The notes beneath the pieces are model-generated. The model saw only the letters and a program-made list of their open reading frames with translations. It ran no database searches and was not told the DNA's origin. Shown piece after piece: positions 1-45,301 of a stretch of DNA of 45,301 nucleotides (position 1 is the first letter of the stretch; each line of letters starts with the position of its first letter). The stretch is from Bdellovibrionales bacterium GWB1_55_8 (GTDB lineage: Bacteria > Bdellovibrionota > UBA1018). The stretch is taken from the NCBI GenBank assembly GCA_001769835.1, contig MEPR01000059.1, forward strand, positions 218-45,518, given 5' to 3'. The position numbers and the translations under genes were made by a program.

Positions 1-845
1 CCTCCGCTCTTTTCACCCAGGCGGAGAAGTCGACAGAGCTGGGCAAGATTTTCAAATTTTTTCTGCACGATGAGCAGACCTGGATTATGTATGTCGAGGA
101 TCTCGCTCGGCGCGGAACTTACTCGAACGAGCTTACACAGGCTCTACCACCCGCACTTGAAACCATGCCGATTTCCCTGAAGCAAAAAATTCATGGAAAG
201 CTTCGGGAACTCTATCCGACAGCGGACAAAACGGGGATGAAGGCGTTGCCGGCAAAAAGGGCGCTTGATGCGGTTTTGCGATACACCATGCCGGTTGAGC
301 ATTTTTTCCCCGCGTCGACGCGCGAGGGCGCGGCCGCATCCCAGGCCTATGGAGCCTATCTGAAAGCGCTCACGGAAGTATTTCCGGAAGGTGGCGCGGC
401 GGGTGGCTACGGACTGGAAGACGTGCTGACAAGCTGCCGAATCATTCGTAAACAGCTTCAGAATCCCAAATTGCTCGAAAACATTCGAGACCCGGAAATG
501 GTCCTGGCCGGAAGCTTTCCCAATGGCAGGGCCAAGTTGTCTTCTTCGGATCTGGATGTCTTTCTTTCTGATCCGAGGCTGGAGGCGATTTTCAAGAAAA
601 CGGATGCTGAGATTGCCGCCGCACTCGCAACCCCCTCCCAATCAGCAACGCCCATTGGCCTGCATTTACACAAAGCCCCCGAGAATTGGGAGGCCTGGGA
701 GATGGGGCAGATCAGTCCCGTGCAGATCAAAATCACTACCGACGAAATTGAACTCTGGATTTACCCCAGGTTTACAACGACGACTCGGGACATCGCACTT
801 GCGGGCGCTCAGCCGCCCGTCCCTTTGCGACTTCGGCTCGAATAA
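1..845 (+). CDS. Nucleotidyltransferase-fold protein, 5' partial
   Basis: The reading frame is open from the first bases of the window, so the true start lies upstream; the first in-frame ATG at 87 is internal. About 280 residues are visible. A GSFPNGR...SSSDLDVF stretch encoded around 509-564 matches the G-S-x(n)-G-x(n)-S-D-x-D signature of polymerase-beta-type nucleotidyltransferases, where the two aspartates bind the catalytic metal. The rest is helical and I recognise no second domain. The substrate (nucleotide, RNA end or small molecule) cannot be told from the sequence. The stop is one base from the stop of the convergent Rsm22-like gene. The fold call rests on one short motif, so confidence in function is modest; that it is a real gene is likely from the continuous frame and codon use. 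Confidence 0.6.
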   Translation, partial: SALFTQAEKSTELGKIFKFFLHDEQTWIMYVEDLARRGTYSNELTQALPPALETMPISLKQKIHGKLRELYPTADKTGMKALPAKRALDAVLRYTMPVEHFFPASTREGAAASQAYGAYLKALTEVFPEGGAAGGYGLEDVLTSCRIIRKQLQNPKLLENIRDPEMVLAGSFPNGRAKLSSSDLDVFLSDPRLEAIFKKTDAEIAAALATPSQSATPIGLHLHKAPENWEAWEMGQISPVQIKITTDEIELWIYPRFTTTTRDIALAGAQPPVPLRLRLE

Positions 846-846
846 T

Positions 847-2205
847 CTATGATTTTGACGGAAGTCGAATGACGTCTCCGCGTCGCAGATCGCGGTTGCG
901 GGCGGAACGGAATTTTCGCGGAGTCCCCGGTTCGCAGATCAGGATGTCTTGCTTGGAATTGTCCAGTGGATCGCTGATCACTCGTCGGAGGATCCGGTCC
1001 GCGGCTGGCGCCGGGTACTCGCGGGCAGCGATCCAGAGATACGAAAACTTCACCCAGTGCCGCTCCGAACCCAGCCCTATTGAAAATTCGCGGAACCATT
1101 TTCCCGGAACTTTCATGGGAACTGAGAAGTGGCACCAATCACGGCCTTGGGCCAGGGGGCAGGCTCCCAGATGAAGGCAAGGGCCCCAGATCAGGGTTTC
1201 ACGGGGATTTTCCGGTTTCAGTTCAGGTAAAAGAAGATCTCTGATCCGGGAAAGCCGTTGCGAAGAGCCTCGTGCCGCCGGATCGACGACCAGTATCCCG
1301 CCGCCCTTGGCCACTTTGAGAAGATCCTTCCATTCCGGCGGAATAGTGGCCGTCGGAGGTTCGTGCGTTTCCGTTTCGAACTCCATGTCTGGCCCCAGAT
1401 CGCGCCGGGCTTTCCGTACATCCTTGCGAAGATGAGAAGTCGGATCAGAAGCTTCATTCAGCACGTTACCCAGCAGAATGAGGGATGCATCGCCATCCAG
1501 AAGCTTGGGCGCTTTCCACCACGGCGCGACTTCCGTGCGAAGTTTCACCCGACCTTTCAGTTCGGGGTTCGTTTCACAGAACTTATCAAAAAGAAGGCGT
1601 CCGTCTTCGAGTGCCTGTGGATTCGTATCCACCCAGAGCAGTTCGATGTCAGGAATCGTGCTCGGGGCCTCTTTCCACGATTTCATCAAAATCAGAAGGA
1701 GGGCGAAGGATGCTGTTCCAGGGCCTGCGCCTAAGTCGGCGATTCTGAGGACGCCCGTTTTCTTTGCATACTTCAGCGCTGCTTCGACCGCTTTCGCGTG
1801 TTGCTGGAAGAGGAGAATGAATTTCGCTGCCTGAAGCGGCATGAAATAAAGCAAATAGGCCGAGCGAAATTTGGGGTGGCGAAAGTAGGCGGGGAGGTCG
1901 CGTGGTCTTTCCTGAGTGAATAGCTCGGAAAGCTCCTGGACTCCTTTCAGAAAGAACCGAACGTCAGGTTTATCGAATGGTTTGTCTTTCCAGTTTTCTT
2001 TGGGGCTGTAGCGGCTCTTAACGAATTGCGGGATAGTCTCATCTACCCAGGGTGTCCATGCGTCCGGGAAGGCATATGCTGGCGCCTGTGAGGCGGCCTG
2101 GGGCGGCGTCGGCCCGTTTTTGATCACGGGTCCCAGTTTGGTTTGACGATGGGGATGATTCGGGCGGTTTTTCGGGCGACCGGCCCGTTCAGGTCTGCGT
2201 TGCAT
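847..2205 (-). CDS. Rsm22/METTL17-family ribosome-assembly methyltransferase-like protein
   Basis: The 452-residue protein has a basic, proline-rich N-terminus, then an SAM-dependent methyltransferase-like core with motif I LGAGPGTASF (158-167) and an acidic motif at LLWVDTNP (189-196). Rsm22-type signatures follow: GPCLHLGACPL (341-351), DWCHFS (356-361) and ILICEPG near 421-427. Cysteines 343, 349, 358 and 424 match the four-cysteine arrangement that binds an iron-sulfur cluster in mitochondrial METTL17/Rsm22, which binds the small ribosomal subunit during assembly. The likely role here is therefore small-subunit biogenesis; catalytic methylation is unproven in the family. The start is close to the next gene, which runs divergently. 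Family call is strong; function is by homology. Confidence 0.85.
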   Translation of the reverse strand: MQRRPERAGRPKNRPNHPHRQTKLGPVIKNGPTPPQAASQAPAYAFPDAWTPWVDETIPQFVKSRYSPKENWKDKPFDKPDVRFFLKGVQELSELFTQERPRDLPAYFRHPKFRSAYLLYFMPLQAAKFILLFQQHAKAVEAALKYAKKTGVLRIADLGAGPGTASFALLLILMKSWKEAPSTIPDIELLWVDTNPQALEDGRLLFDKFCETNPELKGRVKLRTEVAPWWKAPKLLDGDASLILLGNVLNEASDPTSHLRKDVRKARRDLGPDMEFETETHEPPTATIPPEWKDLLKVAKGGGILVVDPAARGSSQRLSRIRDLLLPELKPENPRETLIWGPCLHLGACPLAQGRDWCHFSVPMKVPGKWFREFSIGLGSERHWVKFSYLWIAAREYPAPAADRILRRVISDPLDNSKQDILICEPGTPRKFRSARNRDLRRGDVIRLPSKS

Positions 2206-2245
2206 TTACCGCTTTATGCTACACTTGAGAGGTCGAGGTCAATGG

Positions 2246-2740
2246 ATGGGCCCCCTCAATCAGCAGCAGTTTGAAAATACCGTCGAACGTTTTGCAGAGA
2301 TCGATCTTTCTGATCTCGCAAAGCGTTCTTTATGGGATGGTCGCAATCAGAGTGACGTGTGGTCATTCTACTGTCCGCTTTGCGCTTGCGCGCGTCGAGT
2401 GACAGGCCGGCCGAGGCCCGGCGGAATTCGCCATGTCGCTCAGATCGCGCTCTCCACGGCCATGTTCATGCTTGCGGCCTGGCCCTGGTTCTCCTGGAAA
2501 GGGGCAGTAGCGATCGTGCCCCTCTGGGCTGCGTTCGAGGTGTTTTATCGCCTTCGGATGCGTGCTGCTTTGGCCTGCCCTCATTGTGGATTCGACCCTT
2601 TTCTTTACCTGAGGGATCGTGCCAGCGCCCGCAGGGAAGTCGAACGGCATTGGCGCCGCAGGTTTGAGGAAAAAGGCATTCCGTACCCCGAAAAGGGCTC
2701 GAAAAAAGGAAAGAAATCCGCACCGTCGGCCGCTCAGTAG
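2246..2740 (+). CDS. Membrane protein with zinc-ribbon halves flanking a transmembrane hairpin
   Basis: This 164-residue protein is not one I recognise by name. It carries a CPLC motif, then a hydrophobic hairpin (roughly HVAQIALSTAMFMLAAW and GAVAIVPLWAAFEVFY), then a CPHCGFDP motif and a strongly basic tail rich in Arg and Lys. The two CxxC pairs look like the halves of one zinc ribbon brought together on the cytoplasmic side by two membrane helices. An ATG at 2216 is also in frame, but I prefer 2246: it is preceded by GAGGTC, and the upstream start would leave only 10 bases to the divergent Rsm22-like gene. It is followed 42 bases later by ssb, so both may be co-transcribed. Function unknown; a small envelope-associated zinc protein is the most that can be said. 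Confidence 0.7.
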   Translation: MGPLNQQQFENTVERFAEIDLSDLAKRSLWDGRNQSDVWSFYCPLCACARRVTGRPRPGGIRHVAQIALSTAMFMLAAWPWFSWKGAVAIVPLWAAFEVFYRLRMRAALACPHCGFDPFLYLRDRASARREVERHWRRRFEEKGIPYPEKGSKKGKKSAPSAAQ

Positions 2741-2782
2741 ATTCTCTTGACGCCTCGGCGCCGGAACGGTACTCGTGTCCGC

Positions 2783-3214
2783 ATGTCAGTCAATAAAGTG
2801 ATTTTAGTGGGGCGATTGGGGCAAAACCCTGAGGTTCGGTACACTCCTTCAGGCGCTGCCGTTGCGAATTTCAGTGTTGCTACGAATGAAAGCTGGCAGG
2901 ACAAATCCGGCCAGAAACAAGAGCGCACGGAATGGCATAAGGTAGTCGTTTGGGGAAAGCTGGCTGAACTTTGCAATCAATACCTGGCAAAAGGTCGGCA
3001 AGTTTACGTCGAGGGACGGCTTCAGACTCGTCAATGGCAGGACAAAGACAACCAGACGAAGTACACGACCGAAGTTCAGGCGCAGACCGTACAGTTCCTG
3101 GGTGGGCAGTCGACCGGCCCTGGCGAGCGTCCTGTTCGCGATGAGCAACCTGCAGCTGCTGGCGCTCCCATGGGCGATCCCGGCTCCTTCACTGAAGACG
3201 ATATTCCATTTTAA
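2783..3214 (+). CDS. ssb: Single-stranded DNA-binding protein
   Basis: SSB coats single-stranded DNA in replication, recombination and repair and recruits partner proteins through its acidic tail. The 143 residues begin [20 protein letters not shown], the canonical start of the bacterial OB-fold domain, continue with [10 protein letters not shown] and [13 protein letters not shown], and end in a glycine/proline-rich linker and the acidic tip EDDIPF, the partner-binding peptide. The start at 2783 is chosen from the family alignment; an upstream in-frame TTG at 2747 would add 12 unrelated residues. That TTG is part of TTGACG, which could be a -35 box, but the matching -10 is poor. The glycosyltransferase starts 3 bases after the stop, suggesting one transcript. 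Length is slightly short of the E. coli protein but normal for the family. Confidence 0.97.
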
Positions 3215-3217
3215 ATT

Positions 3218-3967
3218 ATGCGCTCTCTCATCATAGTTCCGACGTATAACGAGATCGAAAATCTCGAGGCGCTTTCGAGCGCCGTATTCTCTCATATCCC
3301 GGCGGAAGTCGACCTCCTCGTCGTAGACGATGGGTCGCCTGATGGCACTGGGAAGCTTGCCGAACAGCTGGCAAGCTCCAATCCACGTCTGCACGTCCTT
3401 CACCGGGCCAAGAAAATGGGACTGGGGACGGCTTACGTCGCCGGTTTCAAGTGGGGAATGGAGCGGGAGTACGACGCGTTCATTGAAATGGACGCCGACT
3501 TCTCACACGACCCGACCTACCTTCCCAGAATGCTTGAGCTTCTTGGTAAGTACGATTTCGTGATCGGCTCGCGCTATGTAAGTGGCGGGGGAACGAAAAA
3601 TTGGGGTCTTGGCCGGAAAATTCTGAGCCGCGGAGGCAGCTTCTACTCGCGGAGGCTGCTTGGTGCTCCGATCCGTGATTTCACGGGCGGGTTCAACGGA
3701 TGGAAGAAGAACGTGCTCGAAAAAGTCGAGTTCGAATCTCTTCGATCGGACGGATACTCGTTCCAGATCGAGCTGAAGTATCGCGCGTTCCTGCAGAAAT
3801 TCTCGTTTATCGAGTTCCCGATCATTTTTGAAGATCGCAAGGTCGGGAAGTCCAAGATGAACCGCCGAATCGTGGTTGAGGCTCTAGGAAGAGTTTGGGG
3901 CTTCCGCATGCGCGCAATTCGGCGCGGACACGGACTTCTTGGTCGATTGCTTTGCAAGCTGACTTGA
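3218..3967 (+). CDS. DPM1-like polyprenol-phosphate glycosyltransferase (GT2)
   Basis: This is a 249-residue family 2 glycosyltransferase of the dolichol/polyprenol-phosphate mannosyltransferase type, which transfers a sugar from a nucleotide donor to a polyprenyl phosphate at the inner leaflet. It shows the N-terminal IIVPTYNEIENLE, the LLVVDDGSPDGT nucleotide-binding strand, the DxD metal site EMDADFSHDP, and the typical DPM1 stretch VIGSRYVSGGGTKNWG followed by RDFTGGFNGW and the C-terminal FEDRKVGKSKMN. There are no obvious C-terminal membrane helices, so it is the soluble DPM1 type rather than the long DPMS/GtrB type. It lies 3 bases after ssb. The sugar (mannose or glucose) and the acceptor glycan cannot be read from the sequence. 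Confidence 0.92.
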   Translation: MRSLIIVPTYNEIENLEALSSAVFSHIPAEVDLLVVDDGSPDGTGKLAEQLASSNPRLHVLHRAKKMGLGTAYVAGFKWGMEREYDAFIEMDADFSHDPTYLPRMLELLGKYDFVIGSRYVSGGGTKNWGLGRKILSRGGSFYSRRLLGAPIRDFTGGFNGWKKNVLEKVEFESLRSDGYSFQIELKYRAFLQKFSFIEFPIIFEDRKVGKSKMNRRIVVEALGRVWGFRMRAIRRGHGLLGRLLCKLT

Positions 3968-4002
3968 CGGGGGGCGGGCGCAGTTCATAAACTTGTGCAA
4001 TC

Positions 4003-4890
4003 ATGCACAACCGGATTCGCCTTGTTCTTGGCAGTCTTTTTCTTTTGCTCCTGTCTTCCGTGAATCTTGCCTTCGCGGGAGTTTCCACGGCCATACTGAT
4101 TGATAAAAAATCAAACACGCTGCACCTCGCGGAGTATGTGGATGGTGAGTACCGGATCCTGAAGCGCTATCACGCAACGATGGGGCAGGTGCTAGGTGAC
4201 AAGCAGAATGAAGGGGATCTCAAGACTCCCGAGGGGATCTACACTTTCTCGTCACATCTGACGCCGCCTTCATTGAAAAAAAAATTCGGGGTCATGGCGT
4301 TCTACATGGATTTTCCGAATGCCTTCGACCGCCTGGCGGGGCACACCGGGTTTGATATCATGCTTCATGCGACCGATGAGCCCGAACGACTTAAGAGAAA
4401 TTTCGACAGCGAGGGCTGCATCGTCGTGAAGAACGAGGAAATAGCGGAACTGAAACCGTATATCCGATTGGGTTTGACCCCGGTTCTCGTTTTTCCGGAA
4501 CTCACGGACGAATTCATGAAGCCCGGCAAAGATGCGGGTTTGCGCAACTTCTTCCTGAGCTGGGTTTCCGCTTGGGAAAAAAAGGAGATCGGGCGCTACA
4601 TCGATCATTACCATTCCGATTTCTCGGCTCAGGGCAAGGATAAAGATCAGTGGAAGAGCTACAAGACGAGCTTGAATCGGAGTTACGCGTCGATCGAGGT
4701 GAATCCGGAAAACGTGCTTTATTATCGCCATCCGAAATACTCGATGATCACGTTTACGCAGAATTACCGTTCCAAGCTGAACAATGGCGCTCCCGGGCAC
4801 CGCTCGCGAGGAACAAAGATTCTATATGTGGCGGAAGAGATGGGTCAGCCGAAAATCATCGCTGAAACTTACACTCAGCTGATGTGGTAG
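4003..4890 (+). CDS. Csd6/Pgp2-like L,D-carboxypeptidase or transpeptidase with NTF2-like tail
   Basis: A signal peptide (residues 1-25, ending LAFA) precedes a YkuD-type catalytic domain with MLHATDE and DSEGCIVV; His122 and Cys139 are the expected catalytic pair, with His114 nearby. The remaining third, from about residue 180 (RNFFLSWVSAWEKKEIGRYI), looks like an NTF2-like fold. That layout is the one described for the H. pylori Csd6 and Campylobacter Pgp2 L,D-carboxypeptidases, which trim peptidoglycan peptides to create cell curvature, and for a Bdellovibrio homologue with the same role. It should act in the periplasm on stem peptides. Whether it is a carboxypeptidase or a transpeptidase cannot be decided from motifs. 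No strong ribosome-binding site is visible. A run of nine A bases near 4276 is a possible slippage spot. It converges on proline dehydrogenase with 6 bases between stops. Confidence 0.85.
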   Translation: MHNRIRLVLGSLFLLLLSSVNLAFAGVSTAILIDKKSNTLHLAEYVDGEYRILKRYHATMGQVLGDKQNEGDLKTPEGIYTFSSHLTPPSLKKKFGVMAFYMDFPNAFDRLAGHTGFDIMLHATDEPERLKRNFDSEGCIVVKNEEIAELKPYIRLGLTPVLVFPELTDEFMKPGKDAGLRNFFLSWVSAWEKKEIGRYIDHYHSDFSAQGKDKDQWKSYKTSLNRSYASIEVNPENVLYYRHPKYSMITFTQNYRSKLNNGAPGHRSRGTKILYVAEEMGQPKIIAETYTQLMW

Positions 4891-4896
4891 GCTGTC

Positions 4897-5793
4897 CTAT
4901 TCGCCTTTCAGGAAAGCTTTCATGATGTGGCCCGCGACTTCGGGATTTTCCTTCAGTCGCCGGATCGAATAGCCATACCAGTCACTTCCGAACGGGACGT
5001 AGGTGCGCAGTTTATGTCCTTCGCGGACCAGTTCATCGCGTTTGTTTTCTCTTACGCCAAGCAACATCTGGAACTCGTATCGATCCTTTGAAATCGAATT
5101 TTTCGCGATGTATTCGCGCGCGAAATCAAGCAGTGGATCGTCATGGGTGGCGATCGCCGCGTGCATTCCGTTTTCGAAAAGCAGGGTCAGAAGTCGCTTG
5201 TAGTTCTCCCGGATCTCCTCGCGGTCTTTGAAAGCGATGGCCGGGTCTTCTCGGTAAATTCCTTTGCATAGCCGGACGGGGGCTTTCAGGCCAGCAAGGG
5301 ACTTGATGTCCTGCTCGCTCCTTCGCATGTAGGCCTGAAGCACCACACCGGTGTTGTCGAAGCCTTCTTCAAGAATTCTGCGATAGAGTGCCAAGGTGCG
5401 AGTTGTATAAGGCGAATTTTCCATGTCAACGCGCACAAAGAGATCCAGCTCTTTTGCCTTGAATACGAGTGAGCGGAGATTTTCGTAACAGAACTCGTCA
5501 TCGATATCCAAGCCAAGGCAAGTCAGCTTGACCGAGAGCCCGGAGCGAAGCTTGTGCGCGTGAATCGCCTCCAGGATTTCATGGCCCATATGCGCGGCGA
5601 ATTCGGCCTGTTTCCGATCCGTCACGAACTCGCCGAGAAAATCCATCGTACCCGTGATCAGTTTTTCATTCAGCGATCGCACCAGTCGAACCGCGTCTTC
5701 TAGCGTGTCTCCCGCGACGTATTTTTTCGCAGCAAAGTGAACGACGGACTTGGGAACCATCGGTAATGTTCTGGCAATCAGGGTGTTCAGCAT
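4897..5793 (-). CDS. Proline dehydrogenase (monofunctional, FAD)
   Basis: The 298-residue protein oxidises L-proline to pyrroline-5-carboxylate with FAD and passes electrons to the quinone pool. Typical ProDH motifs are present in order: SVKLT, VRVDMENS, GVVLQAYMRRS, VRLCKGIYRE, AATHD (IATHDD), YEFQMLLGVRE, and the C-terminal YVPFGSDWYGYSIRRLKENPE helix that contacts the substrate. Length matches stand-alone ProDH of the PutB type, not the bifunctional PutA. No pyrroline-5-carboxylate dehydrogenase is next to it. The gene stands alone on its strand, flanked by a convergent peptidase gene and a 318-base upstream gap, so it probably has its own promoter. Confidence 0.93.
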   Translation of the reverse strand: MLNTLIARTLPMVPKSVVHFAAKKYVAGDTLEDAVRLVRSLNEKLITGTMDFLGEFVTDRKQAEFAAHMGHEILEAIHAHKLRSGLSVKLTCLGLDIDDEFCYENLRSLVFKAKELDLFVRVDMENSPYTTRTLALYRRILEEGFDNTGVVLQAYMRRSEQDIKSLAGLKAPVRLCKGIYREDPAIAFKDREEIRENYKRLLTLLFENGMHAAIATHDDPLLDFAREYIAKNSISKDRYEFQMLLGVRENKRDELVREGHKLRTYVPFGSDWYGYSIRRLKENPEVAGHIMKAFLKGE

Positions 5794-6111
5794 AAATGCC
5801 TTATTAGCACGGCGTTTCTCGCGCGGCCAGTATCAGGAGTCAGGGGAAGAGGGCCTGTAAAAATCTTAAACAGTTGTAAAGGAAAGCGGCAATGGCCGCG
5901 TGCTTGTGGATCCTCAAGTTGCGGATTTCCCGTGTGATTTCTTTTTCAGTTCTGGGCATCCGGCTTGCTCATGTCCGTCCCCGGAGGTTTCTATGGTGGA
6001 AATGAGTTCGCTTTTCGGTGTTACACTGCTCCTTTGCGTCGTCATTTTTGGCGTAGCCTGAACGAGTGACCCTCTCTTGACCGCATCGCCCGGGAAGGCC
6101 ACAGTAGCGTC
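5794..6111. other. Intergenic region between proline dehydrogenase and beta-lactamase genes
   Basis: This 318-base stretch separates two divergent genes and must contain both promoters. On the plus strand TTGACC at 6077-6082 is a possible -35 box for the beta-lactamase-family gene, but no good -10 follows at the right distance. A short hydrophobic reading frame with a strong ribosome-binding site (5993-6061) lies inside and is listed separately. A long minus-strand reading frame that covers part of the region is the antisense shadow of the beta-lactamase gene. No RNA gene or repeat was recognised. Confidence 0.5.
5993..6061 (+). CDS. Possible 22-residue hydrophobic membrane peptide
   Basis: An ATG at 5993 is preceded by GGAGG with a 5-base spacing (CCGGAGGTTTCT), the best-looking ribosome-binding site in the neighbourhood. 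The encoded peptide begins MVEMSS and continues FGVTLLLCVVIFGVA to a TGA stop, so it is almost entirely one hydrophobic segment, with a single cysteine. Such peptides are often small membrane proteins, leader peptides or type I toxin-like proteins. It ends about 50 bases before the beta-lactamase-family gene. There is no conservation evidence, so this remains a candidate. Confidence 0.3.
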   Translation: MVEMSSLFGVTLLLCVVIFGVA

Positions 6112-7287
6112 ATGGCTATTCTGGCAGGGGCTATTGCGGGAGAGATGACCGTCGACCGGCTGAAAGAAGCGGAGTTCCCGCGAACGTGGGATGTTCTCCG
6201 TGCCGGGGTCACCGAGAAGGTCGCCTCGGGGATGGTCGCGGGTATCTGGAATTCGCGAATCCCTGATCGCGTTCAGTTGGCCCATACGGGACTCCGACGT
6301 GAGATCCCCGGTCCGCTTCCAATGGAGGCGGATACGATTTTTGATCTGGCGTCCGTCAGCAAGGTGTTCGGAACGGCCACCTTGGCGGCCATCATGGTCG
6401 AAAGACGTTGGATATCCTGGGATACGGAGCTTCAGGCTTTGTTGCCTGGCTATCCTTATTCGGGAATCCGCCTCCGACATCTCCTGTCGCATACTTCGGG
6501 GCTTCCGGCTTGGGCGCCGTTCTGGGAGCTCCTTCGGGAGCGCTGTCGGGAGCTTTTTCCCGGGCATGAAGTCCACGAGATCCCCGTGCCCGCCCGCCAA
6601 AAGCTCATGCGCGAACTGGTGTTCGCGATCCCGCCCGATGTCGGTCCCGAGACGCGGGTCCTTTACTCCGATCTCTCCTTTTTGCTCTTGGGTTTTGCGC
6701 TCGAGGAGCTGACGAGAATGCCGCTGGATCAGGCTGTGCGCCGTTTTGTCTGGCAACCGATGGGCATCACGGATGCGTTCTACAATCGTACACGCCAAAG
6801 CGCTGCAAAGGCCGTCATCGAACAAGTTGCCGCGACAGAGGACTGTCCGTGGAGGGGGGCCGTCCTTCAGGGGCAGGTGCATGATGACAACTGTTGGGCC
6901 ATGGGCGGTTATGCCGGTCATGCGGGCGCATTCGGGACTGCCAAAGACGTTTTGATTTTCGCGAGAGCGCTCCTGAGCGGCTTTGTTTCCGCAAATACCT
7001 TGGAGCAGTTTTGGCGGCCCGTCGCTTTGCCGGCGGGCTGCGAGCGTACGCTGGGATGGGATACGCCTTCTGGAGCAGTACCGGCTGTCGGACGCTTTTT
7101 CTCCGCTCGCACGGTCGGACATCTCGGTTTCACAGGTACGTCGCTTTGGATTGATCGCGACGCAGGATTAGCCGTGGTTTTGCTTACCAACCGAGTTCAT
7201 CCCACTCGCGAGAATGACCGGATCAAGGCTTTCCGTCCTCGTTTTCACGACGCCCTGCGAGCCGATCTCCACGATTTGGCGCGTTGA
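6112..7287 (+). CDS. Serine beta-lactamase-family hydrolase (class C/esterase-like)
   Basis: The 391-residue protein belongs to the serine beta-lactamase/penicillin-binding-protein-like fold. Ser81-x-x-Lys84 in DLASVSKVFG is the nucleophile motif; Tyr185-Ser-Asp in VLYSDLSFLLLGF stands where YxN is usual; HLGFTGTS at 337-344 replaces the KTG motif, as in many esterase-like members. No secretion signal is evident, so it may be cytoplasmic. It lies 32 bases upstream of mpl on the same strand, which points to a role in muropeptide or cell-wall recycling rather than drug resistance. An alternative ATG at 6145, directly after GGGAG, is possible. The function may be amidase, esterase or D,D-peptidase. 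A 402-residue antisense frame over this gene is not real. Confidence 0.85.
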   Translation: MAILAGAIAGEMTVDRLKEAEFPRTWDVLRAGVTEKVASGMVAGIWNSRIPDRVQLAHTGLRREIPGPLPMEADTIFDLASVSKVFGTATLAAIMVERRWISWDTELQALLPGYPYSGIRLRHLLSHTSGLPAWAPFWELLRERCRELFPGHEVHEIPVPARQKLMRELVFAIPPDVGPETRVLYSDLSFLLLGFALEELTRMPLDQAVRRFVWQPMGITDAFYNRTRQSAAKAVIEQVAATEDCPWRGAVLQGQVHDDNCWAMGGYAGHAGAFGTAKDVLIFARALLSGFVSANTLEQFWRPVALPAGCERTLGWDTPSGAVPAVGRFFSARTVGHLGFTGTSLWIDRDAGLAVVLLTNRVHPTRENDRIKAFRPRFHDALRADLHDLAR

Positions 7288-7319
7288 CTCCAGCCTCTCG
7301 CCTAAGACATAGTTAGAGC

Positions 7320-8783
7320 ATGGACAAGAGAGCGCTACCGCGACTGGAGCAAATCAAGAAAGTGCATGTAATCGGTGTCTGCGGAACTCTCATGGGAGCG
7401 TTCGCGGCGTATCTCCGACGGAGAGGGATCGAAACCGTCGGTAGCGATCAAAACGTCTATCCGCCCATGAGCGAGGTGTTGCGGGATGCGGGTGTGACCC
7501 TTTATTCGGGTTATCGAGCGGAGAATCTCGCCGCGTCCGGAAGCCCTCCGGATCTTGTGGTGATCGGAAACGTGATTTCAGCCTCGAACGTCGAGGCCCG
7601 CGCCGCGATTGACGGTGGCTATGCTTATTGCTCGTTGCCTGAAGCGATGGAGAAGCTCTTTCTTCCGAAAACCAGAAACATTGTCGTTTCCGGAACTCAT
7701 GGCAAGACGACGACCTCTACCATGATGGCGCATACTCTTGTGCGTAACGGACGTGATCCAAGTTATTTCATCGGGGGCGTATCGAAGGACTTGCCGCATA
7801 GTTTTCATGTGGCCGGAATTGAAGACGGCAGACCTTACGTTCTTGAAGGAGATGAATACGACACCGCATTTTGGGACAAGGTCCCAAAATTCAACCACTA
7901 TCTCCCTGATGATGTGGTTCTCACTTCAGTAGAGTACGACCACGCGGATATTTATCCCGATTTCGCAGCCGTCGTTCGCGCGTTTGAGGGATTGGTTGCG
8001 CGAATCCGGCCTGGCGGCCGATTGATCGCCTGCTTTGATTATTCCACCGTGAGGGAGCTCGCGGCAAAGGCCACGGTTCCCGTCATTTCGTATGGCAGCG
8101 AGGGCTGTTTGGGCGCGCGTTACACGCCAGGTCGCGTGAGGGTGGAAAACGAATGGACCCGCTTTGATGTCCTGGATGGCGGTAGGGTAGTGGACGAGTT
8201 GATCATCGCGGTTCCTGGAAATCACAACGTTCTGAATGCTCTTGCGGTGTGGATCGAGTGCCGCGAATTGGGTCTTGCTGCTCCGGAAATAGCATCCGCC
8301 TTGAGGTGTTTTCAGGGCGTCAAAAGGCGCCAGGAAGTTCGTGGAGAGGTTGGAGGAGTGCTCGTGATGGATGACTTCGCGCATCATCCGACGGCAGTAA
8401 GGGAGACTCTTCGAGCTCTGCGTTTGAGGTATCCGGAGCGCAGGTTGATGGCGGTATTCGAACCCAGGAGCGCCACGTCCAGACGAAAGGTTTTTCAGGC
8501 GGATTACGTGCAGGCCTTCACCCAGGGAGATGCCGTATTCGTATCTACTCCTTACGATCAGAGCCGGATTCCTGAGTCTGATCAATTCTCGAGCGCTCAG
8601 CTGGTACAGGACCTTCACTCCAATCAGGTGACGGCCTTCCTGATGGATACGGTGGATGCCGGTGTTCAGCAGGTGGCTGAGTTCAGCCGGGCCGGTGACC
8701 TTGTGGCGGTTTTGTCGAATGGGGGATTCGAGGGGTTTATTCCTAAGCTGCTGGAAACGTTGCGTTCCCGCGTAACTGGTTGA
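7320..8783 (+). CDS. mpl: UDP-MurNAc:L-Ala-gamma-D-Glu-meso-DAP ligase (murein tripeptide recycling)
   Basis: Mpl reattaches recycled murein tripeptide to UDP-N-acetylmuramic acid, saving de novo synthesis. The 487-residue sequence shows the Mur-ligase N-terminal Rossmann-like part (VHVIGVCGTLMGAFAAYLRR), the ATP-binding loop GTHGKTTT at 125-132, LEGDEYDTAFWD, which is diagnostic of Mpl rather than MurC, the VPGNHNVLNALA substrate-domain motif and MDDFAHHPTAVRETL with FEPRSATSRR in the C-terminal domain. It is preceded by the beta-lactamase-family hydrolase with a 32-base gap, so the two likely form a recycling operon. It implies meso-diaminopimelate peptidoglycan. Length and motifs are normal. 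Confidence 0.95.
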   Translation: MDKRALPRLEQIKKVHVIGVCGTLMGAFAAYLRRRGIETVGSDQNVYPPMSEVLRDAGVTLYSGYRAENLAASGSPPDLVVIGNVISASNVEARAAIDGGYAYCSLPEAMEKLFLPKTRNIVVSGTHGKTTTSTMMAHTLVRNGRDPSYFIGGVSKDLPHSFHVAGIEDGRPYVLEGDEYDTAFWDKVPKFNHYLPDDVVLTSVEYDHADIYPDFAAVVRAFEGLVARIRPGGRLIACFDYSTVRELAAKATVPVISYGSEGCLGARYTPGRVRVENEWTRFDVLDGGRVVDELIIAVPGNHNVLNALAVWIECRELGLAAPEIASALRCFQGVKRRQEVRGEVGGVLVMDDFAHHPTAVRETLRALRLRYPERRLMAVFEPRSATSRRKVFQADYVQAFTQGDAVFVSTPYDQSRIPESDQFSSAQLVQDLHSNQVTAFLMDTVDAGVQQVAEFSRAGDLVAVLSNGGFEGFIPKLLETLRSRVTG

Positions 8784-8878
8784 ATCCTATTTGAGATCAA
8801 TGTCTTGAGTTCACAGTAGGTGGACTTTCTCTTCTACAGTTTTCCGGGCCTTTAGCCGAAAAGTCATGTGGGGGACGA

Positions 8879-10966
8879 ATGGCTAAAGAAGTTCTCAAAA
8901 AATTTGGAAGGTATTTCCTCCTTGATCAGATCGCTCAAGGTGGCATGGCTGAAATTTATCGTGCACGTCTAGCTGCGGCCGACGGAGCCGGGCGCCTGAT
9001 CGTGATCAAGCGGATTCAGGCCGGATATGGCGCCAACTCGGAATTTCTGCAGATGTTCAGATCCGAGATCAAGGTCACCATGGGGTTCAATCATCCGAAC
9101 ATCGTGCAGCTCTATGATTACGGCGAAGAGCAGTCTCAGCCTTATATCGCGATGGAATTGGTCGATGGGAAAAACCTCAGGCAATTCATTGGGCGCGCCA
9201 ACGAATCAAAGCAGAAATTTCCGGTGGAACTTGCTGCTCATATCATCGAGCAGGCTGCGTCCGGCCTTCACTACGCTCATACTTTCAAAGACAAGATTTC
9301 CGGAAAGCACTTGAATATCATTCACCGGGATATCAGTCCGCAGAACGTTCTTATTTCCTATGATGGCAACGTCAAGGTCATCGATTTCGGTATCGCCAAG
9401 GCGAGCACCAATAGTGAAGCCACTCGCGCCGGGGTGATTAAGGGCAAGCCAAGCTATCTGTCCCCTGAGCAGATCTCGGGGGAGAACCTCGATGCGCGTA
9501 GCGACGTATTCGCGTTGGGGATCGTCCTTTGGGAGCTTCTGGCTGGAAAGAAATTGTTCCCGGGAGAAAACGACCTCGCGATCTTGAAGCTGATCGAGAG
9601 TTGCCAGACGCATGTGAAGCCTCCTTCGACCGTGAACTCCAACGTGCCCAAGGAGCTTGATTACATCGTGCTCAAGGCACTCGCAAAGCAGCCTGAAAAA
9701 CGTTACCAGACCGCCGAAGAGTTTCAGCGCGCCCTGCACCGGTTTCTCTATGCCTTCTCCGCCGAGTTCAATCCCGGGGATCTCTCCTATTACGCCAAGG
9801 ACTTGTTCAAAGATGAGATCGTCGAGGACCGGAAGCTGATTCAGAAGCTGAACGACAAAGTCGAGCAGCTTCTTTCTCTTGAATTAGCTCCGGCCAAAGG
9901 AGCCGCTCAGTCTGATTCGGAAGCGACAATGACTATGCGGGTTCGGGGTGCCAATGCCACTGGCTCCCGCGAGGTCTTCGATATGAAGGCCGTTGAAAAG
10001 GTGCAGGTCGTTCAGACCGGACCCCTGCCCGCGGCCCCTGCGAGGCCCAGGATGGCCACGAACTCCACGGGTTCGATTTCCATTCCAAGGCAATCTACCG
10101 CGCATATCCAGGCTCCGAAAAAAGGTGGGAGGCTTTCATTCGTGGGAGCCGCTGCCGCCGTGATAGCAGCCGTCTTTGTGGCAAGCGAACTCGGTGTGCA
10201 GATTCCTTACCTTTCCGAAGTAATGGATGAGAAAGCGGACAAAGAAGCCTCTCTCGTGCTTGAGGGCGATCACAAGAACGCGGAAATCATGATCGACGGC
10301 AAAAGGGTGGCGCAAGGACTTCCTGCAACGATCAAGAAGTTGCCAGCAGGACGGGCTCTTCGCCTGATCGTCAAGAGCCCGACAGACCAATTTGAGCGCG
10401 AACTGATGTTGCGGGGAGGGGAAAATCGCGTTCTTTCCGTGAAGCTCCAGGGCTTGGCTGTGGCTGAGGCGCCGCGCAAACAGGCCCGGACTCCGGCAGC
10501 CGGTAAAGGCGTCCTGCTTCACTTGCAGATTACGCCTGGCGGATTGCCTGCGCGTGTTGAAATCAATGGAGAGGCGCTGAGTCTGAGGGATCCGTCAATT
10601 GACGTGCCATTGGATTCGCCGCTGGAACTGGTCATCGACCGTCCGGGTTTTCGGCCGTTCCGCCGTGAGTTCGTTGTCTCCTCGCAGCAGGTGGGAGCCC
10701 AAAAGGAGTGGATGATGGAGGTTCAGTTGGAGCCTCTCAGTTTTGGCTTCCTTTCCATTCGCACGTCGCCCAGTGCTGAAGCGCACATTACGATCGACGG
10801 CCATAAATGGGTGAAGAAGACCCCGTTTCAGGACGAGAAAATGCCTGTAGGGACCTATAATATCCGGTTGGTGAATGATCTTCTGGGGATGGAAAAAGTC
10901 GTGACGGTCAATATCCAGCAGTCGAAGGTCATTAATCTCGAGGAAAAGCTCGAGATCAGGAATTGA
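8879..10966 (+). CDS. Membrane Ser/Thr protein kinase with PEGA-type C-terminal repeats
   Basis: Residues 10-290 form a Hanks-type kinase: glycine loop IAQGGMAEIYRA, Lys44 in VIKRI, catalytic HRDISPQN (149-156, Asp151), DFG at 169-171, and the P+1 region GKPSYLSPEQ. All key residues are present, so it should be active. A linker of about 100 residues leads to one membrane helix at about 421-441. The outer part contains three PEGA-like beta repeats, starting near NAEIMIDGKRV, ARVEINGEAL and AHITIDGHKW, which may bind envelope components. The gene starts after GGGGGACGA. It converges on a two-component regulator gene through a duplicated hairpin. Likely role: transmit an envelope signal by phosphorylation; targets are unknown. 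Confidence 0.92.
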   Translation: MAKEVLKKFGRYFLLDQIAQGGMAEIYRARLAAADGAGRLIVIKRIQAGYGANSEFLQMFRSEIKVTMGFNHPNIVQLYDYGEEQSQPYIAMELVDGKNLRQFIGRANESKQKFPVELAAHIIEQAASGLHYAHTFKDKISGKHLNIIHRDISPQNVLISYDGNVKVIDFGIAKASTNSEATRAGVIKGKPSYLSPEQISGENLDARSDVFALGIVLWELLAGKKLFPGENDLAILKLIESCQTHVKPPSTVNSNVPKELDYIVLKALAKQPEKRYQTAEEFQRALHRFLYAFSAEFNPGDLSYYAKDLFKDEIVEDRKLIQKLNDKVEQLLSLELAPAKGAAQSDSEATMTMRVRGANATGSREVFDMKAVEKVQVVQTGPLPAAPARPRMATNSTGSISIPRQSTAHIQAPKKGGRLSFVGAAAAVIAAVFVASELGVQIPYLSEVMDEKADKEASLVLEGDHKNAEIMIDGKRVAQGLPATIKKLPAGRALRLIVKSPTDQFERELMLRGGENRVLSVKLQGLAVAEAPRKQARTPAAGKGVLLHLQITPGGLPARVEINGEALSLRDPSIDVPLDSPLELVIDRPGFRPFRREFVVSSQQVGAQKEWMMEVQLEPLSFGFLSIRTSPSAEAHITIDGHKWVKKTPFQDEKMPVGTYNIRLVNDLLGMEKVVTVNIQQSKVINLEEKLEIRN

Positions 10967-11008
10967 CGCTACTTCTCGTAGCGTTCAGTCACGCTACTTC
11001 TCGTAGCG
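10967..11008. terminator. Duplicated 17-base hairpin between convergent genes, possible bidirectional terminator
   Basis: The 17-base sequence CGCTACTTCTCGTAGCG occurs at 10967-10983 and again at 10992-11008. Each copy is a hairpin with a 6-bp stem (CGCTAC/GTAGCG) and 5-base loop. The first copy starts right after the kinase stop; the second covers the last codons and the stop of the response regulator. A T-tract is absent on both sides, so intrinsic termination is not certain. The second copy also encodes the regulator's RYEK ending, so the first looks like a duplication of that coding end. Confidence 0.45.
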
Positions 11009-11671
11009 ATACCCCACGCCGTAAATTGAGATCACGTGTTTGGTGAGGGAGGGGATCTTGCGACGGAGCGCCCGGATGTGAACGTCGATCGTGCGGTCAT
11101 TGGTTTTCGAGGATTCGTCACGCCAGACGTCTTTCAGGATTTCCTCGCGCGATACCACGGCTCCGGCCTTCGCTGCGAGGCATCGCAGTATGTCGAACTC
11201 AGTCAGGGTCAGCTGCGCCTTTTTGCCGCTGAACGTCACCTCTCGATTGCCCGGATCAATGCGAAGGTCGCCCACCTGGATGGGCTGGACGCTTGATTCG
11301 AGGTTTTTCCTCAGTCGAGCCTGGATGCGGGCGACGAGTTCCTTGTAATCAAAGGGCTTCGGAATGTAATCGTCCGCTCCAGCGTTCAGGCCCTGGGTGA
11401 TATCCGGAACACTGTTTTTGGCGGACAGGAAAATAATCGGAATTCGTTTGGTCTTCTCGTCTTTTTTCAGCAGGCTGCAGGCGTCATAGCCGCTCAGTAT
11501 CGGCAGCATGATATCGAGCAGGATCAAGTCCGGGGATTTGTTGCGAGCGTAATCGATGCCAATGACCCCGTTCTCCGCGGTAAGTATTTCGAATTCCTTT
11601 CCGAGCATCGCTTCCAGGAATTTCCGCGTGTCGACGTTGTCTTCTATGATCAGGATTCGATATTTTTCCAT
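10994..11671 (-). CDS. OmpR/PhoB-type response regulator
   Basis: The 225-residue protein has a receiver domain with the acidic pair IIEDN (9-12), phosphoacceptor Asp53 in LILLDIMLP, the Thr/Ser switch position in FLSAK and the conserved Lys105 in YIPKPFD. A winged-helix DNA-binding domain follows (about 130-225), with TLTEFDILRCLA and the recognition segment RTIDVHIRALRRKI, ending GVGYRYEK. It should bind DNA when phosphorylated. Its start overlaps the end of the upstream coiled-coil gene by 22 bases, so the two are translationally coupled. No histidine kinase is next to it, so it is an orphan in this window. Confidence 0.95.
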   Translation of the reverse strand: MEKYRILIIEDNVDTRKFLEAMLGKEFEILTAENGVIGIDYARNKSPDLILLDIMLPILSGYDACSLLKKDEKTKRIPIIFLSAKNSVPDITQGLNAGADDYIPKPFDYKELVARIQARLRKNLESSVQPIQVGDLRIDPGNREVTFSGKKAQLTLTEFDILRCLAAKAGAVVSREEILKDVWRDESSKTNDRTIDVHIRALRRKIPSLTKHVISIYGVGYRYEK

Positions 11672-12030
11672 ATCTCGGGTGCCACGTTTGCCTTTTTGAA
11701 GTATTCGACCGCCGCGCGCCGGAGTATTTCCAACGCTTGTTCCGCCTCGTCCATCTGGCGAGGTTTATCAGCATCCATCATCAGGCCGTACAGCGCCTTT
11801 CTGAGTGCCGTCTCGCGGGAGCGGAGTGTCTCGTTTTCCTTTTCGAGTAGGCTGACTGCTTTGGGATCGGCATTTGTCAATCGGCCCGTAGCTGTTCGGA
11901 TTTCCAGCTTGAGGGCCGAGAGTCGCGTTTGCAGGTCTGCGATTCGCGCGGACGCCTCTGACTCAGGTGTTGAGACCGCTTTGTGCTGTGTTTTTGGGTC
12001 CGGGGTGGTCTTGACGACAGGTGATGTCAT
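11650..12030 (-). CDS. Small coiled-coil protein
   Basis: This 126-residue protein is of unknown function. It has a polar N-terminus (MTSPVVKTTPDPKTQ), a long predicted coiled coil from about 28 to 85 (heptads in IADLQTRLSALKLEIRTATG and LLEKENETLRSRETALRKAL) and a short C-terminal helical part. It starts 2 bases after the stop of the STAS-like gene and overlaps the response-regulator gene by 22 bases, so all three are one operon. It could be an adaptor linking the STAS-like protein to the regulator, but this is inferred from position only. Confidence 0.75.
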   Translation of the reverse strand: MTSPVVKTTPDPKTQHKAVSTPESEASARIADLQTRLSALKLEIRTATGRLTNADPKAVSLLEKENETLRSRETALRKALYGLMMDADKPRQMDEAEQALEILRRAAVEYFKKANVAPEIWKNIES

Positions 12031-12032
12031 GT

Positions 12033-12653
12033 TTACGTTTGGGCCGGAATGGCCCCCTCCTGTTCCAATACGGTGATCAGAAGGTTGCGGACCGTTGTGT
12101 TTTTCTGTTTGATGGACATGAGAGTCTCGACGGGCGGAATTCGCCTGGCGAGTTGCCGCTGAATGGCTTCCTCCAGTTGAGTGATTTCCTTCTTCAGGCG
12201 AGAATGGTCTTTTTTCAGGTTCTTGAGTTTCGCGATTTCCGCGGCATTGGTATCCAATTTCTTCCTGATTTCCGCCTTTAATTGCTCGGCTTCCGCAAGT
12301 TCGTGAGTGAGCTGGTTTTCAGTCGCAAGCAGACGATTGATCTCTACCTGCAGGTACTCCAGTGCTCCTTGGCGGCTGGCATAGCCGTGGACGCCGTCTG
12401 CTCCCGATGCCACCAGAAGTTGCGCGCCCAGTTCCTGCGCCCATTTGGGAAGTTGGGATATCTCGGATGTCATTGCCGTGTCCTGCTGGAAACAGGTTTC
12501 TGGCACGGCAAGAAAATCAAGTACGATGGTTTTCTTGTTCGACTGGAAGAGTTTCTTGAGCCCCGCTTTCAGTACCGGAAGCTGCTTCATGTCGACGGCT
12601 TCAGACACCACGAGAAAGGTGATATCTCCGTCGATTTCAAGCTTCAGTTTCAC
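12033..12653 (-). CDS. STAS-like domain protein with coiled-coil extension
   Basis: The 206-residue protein begins with a STAS-like fold: VKLKLEIDGDITFLVVS, then KAGLKKLFQSNKKTIVLDFLA, then ELGAQLLVASG. STAS proteins such as SpoIIAA are anti-anti-sigma factors. The site where they carry the phosphorylated serine (normally D-S-S-G) reads ETCFQQDTAM here, so phospho-switching in the usual way looks unlikely, although the threonine could substitute. From about residue 105 a long coiled coil follows. The start is a GTG at 12653 after AAGGG. A TTG at 12725 would extend the frame, but it is the -35 box of the promoter listed next. It is the first gene of a three-gene operon. Confidence 0.7.
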   Translation of the reverse strand: MKLKLEIDGDITFLVVSEAVDMKQLPVLKAGLKKLFQSNKKTIVLDFLAVPETCFQQDTAMTSEISQLPKWAQELGAQLLVASGADGVHGYASRQGALEYLQVEINRLLATENQLTHELAEAEQLKAEIRKKLDTNAAEIAKLKNLKKDHSRLKKEITQLEEAIQRQLARRIPPVETLMSIKQKNTTVRNLLITVLEQEGAIPAQT

Positions 12654-12690
12654 AAGCGACCCTTTCGTACTCTGAAAAATAGGAAGTAGT

Positions 12691-12725
12691 ATTAAATTAA
12701 ACACGGTTTTGTGCGTTGATGTCAA
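12691..12725 (-). promoter_or_regulatory. Sigma-70-type promoter of the STAS-like operon
   Basis: On the minus strand a perfect -35 box TTGACA (12720-12725) is followed after 18 bases by TTTAAT (12696-12701), which matches 5 of 6 consensus bases. A second overlapping TTTAAT lies at 12691-12696. The expected transcript start is near 12689, leaving a leader of about 35 bases before the GTG at 12653. This supports that start over the upstream TTG. Confidence 0.65.
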
Positions 12726-12833
12726 CTTGCTCTGACAAGATGCTTCTGGGTTGTGTTTCCGGAAAACATCTTTAAGCTGAATAAGATATGGGCGCGACGT
12801 ATTCCCTCACCGGGTCTCAAACGGGATCTTGCG

Positions 12834-14099
12834 ATGACTGACAAGCCATCGGGTAGCGGCGGAGGCCGTCCTCCGTTTTCGCCTCATCCTGGCTTGCCCG
12901 GGTATACCGGCAAGCAGCCTTCCAGCCGTGTTACCCTGTCTCGGGGCGGGGCCAAGGTCGGCGTGAGCTTTAAAGCCAAGGAGCAACAGCAGGAAGAGGA
13001 AAAAAAGCGCCAACTGGAGAAAGAGGCCCAGACCGCGATCCCATTGGAAGACCGGGTGTTCGCCGCGCTGGGGACCAAGGATATCCCTGAGTCGGCGGTT
13101 TTTGCCGGGTTCATCGAGAAGATCGCGCCCAGGGTTGCGCTGGCAGACACGAGCTGGACGATTCTTGAGGCCTTCTCCAACATCGATGCCACCGCTGAGA
13201 AGGTAAGCCAGGCGCTCCGGGCGAATGCTTATTATGAATATCTTTTCACCAAGACGATCGAGAGCATTTCAAAGCGCGAGGAAATGCCGAGCCTTGAGGG
13301 TGCGGTCGTGCTTCTGGGGATGCAGAATTTCCGGAATCTGATTTTGGCACTCCAGATGTCGCGGACAGTCCATGGCACCCACATCGAGTTCGACAAGGAA
13401 GGCAAGATCAAGGTTTCTCCCAAAGAGCTCCTGAAGTATTCGATCAAAACGGAAGAGCAGCTGCTCGCCAGCCGAAGCGAATACTCCGACATGGGGTTTG
13501 CCGCGGGGTTGCTGTTCGATTTCCTGGCGCAGATCATCGGAGCGATTGCCGAGGATAAAAAGCGGGCAATGGCTTTCCTGGATTCGAGTTATTCTCATGG
13601 GCTCAGAACAGCTCAGATCGCCGGAGAACTTGCGAAGCTGATTCCGGACTTTGCGTTCCAAAAATACCTGTTTTCGGTATGCCTCATTCACGATCTTGGA
13701 AAGGTCTGCATGGGTATCCTCGATCAGGAGTACTTCGCGTTCAGCGAAATGGCGAAAAAGAACGAGTGGCCCCGGGCTGTGAGGCTTTTCGTCGAACAGG
13801 AGCGCTTCGGAACCGATCACGCCGTGATTGGCAGTCACCTATGCCACCAGTTCAGAATACTGCGACCGATTGATAAGGTGGTCCGTTATCATCATGCTCC
13901 GTTTCTTCTGAAGAGCCGGAACAGGAATCTTCAGCAGCTGAGTTCCTTGCTTTGTCTGGCGACGAACATCGCGAGCAATTTCAAGAAAGTCGACAAGGCC
14001 GATGATCCTGTATTCGCCCTCTGGAAAGGTCCCGAAATTCAGGATTTCCGGTTGGATTCACGGGCGATCATGGCGGCTGTGTCCAAGGTCACTATCTGA
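12834..14099 (+). CDS. HDOD-domain signalling protein
   Basis: The 421-residue protein has a disordered Gly/Pro-rich N-terminus (SGSGGGRPPFSPHPGLPGY), a charged helix (KAKEQQQEEEKKRQLEKEAQ) and an HDOD domain from about 95 on, with the typical LEGAVVLLGMQNFRNLILAL segment. Most HDOD domains lack metal ligands, but this one keeps HGLRTAQIAGELA...LIHDLGK and YHHAP, so a metal site may be present. HDOD proteins regulate motility, biofilm and cyclic-di-GMP networks. The ATG at 12834 follows GGGA at suitable distance; an upstream frame opening at 12753 lacks such a site. It starts divergently from the STAS-like operon and converges on an HD-GYP gene with 4 bases between stops. Confidence 0.85.
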   Translation: MTDKPSGSGGGRPPFSPHPGLPGYTGKQPSSRVTLSRGGAKVGVSFKAKEQQQEEEKKRQLEKEAQTAIPLEDRVFAALGTKDIPESAVFAGFIEKIAPRVALADTSWTILEAFSNIDATAEKVSQALRANAYYEYLFTKTIESISKREEMPSLEGAVVLLGMQNFRNLILALQMSRTVHGTHIEFDKEGKIKVSPKELLKYSIKTEEQLLASRSEYSDMGFAAGLLFDFLAQIIGAIAEDKKRAMAFLDSSYSHGLRTAQIAGELAKLIPDFAFQKYLFSVCLIHDLGKVCMGILDQEYFAFSEMAKKNEWPRAVRLFVEQERFGTDHAVIGSHLCHQFRILRPIDKVVRYHHAPFLLKSRNRNLQQLSSLLCLATNIASNFKKVDKADDPVFALWKGPEIQDFRLDSRAIMAAVSKVTI

Positions 14100-14103
14100 G
14101 CTG

Positions 14104-14751
14104 CTAGGCGACACGCTGCAGGTCGCCGAAGACGGCTTCTTCAACGTGCTCGTTTTCCATCTGTTTCCAGGTGGGGTGAGCACGAATGAATAGTTTGACC
14201 AGCTGAAAGTCAAATTGGGTTCCAGCGAACTGCACCAGCTCTTTGTAGGCTCTCTCAAAAGGGAGGCCCGCGCGATAAGGGCGAGTGGTGGTCATTGCAT
14301 CAAAGGTATCCGAGATCAGGATAATTCGCGAAGCCAGTGGAATATCTTCTCCGATCAGTCCGTCGGGATAGCCGCCCCCATCGATTCGCTCATGATGATG
14401 GCGAATCCCGGGCAGGGCGGAAGCAAAGATCGGGATGTGGGCGAGGGGTCCGAGGATGTCCTCGCTTTTGATGGGATGCGCGCGAATGATCGCTTCTTCA
14501 TAAGCGTCCAGCCGTGCCGGTTTCAGCAGAACGGAATCCGGGATTCCGATTTTTCCTAGATCGTGGAAGAGGCTTGCGAACTCCACACAGCGCTGATCGA
14601 AGGCATTGAGGCCTGCGGCTTCTCCGAGGAGTTGCGAATGATGGGCAACGCGCAGGGAGTGCCCGTACGTGTACGCGTCTCGCTGCTTCAATGCTTTTAA
14701 AAGGCTGTGCGCAACGGCTTGCGCCCATTCCGGGATTTGCTCCCAATTCAT
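14104..14751 (-). CDS. HD-GYP domain cyclic-di-GMP phosphodiesterase
   Basis: This 215-residue protein is a single HD-GYP domain without receiver or membrane segments. It shows GHSLRVAHHSQLLG, the metal-binding LFHDLGKIGIPD (62-72), HHERIDGGGYPDGL (119-132), and SRIILISDTFDAMTTTRPYR, all standard for active enzymes that break down cyclic di-GMP. The ATG at 14751 follows AAGGGGG; an ATG at 14778 would add nine residues and cannot be excluded. It is convergent with the HDOD gene, an arrangement that suggests a local second-messenger signalling module, although no diguanylate cyclase is in the window. Confidence 0.93.
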   Translation of the reverse strand: MNWEQIPEWAQAVAHSLLKALKQRDAYTYGHSLRVAHHSQLLGEAAGLNAFDQRCVEFASLFHDLGKIGIPDSVLLKPARLDAYEEAIIRAHPIKSEDILGPLAHIPIFASALPGIRHHHERIDGGGYPDGLIGEDIPLASRIILISDTFDAMTTTRPYRAGLPFERAYKELVQFAGTQFDFQLVKLFIRAHPTWKQMENEHVEEAVFGDLQRVA

Positions 14752-14821
14752 TTGCAACGAGCCCCCTTCCCAACACATTTCGGCAAAACCGGTCAGAAAC
14801 TAAACCCCTGGTTTGAGAATG

Positions 14822-14850
14822 TTGACCTTATTAGTCTACTACGAGATTAT
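14822..14850 (+). promoter_or_regulatory. Predicted promoter of the barrel protein and phosphatase pair
   Basis: TTGACC (14822-14827) is followed after exactly 17 bases by GATTAT (14845-14850), giving 5 of 6 and 4 of 6 consensus matches. The transcript would start near 14857, about 54 bases before the gene start at 14911, where AGGA is found 5 bases before the ATG. Confidence 0.5.
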
Positions 14851-14910
14851 GGAAGGCAGAAGCTAGATTTTTCTCTTTAATTTCAGCGATGTTTCAACCG
14901 ATAGGACTTT

Positions 14911-16008
14911 ATGATGGCTCGGTTTTCATTTTTAACACTTCTAACGCTCTCCTTGGTACTTCAGTCGTGTTCCGCATGGGCAAGGCAGGATATTGTCCCT
15001 GGCTCGCGGTATACCTCGGCCCGAGCAGCTGCGATGGGCGATGCTGCTCTTTCTCTGGGGGATGATGGCGCTTCGGGTCTTTTTGTGAATCCGGCGTTGT
15101 TGGCGCGGGTGGGAGGGCCACAGGTCGAAGGCCTGAACTTGTCCTTCTACGCCAATGCGGCCTCCGCAGGCATGATGAGCTACGACTTTTACAAGATGGC
15201 CTCGCTCAGCAGTTACCTTCCGGCTCTTCAGTCGCACCCGGGAGAATACGCAGGCGCTGGTTTCAGTCTCGCGCCTACGGCATACATGAAAGGGTTCGCT
15301 TTCGGCGTGCTCATGAACACCCAGCTGGGGGCCGTGGTGCAGGATGATGGATCGGTCCGTTATCGGAGCCTTTATCAATTCATTCCGAGCGTAGGCACCG
15401 GAATTCGCCTGGCCGGAGGGATCGTCCGGATCGGCTACAGCCTTCAATGGGTAAACCAGGCTTCGGGCGATATCACAGTCCCGCAGTCCGCTGACCCCCT
15501 GGGTTACAATCAGGGCTTGGGCCAGGGAGCGGCTTTGTCGCATAACGTGGGTTTCTCGCTCACGCTCCCGATCAGGCTCCTGCCTTCATTCAACCTTGTC
15601 GCGCGAAACATCCTGGACGCGACATTCCGTGAGTTCACGCTTCTGCCGCTTGCGCGCAATACGAGCGGTGTTCCGCCTTCTGAGCGAACCACGTACGACG
15701 CTTCATTCAGTATTCAGCCGAAAGTGCGCGGAGGTCATCACATGAATCTGATGGTGGTCTACCGGGATCTGAGCAATGTTTCGCAGGTATCGTATCTGGG
15801 GCGGCTTGCAGCAGGTGCAGAGATCAACGTCCGTGACCGCTTTTACCTGCGCGGCGGCTGGGGCAGCGGTTATCCGTCAGCGGGCCTGGGGCTAAAGCAG
15901 AATCGGAGCGAGTTTTCCTTGAGCTGGTTCAGTGAAGAGCTGGGCGCCGGATATCATTCGCTCCGTGATGTTCGATATCTTCTTCAGTATCAAGTCCGGG
16001 CATTCTGA
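14911..16008 (+). CDS. Predicted outer-membrane beta-barrel protein (PorV/FadL-like start)
   Basis: The 365-residue protein has a signal peptide (about 1-25, ending SAWA). Next comes RAAAMGDAALSLGDDGASGLFVNPALLA, an opening shared by PorV/PorQ-like and FadL-like barrel proteins, in which a short helix plugs the barrel. The remainder alternates polar and hydrophobic residues with many aromatic strand ends and finishes in LLQYQVRAF, a C-terminal aromatic typical of outer-membrane strands. The function is not known; lipid transport or secretion support are the usual roles of relatives. The PP2C gene follows after 23 bases on the same strand and is probably co-transcribed. Confidence 0.75.
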   Translation: MMARFSFLTLLTLSLVLQSCSAWARQDIVPGSRYTSARAAAMGDAALSLGDDGASGLFVNPALLARVGGPQVEGLNLSFYANAASAGMMSYDFYKMASLSSYLPALQSHPGEYAGAGFSLAPTAYMKGFAFGVLMNTQLGAVVQDDGSVRYRSLYQFIPSVGTGIRLAGGIVRIGYSLQWVNQASGDITVPQSADPLGYNQGLGQGAALSHNVGFSLTLPIRLLPSFNLVARNILDATFREFTLLPLARNTSGVPPSERTTYDASFSIQPKVRGGHHMNLMVVYRDLSNVSQVSYLGRLAAGAEINVRDRFYLRGGWGSGYPSAGLGLKQNRSEFSLSWFSEELGAGYHSLRDVRYLLQYQVRAF

Positions 16009-16031
16009 TTCAATAACTGGGAGCAGCATCC

Positions 16032-17171
16032 ATGACTTATCAACTGGCAGTTCTGGGAAAAGATTTGCAATCCGAGACTCTCCTTGCGGAGCGCCTCTCC
16101 CGCGCGGCGGCGCATGTTGCTGATGTCCGCGTTAGCGCAGGTTCGGATGCAGCAGTCATGCAATCCGCGCAGATCATATTTGTGGACGGCACAGGTGATG
16201 ATCCGTCGAGGAAACTCGCGGGTCTAGACCGGTCCGGGCGCGCTATATTTCTTGTTTTGAACGAAAATGCGTCCATCCCGAAAGCGTGGACAGAAGGCGC
16301 CGCTGATGGCGTGCTTTTGTATCCTTTTCGGCCATTGGAGATTCTCTCGAATATTCAAAAATATGAGCAGAAGCTTCTCTGGGACGAAGTGACGCGTCTG
16401 AATACCTCCTTTTCGGAGCTGCTTTCCCGCTTGCAAGGAGATCTTCAGGTTGCGGAGCGGCTGCAGAAGAGCAAGCTTCCCGTTCGCTTCCCGGAGATCA
16501 AGGGTTTTCAGGTCACAACACGTTATCTCGCCGGAATGCGTTCAGGGGGGGATCATTTCGATCTTGCTGAATCGCCCGACAAGAACACGATCGCCATGGT
16601 GTTGTCGGATTCTTCAAGCTATGGCCTCTCAAGCGCCGTGCTATCGGTTCTCATGCGGGTGATGGTGAAGCTTTCTTTTGACGAGAAGCGCTCCAGTTCC
16701 GACACCGTAAGAAAAATCCAGGAAGAGCTACTCGCGACATTGGGAGAGAAGGATCGTCTTTCGCTGTTTTACGGAGTGCTTTCACGAAAAGACTACCGAC
16801 TTCGGTATACCAACCTGGGAAGTTCTTCCGCTTTCTATTCGGGCAATGGCGGAGCTTTTCGCGCGCTGGCATCGGCTTCCACTCCGATATCCAGGGCAGC
16901 GGGTCCTGATCTTGTCGTCTCTGAATCTGAGTTGGTACTGGAGCCGCAAGGGCGCTTGCTGCTGGTATCCGATGGCTTCGTGGAAGCTGCTGGTGGCTCA
17001 GGCGCGTTCGCAGAATTGATTGAGCGATTTCGCGAGGCGCCTCCCGCGGACATGGTGAATGAGCTGGTTTTCAAGGTGAAGTCAGCGTTTGAAGAACCCG
17101 ATGACATGCCGGCTCAGGATTGCACGGCCACGGTTTTCGATGTCGACTCCAGGCTGATTCGCCTGGCCTAG
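16032..17171 (+). CDS. Pseudo-receiver fused to a SpoIIE/RsbU-type PP2C phosphatase
   Basis: In this 379-residue protein, residues 1-110 resemble a response-regulator receiver. Asp52 (FVDGTG) is present, but the paired acidic residues (LGKD instead of VDDD) and the conserved lysine (LLYPFRP) are missing, so it is probably not phosphorylated normally. A coiled-coil linker follows. Residues 155-379 are a SpoIIE-type phosphatase with the metal aspartates in place: Asp174 (GGDHFD), Asp193 (LSDSSSYG), Asp314 (SDGF) and Asp363 (QDCT). The usual DxSGHG reads DSSSYG. Such enzymes dephosphorylate anti-anti-sigma (STAS) proteins, and a STAS-like gene lies 3.4 kb upstream. The stop abuts the stop of the convergent gene. 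Confidence 0.85.
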   Translation: MTYQLAVLGKDLQSETLLAERLSRAAAHVADVRVSAGSDAAVMQSAQIIFVDGTGDDPSRKLAGLDRSGRAIFLVLNENASIPKAWTEGAADGVLLYPFRPLEILSNIQKYEQKLLWDEVTRLNTSFSELLSRLQGDLQVAERLQKSKLPVRFPEIKGFQVTTRYLAGMRSGGDHFDLAESPDKNTIAMVLSDSSSYGLSSAVLSVLMRVMVKLSFDEKRSSSDTVRKIQEELLATLGEKDRLSLFYGVLSRKDYRLRYTNLGSSSAFYSGNGGAFRALASASTPISRAAGPDLVVSESELVLEPQGRLLLVSDGFVEAAGGSGAFAELIERFREAPPADMVNELVFKVKSAFEEPDDMPAQDCTATVFDVDSRLIRLA

Positions 17172-18386
17172 CTATCGGCTCAGTTCCTGTACCGCGTTCA
17201 TGAGGTGGGTTGGCTTGATTGGTGCGGGGTCATCGCCGCAGCAGACCTGGTTGGCTCCGGTCGGAATGGCCGCAAGTAATCCATCGAGCGAGGATTGGAT
17301 TACGGCAGGGGCGGTGAAAATGCTCCACTTGTCTGCGGGCAATTTTCCAAAAAGCTGCTGGTACCGGGGCGCGGACCTGGGCTCGTCGGTCACATTACGG
17401 ATGAAGATTCCCGCCACCCGATTCGGGTAACGCTTGAAAATCTCCGCATAAACTTCCGGATCTTTTTCCCCGGAATCTCCGATCAGGATGAACTTGCGAG
17501 CGGGATATTTATCGAACAATCCGGTGATTTCCGGAATCTTGAACTCTTCCGGATCCATGAACAGATTCCCGATCGTGGTTCCGTCGAAGCTCACCTCTTT
17601 CAGGTGAAAACTGGCATTCGGGAACTTGGTTTCCCGAAAGAGTTCCTGGAGAGGTTCATACAGCTGCCACGGGCTGCCCGAAACGAAATGGAAGCGGGCG
17701 TCCGGTCGCGATTCGGCAATTCGTTGATAAAGGGTGCTCATACCCGGTGCTTCACGAAACGGGCGTAGAAAGGTGTTGGCGAGCATCTCCTTGTGATCCC
17801 GGACCTGCGTGATTTTGACCGTGTCGTCGATGTCACTGATGATGGAGATGCCTTGGGGAGGCGTTAAGACAGCGCTCCCGGCAAAAGTTCGCTGGTCAGA
17901 GACCTTGGAATCTGAGTCGTATCGGATAGGCAATATACCTTTGGGTGCGAGGAGGGTCGCTTCCTGTGCTGGCAGTTCAACAGTTCCAGAAAAAAGACCG
18001 TCACCATTGGATTTGCTCATTTTGAATGAGCGCTCTCCCACCCGAATGGAGATGGTTTTTCCGCTCTGATTATCGATGGTGAAATGACCCGCACGTTTTG
18101 CGAGCCATTCGTGCTCGGGGGAGTCTTTCGTGATTCCCGTAGCCTTTCGAATGAGGGCGACGAGTGCCATGTTGGTCAGTGAGTCTGTCTCCGGCTCATA
18201 AACCCGGCCGCGCACGGGAATGGTCCACTTGCTGCCATCTGCACTCAAAGTGGCGGTGGTAGTGAAGAAGACGAGGTTTTCGTCTGCTTTTAAGGCGGAG
18301 CCGCTCGCGATCGCCAATCCATTCAGATAAGGGCTGATCAGCGAAAGCAGTACGATCCAGAGTCGCGCTTGTTGCAGGTTCATCAT
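17172..18386 (-). CDS. App1-like phosphatidate phosphatase domain protein (DUF2183)
   Basis: The 404-residue protein carries an N-terminal signal peptide (about 1-28), a beta-rich central part and an App1-type catalytic domain from about 178. DIDDT at 185-189 is the haloacid-dehalogenase-type DxDxT motif, followed by HFVSGSPWQLYEPL and FILIGDSGEKDPEVY, both diagnostic of this family. In yeast App1 is a phosphatidate phosphatase; bacterial members are poorly studied. With a signal peptide, it would act in the periplasm or outside the cell, perhaps on lipids of the cell's own envelope or of another cell. It stands alone between a convergent phosphatase and an upstream 176-base gap. Confidence 0.85.
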   Translation of the reverse strand: MMNLQQARLWIVLLSLISPYLNGLAIASGSALKADENLVFFTTTATLSADGSKWTIPVRGRVYEPETDSLTNMALVALIRKATGITKDSPEHEWLAKRAGHFTIDNQSGKTISIRVGERSFKMSKSNGDGLFSGTVELPAQEATLLAPKGILPIRYDSDSKVSDQRTFAGSAVLTPPQGISIISDIDDTVKITQVRDHKEMLANTFLRPFREAPGMSTLYQRIAESRPDARFHFVSGSPWQLYEPLQELFRETKFPNASFHLKEVSFDGTTIGNLFMDPEEFKIPEITGLFDKYPARKFILIGDSGEKDPEVYAEIFKRYPNRVAGIFIRNVTDEPRSAPRYQQLFGKLPADKWSIFTAPAVIQSSLDGLLAAIPTGANQVCCGDDPAPIKPTHLMNAVQELSR

Positions 18387-18459
18387 CTGTCGGTCCTCTG
18401 CGGTTCATTGTAACCGAAGGAGTGCCGCATATGTCAGTTGATCTCGAGGTGCTCGGGAT

Positions 18460-18525
18460 TTAGGCCAGAGCCAGGCGCGAGCTTGTCTTGAGCAGACGTT
18501 TGATCAACTCTTTGAGTTTTCGCAT
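18460..18525 (-). CDS. Possible 21-residue cationic amphipathic peptide
   Basis: Within the gap between the App1-like gene and the transsulfuration genes, an ATG at 18525 preceded by AGAAAGAA opens a 21-codon frame starting MRKLKELIKRLLK and ending RLALA, then TAA. Lys/Arg and Leu alternate in the pattern of an amphipathic helix. It could be a leader peptide, a small membrane-binding protein, or chance. No conservation evidence is available. Confidence 0.25.
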   Translation of the reverse strand: MRKLKELIKRLLKTSSRLALA

Positions 18526-18562
18526 GCGTTCTTTCTATGCTACCTGAGCGCTGAAATCAAGT

Positions 18563-19717
18563 TTATTGAAGCGCCTGGTCCAGGTCGGCAAGAAGGTCTT
18601 TGACGTCCTCGATGCCTGCGCTGATGCGAACCAGATTGTCGTGAATCCCGAGCGTCTTGCGAGTTTCGGCTGGAACGCTTGCGTGGGTCATGATCGCTGG
18701 ATGTTCGATCAGGGATTCGACGCCCCCAAGGCTTTCGGCCAGAGCGAAAATTCGCACCTTTTCCAGGAAGCTACGCGCTTCCGGAAGGCCGCCTTTGATG
18801 AAGAAGGTGATCATGCCTCCGAAACCCGACATCTGCTTGCGTGCAACCGCGTGCTGAGGGTGTGATTCCAGTCCCGGGTAAATCACACGCTCAATCTTCG
18901 GGTGTTTCTCAAGATACTTCGCGATTGCCATCGCGTTTGAAGCGTGCCGCTCCATTCGAACGTGAAGCGTTTTCAAGCCACGCATGACGAGAAAGCAGTC
19001 GAAAGGGCCCGGGACAGCGCCAATCGAGTTCTGAAGGAATTTAAGTTCCTTGTAGACTTCGTCATTGCTTGTGGCGATGACGCCGCCAACCACGTCGCTA
19101 TGGCCGTTCATGTACTTCGTGATGCTATGAATGACAATGTCAGCCCCCAGCTTAAGCGGCTGCTGGAAGTAAGGGCTCATGAACGTGTTGTCGACCACCG
19201 AAAGAGCGTTCTTGGAGCGCGCGAGGTTTGCCAACGCTTGGATGTCGAGCACCTTGAGCATCGGATTGGTCGGTGTTTCCAGCCATAATAGTTTTGTTTT
19301 GGGCGTGAACGCGGCTCCAGCGCTTTTCAGATCCGACAGATCGGCAAAGGTGAACTGAATGCCGAACGGCTTGAAGACCTTGTCAAAGATCCGGAATGTT
19401 CCGCCATAAACGTCATCGCAGCACACGACATGATCGCCGGGGCGAAGGGTGTGCATGATCGCGTCCATCGTGGCGAGGCCGGATGAAAATGCAAGTGCGT
19501 ACTTTGCGCTTTCCAAAGCGGCAACACAGCCCTGGTACGCGGTCCGTGTGGGGTTGTCGGTTCGGGAGTATTCGTAACCTTTGTGCTCACCTGGTGATGC
19601 TTGCGCATAGGTGCTGGTCTGATAAATCGGAGTCATGACAGCGCCGCTCACGGGGTCGGGTGACTGCCCAGCGTGGATAGCGAGTGTTCCAAATCCAAGT
19701 TTGGTATTGTCTTTCAT
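18563..19717 (-). CDS. Cystathionine gamma-lyase/synthase (PLP enzyme)
   Basis: This 384-residue enzyme belongs to the Cys/Met-metabolism PLP family. It shows the N-terminal YEYSRTDNPTRTAYQ loop, SSGLATMDAI, YGGTFRIFDKV, LETPTNPMLKVLD and the PLP lysine Lys201 in SITKYMNGHSDVVGG. On sequence alone gamma-synthase (MetB) and gamma-lyase are hard to separate. It lies 12 bases downstream of a CBS-domain cystathionine beta-synthase, which makes cystathionine from homocysteine, so gamma-lyase, giving cysteine, is the more likely role. Together the two genes form the reverse transsulfuration route. The cysteine could feed glutamate-cysteine ligase, encoded later in the window. Confidence 0.9.
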   Translation of the reverse strand: MKDNTKLGFGTLAIHAGQSPDPVSGAVMTPIYQTSTYAQASPGEHKGYEYSRTDNPTRTAYQGCVAALESAKYALAFSSGLATMDAIMHTLRPGDHVVCCDDVYGGTFRIFDKVFKPFGIQFTFADLSDLKSAGAAFTPKTKLLWLETPTNPMLKVLDIQALANLARSKNALSVVDNTFMSPYFQQPLKLGADIVIHSITKYMNGHSDVVGGVIATSNDEVYKELKFLQNSIGAVPGPFDCFLVMRGLKTLHVRMERHASNAMAIAKYLEKHPKIERVIYPGLESHPQHAVARKQMSGFGGMITFFIKGGLPEARSFLEKVRIFALAESLGGVESLIEHPAIMTHASVPAETRKTLGIHDNLVRISAGIEDVKDLLADLDQALQ

Positions 19718-19729
19718 TTGTCTTCCTTT

Positions 19730-21115
19730 TTAGGCGCGCTTTCCAAGATACGTCAGAACGTCGATCTTCGTGATGATTCCGATGATCCGGCTGTTGGGTC
19801 CTGCTTCGGTTACAAGCGGAACCTTTCCTGCCGTGACGAGCTGCGAGATTTTTTCCACAGGGTCGGCCGCGGTCACGAATTCGATGGACGGATCCGTGAG
19901 ATTAGCCACGGTATCCGTCGCCTTCACGCGTCCTCCAAAAAGAGCGCTCAGGATGTCGCCTTCGCTCACCACTCCTTTGATCCAGCCGGCGCTGTCCGTG
20001 ACAGGTACCTGGCTAATGTCTTTTGTCCGCAGTAACTCGATCACGGTGGCAACTGTATCGTTCTGTCGAGCCATAACGACGTTATTTGAATGGCCGGTCG
20101 CTAGAAGCAGGTCGGCGACAGTGCCCAGAGACGGTTTGTCGAGGAAACCCACTTCGCGCATCCAATCATCGTTAAATACCTTTGATTGATACCGGTTCCC
20201 GCTGTCCGGAATGATGACGAGCACATTCTTGTTTTTCATGGCCTCGCCTTGCGAACGAACCCATTTCATCGCTGCAATCAGGGCAGCGCCGGCGGAGACG
20301 CCGCAGTAGATCCCTTCCTTCGTGAGGAGGTCGCGAGTGATCAGGAATGATTCCTTGTCCTCAATCTGGATGACCTCGTCCACGAGTTTCAGATCAAAAT
20401 TCTGGGGAATGAAATCCTCTCCGATTCCTTCCATCTTGTAGGAGCCGGCAGGACCCTGCTGGCGGCCGGTTTTGAACACGTCATAGATGATTGAACCGAT
20501 CGGATCGGCCACGACGATTTTCACGGAAGGCTTCTTCTCTTTGAGATAACGGGCAGTACCGCAGATCGTGCCGCCGGTTCCCATTCCGCCCACGAGAACG
20601 TCGATTTCAGGCATTTGTCGGAGAATTTCAGGCCCCGTGGTCCGGTAATGGGCTTCACGGTTTGAGAGATTGTCGTACTGATTCATGTAAATTGAATTTT
20701 CCATTTCAGCGGCAAGTCTGCGTGCTGTGGAATAATGGCTGCGCGGATCTTCGGGCTCCACGGATGACGGCGTGACCACAACCTTCGCGCCAAATGAGCG
20801 AAGATTCCTGATCTTCTCGGAGGACATCTTGTCAGGGAGGACAAAAATGCATTTGTAACCCTTGATCGCGGCAGCCAGTGCCAGGCCGACGCCCGTATTG
20901 CCGCTGGTCGCTTCGACTATGGTGCCGCCTGGCCGAATCAGGCCTCGCTTCTCAGCATCTTCGATCATCGCAAGACCGATACGATCTTTGACCGAGCCGC
21001 CCGGATTCATGAACTCAAGTTTCGCGTAAAAATTGGCCGCTAGACCTTGAGTGATGCGGTTGAGGCGAACAATCGGCGTGTTTCCGACCACCTGGAGAAC
21101 ATTTTCGTGGATCAT
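19730..21115 (-). CDS. cbs: Cystathionine beta-synthase with CBS-domain pair
   Basis: The 461-residue protein condenses homocysteine and serine to cystathionine. The PLP domain (1-325) has Lys43 in NPGGSVKDR, the substrate loop EATSGNTGVGLALAA, the phosphate-binding GGMGTGGTICG and the C-terminal PDSGNRYQSK. Residues about 335-461 form two CBS motifs (VPVTDSAGWIKGVVSEGDIL and VPLVTEAG...GIITKIDVL), which in related enzymes bind adenosyl ligands and regulate activity. There is no N-terminal heme motif. The full-length two-domain form distinguishes it from cysteine synthase. It is upstream of and co-oriented with the gamma-lyase gene. Confidence 0.93.
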   Translation of the reverse strand: MIHENVLQVVGNTPIVRLNRITQGLAANFYAKLEFMNPGGSVKDRIGLAMIEDAEKRGLIRPGGTIVEATSGNTGVGLALAAAIKGYKCIFVLPDKMSSEKIRNLRSFGAKVVVTPSSVEPEDPRSHYSTARRLAAEMENSIYMNQYDNLSNREAHYRTTGPEILRQMPEIDVLVGGMGTGGTICGTARYLKEKKPSVKIVVADPIGSIIYDVFKTGRQQGPAGSYKMEGIGEDFIPQNFDLKLVDEVIQIEDKESFLITRDLLTKEGIYCGVSAGAALIAAMKWVRSQGEAMKNKNVLVIIPDSGNRYQSKVFNDDWMREVGFLDKPSLGTVADLLLATGHSNNVVMARQNDTVATVIELLRTKDISQVPVTDSAGWIKGVVSEGDILSALFGGRVKATDTVANLTDPSIEFVTAADPVEKISQLVTAGKVPLVTEAGPNSRIIGIITKIDVLTYLGKRA

Positions 21116-21236
21116 GGGGATGACATAGCGTGATCAGAAGGCTTAGGCAAGTCGTGCTTGAGTGTGGTGCGGGTCAAAATCTGAAAGGTTTGCTCCCAGG
21201 CCGGTCAGCCGATATCATCATAGGGTGGAACATAGG

Positions 21237-22286
21237 ATGCGTCTAAAATCCGCTGTCATCCGGGCAGCTTTTCTTCTTTTCCTTATGCTGCCGTCTTTGA
21301 CGGTGCCGGCCTCCGCAGCCGATAAAGTCACAGGAATTCGGTTCGTGAAAATGGGGACACAGCGTATCGCCACGCTAAAATGGGGAGACCGCGTTCCTGA
21401 CGTACGAGTTGAGCCATCGACGGCGAGCCAACATGGGCGTGTCCTGGCGTTGATTGAAGGGGCGTTCCTGAGACCAGACTGGAACCTGTTGGTCAATTCA
21501 CGGAGGGTTCCGCGAAGCAAAGAAGGTAAGTTCAAATTTTGGTTTCCGCTGCGGGGTCCGGTAACTGAAATCGAAGCCATAGCGGTCGGGCCCTTCGGAG
21601 ATATCGAGCGTGAGCGGATATCGATTCAGACCGAAGGATTTGAATATGGCAGCCGTGCTGTGGCTCCGACCCCTTCCGGATCCGGCGCGAAGCAGTTTTT
21701 CTTCTCGCCCGGGCTCGGCGTATCAGTTCTGGGGTATCGGCAGACAGATTTGCCCAATGTGGATCAGATTGTCCTGACGGGAAAAATGGGAGTGGTTCAT
21801 TTGCTGGCTCCGGCCTGGGATGTGGGTGTGAGCGGATACCTGACGCTCGCTCCTTTGGTGACAGGCTCGGCAGATGTGGCCCGATTCCTTGGGGTGAATG
21901 CGCGCGTCGGCTATACACTGCCGTTTGTTCGCGCGCCCTGGAAAGTCGCCGTCCTGGCGGGGGGCTATTTCACCACCATGTTTGTCTCCAGCGGAGCTTT
22001 TGGATTTAAGAATATGGCAGGACCGCAGCTGTTTCCGAGCGTGCGTTACGCGCTCGCGGATGGAGCCTCGGCCTGGCTTTATGGAAAGTTTTCTCCGGTG
22101 TCCGATGGGGTCGCAAGCCTCAGCTTCAAAAACCGGGAACTTGCAGCGGGCGGCGGCTACTCATTCAAGCCAGTCAATGGGCGTAGTCTTTCAATCACCC
22201 TGGATGTCGCGGAGCTTGCCCTTCAGGTTGAAGAAGATGTCGTCAGCTCGACCTCTTTTTCAGTGGGTATCGGTATCGGCTTCTGA
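21237..22286 (+). CDS. Predicted outer-membrane protein with periplasmic N-terminal domain
   Basis: I do not recognise this 349-residue protein by family. It starts with a signal peptide (MRLKSAVIRAAFLLFLMLP, cleavage about residue 28 after ASA), continues with a beta-rich domain of about 130 residues and then a stretch rich in Gly and aromatic residues with alternating pattern, ending SFSVGIGIGF. The terminal Phe is the usual signal for outer-membrane assembly. The ATG at 21237 is chosen because it begins the signal peptide; an upstream opening at 21162 would add 25 polar residues that do not fit. It is divergent from cbs and convergent with the deacetylase. Function unknown. Confidence 0.7.
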   Translation: MRLKSAVIRAAFLLFLMLPSLTVPASAADKVTGIRFVKMGTQRIATLKWGDRVPDVRVEPSTASQHGRVLALIEGAFLRPDWNLLVNSRRVPRSKEGKFKFWFPLRGPVTEIEAIAVGPFGDIERERISIQTEGFEYGSRAVAPTPSGSGAKQFFFSPGLGVSVLGYRQTDLPNVDQIVLTGKMGVVHLLAPAWDVGVSGYLTLAPLVTGSADVARFLGVNARVGYTLPFVRAPWKVAVLAGGYFTTMFVSSGAFGFKNMAGPQLFPSVRYALADGASAWLYGKFSPVSDGVASLSFKNRELAAGGGYSFKPVNGRSLSITLDVAELALQVEEDVVSSTSFSVGIGIGF

Positions 22287-22291
22287 GTAAG

Positions 22292-23416
22292 TCAGCGCTG
22301 GGGAACATACACGACCGTGGTGAATCCGCGCGCTCGAAGTTCTTCAAGTACATACGGCAGTGCGATCACCGTTTGCTCGTGTATGTCGTGGAAAAGGATG
22401 ATTCCGCCTTGTTCATGATCGAGCTGAGCTTTCACTCGCGCGAGGAGCACTTTCGGATCCCGTAATTTCCAGTCCGCCGAATCCATGTTCCAAAGGAAAG
22501 AAGCCATTCCCTGCGATTTGATGAACTCATTGAGATAGGTGTTTCTGGCTCCGTAAGGGAATCTGAAAAAAGGGATGTCGGTTCCGCTGGCAAGCGCTAC
22601 GGCCTCGCGGCCGGACCGGATCTCTGATTCGGCGTCTTTGGCGGAAAGTTTGGGAAGCTGAGGATGCGTGAAAGTATGGGAACCCACCATGTGGCCTGCC
22701 TCGGCCACCTGTTTCGAGATTTCCGGATAGCTTGTCGTCATTTCGCCTACCTGGAAAAAGGTCGCCCGGACTCCCGCGTTGGCCAGGATTTCGAGAAGGC
22801 GCGCGGTGCGCTTCGGATGCGGGCCATCGTCAAAGGTGAGCGCGATTTCCCCTTTCTTCAGTCCTCCGCGAATCAGAAGGGGGCCGGCCGCGGCATCGAC
22901 CGGCACCTCGATGCTGGGTAGCTGCAGTTTCACCTTTGACCGGGAGAATGCACGCTCAGGGAATTCGGAGGTGCTGATCTCTGCAAGTTCATTGCGCGAG
23001 CTAATCCAGTATTGCTTCAATCGATCCTGTAGTGTGGCAGCGCAGGGCACGACTCGGGCGTTCTTCTCGTCGGCTATTTCATCTTCAAAAAGGGCGAGGT
23101 CCGTATCGGTCAGGACATTCAAGCCATCACAGAGCGCCTGAGCTGCTTCATTGATTTTAAAATCCCGTACATTTTGGAAGATCTCGGCGGGTGCATAACC
23201 GCTCTTTTGCCATTCAAGAGCGGTCATTGCTGTCGCATTCGCGTGAATGGAGCGGGCAATGTCGAGTTTGATCTGCTCTGAGAGATCGCGTGTACGCCCA
23301 AGCTCGGAGGTGCCACTCGCTCCCAAGGCCCCTGCGGCCATTAAAAGACCTCCAAGAGTCAGCCCGAGTGCTAGCCTTTGTTCTGAGCTCATTTTGCCGA
23401 GATGACGTTTGCGCAT
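22292..23416 (-). CDS. NodB-type polysaccharide deacetylase
   Basis: The 374-residue protein has a basic N-terminus and a hydrophobic segment (about 15-33) that serves as a signal peptide or anchor. The following 150 residues are helical and unrecognised. The catalytic domain from about 188 has the five NodB motifs: TFDDGP (194-199), SHTFTHP (His247, His251), RFPYGA, DSADW and ILFHDIH. It should remove N-acetyl groups from peptidoglycan or another amino-sugar polymer outside the membrane, using a divalent metal. Peptidoglycan deacetylases are known to mark walls in predatory Bdellovibrio, but this gene has no proven link. The ATG follows GAGGT at 5 bases; a promoter is listed upstream. Confidence 0.9.
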   Translation of the reverse strand: MRKRHLGKMSSEQRLALGLTLGGLLMAAGALGASGTSELGRTRDLSEQIKLDIARSIHANATAMTALEWQKSGYAPAEIFQNVRDFKINEAAQALCDGLNVLTDTDLALFEDEIADEKNARVVPCAATLQDRLKQYWISSRNELAEISTSEFPERAFSRSKVKLQLPSIEVPVDAAAGPLLIRGGLKKGEIALTFDDGPHPKRTARLLEILANAGVRATFFQVGEMTTSYPEISKQVAEAGHMVGSHTFTHPQLPKLSAKDAESEIRSGREAVALASGTDIPFFRFPYGARNTYLNEFIKSQGMASFLWNMDSADWKLRDPKVLLARVKAQLDHEQGGIILFHDIHEQTVIALPYVLEELRARGFTTVVYVPQR

Positions 23417-23455
23417 GTTTACCTCTTGGTCCGAAGTTCGTCTAAGGACCGCCGT

Positions 23456-23484
23456 AAACTAGCAATGCCGACTAATTTTGTCAA
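23456..23484 (-). promoter_or_regulatory. Predicted promoter of the deacetylase gene
   Basis: On the minus strand a perfect TTGACA (23479-23484) is separated by 17 bases from TAGTTT (23456-23461), a weak -10 with 3 matches. It lies about 40 bases before the deacetylase ATG and just downstream of the end of the phospholipase D-family gene, so the deacetylase can be transcribed independently. Confidence 0.45.
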
Positions 23485-23502
23485 ATAATTGCAAAACTCT
23501 GA

Positions 23503-24819
23503 TTAATAAGGTGAATTTTGATTTTCTCTTGAGTTCCACATTGCGGAGAGTGTGAAAAATGAGGAGAAATCGTGGACAAGCCCGTTTGCGGGGCGGGTCC
23601 CATAAGTGCTGGTTGGAGCAGAAGCTCGCCAATCGAATTCAAAAGCGTAACCGTAATACTTGGCGGCATCAGGGCTGCGGAGAACAACAGCGATCTCGCG
23701 ATTGTTCTCTACGGAATTTTGGGTTCCGTTAATGGAGCTGACAAAAGCCTGTTCGCCGTCGACCAGGATCCCTTTGTTATGAATGTAGCTGATGTCTGCC
23801 CGGCGCACGTTCACCGTTCTCGCGGAAATTGGAAGCCTTTCAGCTTTGGCAACCTGTCGCAACAGAGCCACGGTTGCTGCATTACCTTTCGAATCATCCG
23901 GCTCACCACCGCCAAATACGGTGTCATCATTTAGAAGAACCCGGACATCCACCCCGCGCTGGGCTGCACGGATCAGCTCCGTGACGATTGGGTTCTCACG
24001 ACGCACCGGCGATCGCCAGCTTGCCGGTAGAGACATCTTCTCAACATCAATCCGAACTCGGGCCGAGCGAATCAGGCTGACGATTTCATCCAGAGAGCGG
24101 GGAGATGCGACCAGTCTCACGGACGCTGCGTTTCCGTAGGCATCTGGAATTGCCTGCGCCCGCCGTGGACCCTTTGTAGTCGCTGGAGGTAAAACTCGCG
24201 CATTGCTGCGGACCAGAAGAACATCCCCGTTTCGTGCGTCAGCATCCGATCGGAAAACCTGCATCAGATCTTCCGCAAGGGAGGAATTGTCCATGACAAC
24301 GTCCCAGCCCCGATTTCCGATCTGGCCCGCGACGGGATGACCAGTGGCAGTGAAGTTCTCCGATGAAATGAGAACGTAGCGTCGGTCAGAGATGACGTAC
24401 TTGGCGTGATTGAAACGGAACCGGCGAGTATTGTTTTTTGAGCGTGTCATCATCGCAAGCCGACTATCCGGATTTCCGGAAGCACGAATAGCTCCCGCGA
24501 TTGCCGATAGCAGCTTCTTGCCATTTGGAGAAATGCTTCCGAGAGGTTCGCCCTCCACAAGTAGACGCACCGTGACGCCGGATTTAATTTTCGAAATGAT
24601 GACTGCAGCAATTTCGGGTGACTCGAATTGATAGATATTAATGATGAGTTCTCGAGTCGCCGAGTTCAGGACGGAATTCAGAACCGCTTGATTGTTATCT
24701 GGCGCCAGGGCCATCCGGATCGGAAATGCAAAAGCTGGAACCGCTAGCAGTAGTGTGATCGCCAAAAGCGCACACCTAAGTATTGTGGTGTGATGCTTTC
24801 TTGAATTTTCTAACGGCAT
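23503..24819 (-). CDS. Secreted phospholipase D-family protein (two HKD motifs)
   Basis: The 438-residue protein has a signal peptide (about 8-31, ending PAFA) and two phospholipase D motifs: NHAKYVISD (His138, Lys140, Asp145) and IHNKGILVD (His347, Lys349, Asp354). Each motif is followed by the usual polar segment (SSENFTATG and SSINGTQNS). Both halves are needed for one active site, so the enzyme looks active. It would act outside the inner membrane on phospholipids or, as some family members do, on nucleic acids. The ATG at 24819 follows GGGGGG at 5 bases, better than the opening at 24879. Its neighbours, a deacetylase and a signal-peptide lipid phosphatase, suggest secreted envelope-modifying enzymes. 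Confidence 0.88.
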   Translation of the reverse strand: MPLENSRKHHTTILRCALLAITLLLAVPAFAFPIRMALAPDNNQAVLNSVLNSATRELIINIYQFESPEIAAVIISKIKSGVTVRLLVEGEPLGSISPNGKKLLSAIAGAIRASGNPDSRLAMMTRSKNNTRRFRFNHAKYVISDRRYVLISSENFTATGHPVAGQIGNRGWDVVMDNSSLAEDLMQVFRSDADARNGDVLLVRSNARVLPPATTKGPRRAQAIPDAYGNAASVRLVASPRSLDEIVSLIRSARVRIDVEKMSLPASWRSPVRRENPIVTELIRAAQRGVDVRVLLNDDTVFGGGEPDDSKGNAATVALLRQVAKAERLPISARTVNVRRADISYIHNKGILVDGEQAFVSSINGTQNSVENNREIAVVLRSPDAAKYYGYAFEFDWRASAPTSTYGTRPANGLVHDFSSFFTLSAMWNSRENQNSPY

Positions 24820-24937
24820 GCAACCCCCCATTGGTGCGATCAACGTGCGGTCGAACTTAGCACGACATTCTGGTTCCACAACAGATATCGGTAGAAAAAA
24901 TAACGCGTTGCGCGATTAATAATTTACACCCGGGGGG

Positions 24938-25002
24938 TTGGCTAATAAGGAAGAACGAACTAGAAACTTTCGCTGTCCACCATTAGAAGGGGTGAGCCTT
25001 CT
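24938..25002 (+). promoter_or_regulatory. Weak promoter candidate and leader hairpin of the act operon
   Basis: TTGGCT (24938-24943), then 17 bases, then TAGAAA (24961-24966) is a possible but weak promoter. Just downstream AGAAGG-ggtgag-CCTTCT (24985-25002) forms a perfect 6-bp hairpin in the expected leader, about 35 bases before the first gene of the complex III operon. The hairpin has no T-tract, so it may affect RNA stability or bind a regulator rather than terminate. Confidence 0.3.
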
Positions 25003-25035
25003 GGACCGTTTGCTTGCCGAAAGAATAGGAGATCC

Positions 25036-25626
25036 ATGTTCAAGATCTCGGGAATTCAGAAGAAATGGCCTGCCTTGGTGATCTTGGGTTTCCTGGCAAT
25101 CGCCGGGGCGAGGGTGGTCTGGGTTTTTCCTTCAGCCTCAAATCAAGGATACGCACCCGAGCAACCTATTCCTTTCAGTCATAAAATCATGGCCGGCGAT
25201 TTCAAGATTCCCTGTCTTTATTGTCATACCGGCGCCGACAAGTCCCGGCACGCGGTCGTTCCCGCCATGAATGTCTGCCTGAATTGTCATTCAGTCGTGA
25301 AAGCCGATAGTCCGTTCATTCAGAAACTCAAACAGGTCTATGCCGACGGCAAGGCACTCGAGTGGGTCCGCGTCCATGAGCTTCCTGATTTCGTCTATTT
25401 CTCGCACGAGCGGCACGTATCCAAGGGTGTCAGCTGCGAAACATGCCATGGAGACGTGAAGACCATGGAACGCGTGGTTCAAGTCGCGCCGCTTACGATG
25501 GGGTGGTGCCTGGATTGTCATAGGGGAGCCACGACACCTCCAGAGGTGCTGGCGCGAGTCTTTCCGCGCCAGAAAAATCCGAAAGGTCCTGTTGCATCCA
25601 CACAATGCAACACCTGTCATCAATGA
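25036..25626 (+). CDS. actA: Alternative complex III pentaheme cytochrome c subunit ActA
   Basis: ActA carries electrons from the quinol-oxidising complex toward its acceptor. The 196-residue protein has a membrane anchor near the N-terminus (about 12-32) and five c-type heme motifs: CLYCH, CLNCH, CETCH, CLDCH and CNTCH, the last at the C-terminus. Five hemes match the known ActA subunit, and with the single heme of ActE the operon has the expected total of six. The ATG follows AGGAG. It is the first of six genes on the plus strand; actB begins 12 bases after its stop. Confidence 0.93.
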   Translation: MFKISGIQKKWPALVILGFLAIAGARVVWVFPSASNQGYAPEQPIPFSHKIMAGDFKIPCLYCHTGADKSRHAVVPAMNVCLNCHSVVKADSPFIQKLKQVYADGKALEWVRVHELPDFVYFSHERHVSKGVSCETCHGDVKTMERVVQVAPLTMGWCLDCHRGATTPPEVLARVFPRQKNPKGPVASTQCNTCHQ

Positions 25627-25638
25627 GAGAAGGCGCGA

Positions 25639-28750
<3,112 letters not shown>

Positions 28751-28764
<14 letters not shown>

Positions 28765-30115
28765 AATCACGCATTACACGCCCGATGTTCTCGTGACCGG
28801 CGCCAAGACGCTGGCTGACGTGAACACCGATATTGCCGCTCCGCTCGAACGTTTTCCTGGCAAGATCTGGTGGATCTGCTTTGGGGTCGCCTTGGGTTGC
28901 TTTGGGATCGGCGCGGGGCTTGCGACCAAGATGTTCATGACGGGGCTCGGGGTCCTCGGGTTGAACGAGCCCAATGGTTGGGGCGTTTTCATTATCAATT
29001 TCGTTTTCTGGGTCGGCATCGGGCATGCGGGCACACTGATTTCGGCCATTCTTTTTCTGTTCAGGCAGAAATGGCGGACGGCCATCAACCGGGCTGCCGA
29101 GGCGATGACCATTTTCGCTGTCATGACAGCACTCCTTTTTCCGGTGATTCACACGGGCCGGCCCTGGTATGCGGTTTTCTGGCTGATCCCGTATCCGAAT
29201 CAAAGAGACCTCTGGGTGAACTTCCGTTCCCCCCTCATTTGGGACGTTTTCGCGGTGGGTACGTATTTCACGATCTCGCTGGTGTTCTGGTACATAGGTC
29301 TTGTTCCTGACCTGGCATCGATTCGGGATCGCGCCAAACACAAGCTTCGAAAATTCATATACACGATTTTGTCACTCGGCTGGCGGGGTTCGAACAAGAA
29401 CTGGTCTCATTACGAATCGGCTTATCTTCTGTTTGCCGGATTATCCACGCCGCTCGTGTTATCGGTGCATTCGGTGGTGTCGTTTGACTTCGCGGTTTCT
29501 AGTGTGCCGGGATGGCATACGACTATATTTCCGCCTTACTTCGTAGCAGGAGCCATTTTTTCTGGTTTTGCCATGGTGGTGACGCTGCTTGTGATCACGC
29601 GCGAGGTGTTCGGTCTCAAGAACTACATCACCATCGGGCATCTCGAGAAAATGAACAAGATCATCATGGCCACCGGACTGATGGTGGGCTACGCGTACGC
29701 ATGCGAATTCTTCATAGCCTGGTATAGTGGAAGCTCCTTTGAGAAGTTTGCGTTCGTCAACCGGGCTTTCGGTCCTTATTGGTGGGCGTATTGGATCATG
29801 GCGGTATGCAATGTGCTCGTTCCGCAGGTTTTCTGGTTCAAGAAAGCCAGGACCAGTATTCCTGTGATGTTTGTCGTGGCTCTTTTTGTGAACATCGGAA
29901 TGTGGTTTGAAAGGTTCGTGATCGTGGTCACGTCCCTGCATCGCGACTTTCTTCCTTCGAGCTGGAGGTACTATGTTCCGACGCTCTTTGACTGGGGAAT
30001 CACGCTGGGAAGCTTCGGATGGTTTTTCATCTGGTTCCTGCTGTTCGTGAGATTTCTTCCGGTAATCGCCATGTCCGAGATCAAAGGCGTCATCAAGGAA
30101 GGGGGGGCATCATGA
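28751..30115 (+). CDS. actC: Alternative complex III NrfD-like membrane subunit ActC
   Basis: This 454-residue protein has about ten membrane helices of the NrfD/PsrC type and should hold a quinol oxidation site. Family-like segments include [18 protein letters not shown], the histidine-containing loop [16 protein letters not shown], and the conserved helix [19 protein letters not shown]. Overlap of 14 bases with actB and 4 bases (ATGA) with actD indicates translational coupling. It is one of two NrfD-like subunits (the other is ActF), as in characterised alternative complexes. Confidence 0.93.
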
Positions 30116-30645
30116 ATTCCGGAAAAAACTTTGCTGGCGTTATCGGTTTCTTTGACGAGCCCCGTGCTCTGCTCGAGGCCACGCGTCAAGTGCGCGACGC
30201 GAATTTCGCCCGATTTGATTCCTTCACCCCTTATCCGGTGCATGGAATGGATGCGGCCCAAGGGATCAAGCGGTCGCGCATCCCCTATGTCACCTTTGTT
30301 GCGGGGCTTTGCGGTTTTCTATTCGCGTTTTGGTTTCAGTACTGGACGATGGCCGTGGACTGGCCTTTGAATGTCGGTGGCAAGCCTTTCAATTCATGGC
30401 CCGCATTCGTTCCAGTCATGTTTGAACTCACGGTTCTTGTCGCCGGACTCTCCACGCTGGTCGCGATGCTTTATTTCAACCGCCTTCCCAATGTCTTTCG
30501 TAGAGGCTTTGATCCGTCGATCACGCGTGATCGGTTCGCTTTGCTGATCGAACCGCCGGCGTCCGAGAAAGAGGCCACGGAGTTCCTGGAACAAATCGGA
30601 GCGAAGGAAGTACGTGCGGTTTATGCGCAAGGGTGGTTCGAATGA
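30112..30645 (+). CDS. actD: Alternative complex III membrane subunit ActD (DUF3341)
   Basis: The 177-residue protein begins [17 protein letters not shown], the usual start of DUF3341 proteins, which have a soluble ferredoxin-like N-terminus, then two membrane helices (about 62-82 and 100-125) joined by a loop with [19 protein letters not shown], and a C-terminal cytoplasmic part. It is a structural subunit without cofactors. The ATG at 30112 overlaps the actC stop as ATGA and follows GGAAGGGGGGG, so longer upstream readings are not needed. Confidence 0.92.
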
Positions 30646-31217
30646 CGGTTCGAAGGAGAGGGGGACTTCTACTCGTGGTTGCCTGTGCCAATTGTTTCCT
30701 TTTAACGGCGTGCACGCGTGAACAGCCGAATCGCGTATACATGCCGGATATGGCCTATAGCCCGGCAGTGAAGGCACAGGAACCAGGCTCCGCCCGAACA
30801 CCTCCCGAAGGGAGCATCCCCCGTGATTTCTCGCCTTACCCGTTCACATCGGAGAAGAACCCGGACGTTCCGGGCAAGCTGCTGAAGAACCCTCTGCAGC
30901 CTGCCGCCGCCGTTCTTCAGAGAGGCCAGGACCTTTACAATACCTTCTGTATCGTCTGTCATGGGCCCACTGCCTGGGGCAATGGAACGATCGTTCCGAA
31001 GTTCCCCAAACCCCCCGCTCTTCACACTGCGAAAGCCCGCGGGTTCCCTGATGGTAGAATCTTTCATGTGATCTCGGTTGGTCAAAATCTCATGCCCTCC
31101 TACAAAACGCAGATTTTGCGGGAAGACCGATGGGCGATAGTGCATTATGTTCGTGTACTTCAGGGAATTGGCACTCCAGTGGCCCCTCAGGCGTGGGGGC
31201 CCGCACCTGAGAAATAG
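30642..31217 (+). CDS. actE: Alternative complex III monoheme cytochrome c lipoprotein ActE
   Basis: The 191-residue protein has a lipoprotein signal (hydrophobic segment then LLTAC), a proline-rich periplasmic part with YMPDMAYSPA and a C-terminal cytochrome c domain with one heme motif CIVCH and a downstream axial methionine candidate in QNLMPSYK. It supplies the sixth heme of the complex and probably passes electrons to a soluble carrier or oxidase. The start at 30642 overlaps the actD stop as ATGA. ActF follows 14 bases after its stop. Confidence 0.92.
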   Translation: MTVRRRGGLLLVVACANCFLLTACTREQPNRVYMPDMAYSPAVKAQEPGSARTPPEGSIPRDFSPYPFTSEKNPDVPGKLLKNPLQPAAAVLQRGQDLYNTFCIVCHGPTAWGNGTIVPKFPKPPALHTAKARGFPDGRIFHVISVGQNLMPSYKTQILREDRWAIVHYVRVLQGIGTPVAPQAWGPAPEK

Positions 31218-31231
31218 AAAGGTCCCGTTTC

Positions 31232-32425
31232 ATGACAATCCGTTTGAATCGAGTCCAGAATCCGGGGACGTTTGATGCTCCGGCTCCGTTCAAGATGATG
31301 CTGCTGACATTCTGCGTACTGGGTGCGCTGACCTTTGCCATTGGCCTGTCCGTTTCGCCCACTCGGGCCTGGGCGAGCTTCGTTCACAATCATTTTTATT
31401 TTATGAGCCTTGCACTTGGAGGCCTATTCTTCGCTTCCATTCAATGGTTGACCGGAGCCATGTGGAGCGCGCCGTTGCGCCGGCTGAGCGAGTCACTGAC
31501 GGCATATCTGCCGCTCGTACTGCTCAGTTTCGCGATTCTGTATTTTGGGATTCAGAGTCTCTATCCCTGGAGCAATCCGGAACATGTATTCGGAGATCCG
31601 ATCCTTGAGGGCAAAACGGGTTACCTGAATACCGGCTTTTTCGTGATCAGAAACCTTCTTGGCCTCGCGGTCTGGCTTTTTTTCTCGAAGGTGATGATTG
31701 GGAATTCGCTGAAACAGGATATCAGCGGTGATCATCGCCTCACGGAGAGAAATCGTTCCCTGAGCCCGGTGTTCCTGATTCTTTTCGCTATCACGTTCAC
31801 CTCCGCCAGTTTTGATCAGCTGATGTCCCTTGATCCGCATTGGTTCTCTACCATTTTCGGAGTCTATTGCTTTGCCGGTCTTTTCTATGCCGCGCTCGCT
31901 GCGATCTGTCTTCTGACCGTCTATTTGAAGTCGCAGGGCAAGTTGAAGGAGCTGGTGAATGAGAACCATCTTCATGATCTTGGCAAATTCATGTTCGCTT
32001 TCACCATTTTCTGGGCCTATATCGGATTTTCTCAGTTCATGCTGATCTGGTACGCGAACCTTCCCGAGGAAACGGGTTATTACCTGAAACGGATGCATTC
32101 GAACTGGTACTATGTCTCGGCTTTTCTGCTGGTCGGAAAATTCCTGACCCCCTTCTTTTTGCTCATCACCCGGAGCGCAAAGCGGAATTCCCGAGTTCTC
32201 GCGGGTGTTGCCGTTTTTATGCTGATCGCCCAGTGGATCGATGTCCTTTGGATGGTGCAGCCGGAATTTTTCAGCGACGGACCTGTGTTTGGCTTCATCG
32301 AGATCGGCGTGACGCTGGGGTTCTCGGGCATATTCGGAATCACCGTCGCTCGATTTCTGAGAAAGAATAATGTCGTGGCGATCGGTGACCCGAGGCTTGC
32401 CGAGTCCCTCCGTCACGAGCAGTAG
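31232..32425 (+). CDS. actF: Alternative complex III membrane subunit ActF
   Basis: The 397-residue second NrfD-like subunit has about ten membrane helices. Characteristic segments are FVHNHFYFMSLALGGLFF, FLILFAITFTSASFDQLMSLDPHW, and FWAYIGFSQFMLIWYANLPEET; these also occur in ActF of known complexes. It ends the six-gene operon. In many genomes SCO1 and cytochrome oxidase genes follow; here the next gene is on the opposite strand only 15 bases away, so the terminal oxidase must be elsewhere. No T-rich terminator hairpin is visible in that gap. Confidence 0.93.
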   Translation: MTIRLNRVQNPGTFDAPAPFKMMLLTFCVLGALTFAIGLSVSPTRAWASFVHNHFYFMSLALGGLFFASIQWLTGAMWSAPLRRLSESLTAYLPLVLLSFAILYFGIQSLYPWSNPEHVFGDPILEGKTGYLNTGFFVIRNLLGLAVWLFFSKVMIGNSLKQDISGDHRLTERNRSLSPVFLILFAITFTSASFDQLMSLDPHWFSTIFGVYCFAGLFYAALAAICLLTVYLKSQGKLKELVNENHLHDLGKFMFAFTIFWAYIGFSQFMLIWYANLPEETGYYLKRMHSNWYYVSAFLLVGKFLTPFFLLITRSAKRNSRVLAGVAVFMLIAQWIDVLWMVQPEFFSDGPVFGFIEIGVTLGFSGIFGITVARFLRKNNVVAIGDPRLAESLRHEQ

Positions 32426-32440
32426 TTTTTGTTCATGGGC

Positions 32441-34273
32441 TCAGGCCGATTTCGCCTTAGGGAAAGGGAGCGCCAGTGAACTCGCTGGCGCGAGAATCAG
32501 GTTGCGGCCTCGTGCTGCAGCTACATGAATCCCTGCCTGAATCAGGGCCAGGTGCACCTCGAGACTTGGAAAACTTCCGCGATTTTCGTTGGAAGCCAGA
32601 TTGATCGTATCGCCATAGAACCCCATGGACGTCGCATAGCTTCCCAGTTCGGCAAGCCGGGTTTGGGCTTCTTCAGCGCGTCCGCAGATCGCAAGCGCCG
32701 AAACATAGAGGAAGCTGAACAGGAGACTCGCTCCCGGGAATTCCACGCCATGCGGGTCCCGCCTGGCATGGATGAATACACCTTCTGAAAGCTGCGACTG
32801 AATCGCATCGAGCGTGCCCAGTACTCGCGGATCATCCGGGGGAAGAAAGCCGAGGATGGGAATAAGGAGCGTGGCGGGATCGAGCTCTCGATCCGCGAAG
32901 GAGCGAACGAAGCTCCGTTGATTGTTATCGTAGCCCTGCTCGATGATCGTCCGGTGGAGGATGCGACGCTCATCGAGCCACCGTGGCGTGGGGCGCTCAT
33001 TGGCCGACTCCGCGAGTTGAATCGCACGATCCAGGACGACCCAGCAAAAGAGCTTTGACACGACGAAATGTTCGGGCCGCGAGCGCCCTCCCACGGAACG
33101 CCCCGGGTGCCAGGGGCCATAATCGGGGCGACGCCAGGCCTGGCAGATGTAATCGGCGATCTCGACGATTTTTTGCCACAAGCCGGCGGGCAGATGGCCG
33201 ATCAGTCGACGGTATTCAAATGCCGCGAGGAGCACCTGACCAAAGGTATCCAGGTGAAACTCGTGAAGAGTACGGATGCTTTCGTCCGGAAGAATGGGTT
33301 TGCTTTCGGAGAATTGTTTTCCGCCGTCGAGCAGGTATGCTGGTTGTAGTCCTTCCACGCCATCCCGAACCAGCAGATCCGAAAGCCACTGAAAAAGCGC
33401 TGTTGCTTCTGTGTGGTAGTCGAGATTCGCGAATGCCTGCATCCCCGTCGCGGTATTTTGAACCCAAGCATAACGGTGCTCCCAGCCGTGGCGTTCACCA
33501 GGATGTCTGGGAAACGAGGGAGCCACTGCTTCGGCAAGTGATCCGGCATATTTTGTCTGCAGGACCTTCAGAAGGAGCCCTGAGCGCACAAGAAGGTCAT
33601 GCCAGGGGCCCGCGAAGGGACAGCCCGTGGATGGGCAGCGATGCGCTTGAGTCATCCAGAATTCGATCGTTTCCTGTGGATTGGCGAGTCTGGGGACCGA
33701 GAGTTGCGCAATATGTGTTCGTCCCCAGGCCCAGGTGAACTGGCAGCGATCACCCATGCCGAGCGTGAACCTCGCCACGGCAGCTGAACCGTTTGCTGAG
33801 ATCTGGAGTGGGACATCCGCGTGAAGGTGGGCAAGCTCATTCTGCGCGGGCCCTCGAAAGAGAATTCCATTACGAAAGACTTCGGCCTCTGCCTTCAGCC
33901 CGCCGGAGAAACGAGGCGTACAGATCATGAGCCAGCTGACGCTTCCTTCCACAACTTCGACTCTGCGATGGATGATGGCTTCGCTGCCTTCATTCGTCGG
34001 CATCCAGTCGGTGAGAATAGCGCGGCCGTGTGGCGTCTCAAAAGTCGTCTCGAGGACGTGAGTGTTCTGCGCGTAGCTCTGTTCGGATCGGAACTCCCCC
34101 TCGGGATTTATCTGGAACCTTCCACCCCGGTTTTCATCGAGCATGGCCGCAAAGTGACTGGGAGAGTCCAGAAACGGAAGGCAACACCAGTCAATAGAAC
34201 CGGCGCGGCTGATCAGAGCGCTGCTGCTTGAATTGCCGATCAATCCGTATTCTGAAAGCGAAAGATACGGCAC
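32441..34273 (-). CDS. GH15-like protein, probably catalytically impaired
   Basis: The 610-residue protein matches bacterial glucoamylase/trehalase-like family 15: YGLIGNSSSSALISRAGSID with LPFLDSP at the N-terminus, then an alpha-toroid with WEHRYAWVQNTATGMQAF, HFVVSKLFCWVVLDRAI and LLIPILGFLPPDDPRVLGTL. Two sites differ from what I expect of active members. The general acid Glu in the W-E-x-R motif is His389 (YGPWHPG). The general base in the late E-E motif reads Gly554-Asp555-Thr556 (GFYGDTIN). The substrate-binding LRDA is VQNT. It may bind a glycan without cleaving it. The start is a GTG 2 bases after the DUF2231 stop, so translation is coupled. Confidence 0.82.
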   Translation of the reverse strand: MPYLSLSEYGLIGNSSSSALISRAGSIDWCCLPFLDSPSHFAAMLDENRGGRFQINPEGEFRSEQSYAQNTHVLETTFETPHGRAILTDWMPTNEGSEAIIHRRVEVVEGSVSWLMICTPRFSGGLKAEAEVFRNGILFRGPAQNELAHLHADVPLQISANGSAAVARFTLGMGDRCQFTWAWGRTHIAQLSVPRLANPQETIEFWMTQAHRCPSTGCPFAGPWHDLLVRSGLLLKVLQTKYAGSLAEAVAPSFPRHPGERHGWEHRYAWVQNTATGMQAFANLDYHTEATALFQWLSDLLVRDGVEGLQPAYLLDGGKQFSESKPILPDESIRTLHEFHLDTFGQVLLAAFEYRRLIGHLPAGLWQKIVEIADYICQAWRRPDYGPWHPGRSVGGRSRPEHFVVSKLFCWVVLDRAIQLAESANERPTPRWLDERRILHRTIIEQGYDNNQRSFVRSFADRELDPATLLIPILGFLPPDDPRVLGTLDAIQSQLSEGVFIHARRDPHGVEFPGASLLFSFLYVSALAICGRAEEAQTRLAELGSYATSMGFYGDTINLASNENRGSFPSLEVHLALIQAGIHVAAARGRNLILAPASSLALPFPKAKSA

Positions 34274-34275
34274 GG

Positions 34276-34773
34276 TCAGGCAGCCCTTCGGCTGTCTTTC
34301 CGTTTTTCTGCGGCCGAATTCCTGTAGCCGACACCGTACTGATATACCAGAAGGCCTCCCAGATAACCGGAGGCCGAGAGCAGTATCACGGAAACAAGCG
34401 ACACGATGAACTGCGCTGTCGTGACAGTCGTTGGCGCCGAGCCGCCAGGACCCATTCGCCACACGAAGTTCACGAAGTAGATGACCGTGATACCGACGTT
34501 CGCGATCGCATGAGTCGCAGCGATGCGTTTTGGACGGGTCCTTGCCGGAATGGAGAGAAAGTCCGCGAGACCTGTGGGAGCGGCAAGAAGAACCGCCACA
34601 AGTCCTATCAGAATGGAATAATAGGAGGCAATGGCGGGTCCTGGGGCGCCGCTTGCCAGATGGATGATGTCCATTATGAAACTAGCGACCCAGAGTCCCA
34701 CGGGTAAATGAACGATGATGGGATGCAATGGGTGACCGAGAAATCGCCCCTGCAGAATCGATTTTATCAGCAT
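34276..34773 (-). CDS. DUF2231-family membrane protein
   Basis: The 165-residue protein begins with a short polar stretch and the family motif GHPLHPIIVHLPVGLW, followed by four predicted membrane helices (around 18-38, 48-68, 86-106 and 120-145) and a basic C-terminal tail. The histidines of the first motif lie at the membrane face and may bind metal or heme, but no function is established. The ATG at 34773 has AAGGGG 8 bases upstream. It is in a minus-strand run, 32 bases after the PAP2 gene, and its stop is 2 bases before the GTG of the GH15-like gene. Confidence 0.85.
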   Translation of the reverse strand: MLIKSILQGRFLGHPLHPIIVHLPVGLWVASFIMDIIHLASGAPGPAIASYYSILIGLVAVLLAAPTGLADFLSIPARTRPKRIAATHAIANVGITVIYFVNFVWRMGPGGSAPTTVTTAQFIVSLVSVILLSASGYLGGLLVYQYGVGYRNSAAEKRKDSRRAA

Positions 34774-34805
34774 ATACACGACCCCTTAAGGATCGGCTGA
34801 AGCAA

Positions 34806-35558
34806 TCACGAGGCCAATTCCGACTGGCTGCCCGGCTTCTTGCGGTGAAAGTAAGCTACGGCGATGGCGACCAGCGTGCCCATAACGGCCGCAGTCAGGA
34901 CATCTGTGATGAAGTGCCGCCCGGCCAGAACCCGGAAAACGGCGGTGGCTATCACGAGCCCTTGTCCGACCGCGAGCGTTGCTCCCATCAACCAGAGGGG
35001 GGCCCCGCGCGAGAGAAGGATCAGAAGCAGCGTCACCATCATCGCGGCGCTATAACTGGTATGCCCGGAATAAAATGAGACGTAATGGGCGGGAGAGCTC
35101 CCAAGCCCGACTGGATCAGAATAGACGAAGGGGCGAGGACGTTGTGAGGCCACGCGAACGGCTTCATTCAGTGCGCCATTCCATGCGGTGGTCTGGATGA
35201 AAATCAGCAAATCGACTCCGGTATAAAGAAGGGCGGTCATCGGCGTGATACGACCAGCTACCGCGAGTGATGCGTGCCATATCGCTGGCACAGTGCCCGC
35301 GAGGACGCCTGATGTGTTTTGGGTCCAATAAGAGAAAGCATCCGCACCGCTGACGTCAAGGCCGATTGCGATGCGGTCCAAGGCAACGACAGATTCCGCA
35401 GTGCACTTTGCAGGTTCTGTGGCGCAGATGGTTTCGATTAATACGGGGCGCGACAGAACGAGTGTCGTCCAGATGAGCGCGGGCAGCAGCGTCAAAACAA
35501 TGTCCCGTTTGGAAACGAATGGCTCGGAGGCGAGCTTTAGAAGGAACTTTGCGACCAT
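34806..35558 (-). CDS. PAP2-family membrane phosphatase
   Basis: The 250-residue protein has about six membrane helices and the three PAP2 phosphatase motifs: ASQRPRPF, SFYSGHTSYSAA and RVLAGRHFITDV, with the catalytic histidines. Relatives dephosphorylate phosphatidate, undecaprenyl diphosphate or lipid A on the outer face of the inner membrane. The gene starts 4 bases after the stop of glutamate-cysteine ligase, so it belongs to the same transcript. The substrate cannot be told; an undecaprenyl or phosphatidic lipid is most likely. Confidence 0.9.
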   Translation of the reverse strand: MVAKFLLKLASEPFVSKRDIVLTLLPALIWTTLVLSRPVLIETICATEPAKCTAESVVALDRIAIGLDVSGADAFSYWTQNTSGVLAGTVPAIWHASLAVAGRITPMTALLYTGVDLLIFIQTTAWNGALNEAVRVASQRPRPFVYSDPVGLGSSPAHYVSFYSGHTSYSAAMMVTLLLILLSRGAPLWLMGATLAVGQGLVIATAVFRVLAGRHFITDVLTAAVMGTLVAIAVAYFHRKKPGSQSELAS

Positions 35559-35562
35559 GTGC

Positions 35563-36837
35563 TCACTTTACCATAGATCGCGTTTGAAGCTCGCGACCCG
35601 CAGCAAGAGCCGAGAGCCTGGCGACCCATCCATAAACCAATTCCAGGACCGGTTGCGGTTTCGCGTCCTCTTCTGAGGTCTGGAGATCTGACATGCACAG
35701 CTTCCTGAATACCATGCCTGGTGCGTTCAGGTTCTCTTCCGTGCCACGCTCTGAATGCGTGCGCAGAAACCCGCCCACCAGGTCTGCCCCCATCAGATAA
35801 ATCACTGGTTCCGCTGGAAGCCGGTCGACCAGAGTTGCCGTCGGGACACCTTCCTGAACGACGACACTGTCGATTGGAATTCGATTTTTTCCGACGCTCA
35901 TCTTGTTCTTCACCCTGCGATTCATCGTCCGCAGCTCATCAGCTGATCTGACGACAACGATGCCCATTCCATAGGTGCCGCGATTACTCTTCACAAAAGC
36001 GAACGGATCACGCTGCAGTTTCCTGTCGGAGTAGGCCTGTCGCATCCGGTCCAGAACCCGCGCTACCGATTCCGCGGTTTCCTCAATGCCGACCCCCTCG
36101 TTGAAGTCCACGGGGTCCACTATCTCCGTGTCCAGCTGGACCGTCCACGGATCAATTCCCACGATCCCCGCGAATTCGCCTGCCAGCCGGTTGTAATGAA
36201 TGAAATGATCGCTCTTCTTCCTGGAGTGCCACCCTAATGTATAACTCGGTACAATGGGTTGGGTGACTGGGTCCAGACCATGCGGATAGCCGATCGAAAA
36301 ATCGTTATTCAGGAGAATCAGATCGGGAACAAAATCTCCGGCAGAAAGCACCCCTCCGGAAATTTCAATGGGCCAGGCCATGAGCTCTTTTCCTGATTCC
36401 GATTTCAAGCGGACCATTTTATCTTTTTCAGCTTCCGGCGGCAAAGGTCCATACCAGCCCAGGCGAGCTTCGAAACCGGCGTTGTTCATGATTTGCAGAA
36501 GATAAAAAAGATTCTCAGTGTAATACGGATTATGGGTATGGGACTCAGGAAGAAGCAGTAATCTTCCTGGTGTGCCGCGTCCGGCTGCTTTCGCGGAGGC
36601 TGTCATCTGCACGCGCAGGGTGGCAGCAGCGGTACGCAGATCCTCGGGGCAGAGGTTGTTGAATCCTGCGGGATACAGATTGCAATCGACCGGGACGACT
36701 TTATGCCCGGAATCGCGGAGGTCCACGGAACAATAGAACGGGGGAGGCGCGGCCGCCAACTGAGTTTGCAGCCAATCGCGAAGCTCCCGGTTCTTGCTTC
36801 CGATCTCGCGGGCAAGCTCCTCTTTTAATGAAGTCAT
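35563..36837 (-). CDS. gshA: Glutamate-cysteine ligase (Acidithiobacillus-type GshA)
   Basis: This 424-residue protein matches the ligase family typified by the Acidithiobacillus enzyme, which makes gamma-glutamylcysteine, the first step of glutathione synthesis. Recognised segments are VVPVDCNLYPAGFNNL, LLLLPESHTHNPYYTENL, DLILLNNDFSIGYP, FVKSNRGTYGMGIVVV (an ATP-grasp-like strand-loop) and VVVQEGVPT. It is unrelated in sequence to the E. coli type. Glutathione synthetase (GshB) is not in the window. The start overlaps the stop of the upstream TPR gene as ATGA, so they are coupled. Its presence in a run with ArsA-like ATPases is unexpected. Confidence 0.88.
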   Translation of the reverse strand: MTSLKEELAREIGSKNRELRDWLQTQLAAAPPPFYCSVDLRDSGHKVVPVDCNLYPAGFNNLCPEDLRTAAATLRVQMTASAKAAGRGTPGRLLLLPESHTHNPYYTENLFYLLQIMNNAGFEARLGWYGPLPPEAEKDKMVRLKSESGKELMAWPIEISGGVLSAGDFVPDLILLNNDFSIGYPHGLDPVTQPIVPSYTLGWHSRKKSDHFIHYNRLAGEFAGIVGIDPWTVQLDTEIVDPVDFNEGVGIEETAESVARVLDRMRQAYSDRKLQRDPFAFVKSNRGTYGMGIVVVRSADELRTMNRRVKNKMSVGKNRIPIDSVVVQEGVPTATLVDRLPAEPVIYLMGADLVGGFLRTHSERGTEENLNAPGMVFRKLCMSDLQTSEEDAKPQPVLELVYGWVARLSALAAGRELQTRSMVK

Positions 36838-37862
36838 TTTTGAGAACCTGTCTCACCGCTGATTCCTGCCAGCTGGTCGGCAAGCCCCATGGAAAATGAA
36901 GAGGTCGCTTGCGGGAGTTGGGATTCCCAGGCTTTCAAAATGCCGATCTGATTGCGAAGGGTTGAACGGCAGGCAGCTTGCAGAAAGGCCGTCAGTTCTC
37001 CGCGGTAGCGTTTCAGCTGAAGGGGTGTTCTGGGTTTCCTTGATCCTTCCGGAGGCTCGGGAGGATCGGGCGGATGGGAGCAGATTTTCCAGTAATTTTT
37101 GAACGCTCCCTTTGTGTCTTCGAGGGCTCTCCGGCTCCAGGCGGGGTCCGATGTCTCTAGAACAGCGCGGAACAGCAGTAACGCCTCTCCAAGGCAGTCA
37201 CCCCGCCGTGCAAGCTGGTCCCGAACCTTTTCCTCATCGAGCGGGGACTGGCTTGGAAAGCGGGCGCATTTGCGGTGTTTCAAATCAAGTTCCAGCCAGG
37301 CTGCCTCGGCGCGTTCTTCAACAATAAGGGCCTTCGCAGATTCGAGAACCTTGGCGGCACGGGCCTCGTGACCCTGACCGGTCAGGGCGCGTGCGCGAAT
37401 GAGCAGGGCTTCTGATTGTGTGGCTTGCGAGCCACCGTGCTTTTTTTCGATCTCGATCGTTGTTTGATAACTTTCCTCGTGTTTTCCGGATTCCATGTAA
37501 GCCCGTGCGAGAAGCACGCGCGCCGCCGCCAGTTCGTTTTCCGATCGCGATGCGCTGGTGACGTAACGGAGGGGAGGGATCGCTCGAGCCGGGTTTCCGG
37601 TTTTCAGCAGGCTGCGACCCAGCAACAAGTGAGCTTCAAGGTAACCTGTTGCACCGGGATAGCGGTCCACGAAGCGCTGAAGTTCGCGAGCGGCCTCTGC
37701 ATATTTTTCTTGATGATACGCTTCTTTGCCCTGCTTCCAGAGCACCTCCGCCTCGACGCTCGACCGAGGGCCGGCGTGACCCGAAGCTGACGCCAGAATG
37801 CTGCTAATCGCGAATATCAGTGTTCCGCTGATTGGCCTCGGGACCCAACGTTTGTGCAACAT
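36834..37862 (-). CDS. Exported TPR-repeat protein
   Basis: The 342-residue protein has a signal peptide (MLHKRWVPRPISG...ASGHA, about 1-31) followed by tetratricopeptide-like helices: AEVLWKQGKEAYHQEKYAEA, YLEAHLLLGRSLLKTGNPARA and ARVLLARAYMESGKHEESYQ. This resembles the periplasmic YbgF/CpoB-type arrangement. A second half contains longer helices and a proline-rich stretch. It would act as a periplasmic scaffold. The ATG lies inside the end of the ATPase gene (59-base overlap) and its stop overlaps gshA. Function unknown; the partners are probably products of the same operon. Confidence 0.8.
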   Translation of the reverse strand: MLHKRWVPRPISGTLIFAISSILASASGHAGPRSSVEAEVLWKQGKEAYHQEKYAEAARELQRFVDRYPGATGYLEAHLLLGRSLLKTGNPARAIPPLRYVTSASRSENELAAARVLLARAYMESGKHEESYQTTIEIEKKHGGSQATQSEALLIRARALTGQGHEARAAKVLESAKALIVEERAEAAWLELDLKHRKCARFPSQSPLDEEKVRDQLARRGDCLGEALLLFRAVLETSDPAWSRRALEDTKGAFKNYWKICSHPPDPPEPPEGSRKPRTPLQLKRYRGELTAFLQAACRSTLRNQIGILKAWESQLPQATSSFSMGLADQLAGISGETGSQK

Positions 37863-38922
37863 AGAATAAATCCTCCACGGAATGGATATCCCGCGCCAGC
37901 TCGGGAACCCTCGCACAGATCCGGACGGCGCCCGCCCTGAGCGTTTCTTCCGCGCTCTTTTCGCGCTCTTTGAGGGCGGAGAGTATGGAAATGGCTGCCG
38001 CTTGCTCGGCGTTTCCTGATGTTTTGGCTGCTTTTTCTACTCCCTCAAGATAGCCCAGAGTCCTATTCAGTGCCACTCCGTCGAAGTGAAAACCATGTTC
38101 CTGAATGACTTGGATAAACTGCTGAACCTCGGGGGCGGTATCGGGCGAGGGCGCAGTAACCATGATGAAGCCGACTGATTCCGACTCGAGCATGTTCGTG
38201 GTTTGTTTCATGTTGGCCAGGAACCGTACGCGAACCTCAAAAAGAGTCGATGCGAATTCCAGCAGGTTGCTCATGAATCCCGCGCCGGTGAGGCGCTCCA
38301 GAACGCCCAAGGCGCTTCTCATCCCTGCCGCCACGATCTTGTTGGCAGGCAGAACCAGCCAGCGGATCAATCGTTCTTCGAACAATCTCGCCAGGAGTTT
38401 GGGCGCGTTGAGGAATGCGAGCGCGTTCCTACTTGGGGGGGTGTCCAGAATGATGCAATCGAACTCTCCAGTGTGGTCCAGCGCCCGAAGCCGTTCCAGA
38501 GCCATGTATTCATTCGTGCCGGAAAATTCCTTCGTGAAGATCTGGAAAAGCGGGTTTTTCAGGATTTTTTCAACGACTTCGCGCGAAGGCGCCAGTTCAG
38601 TGAGAAAATCCTGAAAATTCCGGTTTGCATCCGGGATCATCGCGAAAAATCGACCTTTGCCCAGTTGTACCTCGGATTTTTTTGCGGCATTTTCGAGATA
38701 AGATGTGAGATCCGTCGGGCGATTTCCTAATGTGTCCAGTCCAAGCGACGTTGCGAGCCTTTTTGCGGGATCAATAGTGACCACGATCGCTCGGCGTCCC
38801 AGAAGCGCCGCGCGCATGGCAAGAGCGGCACTCAGGGTTGTCTTTCCAACGCCGCCGGTCCCCAGCGTGACGATGATTCGACGTTTGCTCAGAATCTCAT
38901 CGATGATCGGGCTTTTGATCAT
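37804..38922 (-). CDS. ArsA/Get3-like ATPase without signature lysine
   Basis: The 372-residue protein is a deviant Walker A P-loop ATPase related to arsenite-pump ATPase ArsA and tail-anchored-protein factor Get3. The P-loop reads LGTGGVGKTTL. The first lysine of the usual GKGGVGKT, the signature lysine that reaches across the dimer interface, is replaced by threonine. Other motifs are present: switch I IDPAKRLATSLGL and switch II ILDTPPSRNALAFL. The C-terminal half has hydrophobic helices (RLTGAGFMSNLLEFASTLF) that in Get3 bind client helices. The ATG at 38922 overlaps the stop of the next ATPase gene as ATGA. Probable heterodimer partner of that protein. Confidence 0.88.
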   Translation of the reverse strand: MIKSPIIDEILSKRRIIVTLGTGGVGKTTLSAALAMRAALLGRRAIVVTIDPAKRLATSLGLDTLGNRPTDLTSYLENAAKKSEVQLGKGRFFAMIPDANRNFQDFLTELAPSREVVEKILKNPLFQIFTKEFSGTNEYMALERLRALDHTGEFDCIILDTPPSRNALAFLNAPKLLARLFEERLIRWLVLPANKIVAAGMRSALGVLERLTGAGFMSNLLEFASTLFEVRVRFLANMKQTTNMLESESVGFIMVTAPSPDTAPEVQQFIQVIQEHGFHFDGVALNRTLGYLEGVEKAAKTSGNAEQAAAISILSALKEREKSAEETLRAGAVRICARVPELARDIHSVEDLFYVAQTLGPEANQRNTDIRD

Positions 38923-39794
38923 ACGTAGCCCTTCTCGATCAGTTCGCACGACAGTTTTTCGGAGATATCGCTGCCGGGCGGCATATAAGAGAGTTCAGCG
39001 AACTTGAGTCCTCTTTCCCGCCACAGACGCAAATTGAAGTCCTCAAGGATCGCGCGTTTTTCGATGTACTCGTGAGCAGTGAACGCGAGCGGGCTTGTCC
39101 AGCGCGATGGCGGATCGGTGTCCGTGGGGTCAGCCTGCGCTGTTTTCGGGAAAACCCGATTGACCAAAAAATCGACGGCGTTGTCGGGGAATATCTCGTG
39201 GAGCAGATTCTCCAGCTCAAGTGCCTCCCTGAGTGGCATCTCCTCAGGCAATGCGACGAGCAGGTGTCCGCACTGAGCGGGGTCTCCAAAGGTTTGCATC
39301 ATCGCGACAGCATCTCGATGGACCGGTCCTCCCTGAAAGAGGACTGAAAAATTCTGTGTACTCTGAAACATGGCAAGCCCGTGGCCCGTGGCTGGAAGGT
39401 CCGCAACCACACGGTCATAGAGGTGCCGTTCGTGCCAGACCTTTCCGAGCAGTACAAGTTCGTGAATCCCGGGAGCGGCCTGGGCAAGGTATTGCACGAG
39501 TTTGTTCTTCACGAAGACGCGGGAAATCGCGGATGCGCCGATCTTCATCGTGACGTATTCCTCGAACGCGACAGCAGCGCAGGCATTCAGGTGAATCAGC
39601 CCTGGCGCGATCTCGCGGACCCCGCCCGGTATCAGAAGTGGATCTTCGAACGTGATCCAGAGCGTTTTCAGCTTTTTCTTCGCGAAAGCCCGCGCGATCC
39701 CCAGCGAGACGGCCGTTTTACCGACTCCTCCTTTACCTGTGACGAAGAGGATATGACGTGAAAGCAGGTCTTGAATCACCGCGCGTCGCTCCAT
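38919..39794 (-). CDS. ArsA/Get3-like ATPase, second paralogue
   Basis: This 291-residue protein is also ArsA/Get3-like and keeps the complete deviant Walker A motif TGKGGVGKTAVS, including the signature lysine. Switch I is ITFEDPLLIPG and switch II is VVADLPATGHGLAM, close to the DTAPTGH of ArsA. It is shorter than its neighbour, and the client-binding helical region is reduced. No arsenite-binding cysteine triad or arsenite channel gene is present, so an arsenic role is unlikely. The ATG at 39794 lies inside the end of the upstream unknown gene (19-base overlap); a TTG at 39812 is an alternative. Such adjacent ATPase pairs occur in several bacterial groups without known function. Confidence 0.88.
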   Translation of the reverse strand: MERRAVIQDLLSRHILFVTGKGGVGKTAVSLGIARAFAKKKLKTLWITFEDPLLIPGGVREIAPGLIHLNACAAVAFEEYVTMKIGASAISRVFVKNKLVQYLAQAAPGIHELVLLGKVWHERHLYDRVVADLPATGHGLAMFQSTQNFSVLFQGGPVHRDAVAMMQTFGDPAQCGHLLVALPEEMPLREALELENLLHEIFPDNAVDFLVNRVFPKTAQADPTDTDPPSRWTSPLAFTAHEYIEKRAILEDFNLRLWRERGLKFAELSYMPPGSDISEKLSCELIEKGYV

Positions 39795-40747
39795 GGGACG
39801 GGATGTTTCCAATCAACGGGAATGGAGACCTGGTCCAGGCGTGCACGTTCTTCACTTGGCAGTGAGGCTTCGGTCTGGATAATGAGCTTACGTGAGCCGG
39901 GCGCTGAGCTGCTTCGTTCAAACGCTTTCAGATCCGACTCCACGGGAACGCCTGAGGAATAGACCCAGACAATCCGGTTGTCTCCAAATTCTTTCCAGAC
40001 TTCCGGGGACGGTGGCGGATAATCAGAATAAACTGCGACTTCCTCGAGTCCGTGAATGTTTTTCAGGTAATCCCAATGAGGACCAGAGGGAAATGTTCCG
40101 CCAAGAATTTTCAGTTTCTTCGCATGCGGAGTCATATTGAACACATCCATCTGGTGATACCAGGGCCAGATCTGCGACACGAAGTTGAGAGTGACGTTGG
40201 CCGGGATCGCGAGAAGCAGCTCTTTTTCCTCATAGCGGGGATAAAACGGTGTTTGGAATTCGATGGAGATGGGCACCGTGAATGCGCTCAGGCGCTCGCC
40301 GTCTTCGATATCCGGAAAATGCTTCATGAGAAATTCTATCGAGTGTGGGGCGATCGAGTTCAGTAATTGGATATCATCAGTTGCGGGCAGAGGGATATCG
40401 AGCAGCTTGATTTTCAGTGGCACTTTGCGCGCGAGCTTCCGCCAAAGGTCCGCGTCGCCGGGTTGCGGAAGACTCTCCATTTCGATGGTGAGGGACGAGG
40501 CCGCCGATAGCTGAAGCAACGCCGCGAGTTCTGATGTGCCCGGATTGAGCATTCTGAAAACGTAATCACGAATTCCCGGTGAGCGTGACCACCGGGCGAC
40601 CTCTGCCGGGGTCAGCCAGTCTGAATGGGTCCAGGTTTCGTGGACATTGCCGCTGGCTTGAGCCAACCGCTGAAACCCCATGATCGAACCCATGATCAGG
40701 AGAGTGCCGACGATCAATACCGGAGCGAAACGCTGACTTTGCCTCAT
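39776..40747 (-). CDS. Exported or membrane-anchored protein of unknown function
   Basis: I do not recognise this 323-residue protein. It has a single N-terminal hydrophobic segment (APVLIVGTLLIMGSIMGF) that is an anchor or signal, then a soluble periplasmic part with repeating short motifs such as PLKIKLLDIPLP, VPISIEFQTPFYP and KKLKILGGTF. These are spaced like the strands of a solenoid or leucine-rich-repeat-like fold. The ATG at 40747 is preceded by GGAGGT at 4 bases, a very strong ribosome-binding site. It is the first gene of a minus-strand run that continues with two ArsA-like ATPases, and its end overlaps the first of them. A substrate or anchor of those ATPases is a reasonable guess. 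Confidence 0.75.
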   Translation of the reverse strand: MRQSQRFAPVLIVGTLLIMGSIMGFQRLAQASGNVHETWTHSDWLTPAEVARWSRSPGIRDYVFRMLNPGTSELAALLQLSAASSLTIEMESLPQPGDADLWRKLARKVPLKIKLLDIPLPATDDIQLLNSIAPHSIEFLMKHFPDIEDGERLSAFTVPISIEFQTPFYPRYEEKELLLAIPANVTLNFVSQIWPWYHQMDVFNMTPHAKKLKILGGTFPSGPHWDYLKNIHGLEEVAVYSDYPPPSPEVWKEFGDNRIVWVYSSGVPVESDLKAFERSSSAPGSRKLIIQTEASLPSEERARLDQVSIPVDWKHPVPWSDAR

Positions 40748-40800
40748 AAGACCTCCGAGGCGTGAGCAGACCATAAGAGCTGTCCGCTTTCAACTTTTGC

Positions 40801-40838
40801 ATGCAAGATCTTGCATTTGACCCTCAGAGTCTTACACT
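40801..40838 (+). promoter_or_regulatory. 16-bp perfect palindrome and candidate promoter upstream of the LpoB-like gene
   Basis: ATGCAAGATCTTGCAT at 40801-40816 is a perfect 16-bp palindrome, as expected for a dimeric regulator. Its end overlaps TTGCAT (40811-40816), which with TACACT (40833-40838) after 16 bases could be the promoter of the lipoprotein genes. The site lies in the 123-base gap between divergent operons, so a bound protein could control both directions. Confidence 0.45.
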
Positions 40839-40870
40839 GTGGGGGCACTGAATAAGGAAAGGATAACGCA

Positions 40871-41485
40871 ATGCAATCTAGGCATCTTTCATTGGGTTTC
40901 GCTACAGGGCTCGTGGCTCTCTCGTCCGTGCTGATCACGAGCTGTGGTCCGAAGGCGTTTACCCGCGGCGAGTATGACGATCCGACTCGAGTGGAGCTCC
41001 TCGACGACAAATACAATGAAGCCGACATGCAGCAGATGGCCGACACGATCATCCGCGCGATGGTTTCCTGCGGCTACGTCGCAAAGGCTCCCAAGCCTCC
41101 GGTGGTGATTGTTGAAAAAGTTCAGAATCGCACGGAAGAGCACATTGATACGGTTTCTCTGACAGACAAGATTCGAACTGCTTTGATCAAAACCGGCAAA
41201 GTTCGTTTCGTGAACAAGACCGAGCGGGCGACGCTTGAAGAAGAATATCAACACAACGAGTCTGGAAATGTTTCCGGACCCACGGCGAAAAAACGTGGGA
41301 AGCAGATCGGCGCTGATTATATTTTGAGCGGCGCGCTTGCGACAAACGTTCAGCAGGTCGGCAACGACAAGTTCATTTATTACAAGCTGACGATGAATCT
41401 CACGAACCTCGAGGAGTCCACCATTGACTGCACCGAGGAACGCGAGATCCGGAAGAAGTACCGGAAGCGCAGCGTCGGCCTCTAA
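40871..41485 (+). CDS. LpoB-like penicillin-binding-protein activator lipoprotein
   Basis: The 204-residue protein has a lipoprotein signal with LITSC (Cys25). The folded part from about 75 matches the LpoB family: PPVVIVEKVQNRTEEHIDT, DKIRTALIKTGKVRFVNK, GADYILSGALATNVQQ, and YKLTMNLTNLEESTI. In E. coli LpoB sits in the outer membrane and activates PBP1B through the peptidoglycan layer. The ATG follows AAGGAAAGGA. The COG3014-type gene starts 4 bases after the stop, a pairing common in other bacteria, so both are probably one operon under the palindromic site upstream. Confidence 0.88.
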   Translation: MQSRHLSLGFATGLVALSSVLITSCGPKAFTRGEYDDPTRVELLDDKYNEADMQQMADTIIRAMVSCGYVAKAPKPPVVIVEKVQNRTEEHIDTVSLTDKIRTALIKTGKVRFVNKTERATLEEEYQHNESGNVSGPTAKKRGKQIGADYILSGALATNVQQVGNDKFIYYKLTMNLTNLEESTIDCTEEREIRKKYRKRSVGL

Positions 41486-41489
41486 GTTG

Positions 41490-42725
41490 ATGCAGAAGGT
41501 TTCCGCTTTCCTGACTATCCTGCTTTTGACTGCGGGGTGTGCGTCTTCGCGCGTTCTCGATTCCGAATCAACCCGGCTGTTTCGAGAGGGGCGTTATGAA
41601 GATGCCGCTACCCGCCTGGAAGAAGGGCTGAAGCGGGAAGGAGATGGGAAGGACCAGCTACTCTATCTTCTGGATCTGGGTCTGAGCCTCCATTCGGCGG
41701 GCAAATACGAGGAAAGTAATCGTGCGTTTCTCGCGGCCGACAAAGTCGCCGAAATCAAAGACTATACGAGTCTTGCAGCCGAAAGTGCCACTCTCCTAAC
41801 GACGGATACCGTCAAAGACTATAAGGGCGAGGACTTCGAGAATGTCCTGATCAGTACGTACCTGGCCATGAACTATGCGCTCCTGGGCGACAACGAGAAC
41901 GCGCTTGTCGAGGCCAGGCGCGTGAATCGTAAGCTTCATCTGATGATTTTCGAGGGAAAGCGTAAGTACAAGCAAAACGCCTTCGCGCGCTATTTGTCCG
42001 CGATCCTTTACGAAGCCGAAGGTGACCCTAACGATGCCTACATTGATTACAAGAAGACCCGGGAGCTCCGCCCGGGTTTTCCGGGGCTCGGGCGCGATCT
42101 GTGGCGCACGGCCCGGCTCACAGGCATGCGCGATGAAATGGAAGCCTGGGACAATGAGTACGGATTGACGGAGGAGGATCACAGGCTTGCGCTCGAGGCC
42201 GCTCCGCGTTCCGGAAAAGGGGAAATCATCATCCTGTATGAAAACGGCATCTCTCCTGTAAAACGTCCGAATCCGGACTTTAGACAGCTTCCGAAGTTCT
42301 ACCCGCGCCCGAACCCTGTCTCGCGCGCGACCATTCAGCTGGATGGTCGCGAACTCGCTCAAACGGCGGTTCTTCACGATATCGAGCGGACCGCTATCCA
42401 GAATCTTGAGGAGAAATACGGAGGTCTTGTCGCGAAAAAGATCGCCGGTCTGGTGGCCAAGGAACTGGTTTCTGATCAGATCGAGCGTCACACGAAGAGT
42501 CCCGCGCTTGGTTTCATGGCGCGTGTGATTTTGTATGCAAGTGACCGGGCGGATGTCCGCTCCTGGAACCTGCTGCCTCGTGATTTGCAGATTGCGCGCA
42601 TTCCTGTCGAGCCCGGCGTGCATGAAGTGAGAATCCTTCCGGATGGGTCGGCGACCCTTCCCGCCAAAACCGTCCACGTCGAGGCCGGACGCAAGGTTTT
42701 CGTGAATTTCCGATACATGCCTTAG
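41490..42725 (+). CDS. COG3014-family TPR-like lipoprotein
   Basis: The 411-residue protein has a lipobox LTAGC (Cys17) and starts with tetratricopeptide-like helices (RLFREGRYEDAATRLEEGL, SLHSAGKYEESNRAFLAAD). A conserved core of the COG3014 family follows (ISTYLAMNYALLGDNENALV, FARYLSAILYEAEGDPNDAY) and a beta-rich C-terminus ending AGRKVFVNFRYMP. The family's role is not established, though it often neighbours LpoB-like genes. The ATG at 41490 is chosen because it opens the lipoprotein signal; the frame also stays open upstream inside the previous gene. Translation is likely coupled to it. Confidence 0.85.
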   Translation: MQKVSAFLTILLLTAGCASSRVLDSESTRLFREGRYEDAATRLEEGLKREGDGKDQLLYLLDLGLSLHSAGKYEESNRAFLAADKVAEIKDYTSLAAESATLLTTDTVKDYKGEDFENVLISTYLAMNYALLGDNENALVEARRVNRKLHLMIFEGKRKYKQNAFARYLSAILYEAEGDPNDAYIDYKKTRELRPGFPGLGRDLWRTARLTGMRDEMEAWDNEYGLTEEDHRLALEAAPRSGKGEIIILYENGISPVKRPNPDFRQLPKFYPRPNPVSRATIQLDGRELAQTAVLHDIERTAIQNLEEKYGGLVAKKIAGLVAKELVSDQIERHTKSPALGFMARVILYASDRADVRSWNLLPRDLQIARIPVEPGVHEVRILPDGSATLPAKTVHVEAGRKVFVNFRYMP

Positions 42726-42748
42726 GCGCAACTGTTGCTCTTTGGGGA

Positions 42749-42894
42749 ATGTATGAAGCGGAACTCACTCAAGCGCAATTGGCAGAAAAGGTCGGCATCG
42801 GTCGCGTCGCACATACCTGTGTGAGATCGAAAGGGGGCGTCAGCGTCCCAGTCGTGAACTGCTGCAGAAACTTGATCGAGTTCTTGAAGGATGA
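42749..42894 (+). pseudogene. Frameshifted XRE-family HTH regulator remnant
   Basis: In one frame from 42749 the sequence reads MYEAELTQAQLAEKVGI, the first half of a Cro/CI-type helix-turn-helix. The second half, SRRTYLCEIERGRQRPSREL followed by LQKLDRVLEG and a TGA, is in another frame starting at 42802. Removing two bases near 42800-42801 (or restoring one) joins them into a normal XRE domain. The frame upstream of the ATG (LGATVALWG) also resembles the usual start of such proteins and overlaps the end of the COG3014 gene. It is therefore a decayed regulator, unless a sequencing error caused the shift. Confidence 0.7.
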
Positions 42895-43029
42895 GGGAAG
42901 GCGCTGAGCCGCCATGCGAGTGTTATGTGCACCCTATGCAAATGTCTAGTGATGTCGAGTGGTGGACTCCGTTACCCGACATCACTAGACATTTGCATAC
43001 GATGTGACGATCGCCAGAATTCTCGAGCT
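42895..43029. other. Remainder of intergenic region holding a long inverted repeat
   Basis: With the pseudogene before it, this completes a 304-base stretch between the convergent COG3014 and methyltransferase genes. Apart from the 23-bp inverted repeat described separately, nothing was recognised in it: no reading frame with a ribosome-binding site and no T-rich terminator. Confidence 0.5.
42935..42999. repeat. Perfect 23-bp inverted repeat with 19-base loop
   Basis: The left arm (42935-42957, beginning TATGCAAATGTC) and the right arm (42977-42999, ending GACATTTGCATA) are exact reverse complements over all 23 bases, with 19 bases between them. There is no T-run after either arm, so it is not a classical terminator, though it sits between convergent genes and could stop transcription in either direction. 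Its length and lack of any mismatch are more typical of a recent mobile element, an operator or a recombination site. Confidence 0.9.
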
Positions 43030-44136
43030 TCAGTTGAGTTTTAGCCCGGCCAGAAGATGGACCGAGTAAATCTCAAGCTGTCGTAGATGCTTGAAAAAGA
43101 GCCAGGGCACGTGGTTCGACTTCTTTTCGATCTGGAAACCGCTCTGCGCATAGAGCCACTCCACCGCTTTGGCGGAATCCTTGATGTCCTTTGGAAGGAT
43201 TTCGCGAAGGTGTGCTGCAACCGATTCATGCCAAATATACGGACAGCTCTGAATTGCCATGCCGCCCTTCTTTAAAAGGTCGTGCTGGAGCTGAGGTAGC
43301 CCCTCCGGCTCGTCAAGCATGTCAATCGCATTCAAAGCGAGCGCGAGGTCAAATTGCTCGCGAATCACTGGTAAATTGTCGAGATTTCCGACAATGAGAT
43401 CCGCTGAGCCATCCAGGGCAGGGGTAATCGGAAGCTCGATCTTCATGGAAACGGGGCCATCCAGGAGGTCGCCGGGAATGCGGACGGCACGGTCGTACGG
43501 AGCGCCTAAAGCCAGGTGCCTGCCAAGCGCAATGCTCGCAAATGAACTGTCGACTCCGAGGTAATAGCTCGTGCGCGGCCGCAGCATTTTGGATAATCCG
43601 GCAACGCCGCAGCCCAGCTCGATCGTTGATTGGATCGGTTTCCTGTCGCTGAATTCCATGACCCATTCCACGATCTTAGCGTGAGGTCCGCTATCCCAAT
43701 GCTCGCGGATCAGGGATTCAATCAGCGGACTTCCGGTGGTTCCCGATGAAGGCTTGAACCAGCTGGGAGCATGGCTTGTGCTGAGATAGTGATTCATGAA
43801 GTAGAGCGCAATCACTCGTTCGGCTTCAAGATCCTCCTCAATATGCTCCGTCGTGAGCTCCGATTTGGCCTGGAGGTAGTCGTCTAAAAAATCCGGCGGG
43901 ATGGAGGAATCAGGAACGAGGCGGGCGATCCCCTTCGCGTGTTCAATCAGATATCCTGCGATATCTTCCACCAGAATGGCGACGCCAGCGAGAATGGGAT
44001 AGGTTGCCTGACAGTTTTCACATCGCAGTGTTCCCGAAGTGATTTCGTAAACAGCAGCCGCTAGGGTCCCTGAATGGATTTTAAGCGGGCCGGTACATGC
44101 CGGACACCGCAAGCGTGACCCTGTCACATTCAGCAT
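43030..44136 (-). CDS. SAM-dependent methyltransferase with N-terminal zinc ribbon
   Basis: The 368-residue protein starts with a Trm112/YcaR-like zinc ribbon (LRCPACTGPL...LRCENCQATYPI), with four cysteines at CPAC and CENC. A helical linker leads to a class I methyltransferase domain from about 165: motif I TIELGCGVAGLSKML, the acidic end of strand 2 YYLGVDSSF, and FDLALALNAIDML near motif IV. The substrate is unknown. Fusion of a Trm112-like ribbon to a methyltransferase resembles enzymes acting on tRNA, rRNA or quinone-like molecules. It starts 3 bases after the stop of trmB, so the two are co-transcribed. Confidence 0.85.
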   Translation of the reverse strand: MLNVTGSRLRCPACTGPLKIHSGTLAAAVYEITSGTLRCENCQATYPILAGVAILVEDIAGYLIEHAKGIARLVPDSSIPPDFLDDYLQAKSELTTEHIEEDLEAERVIALYFMNHYLSTSHAPSWFKPSSGTTGSPLIESLIREHWDSGPHAKIVEWVMEFSDRKPIQSTIELGCGVAGLSKMLRPRTSYYLGVDSSFASIALGRHLALGAPYDRAVRIPGDLLDGPVSMKIELPITPALDGSADLIVGNLDNLPVIREQFDLALALNAIDMLDEPEGLPQLQHDLLKKGGMAIQSCPYIWHESVAAHLREILPKDIKDSAKAVEWLYAQSGFQIEKKSNHVPWLFFKHLRQLEIYSVHLLAGLKLN

Positions 44137-44139
44137 GGT

Positions 44140-44904
44140 TCAGGCCTTTCTTTTTTGGAGCCGAATGCTCTGGATCTTGATTCCGTCCTTGATGAAGAGT
44201 CGCTCAAAAAGCGTCACGTCCGGAATCGTGAGCGTTCGTGGATCGGGATGGCCGGCATGGAGATCGCGCGTCAGCTCAATCAGTTCCCATGGACAGTCCG
44301 CCTCAGCGAGCACTGTTCGCATAGCCTCTTCCATCGCCATGAAGTATTCTGGATGGTCTGTTTTCACGTGAAACGCTCCGCCCGGACGAATCAATCCGGC
44401 CAGCTCCCGGAGACGGATCTCGGAAAAAAACCGGTTTTTCATTTGGGCCTTCTTGGGCCAGGGGTCCGGAAAATACAGATATAATCCGTCGATCTCATCA
44501 GGACCGAACATGTACTTGATGCGATCGGCGTGCGCTCGGAGAAACAGGAGGTTCTGAATTCCGCGTTTCACGGTTTTTTCCGCGGCGCGGAAGATAGGTT
44601 TGAATTTCCAATCGATGCCGATGTAGGCATGGGCGGGATTTCTGGCTGCCCATTCAACGACCACGTGACCGGCGTTGCAGCCGATTTCAACGTGCAATTC
44701 CCGGCGGGGATCCGATTTTCCATCGGGTATAAGCGAGCGCCATTGTCCGGAGTGGGCTTCGGTCGAGTTGTCAGAGAAAACCCGGTCACTGAATTCTTCA
44801 AGACGGTTCGAATAGGGATTGCTCGAGGTGGAGTACCGATAGTCAGGATGTTGAATCGGCAATCGCGAGGGGACGGAGGGGAGAGAGGTCTGTTTGTCAG
44901 TCAT
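44140..44904 (-). CDS. trmB: tRNA (guanine-N7)-methyltransferase
   Basis: TrmB methylates G46 of tRNAs using SAM. The 254-residue protein has a polar N-terminal extension of about 65 residues, then motif I VEIGCNAGHVVVEWAA, AYIGIDWKFKPIFRA, and the diagnostic YLYFPDPWPKKAQMKNR loop, followed by GAFHVKTDHPEYF. The usual GxGxG of motif I reads EIGCNAG, an acceptable variant. It is transcribed with the downstream zinc-ribbon methyltransferase, 3 bases apart. The ribosome-binding site is weak. Confidence 0.93.
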   Translation of the reverse strand: MTDKQTSLPSVPSRLPIQHPDYRYSTSSNPYSNRLEEFSDRVFSDNSTEAHSGQWRSLIPDGKSDPRRELHVEIGCNAGHVVVEWAARNPAHAYIGIDWKFKPIFRAAEKTVKRGIQNLLFLRAHADRIKYMFGPDEIDGLYLYFPDPWPKKAQMKNRFFSEIRLRELAGLIRPGGAFHVKTDHPEYFMAMEEAMRTVLAEADCPWELIELTRDLHAGHPDPRTLTIPDVTLFERLFIKDGIKIQSIRLQKRKA

Positions 44905-44960
44905 TTGTGCCGCAAACTAAAGGGCTTGCGGTCGAATTACAAGCTGGAAAGATCTTTTAA

Positions 44961-44993
44961 CAGGCGGGAAACTCGTCTTGAGCTTCCCGCCTG
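44961..44993 (-). terminator. Hairpin downstream of flagellin, probable terminator
   Basis: CAGGCGGGAA (44961-44970) pairs perfectly with TTCCCGCCTG (44984-44993), a 10-bp GC-rich stem extended by CTC/GAG inside after one mismatch. It lies about 57 bases past the flagellin stop on the minus strand. The downstream tract on that strand (TTAAAAGATCTTT) is only partly T-rich, so termination is probable but not certain. Confidence 0.55.
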
Positions 44994-45050
44994 CCATCGT
45001 ATCTGCCAACAATCACTCTACTAATACTACACTCGCGTCATCTCACCGTA

Positions 45051-45301
45051 TTAACCGAGCAGTTTAAGCGCGGCTTGCGGGTTCTGATTGGCTTGTCCCA
45101 AGACTGAGAGATTCGCCTGAGTTAGGATGTTCTGTTTCACGAGTTCACTGGTTTCCGCGGCCATATCGGTGTCGCGGATTCGGCTGTTGGCGCCTTCGAG
45201 GTTCTCGCGGTAGATGTTCATGTTATTGATCGTGGACATCAACCGGTTCTGAAGGGCGCCGAGGCCGGAACGATTCTCACTGAGCTTCACGATGGCATCG
45301 T
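45051..45301 (-). CDS. Flagellin, C-terminal part (gene continues past window)
   Basis: About 82 residues of a flagellin C-terminus are visible and the frame stays open to the window edge (DAIVKLSENRSGLGALQNRL). This is the helical D0/D1 region that packs inside the filament: SGLGALQNRLMSTINNM, NSRIRDTDMAAETSELVKQ, and the end LGQANQNPQAALKLLG. An in-frame GTG at 45290 is internal, not the start. The motif is clear. Gene length, copy number and symbol cannot be given from this part. A hairpin follows the stop. Confidence 0.95.
   Translation of the reverse strand, partial: DAIVKLSENRSGLGALQNRLMSTINNMNIYRENLEGANSRIRDTDMAAETSELVKQNILTQANLSVLGQANQNPQAALKLLG

Follow-up and report, generated by a model that had tools for sequence, protein, structure and literature searches.

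A BagA/BagB-Type ATPase Pair Linked to Glutamate-Cysteine Ligase in Bdellovibrionota

Eight genes are packed between positions 32441 and 40747 of the DNA analysed here (the window, a stretch of 45,301 nucleotides from Bdellovibrionales bacterium GWB1_55_8), and two of them encode ATPases resembling Get3 and ArsA. The locus raises the question of which of the eight genes belong together, and of what a pair of such ATPases might do beside a glutamate-cysteine ligase. An earlier note, made from the sequence alone, had proposed an undescribed membrane-protein targeting or envelope system linked to thiol metabolism.

Layout of the Run and Identity of the ATPase Pair

The packed run is real: the minus strand carries all eight ORFs, with overlaps or small gaps between them, and the gene identities were confirmed by Pfam and NCBIfam profile searches. 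The listed starts of four of the genes are probably too early. For bagA (38919..39794; listed ORF 38919-39812) the listed start is TTG 39812 and the likelier one ATG 39794; for bagB (37804..38922), GTG 38949 and 38922; for the exported TPR protein (36834..37862; listed ORF to 37916), GTG 37916 and 37862; and for the GH15/trehalase-like protein (32441..34279; listed ORF 32441-34462), GTG 34462 and about 34276. Given an ATG start for bagB at 38922, bagA and bagB share a 4-base ATGA overlap; a 4-base overlap was found in 21/32 loci measured in the same class, and an overlap of at least 1 base in 32/32. The TPR and gshA (35563..36837) ORFs also overlap by 4 bases, and gaps of 4 and 26 bases, respectively, separate gshA from the PAP2-family phosphatase gene (34806..35558) and the latter from the DUF2231 membrane protein gene (34276..34779). 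At the other end of the run lies a gene for an exported protein (39776..40747). Promoter and terminator counts in the run were within, or below, the range of shuffled sequences.

Two proteins of the run match the ArsA_ATPase domain in Pfam (83 and 58 bits), while the genome's remaining hits to PF02374 are confined to short P-loop stretches. These results agree with the view that the ATPases have the Get3/ArsA fold and that the run lacks recognised arsenic genes. Judged by their best matches, the two are BagA- and BagB-type proteins. The bagB product is matched best in NCBIfam by BagB (NF053621, E 7e-69, 233 bits, against only 75 bits for the TRC40/GET3/ArsA profile) and the bagA product by BagA (NF053622, E 7e-19, 68 bits, against 52 bits for Get3/ArsA profiles). 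Since both scores lie below the NCBIfam equivalog cut-offs, which were made for mycobacterial proteins (521 bits for BagB, 400 bits for BagA), we refer to a BagAB-type pair and not to certified equivalogs. The best PDB sequence matches are 6bs3_A, which is Rv3679, for the bagA product and 6bs3_B, which is Rv3680, for the bagB product, and the same profiles were matched by 31/31 BagB relatives (NF053621) and 29/29 BagA relatives (NF053622). The pair is thus of a type already known from Mycobacterium tuberculosis, and the term "undescribed" does not hold for it.

The two subunits differ at the nucleotide-binding motif. BagA (GKGGVGKT) keeps the signature lysine, which is present in 109/111 motif-bearing relatives; in BagB (GTGGVGKT) it is replaced, and a lysine occurs at this position in 0/119 relatives. 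The switch-II sequence of BagB is DTPPSRN. A CxxC motif, the arrangement of the zinc/redox cysteines of Get3, was found in 5/119 BagB and 5/117 BagA relatives, and the alignments of the relatives contain no invariant cysteine for either ATPase.

Conservation of the Neighbourhood across the Phylum

The window gshA product scores 430 bits against PF08886 and 389.5 bits against TIGR02049 (cut-off 293.9). Both genes were located in 118 Bdellovibrionota genomes; in 95 of these, spanning 18/21 families, no more than 6 kb separates bagB from gshA, at a median start-to-start distance of 2.3 kb. These counts describe gene neighbourhood and do not establish function, and the genomes, all from a single phylum, are not independent samples. 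Within the window's own class, gshA adjoins bagB in 24 of the 26 loci with enough flank and a TPR gene lies beside the pair in 29/32; in the rest of the phylum, gshA is kept beside the pair in 38/55 loci, and in other families a TPR lipoprotein occupies the position of the window TPR protein. Because most of the phylum shares the core gene order, the run is more than chance, and the proposed link to thiol metabolism is not only supported but sharpened to a conserved bagB-gshA linkage. The TPR protein itself contains two invariant cysteines, C217 and C241 (360-aa numbering). Its AlphaFold model (pLDDT 89) is an all-helical TPR solenoid, which a fold search confirmed, adding nothing further.

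The linkage has exceptions. In families f5, f11, and f17 bagB and gshA are apart, and in family f10 bagAB is present and gshA of the PF08886/TIGR02049 family was not found. Outside Bdellovibrionota, PF08886 gshA loci had no bagAB beside gshA, and 12 gshA genomes gave ATPase matches that were short, partial, or none. As each gene set exists without the other, neither needs the other. Searching the contigs for related loci with BagA alone gave no matches. No paper pairing "Bdellovibrio" with "anion-transporting ATPase" was found in the literature searched, and the bagAB-gshA linkage appears to be unreported within the literature searchable here.

The accessory genes behave differently. The PAP2 protein (PF01569, 62 bits) is encoded beside the pair in 6/25 loci of the class and 0/52 elsewhere in the phylum, the DUF2231 protein (PF09990, 109 bits) in 3/22 and 0/51, and the GH15 protein (PF00723, 91 bits, plus TREH_N) in 3/19 and 0/48. 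The exported protein at 39776-40747 is similarly patchy and outside the core (11/38 and 0/57). It has no Pfam or NCBIfam match; its AlphaFold model (pLDDT 88) has about 12 strand-helix units forming a predicted beta-alpha repeat solenoid, for which a fold search returned only partial TIM-barrel/LRR matches (query-normalised TM ≤0.35). With no PDB fold covering it, no family can be named. The neighbourhood comparison that the earlier note had suggested thus retains TPR and gshA as partners in the class and drops the other four.

Divergent from the run, on the plus strand, are genes for an LpoB-family lipoprotein (TIGR02722, above cut-off) and a TPR lipoprotein (40871..42725). They are conserved mainly in the window's own class: 30/36 loci against 5/55 elsewhere in the phylum for the former, 28/32 against 4/54 for the latter. 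TrmB was found in 0/46 loci in the rest of the phylum. These genes provide an internal control, in that LpoB, TrmB, PAP2, and GH15 lose their linkage outside the class and gshA keeps it.

Further neighbours of the core vary and are mostly sulfur genes. In many relatives a cystathionine beta-synthase gene comes immediately after gshA; in the window it is displaced by about 14 kb (19730..21115, minus strand; PALP and CBS domains; TIGR01137, 492 bits, narrowly missing the cut-off of 510) and is followed by a gene for cystathionine gamma-lyase/gamma-synthase (18563..19717, minus strand; NF005871, 558 bits, cut-off 513). Both enzymes are encoded near the core in some families. A gene for the sulfate-transporter homologue CysZ/EI24 is near bagB in families f11, f17-f20, and f22-f24, including two (f11 and f17) in which gshA lies elsewhere; in the window's genome CysZ is unlinked to bagAB. 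We also considered a GshA without a GshB partner, which is countered by a GshB-like gene elsewhere in the window's genome (scoring 171 bits against a cut-off of 272). With PF02955, two genomes of family f13 (G099 and G062) gave no match.

Possible Roles of the Pair

We lean towards the reading that BagA and BagB form an asymmetric ATPase serving cysteine/glutathione homeostasis, and that the core bagA-bagB-TPR-gshA is a thiol-homeostasis operon. The predicted operon is often extended by genes of cysteine supply, either for cystathionine beta-synthase and gamma-lyase or for a CysZ-type sulfate transporter. By analogy with the M. tuberculosis complex structure, the two proteins would assemble into a heteromeric ATPase of the Get3/ArsA fold. 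In this fold the signature lysine reaches across the dimer; with the lysine in BagA only, the nucleotide site of BagB would be complete and that of BagA defective. ATP binding and hydrolysis could then open and close the dimer, moving or protecting a client that would be important at times of high demand for low-molecular-weight thiols, such as NO, aldehyde, or oxidant stress. In keeping with this, nitric oxide and glycerol toxicity, against which M. tuberculosis bagAB is implicated in protection, are stresses handled by low-molecular-weight thiols. GshA supplies gamma-glutamylcysteine, from which the GshB-like enzyme encoded elsewhere can finish glutathione.

The linkage might instead reflect shared regulation only, a redox or nutrient stress response preserved by operon inertia while BagAB does an unrelated job. 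Confinement of the linkage, in the genomes covered, to a single phylum, the three families that keep bagAB and gshA apart, and the ability of the mycobacterial pair to work without gshA of the TIGR02049/PF08886 type are all in keeping with this. Nevertheless, bagAB and gshA stay together in the very genomes in which the order of other neighbours has broken up, and bagAB is accompanied by another sulfur gene, CysZ, in families where gshA has left. We regard shared regulation as a serious but lesser candidate. That all eight genes act together as an envelope system is, in our view, barely credible: they are tightly packed in the window genome and PAP2-GH15 additions after gshA recur in a few relatives, but outside the class four of the six partners never accompany the pair, and within it they seldom do, which contradicts a joint eight-gene function.

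Two further alternatives follow from the fold. A Get3-like factor escorting tail-anchored or other membrane or exported proteins, the operon's own products included, could account for the frequent exported TPR protein or TPR lipoprotein and for the multi-pass CysZ neighbouring bagAB in some families. We consider it improbable, given the rarity of CxxC noted above, a core without a recognised Get1/2-like receptor, and exported neighbours that, TPR apart, are not conserved; the membrane-protein targeting suggested earlier has thus gained no positive evidence. ArsA homology, the ability of ArsA itself to handle thiol-bound arsenite, and CysZ/EI24 near bagB in several families would fit a pump in which BagAB energises transport of a thiol or sulfur metabolite, or of a toxic thiol adduct, through a CysZ-family channel or an unlinked permease. 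This we think highly improbable: most families have a core lacking any permease, the window's genome carries CysZ away from bagAB, the CysZ of E. coli functions with no ATPase of this kind, and the run showed no recognisable gene of the ArsB/ArsD/ArsR type.

Returning to thiol homeostasis, a wider and distinctly tentative extension would give BagAB a general, ATP-driven part in the low-molecular-weight thiol/sulfur homeostasis of bacteria. Mycobacteria use mycothiol. If the extension were true, the mycobacterial NO and glycerol phenotype and the Bdellovibrionota linkage to cysteine and gamma-glutamylcysteine/glutathione would reflect the same function, with BagAB acting, for example, in ATP-driven handling of thiol adducts or in upkeep of the sulfur-uptake machinery.

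Comparison with Known Systems

The arsenical pump ATPase ArsA shares with the window pair the ArsA_ATPase Pfam domain and two ATPase halves, but in the window the halves are on separate genes and BagB lacks the signature lysine. An arsenite pump was rejected because the halves are unfused and conserved cysteines, which in ArsA bind the metalloid, are absent; none of the run's profiled genes was recognised as an arsenic gene of the ArsB/ArsD/ArsR type. Eukaryotic Get3/TRC40 has the fold family and P-loop in common with the pair, which differs in consisting of two different subunits, in the missing lysine of BagB, and in the near-absence of CxxC; classical Get3 was rejected on the last of these grounds, and the conserved core had no recognisable Get1/2-like receptor or partner. 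The bagAB-gshA linkage also cautions against taking ArsA-like or Get3-like genes automatically for arsenic or tail-anchor genes. With a score above the curated cut-off, the window gshA belongs fully to the Acidithiobacillus ferrooxidans type (TIGR02049/PF08886), and differs from others of that family in that only in Bdellovibrionota, among the loci examined, does such a gene lie beside bagAB.

The closest counterpart is BagA-BagB (Rv3679-Rv3680) of M. tuberculosis, likewise a two-gene pair of Get3/ArsA-like ATPases (PDB 6bs3, 6bs4, and 6bs5), whose chains occur together in one PDB entry. Its motifs, GKGGTGKS in A and GAGGVGKT in B, show the same asymmetry, with the signature lysine kept in A and lost in B, and switch-II DTPPSRN is common to both BagB proteins. 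To our knowledge BagAB has no established client or mechanism, though its structure has been solved and stress phenotypes are known. Published work implicates M. tuberculosis bagAB in protection against nitric oxide and glycerol toxicity. The window proteins are distant from the mycobacterial pair, BagA being shorter, and their type of genomic context is distinct (gshA, cystathionine beta-synthase and gamma-lyase, CysZ). This phylum-wide linkage to cysteine and glutathione synthesis offers a specific, testable lead on the BagAB of a major pathogen, in predatory bacteria that serve as laboratory models.

The eight-gene run and its conserved core

Eight ORFs, all on the minus strand, occupy positions 32441-40774 of the window, with adjacent genes overlapping or at most 26 bases apart, and the tight packing described in the earlier note is thus borne out. 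Profile searches recognized a GH15/trehalase-like protein, a DUF2231 protein, a PAP2 protein, a glutamate-cysteine ligase (gshA, 35563-36837; TIGR02049 match above the cut-off), a TPR protein (36834-37862) and two ArsA_ATPase-domain proteins (bagB, 37804-38922, and bagA, 38919-39794). The exported protein (39776-40747) was assigned to no known family by these searches.

The window's genome belongs to the Bdellovibrionota, and its own class was sampled at 40 loci, each neighbor being counted over the loci with enough flank. The TPR gene follows bagA-bagB in 29 of 32 loci and gshA in 24 of 26. PAP2 (6/25), DUF2231 (3/22) and GH15 (3/19) are only occasional beside the pair, and the exported protein is found there in 11 of 38 loci, which does not support the earlier proposal of a single eight-gene system. 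The exported protein lies outside the conserved core; its fold is predicted with confidence (pLDDT 88) to be a repeat of about twelve strand-helix units, and neither a Pfam family nor a PDB structure matching it over its whole length was found. The TPR protein is confidently predicted to be a helical solenoid (pLDDT 89), and two of its cysteines are invariant across 24 aligned sequences with identity down to 15%; in the envelope these two may be joined by a disulfide bond.

Genes for cystathionine beta-synthase and cystathionine gamma-lyase/synthase occur downstream of gshA in 14 of 21 own-class loci; in the window (19730-21115 and 18563-19717, both minus strand) other genes separate them from gshA. 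Among these is an alternative complex III (Act)-like operon (25639-32425, plus strand). A phospholipase D-like protein at 23503-24879 (minus strand) matches DISARM DrmC, though below the cut-off. An ActE-like gene is also near the bagAB-gshA cluster at two other loci (L040 and L042). On the other side, divergent from bagA, are an LpoB-family and a TPR lipoprotein (40871-42725, plus strand), found beside bagA in 30/36 and 28/32 own-class loci and in 5/55 and 4/54 beyond. The gene ponA2, for a penicillin-binding protein, likewise lies near bagAB in M. tuberculosis, possibly a coincidence. A methyltransferase with a Trm112-like N-terminus (43030-44136, minus strand) weakly resembles the C-terminal domain of OvoA (4-mercaptohistidine N-methyltransferase), and is a possible further thiol gene.

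Linkage to gshA across Bdellovibrionota

BagB is present in 171 of 192 Bdellovibrionota genomes and gshA in 147. Among the matches listed, which gave BagB positions for 145 genomes, 118 genomes had both genes; these lie within 6 kb in 95 of them, across 18 of 21 families, at a median start-to-start distance of 2.3 kb, the "other contig" cases including fragmented assemblies. The link to thiol metabolism suggested earlier is therefore supported and sharpened. In the phylum's remaining loci gshA is beside the pair in 38 of 55, while other own-class neighbors are seldom or never linked (LpoB 5/55, TrmB 0/46, PAP2 0/52, GH15 0/48); the linkage is therefore not general gene-order conservation.

In many families the genes between bagB and gshA encode a TPR lipoprotein and a homologue of the CysZ/EI24 sulfate transporter. 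CysZ directly adjoins bagB in two families (f11 and f17) with gshA elsewhere; conversely, in family f5 bagAB has moved away and TPR, gshA and the cystathionine gamma-lyase gene remain together. Among the named loci compared, the linkage is present in Bdellovibrio sp. qaytius (L173) and absent from the gshA loci of Gammaproteobacteria, Myxococcales, Acidithiobacillus and HR37. Full-length BagB was found in none of 12 non-Bdellovibrionota gshA genomes searched whole.

A putative role in thiol homeostasis

BagA and BagB would form an asymmetric ATPase, most likely serving cysteine/glutathione homeostasis. Glutathione is a plausible end product in the window's genome, given a GshB-like gene there, albeit sub-cut-off (171 bits against 272). 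Two gshA-bearing genomes of the Bdellovibrio-like family f13, G099 (L090) and G062 (L089), have no match to glutathione synthetase PF02955, so that synthesis there may end at gamma-glutamylcysteine or at a different thiol. Low-molecular-weight thiols deal with both nitric oxide and the methylglyoxal formed from glycerol, and the linkage in Bdellovibrionota agrees with the mycobacterial nitric oxide and glycerol phenotype for this reason. Mycobacterial bagAB is reported to protect from nitric oxide and glycerol toxicity (PMC10597346, citing Whitaker 2020); bagAB transposon insertions changed survival under streptomycin and rifampicin (PMC12216072).

The ATPase pair and mycobacterial BagAB

The ATPase pair is of a known kind; its genomic context is conserved and, as far as the literature could be searched, unreported. 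The best NCBIfam matches are BagB for the bagB product (233 bits, versus 75 for TRC40/GET3/ArsA) and BagA for the bagA product (68 versus 52 bits). Since 233 and 68 bits are far under the equivalog cut-offs, which were made for mycobacterial proteins, we call the pair BagAB-type. The models match 31 of 31 BagB relatives phylum-wide and 29 of 29 own-class BagA relatives. CxxC is nearly absent from the relatives of both, and the targeting role proposed in the earlier note is not supported.

In the deviant Walker A motif, BagA keeps the signature lysine (109 of 111 motif-bearing sequences), which is absent from BagB (119 of 119). In this fold the lysine extends into the partner subunit's site, and so one nucleotide site should be complete and the other defective. 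The best PDB sequence matches are the two chains of 6bs3 from M. tuberculosis, Rv3679 (chain A) for BagA and Rv3680 (chain B) for BagB. Mycobacterial BagAB has the same diagnostic asymmetry, with the signature lysine in BagA (GKGGTGKS) and none in BagB (GAGGVGKT, as compared with GTGGVGKT in the window).
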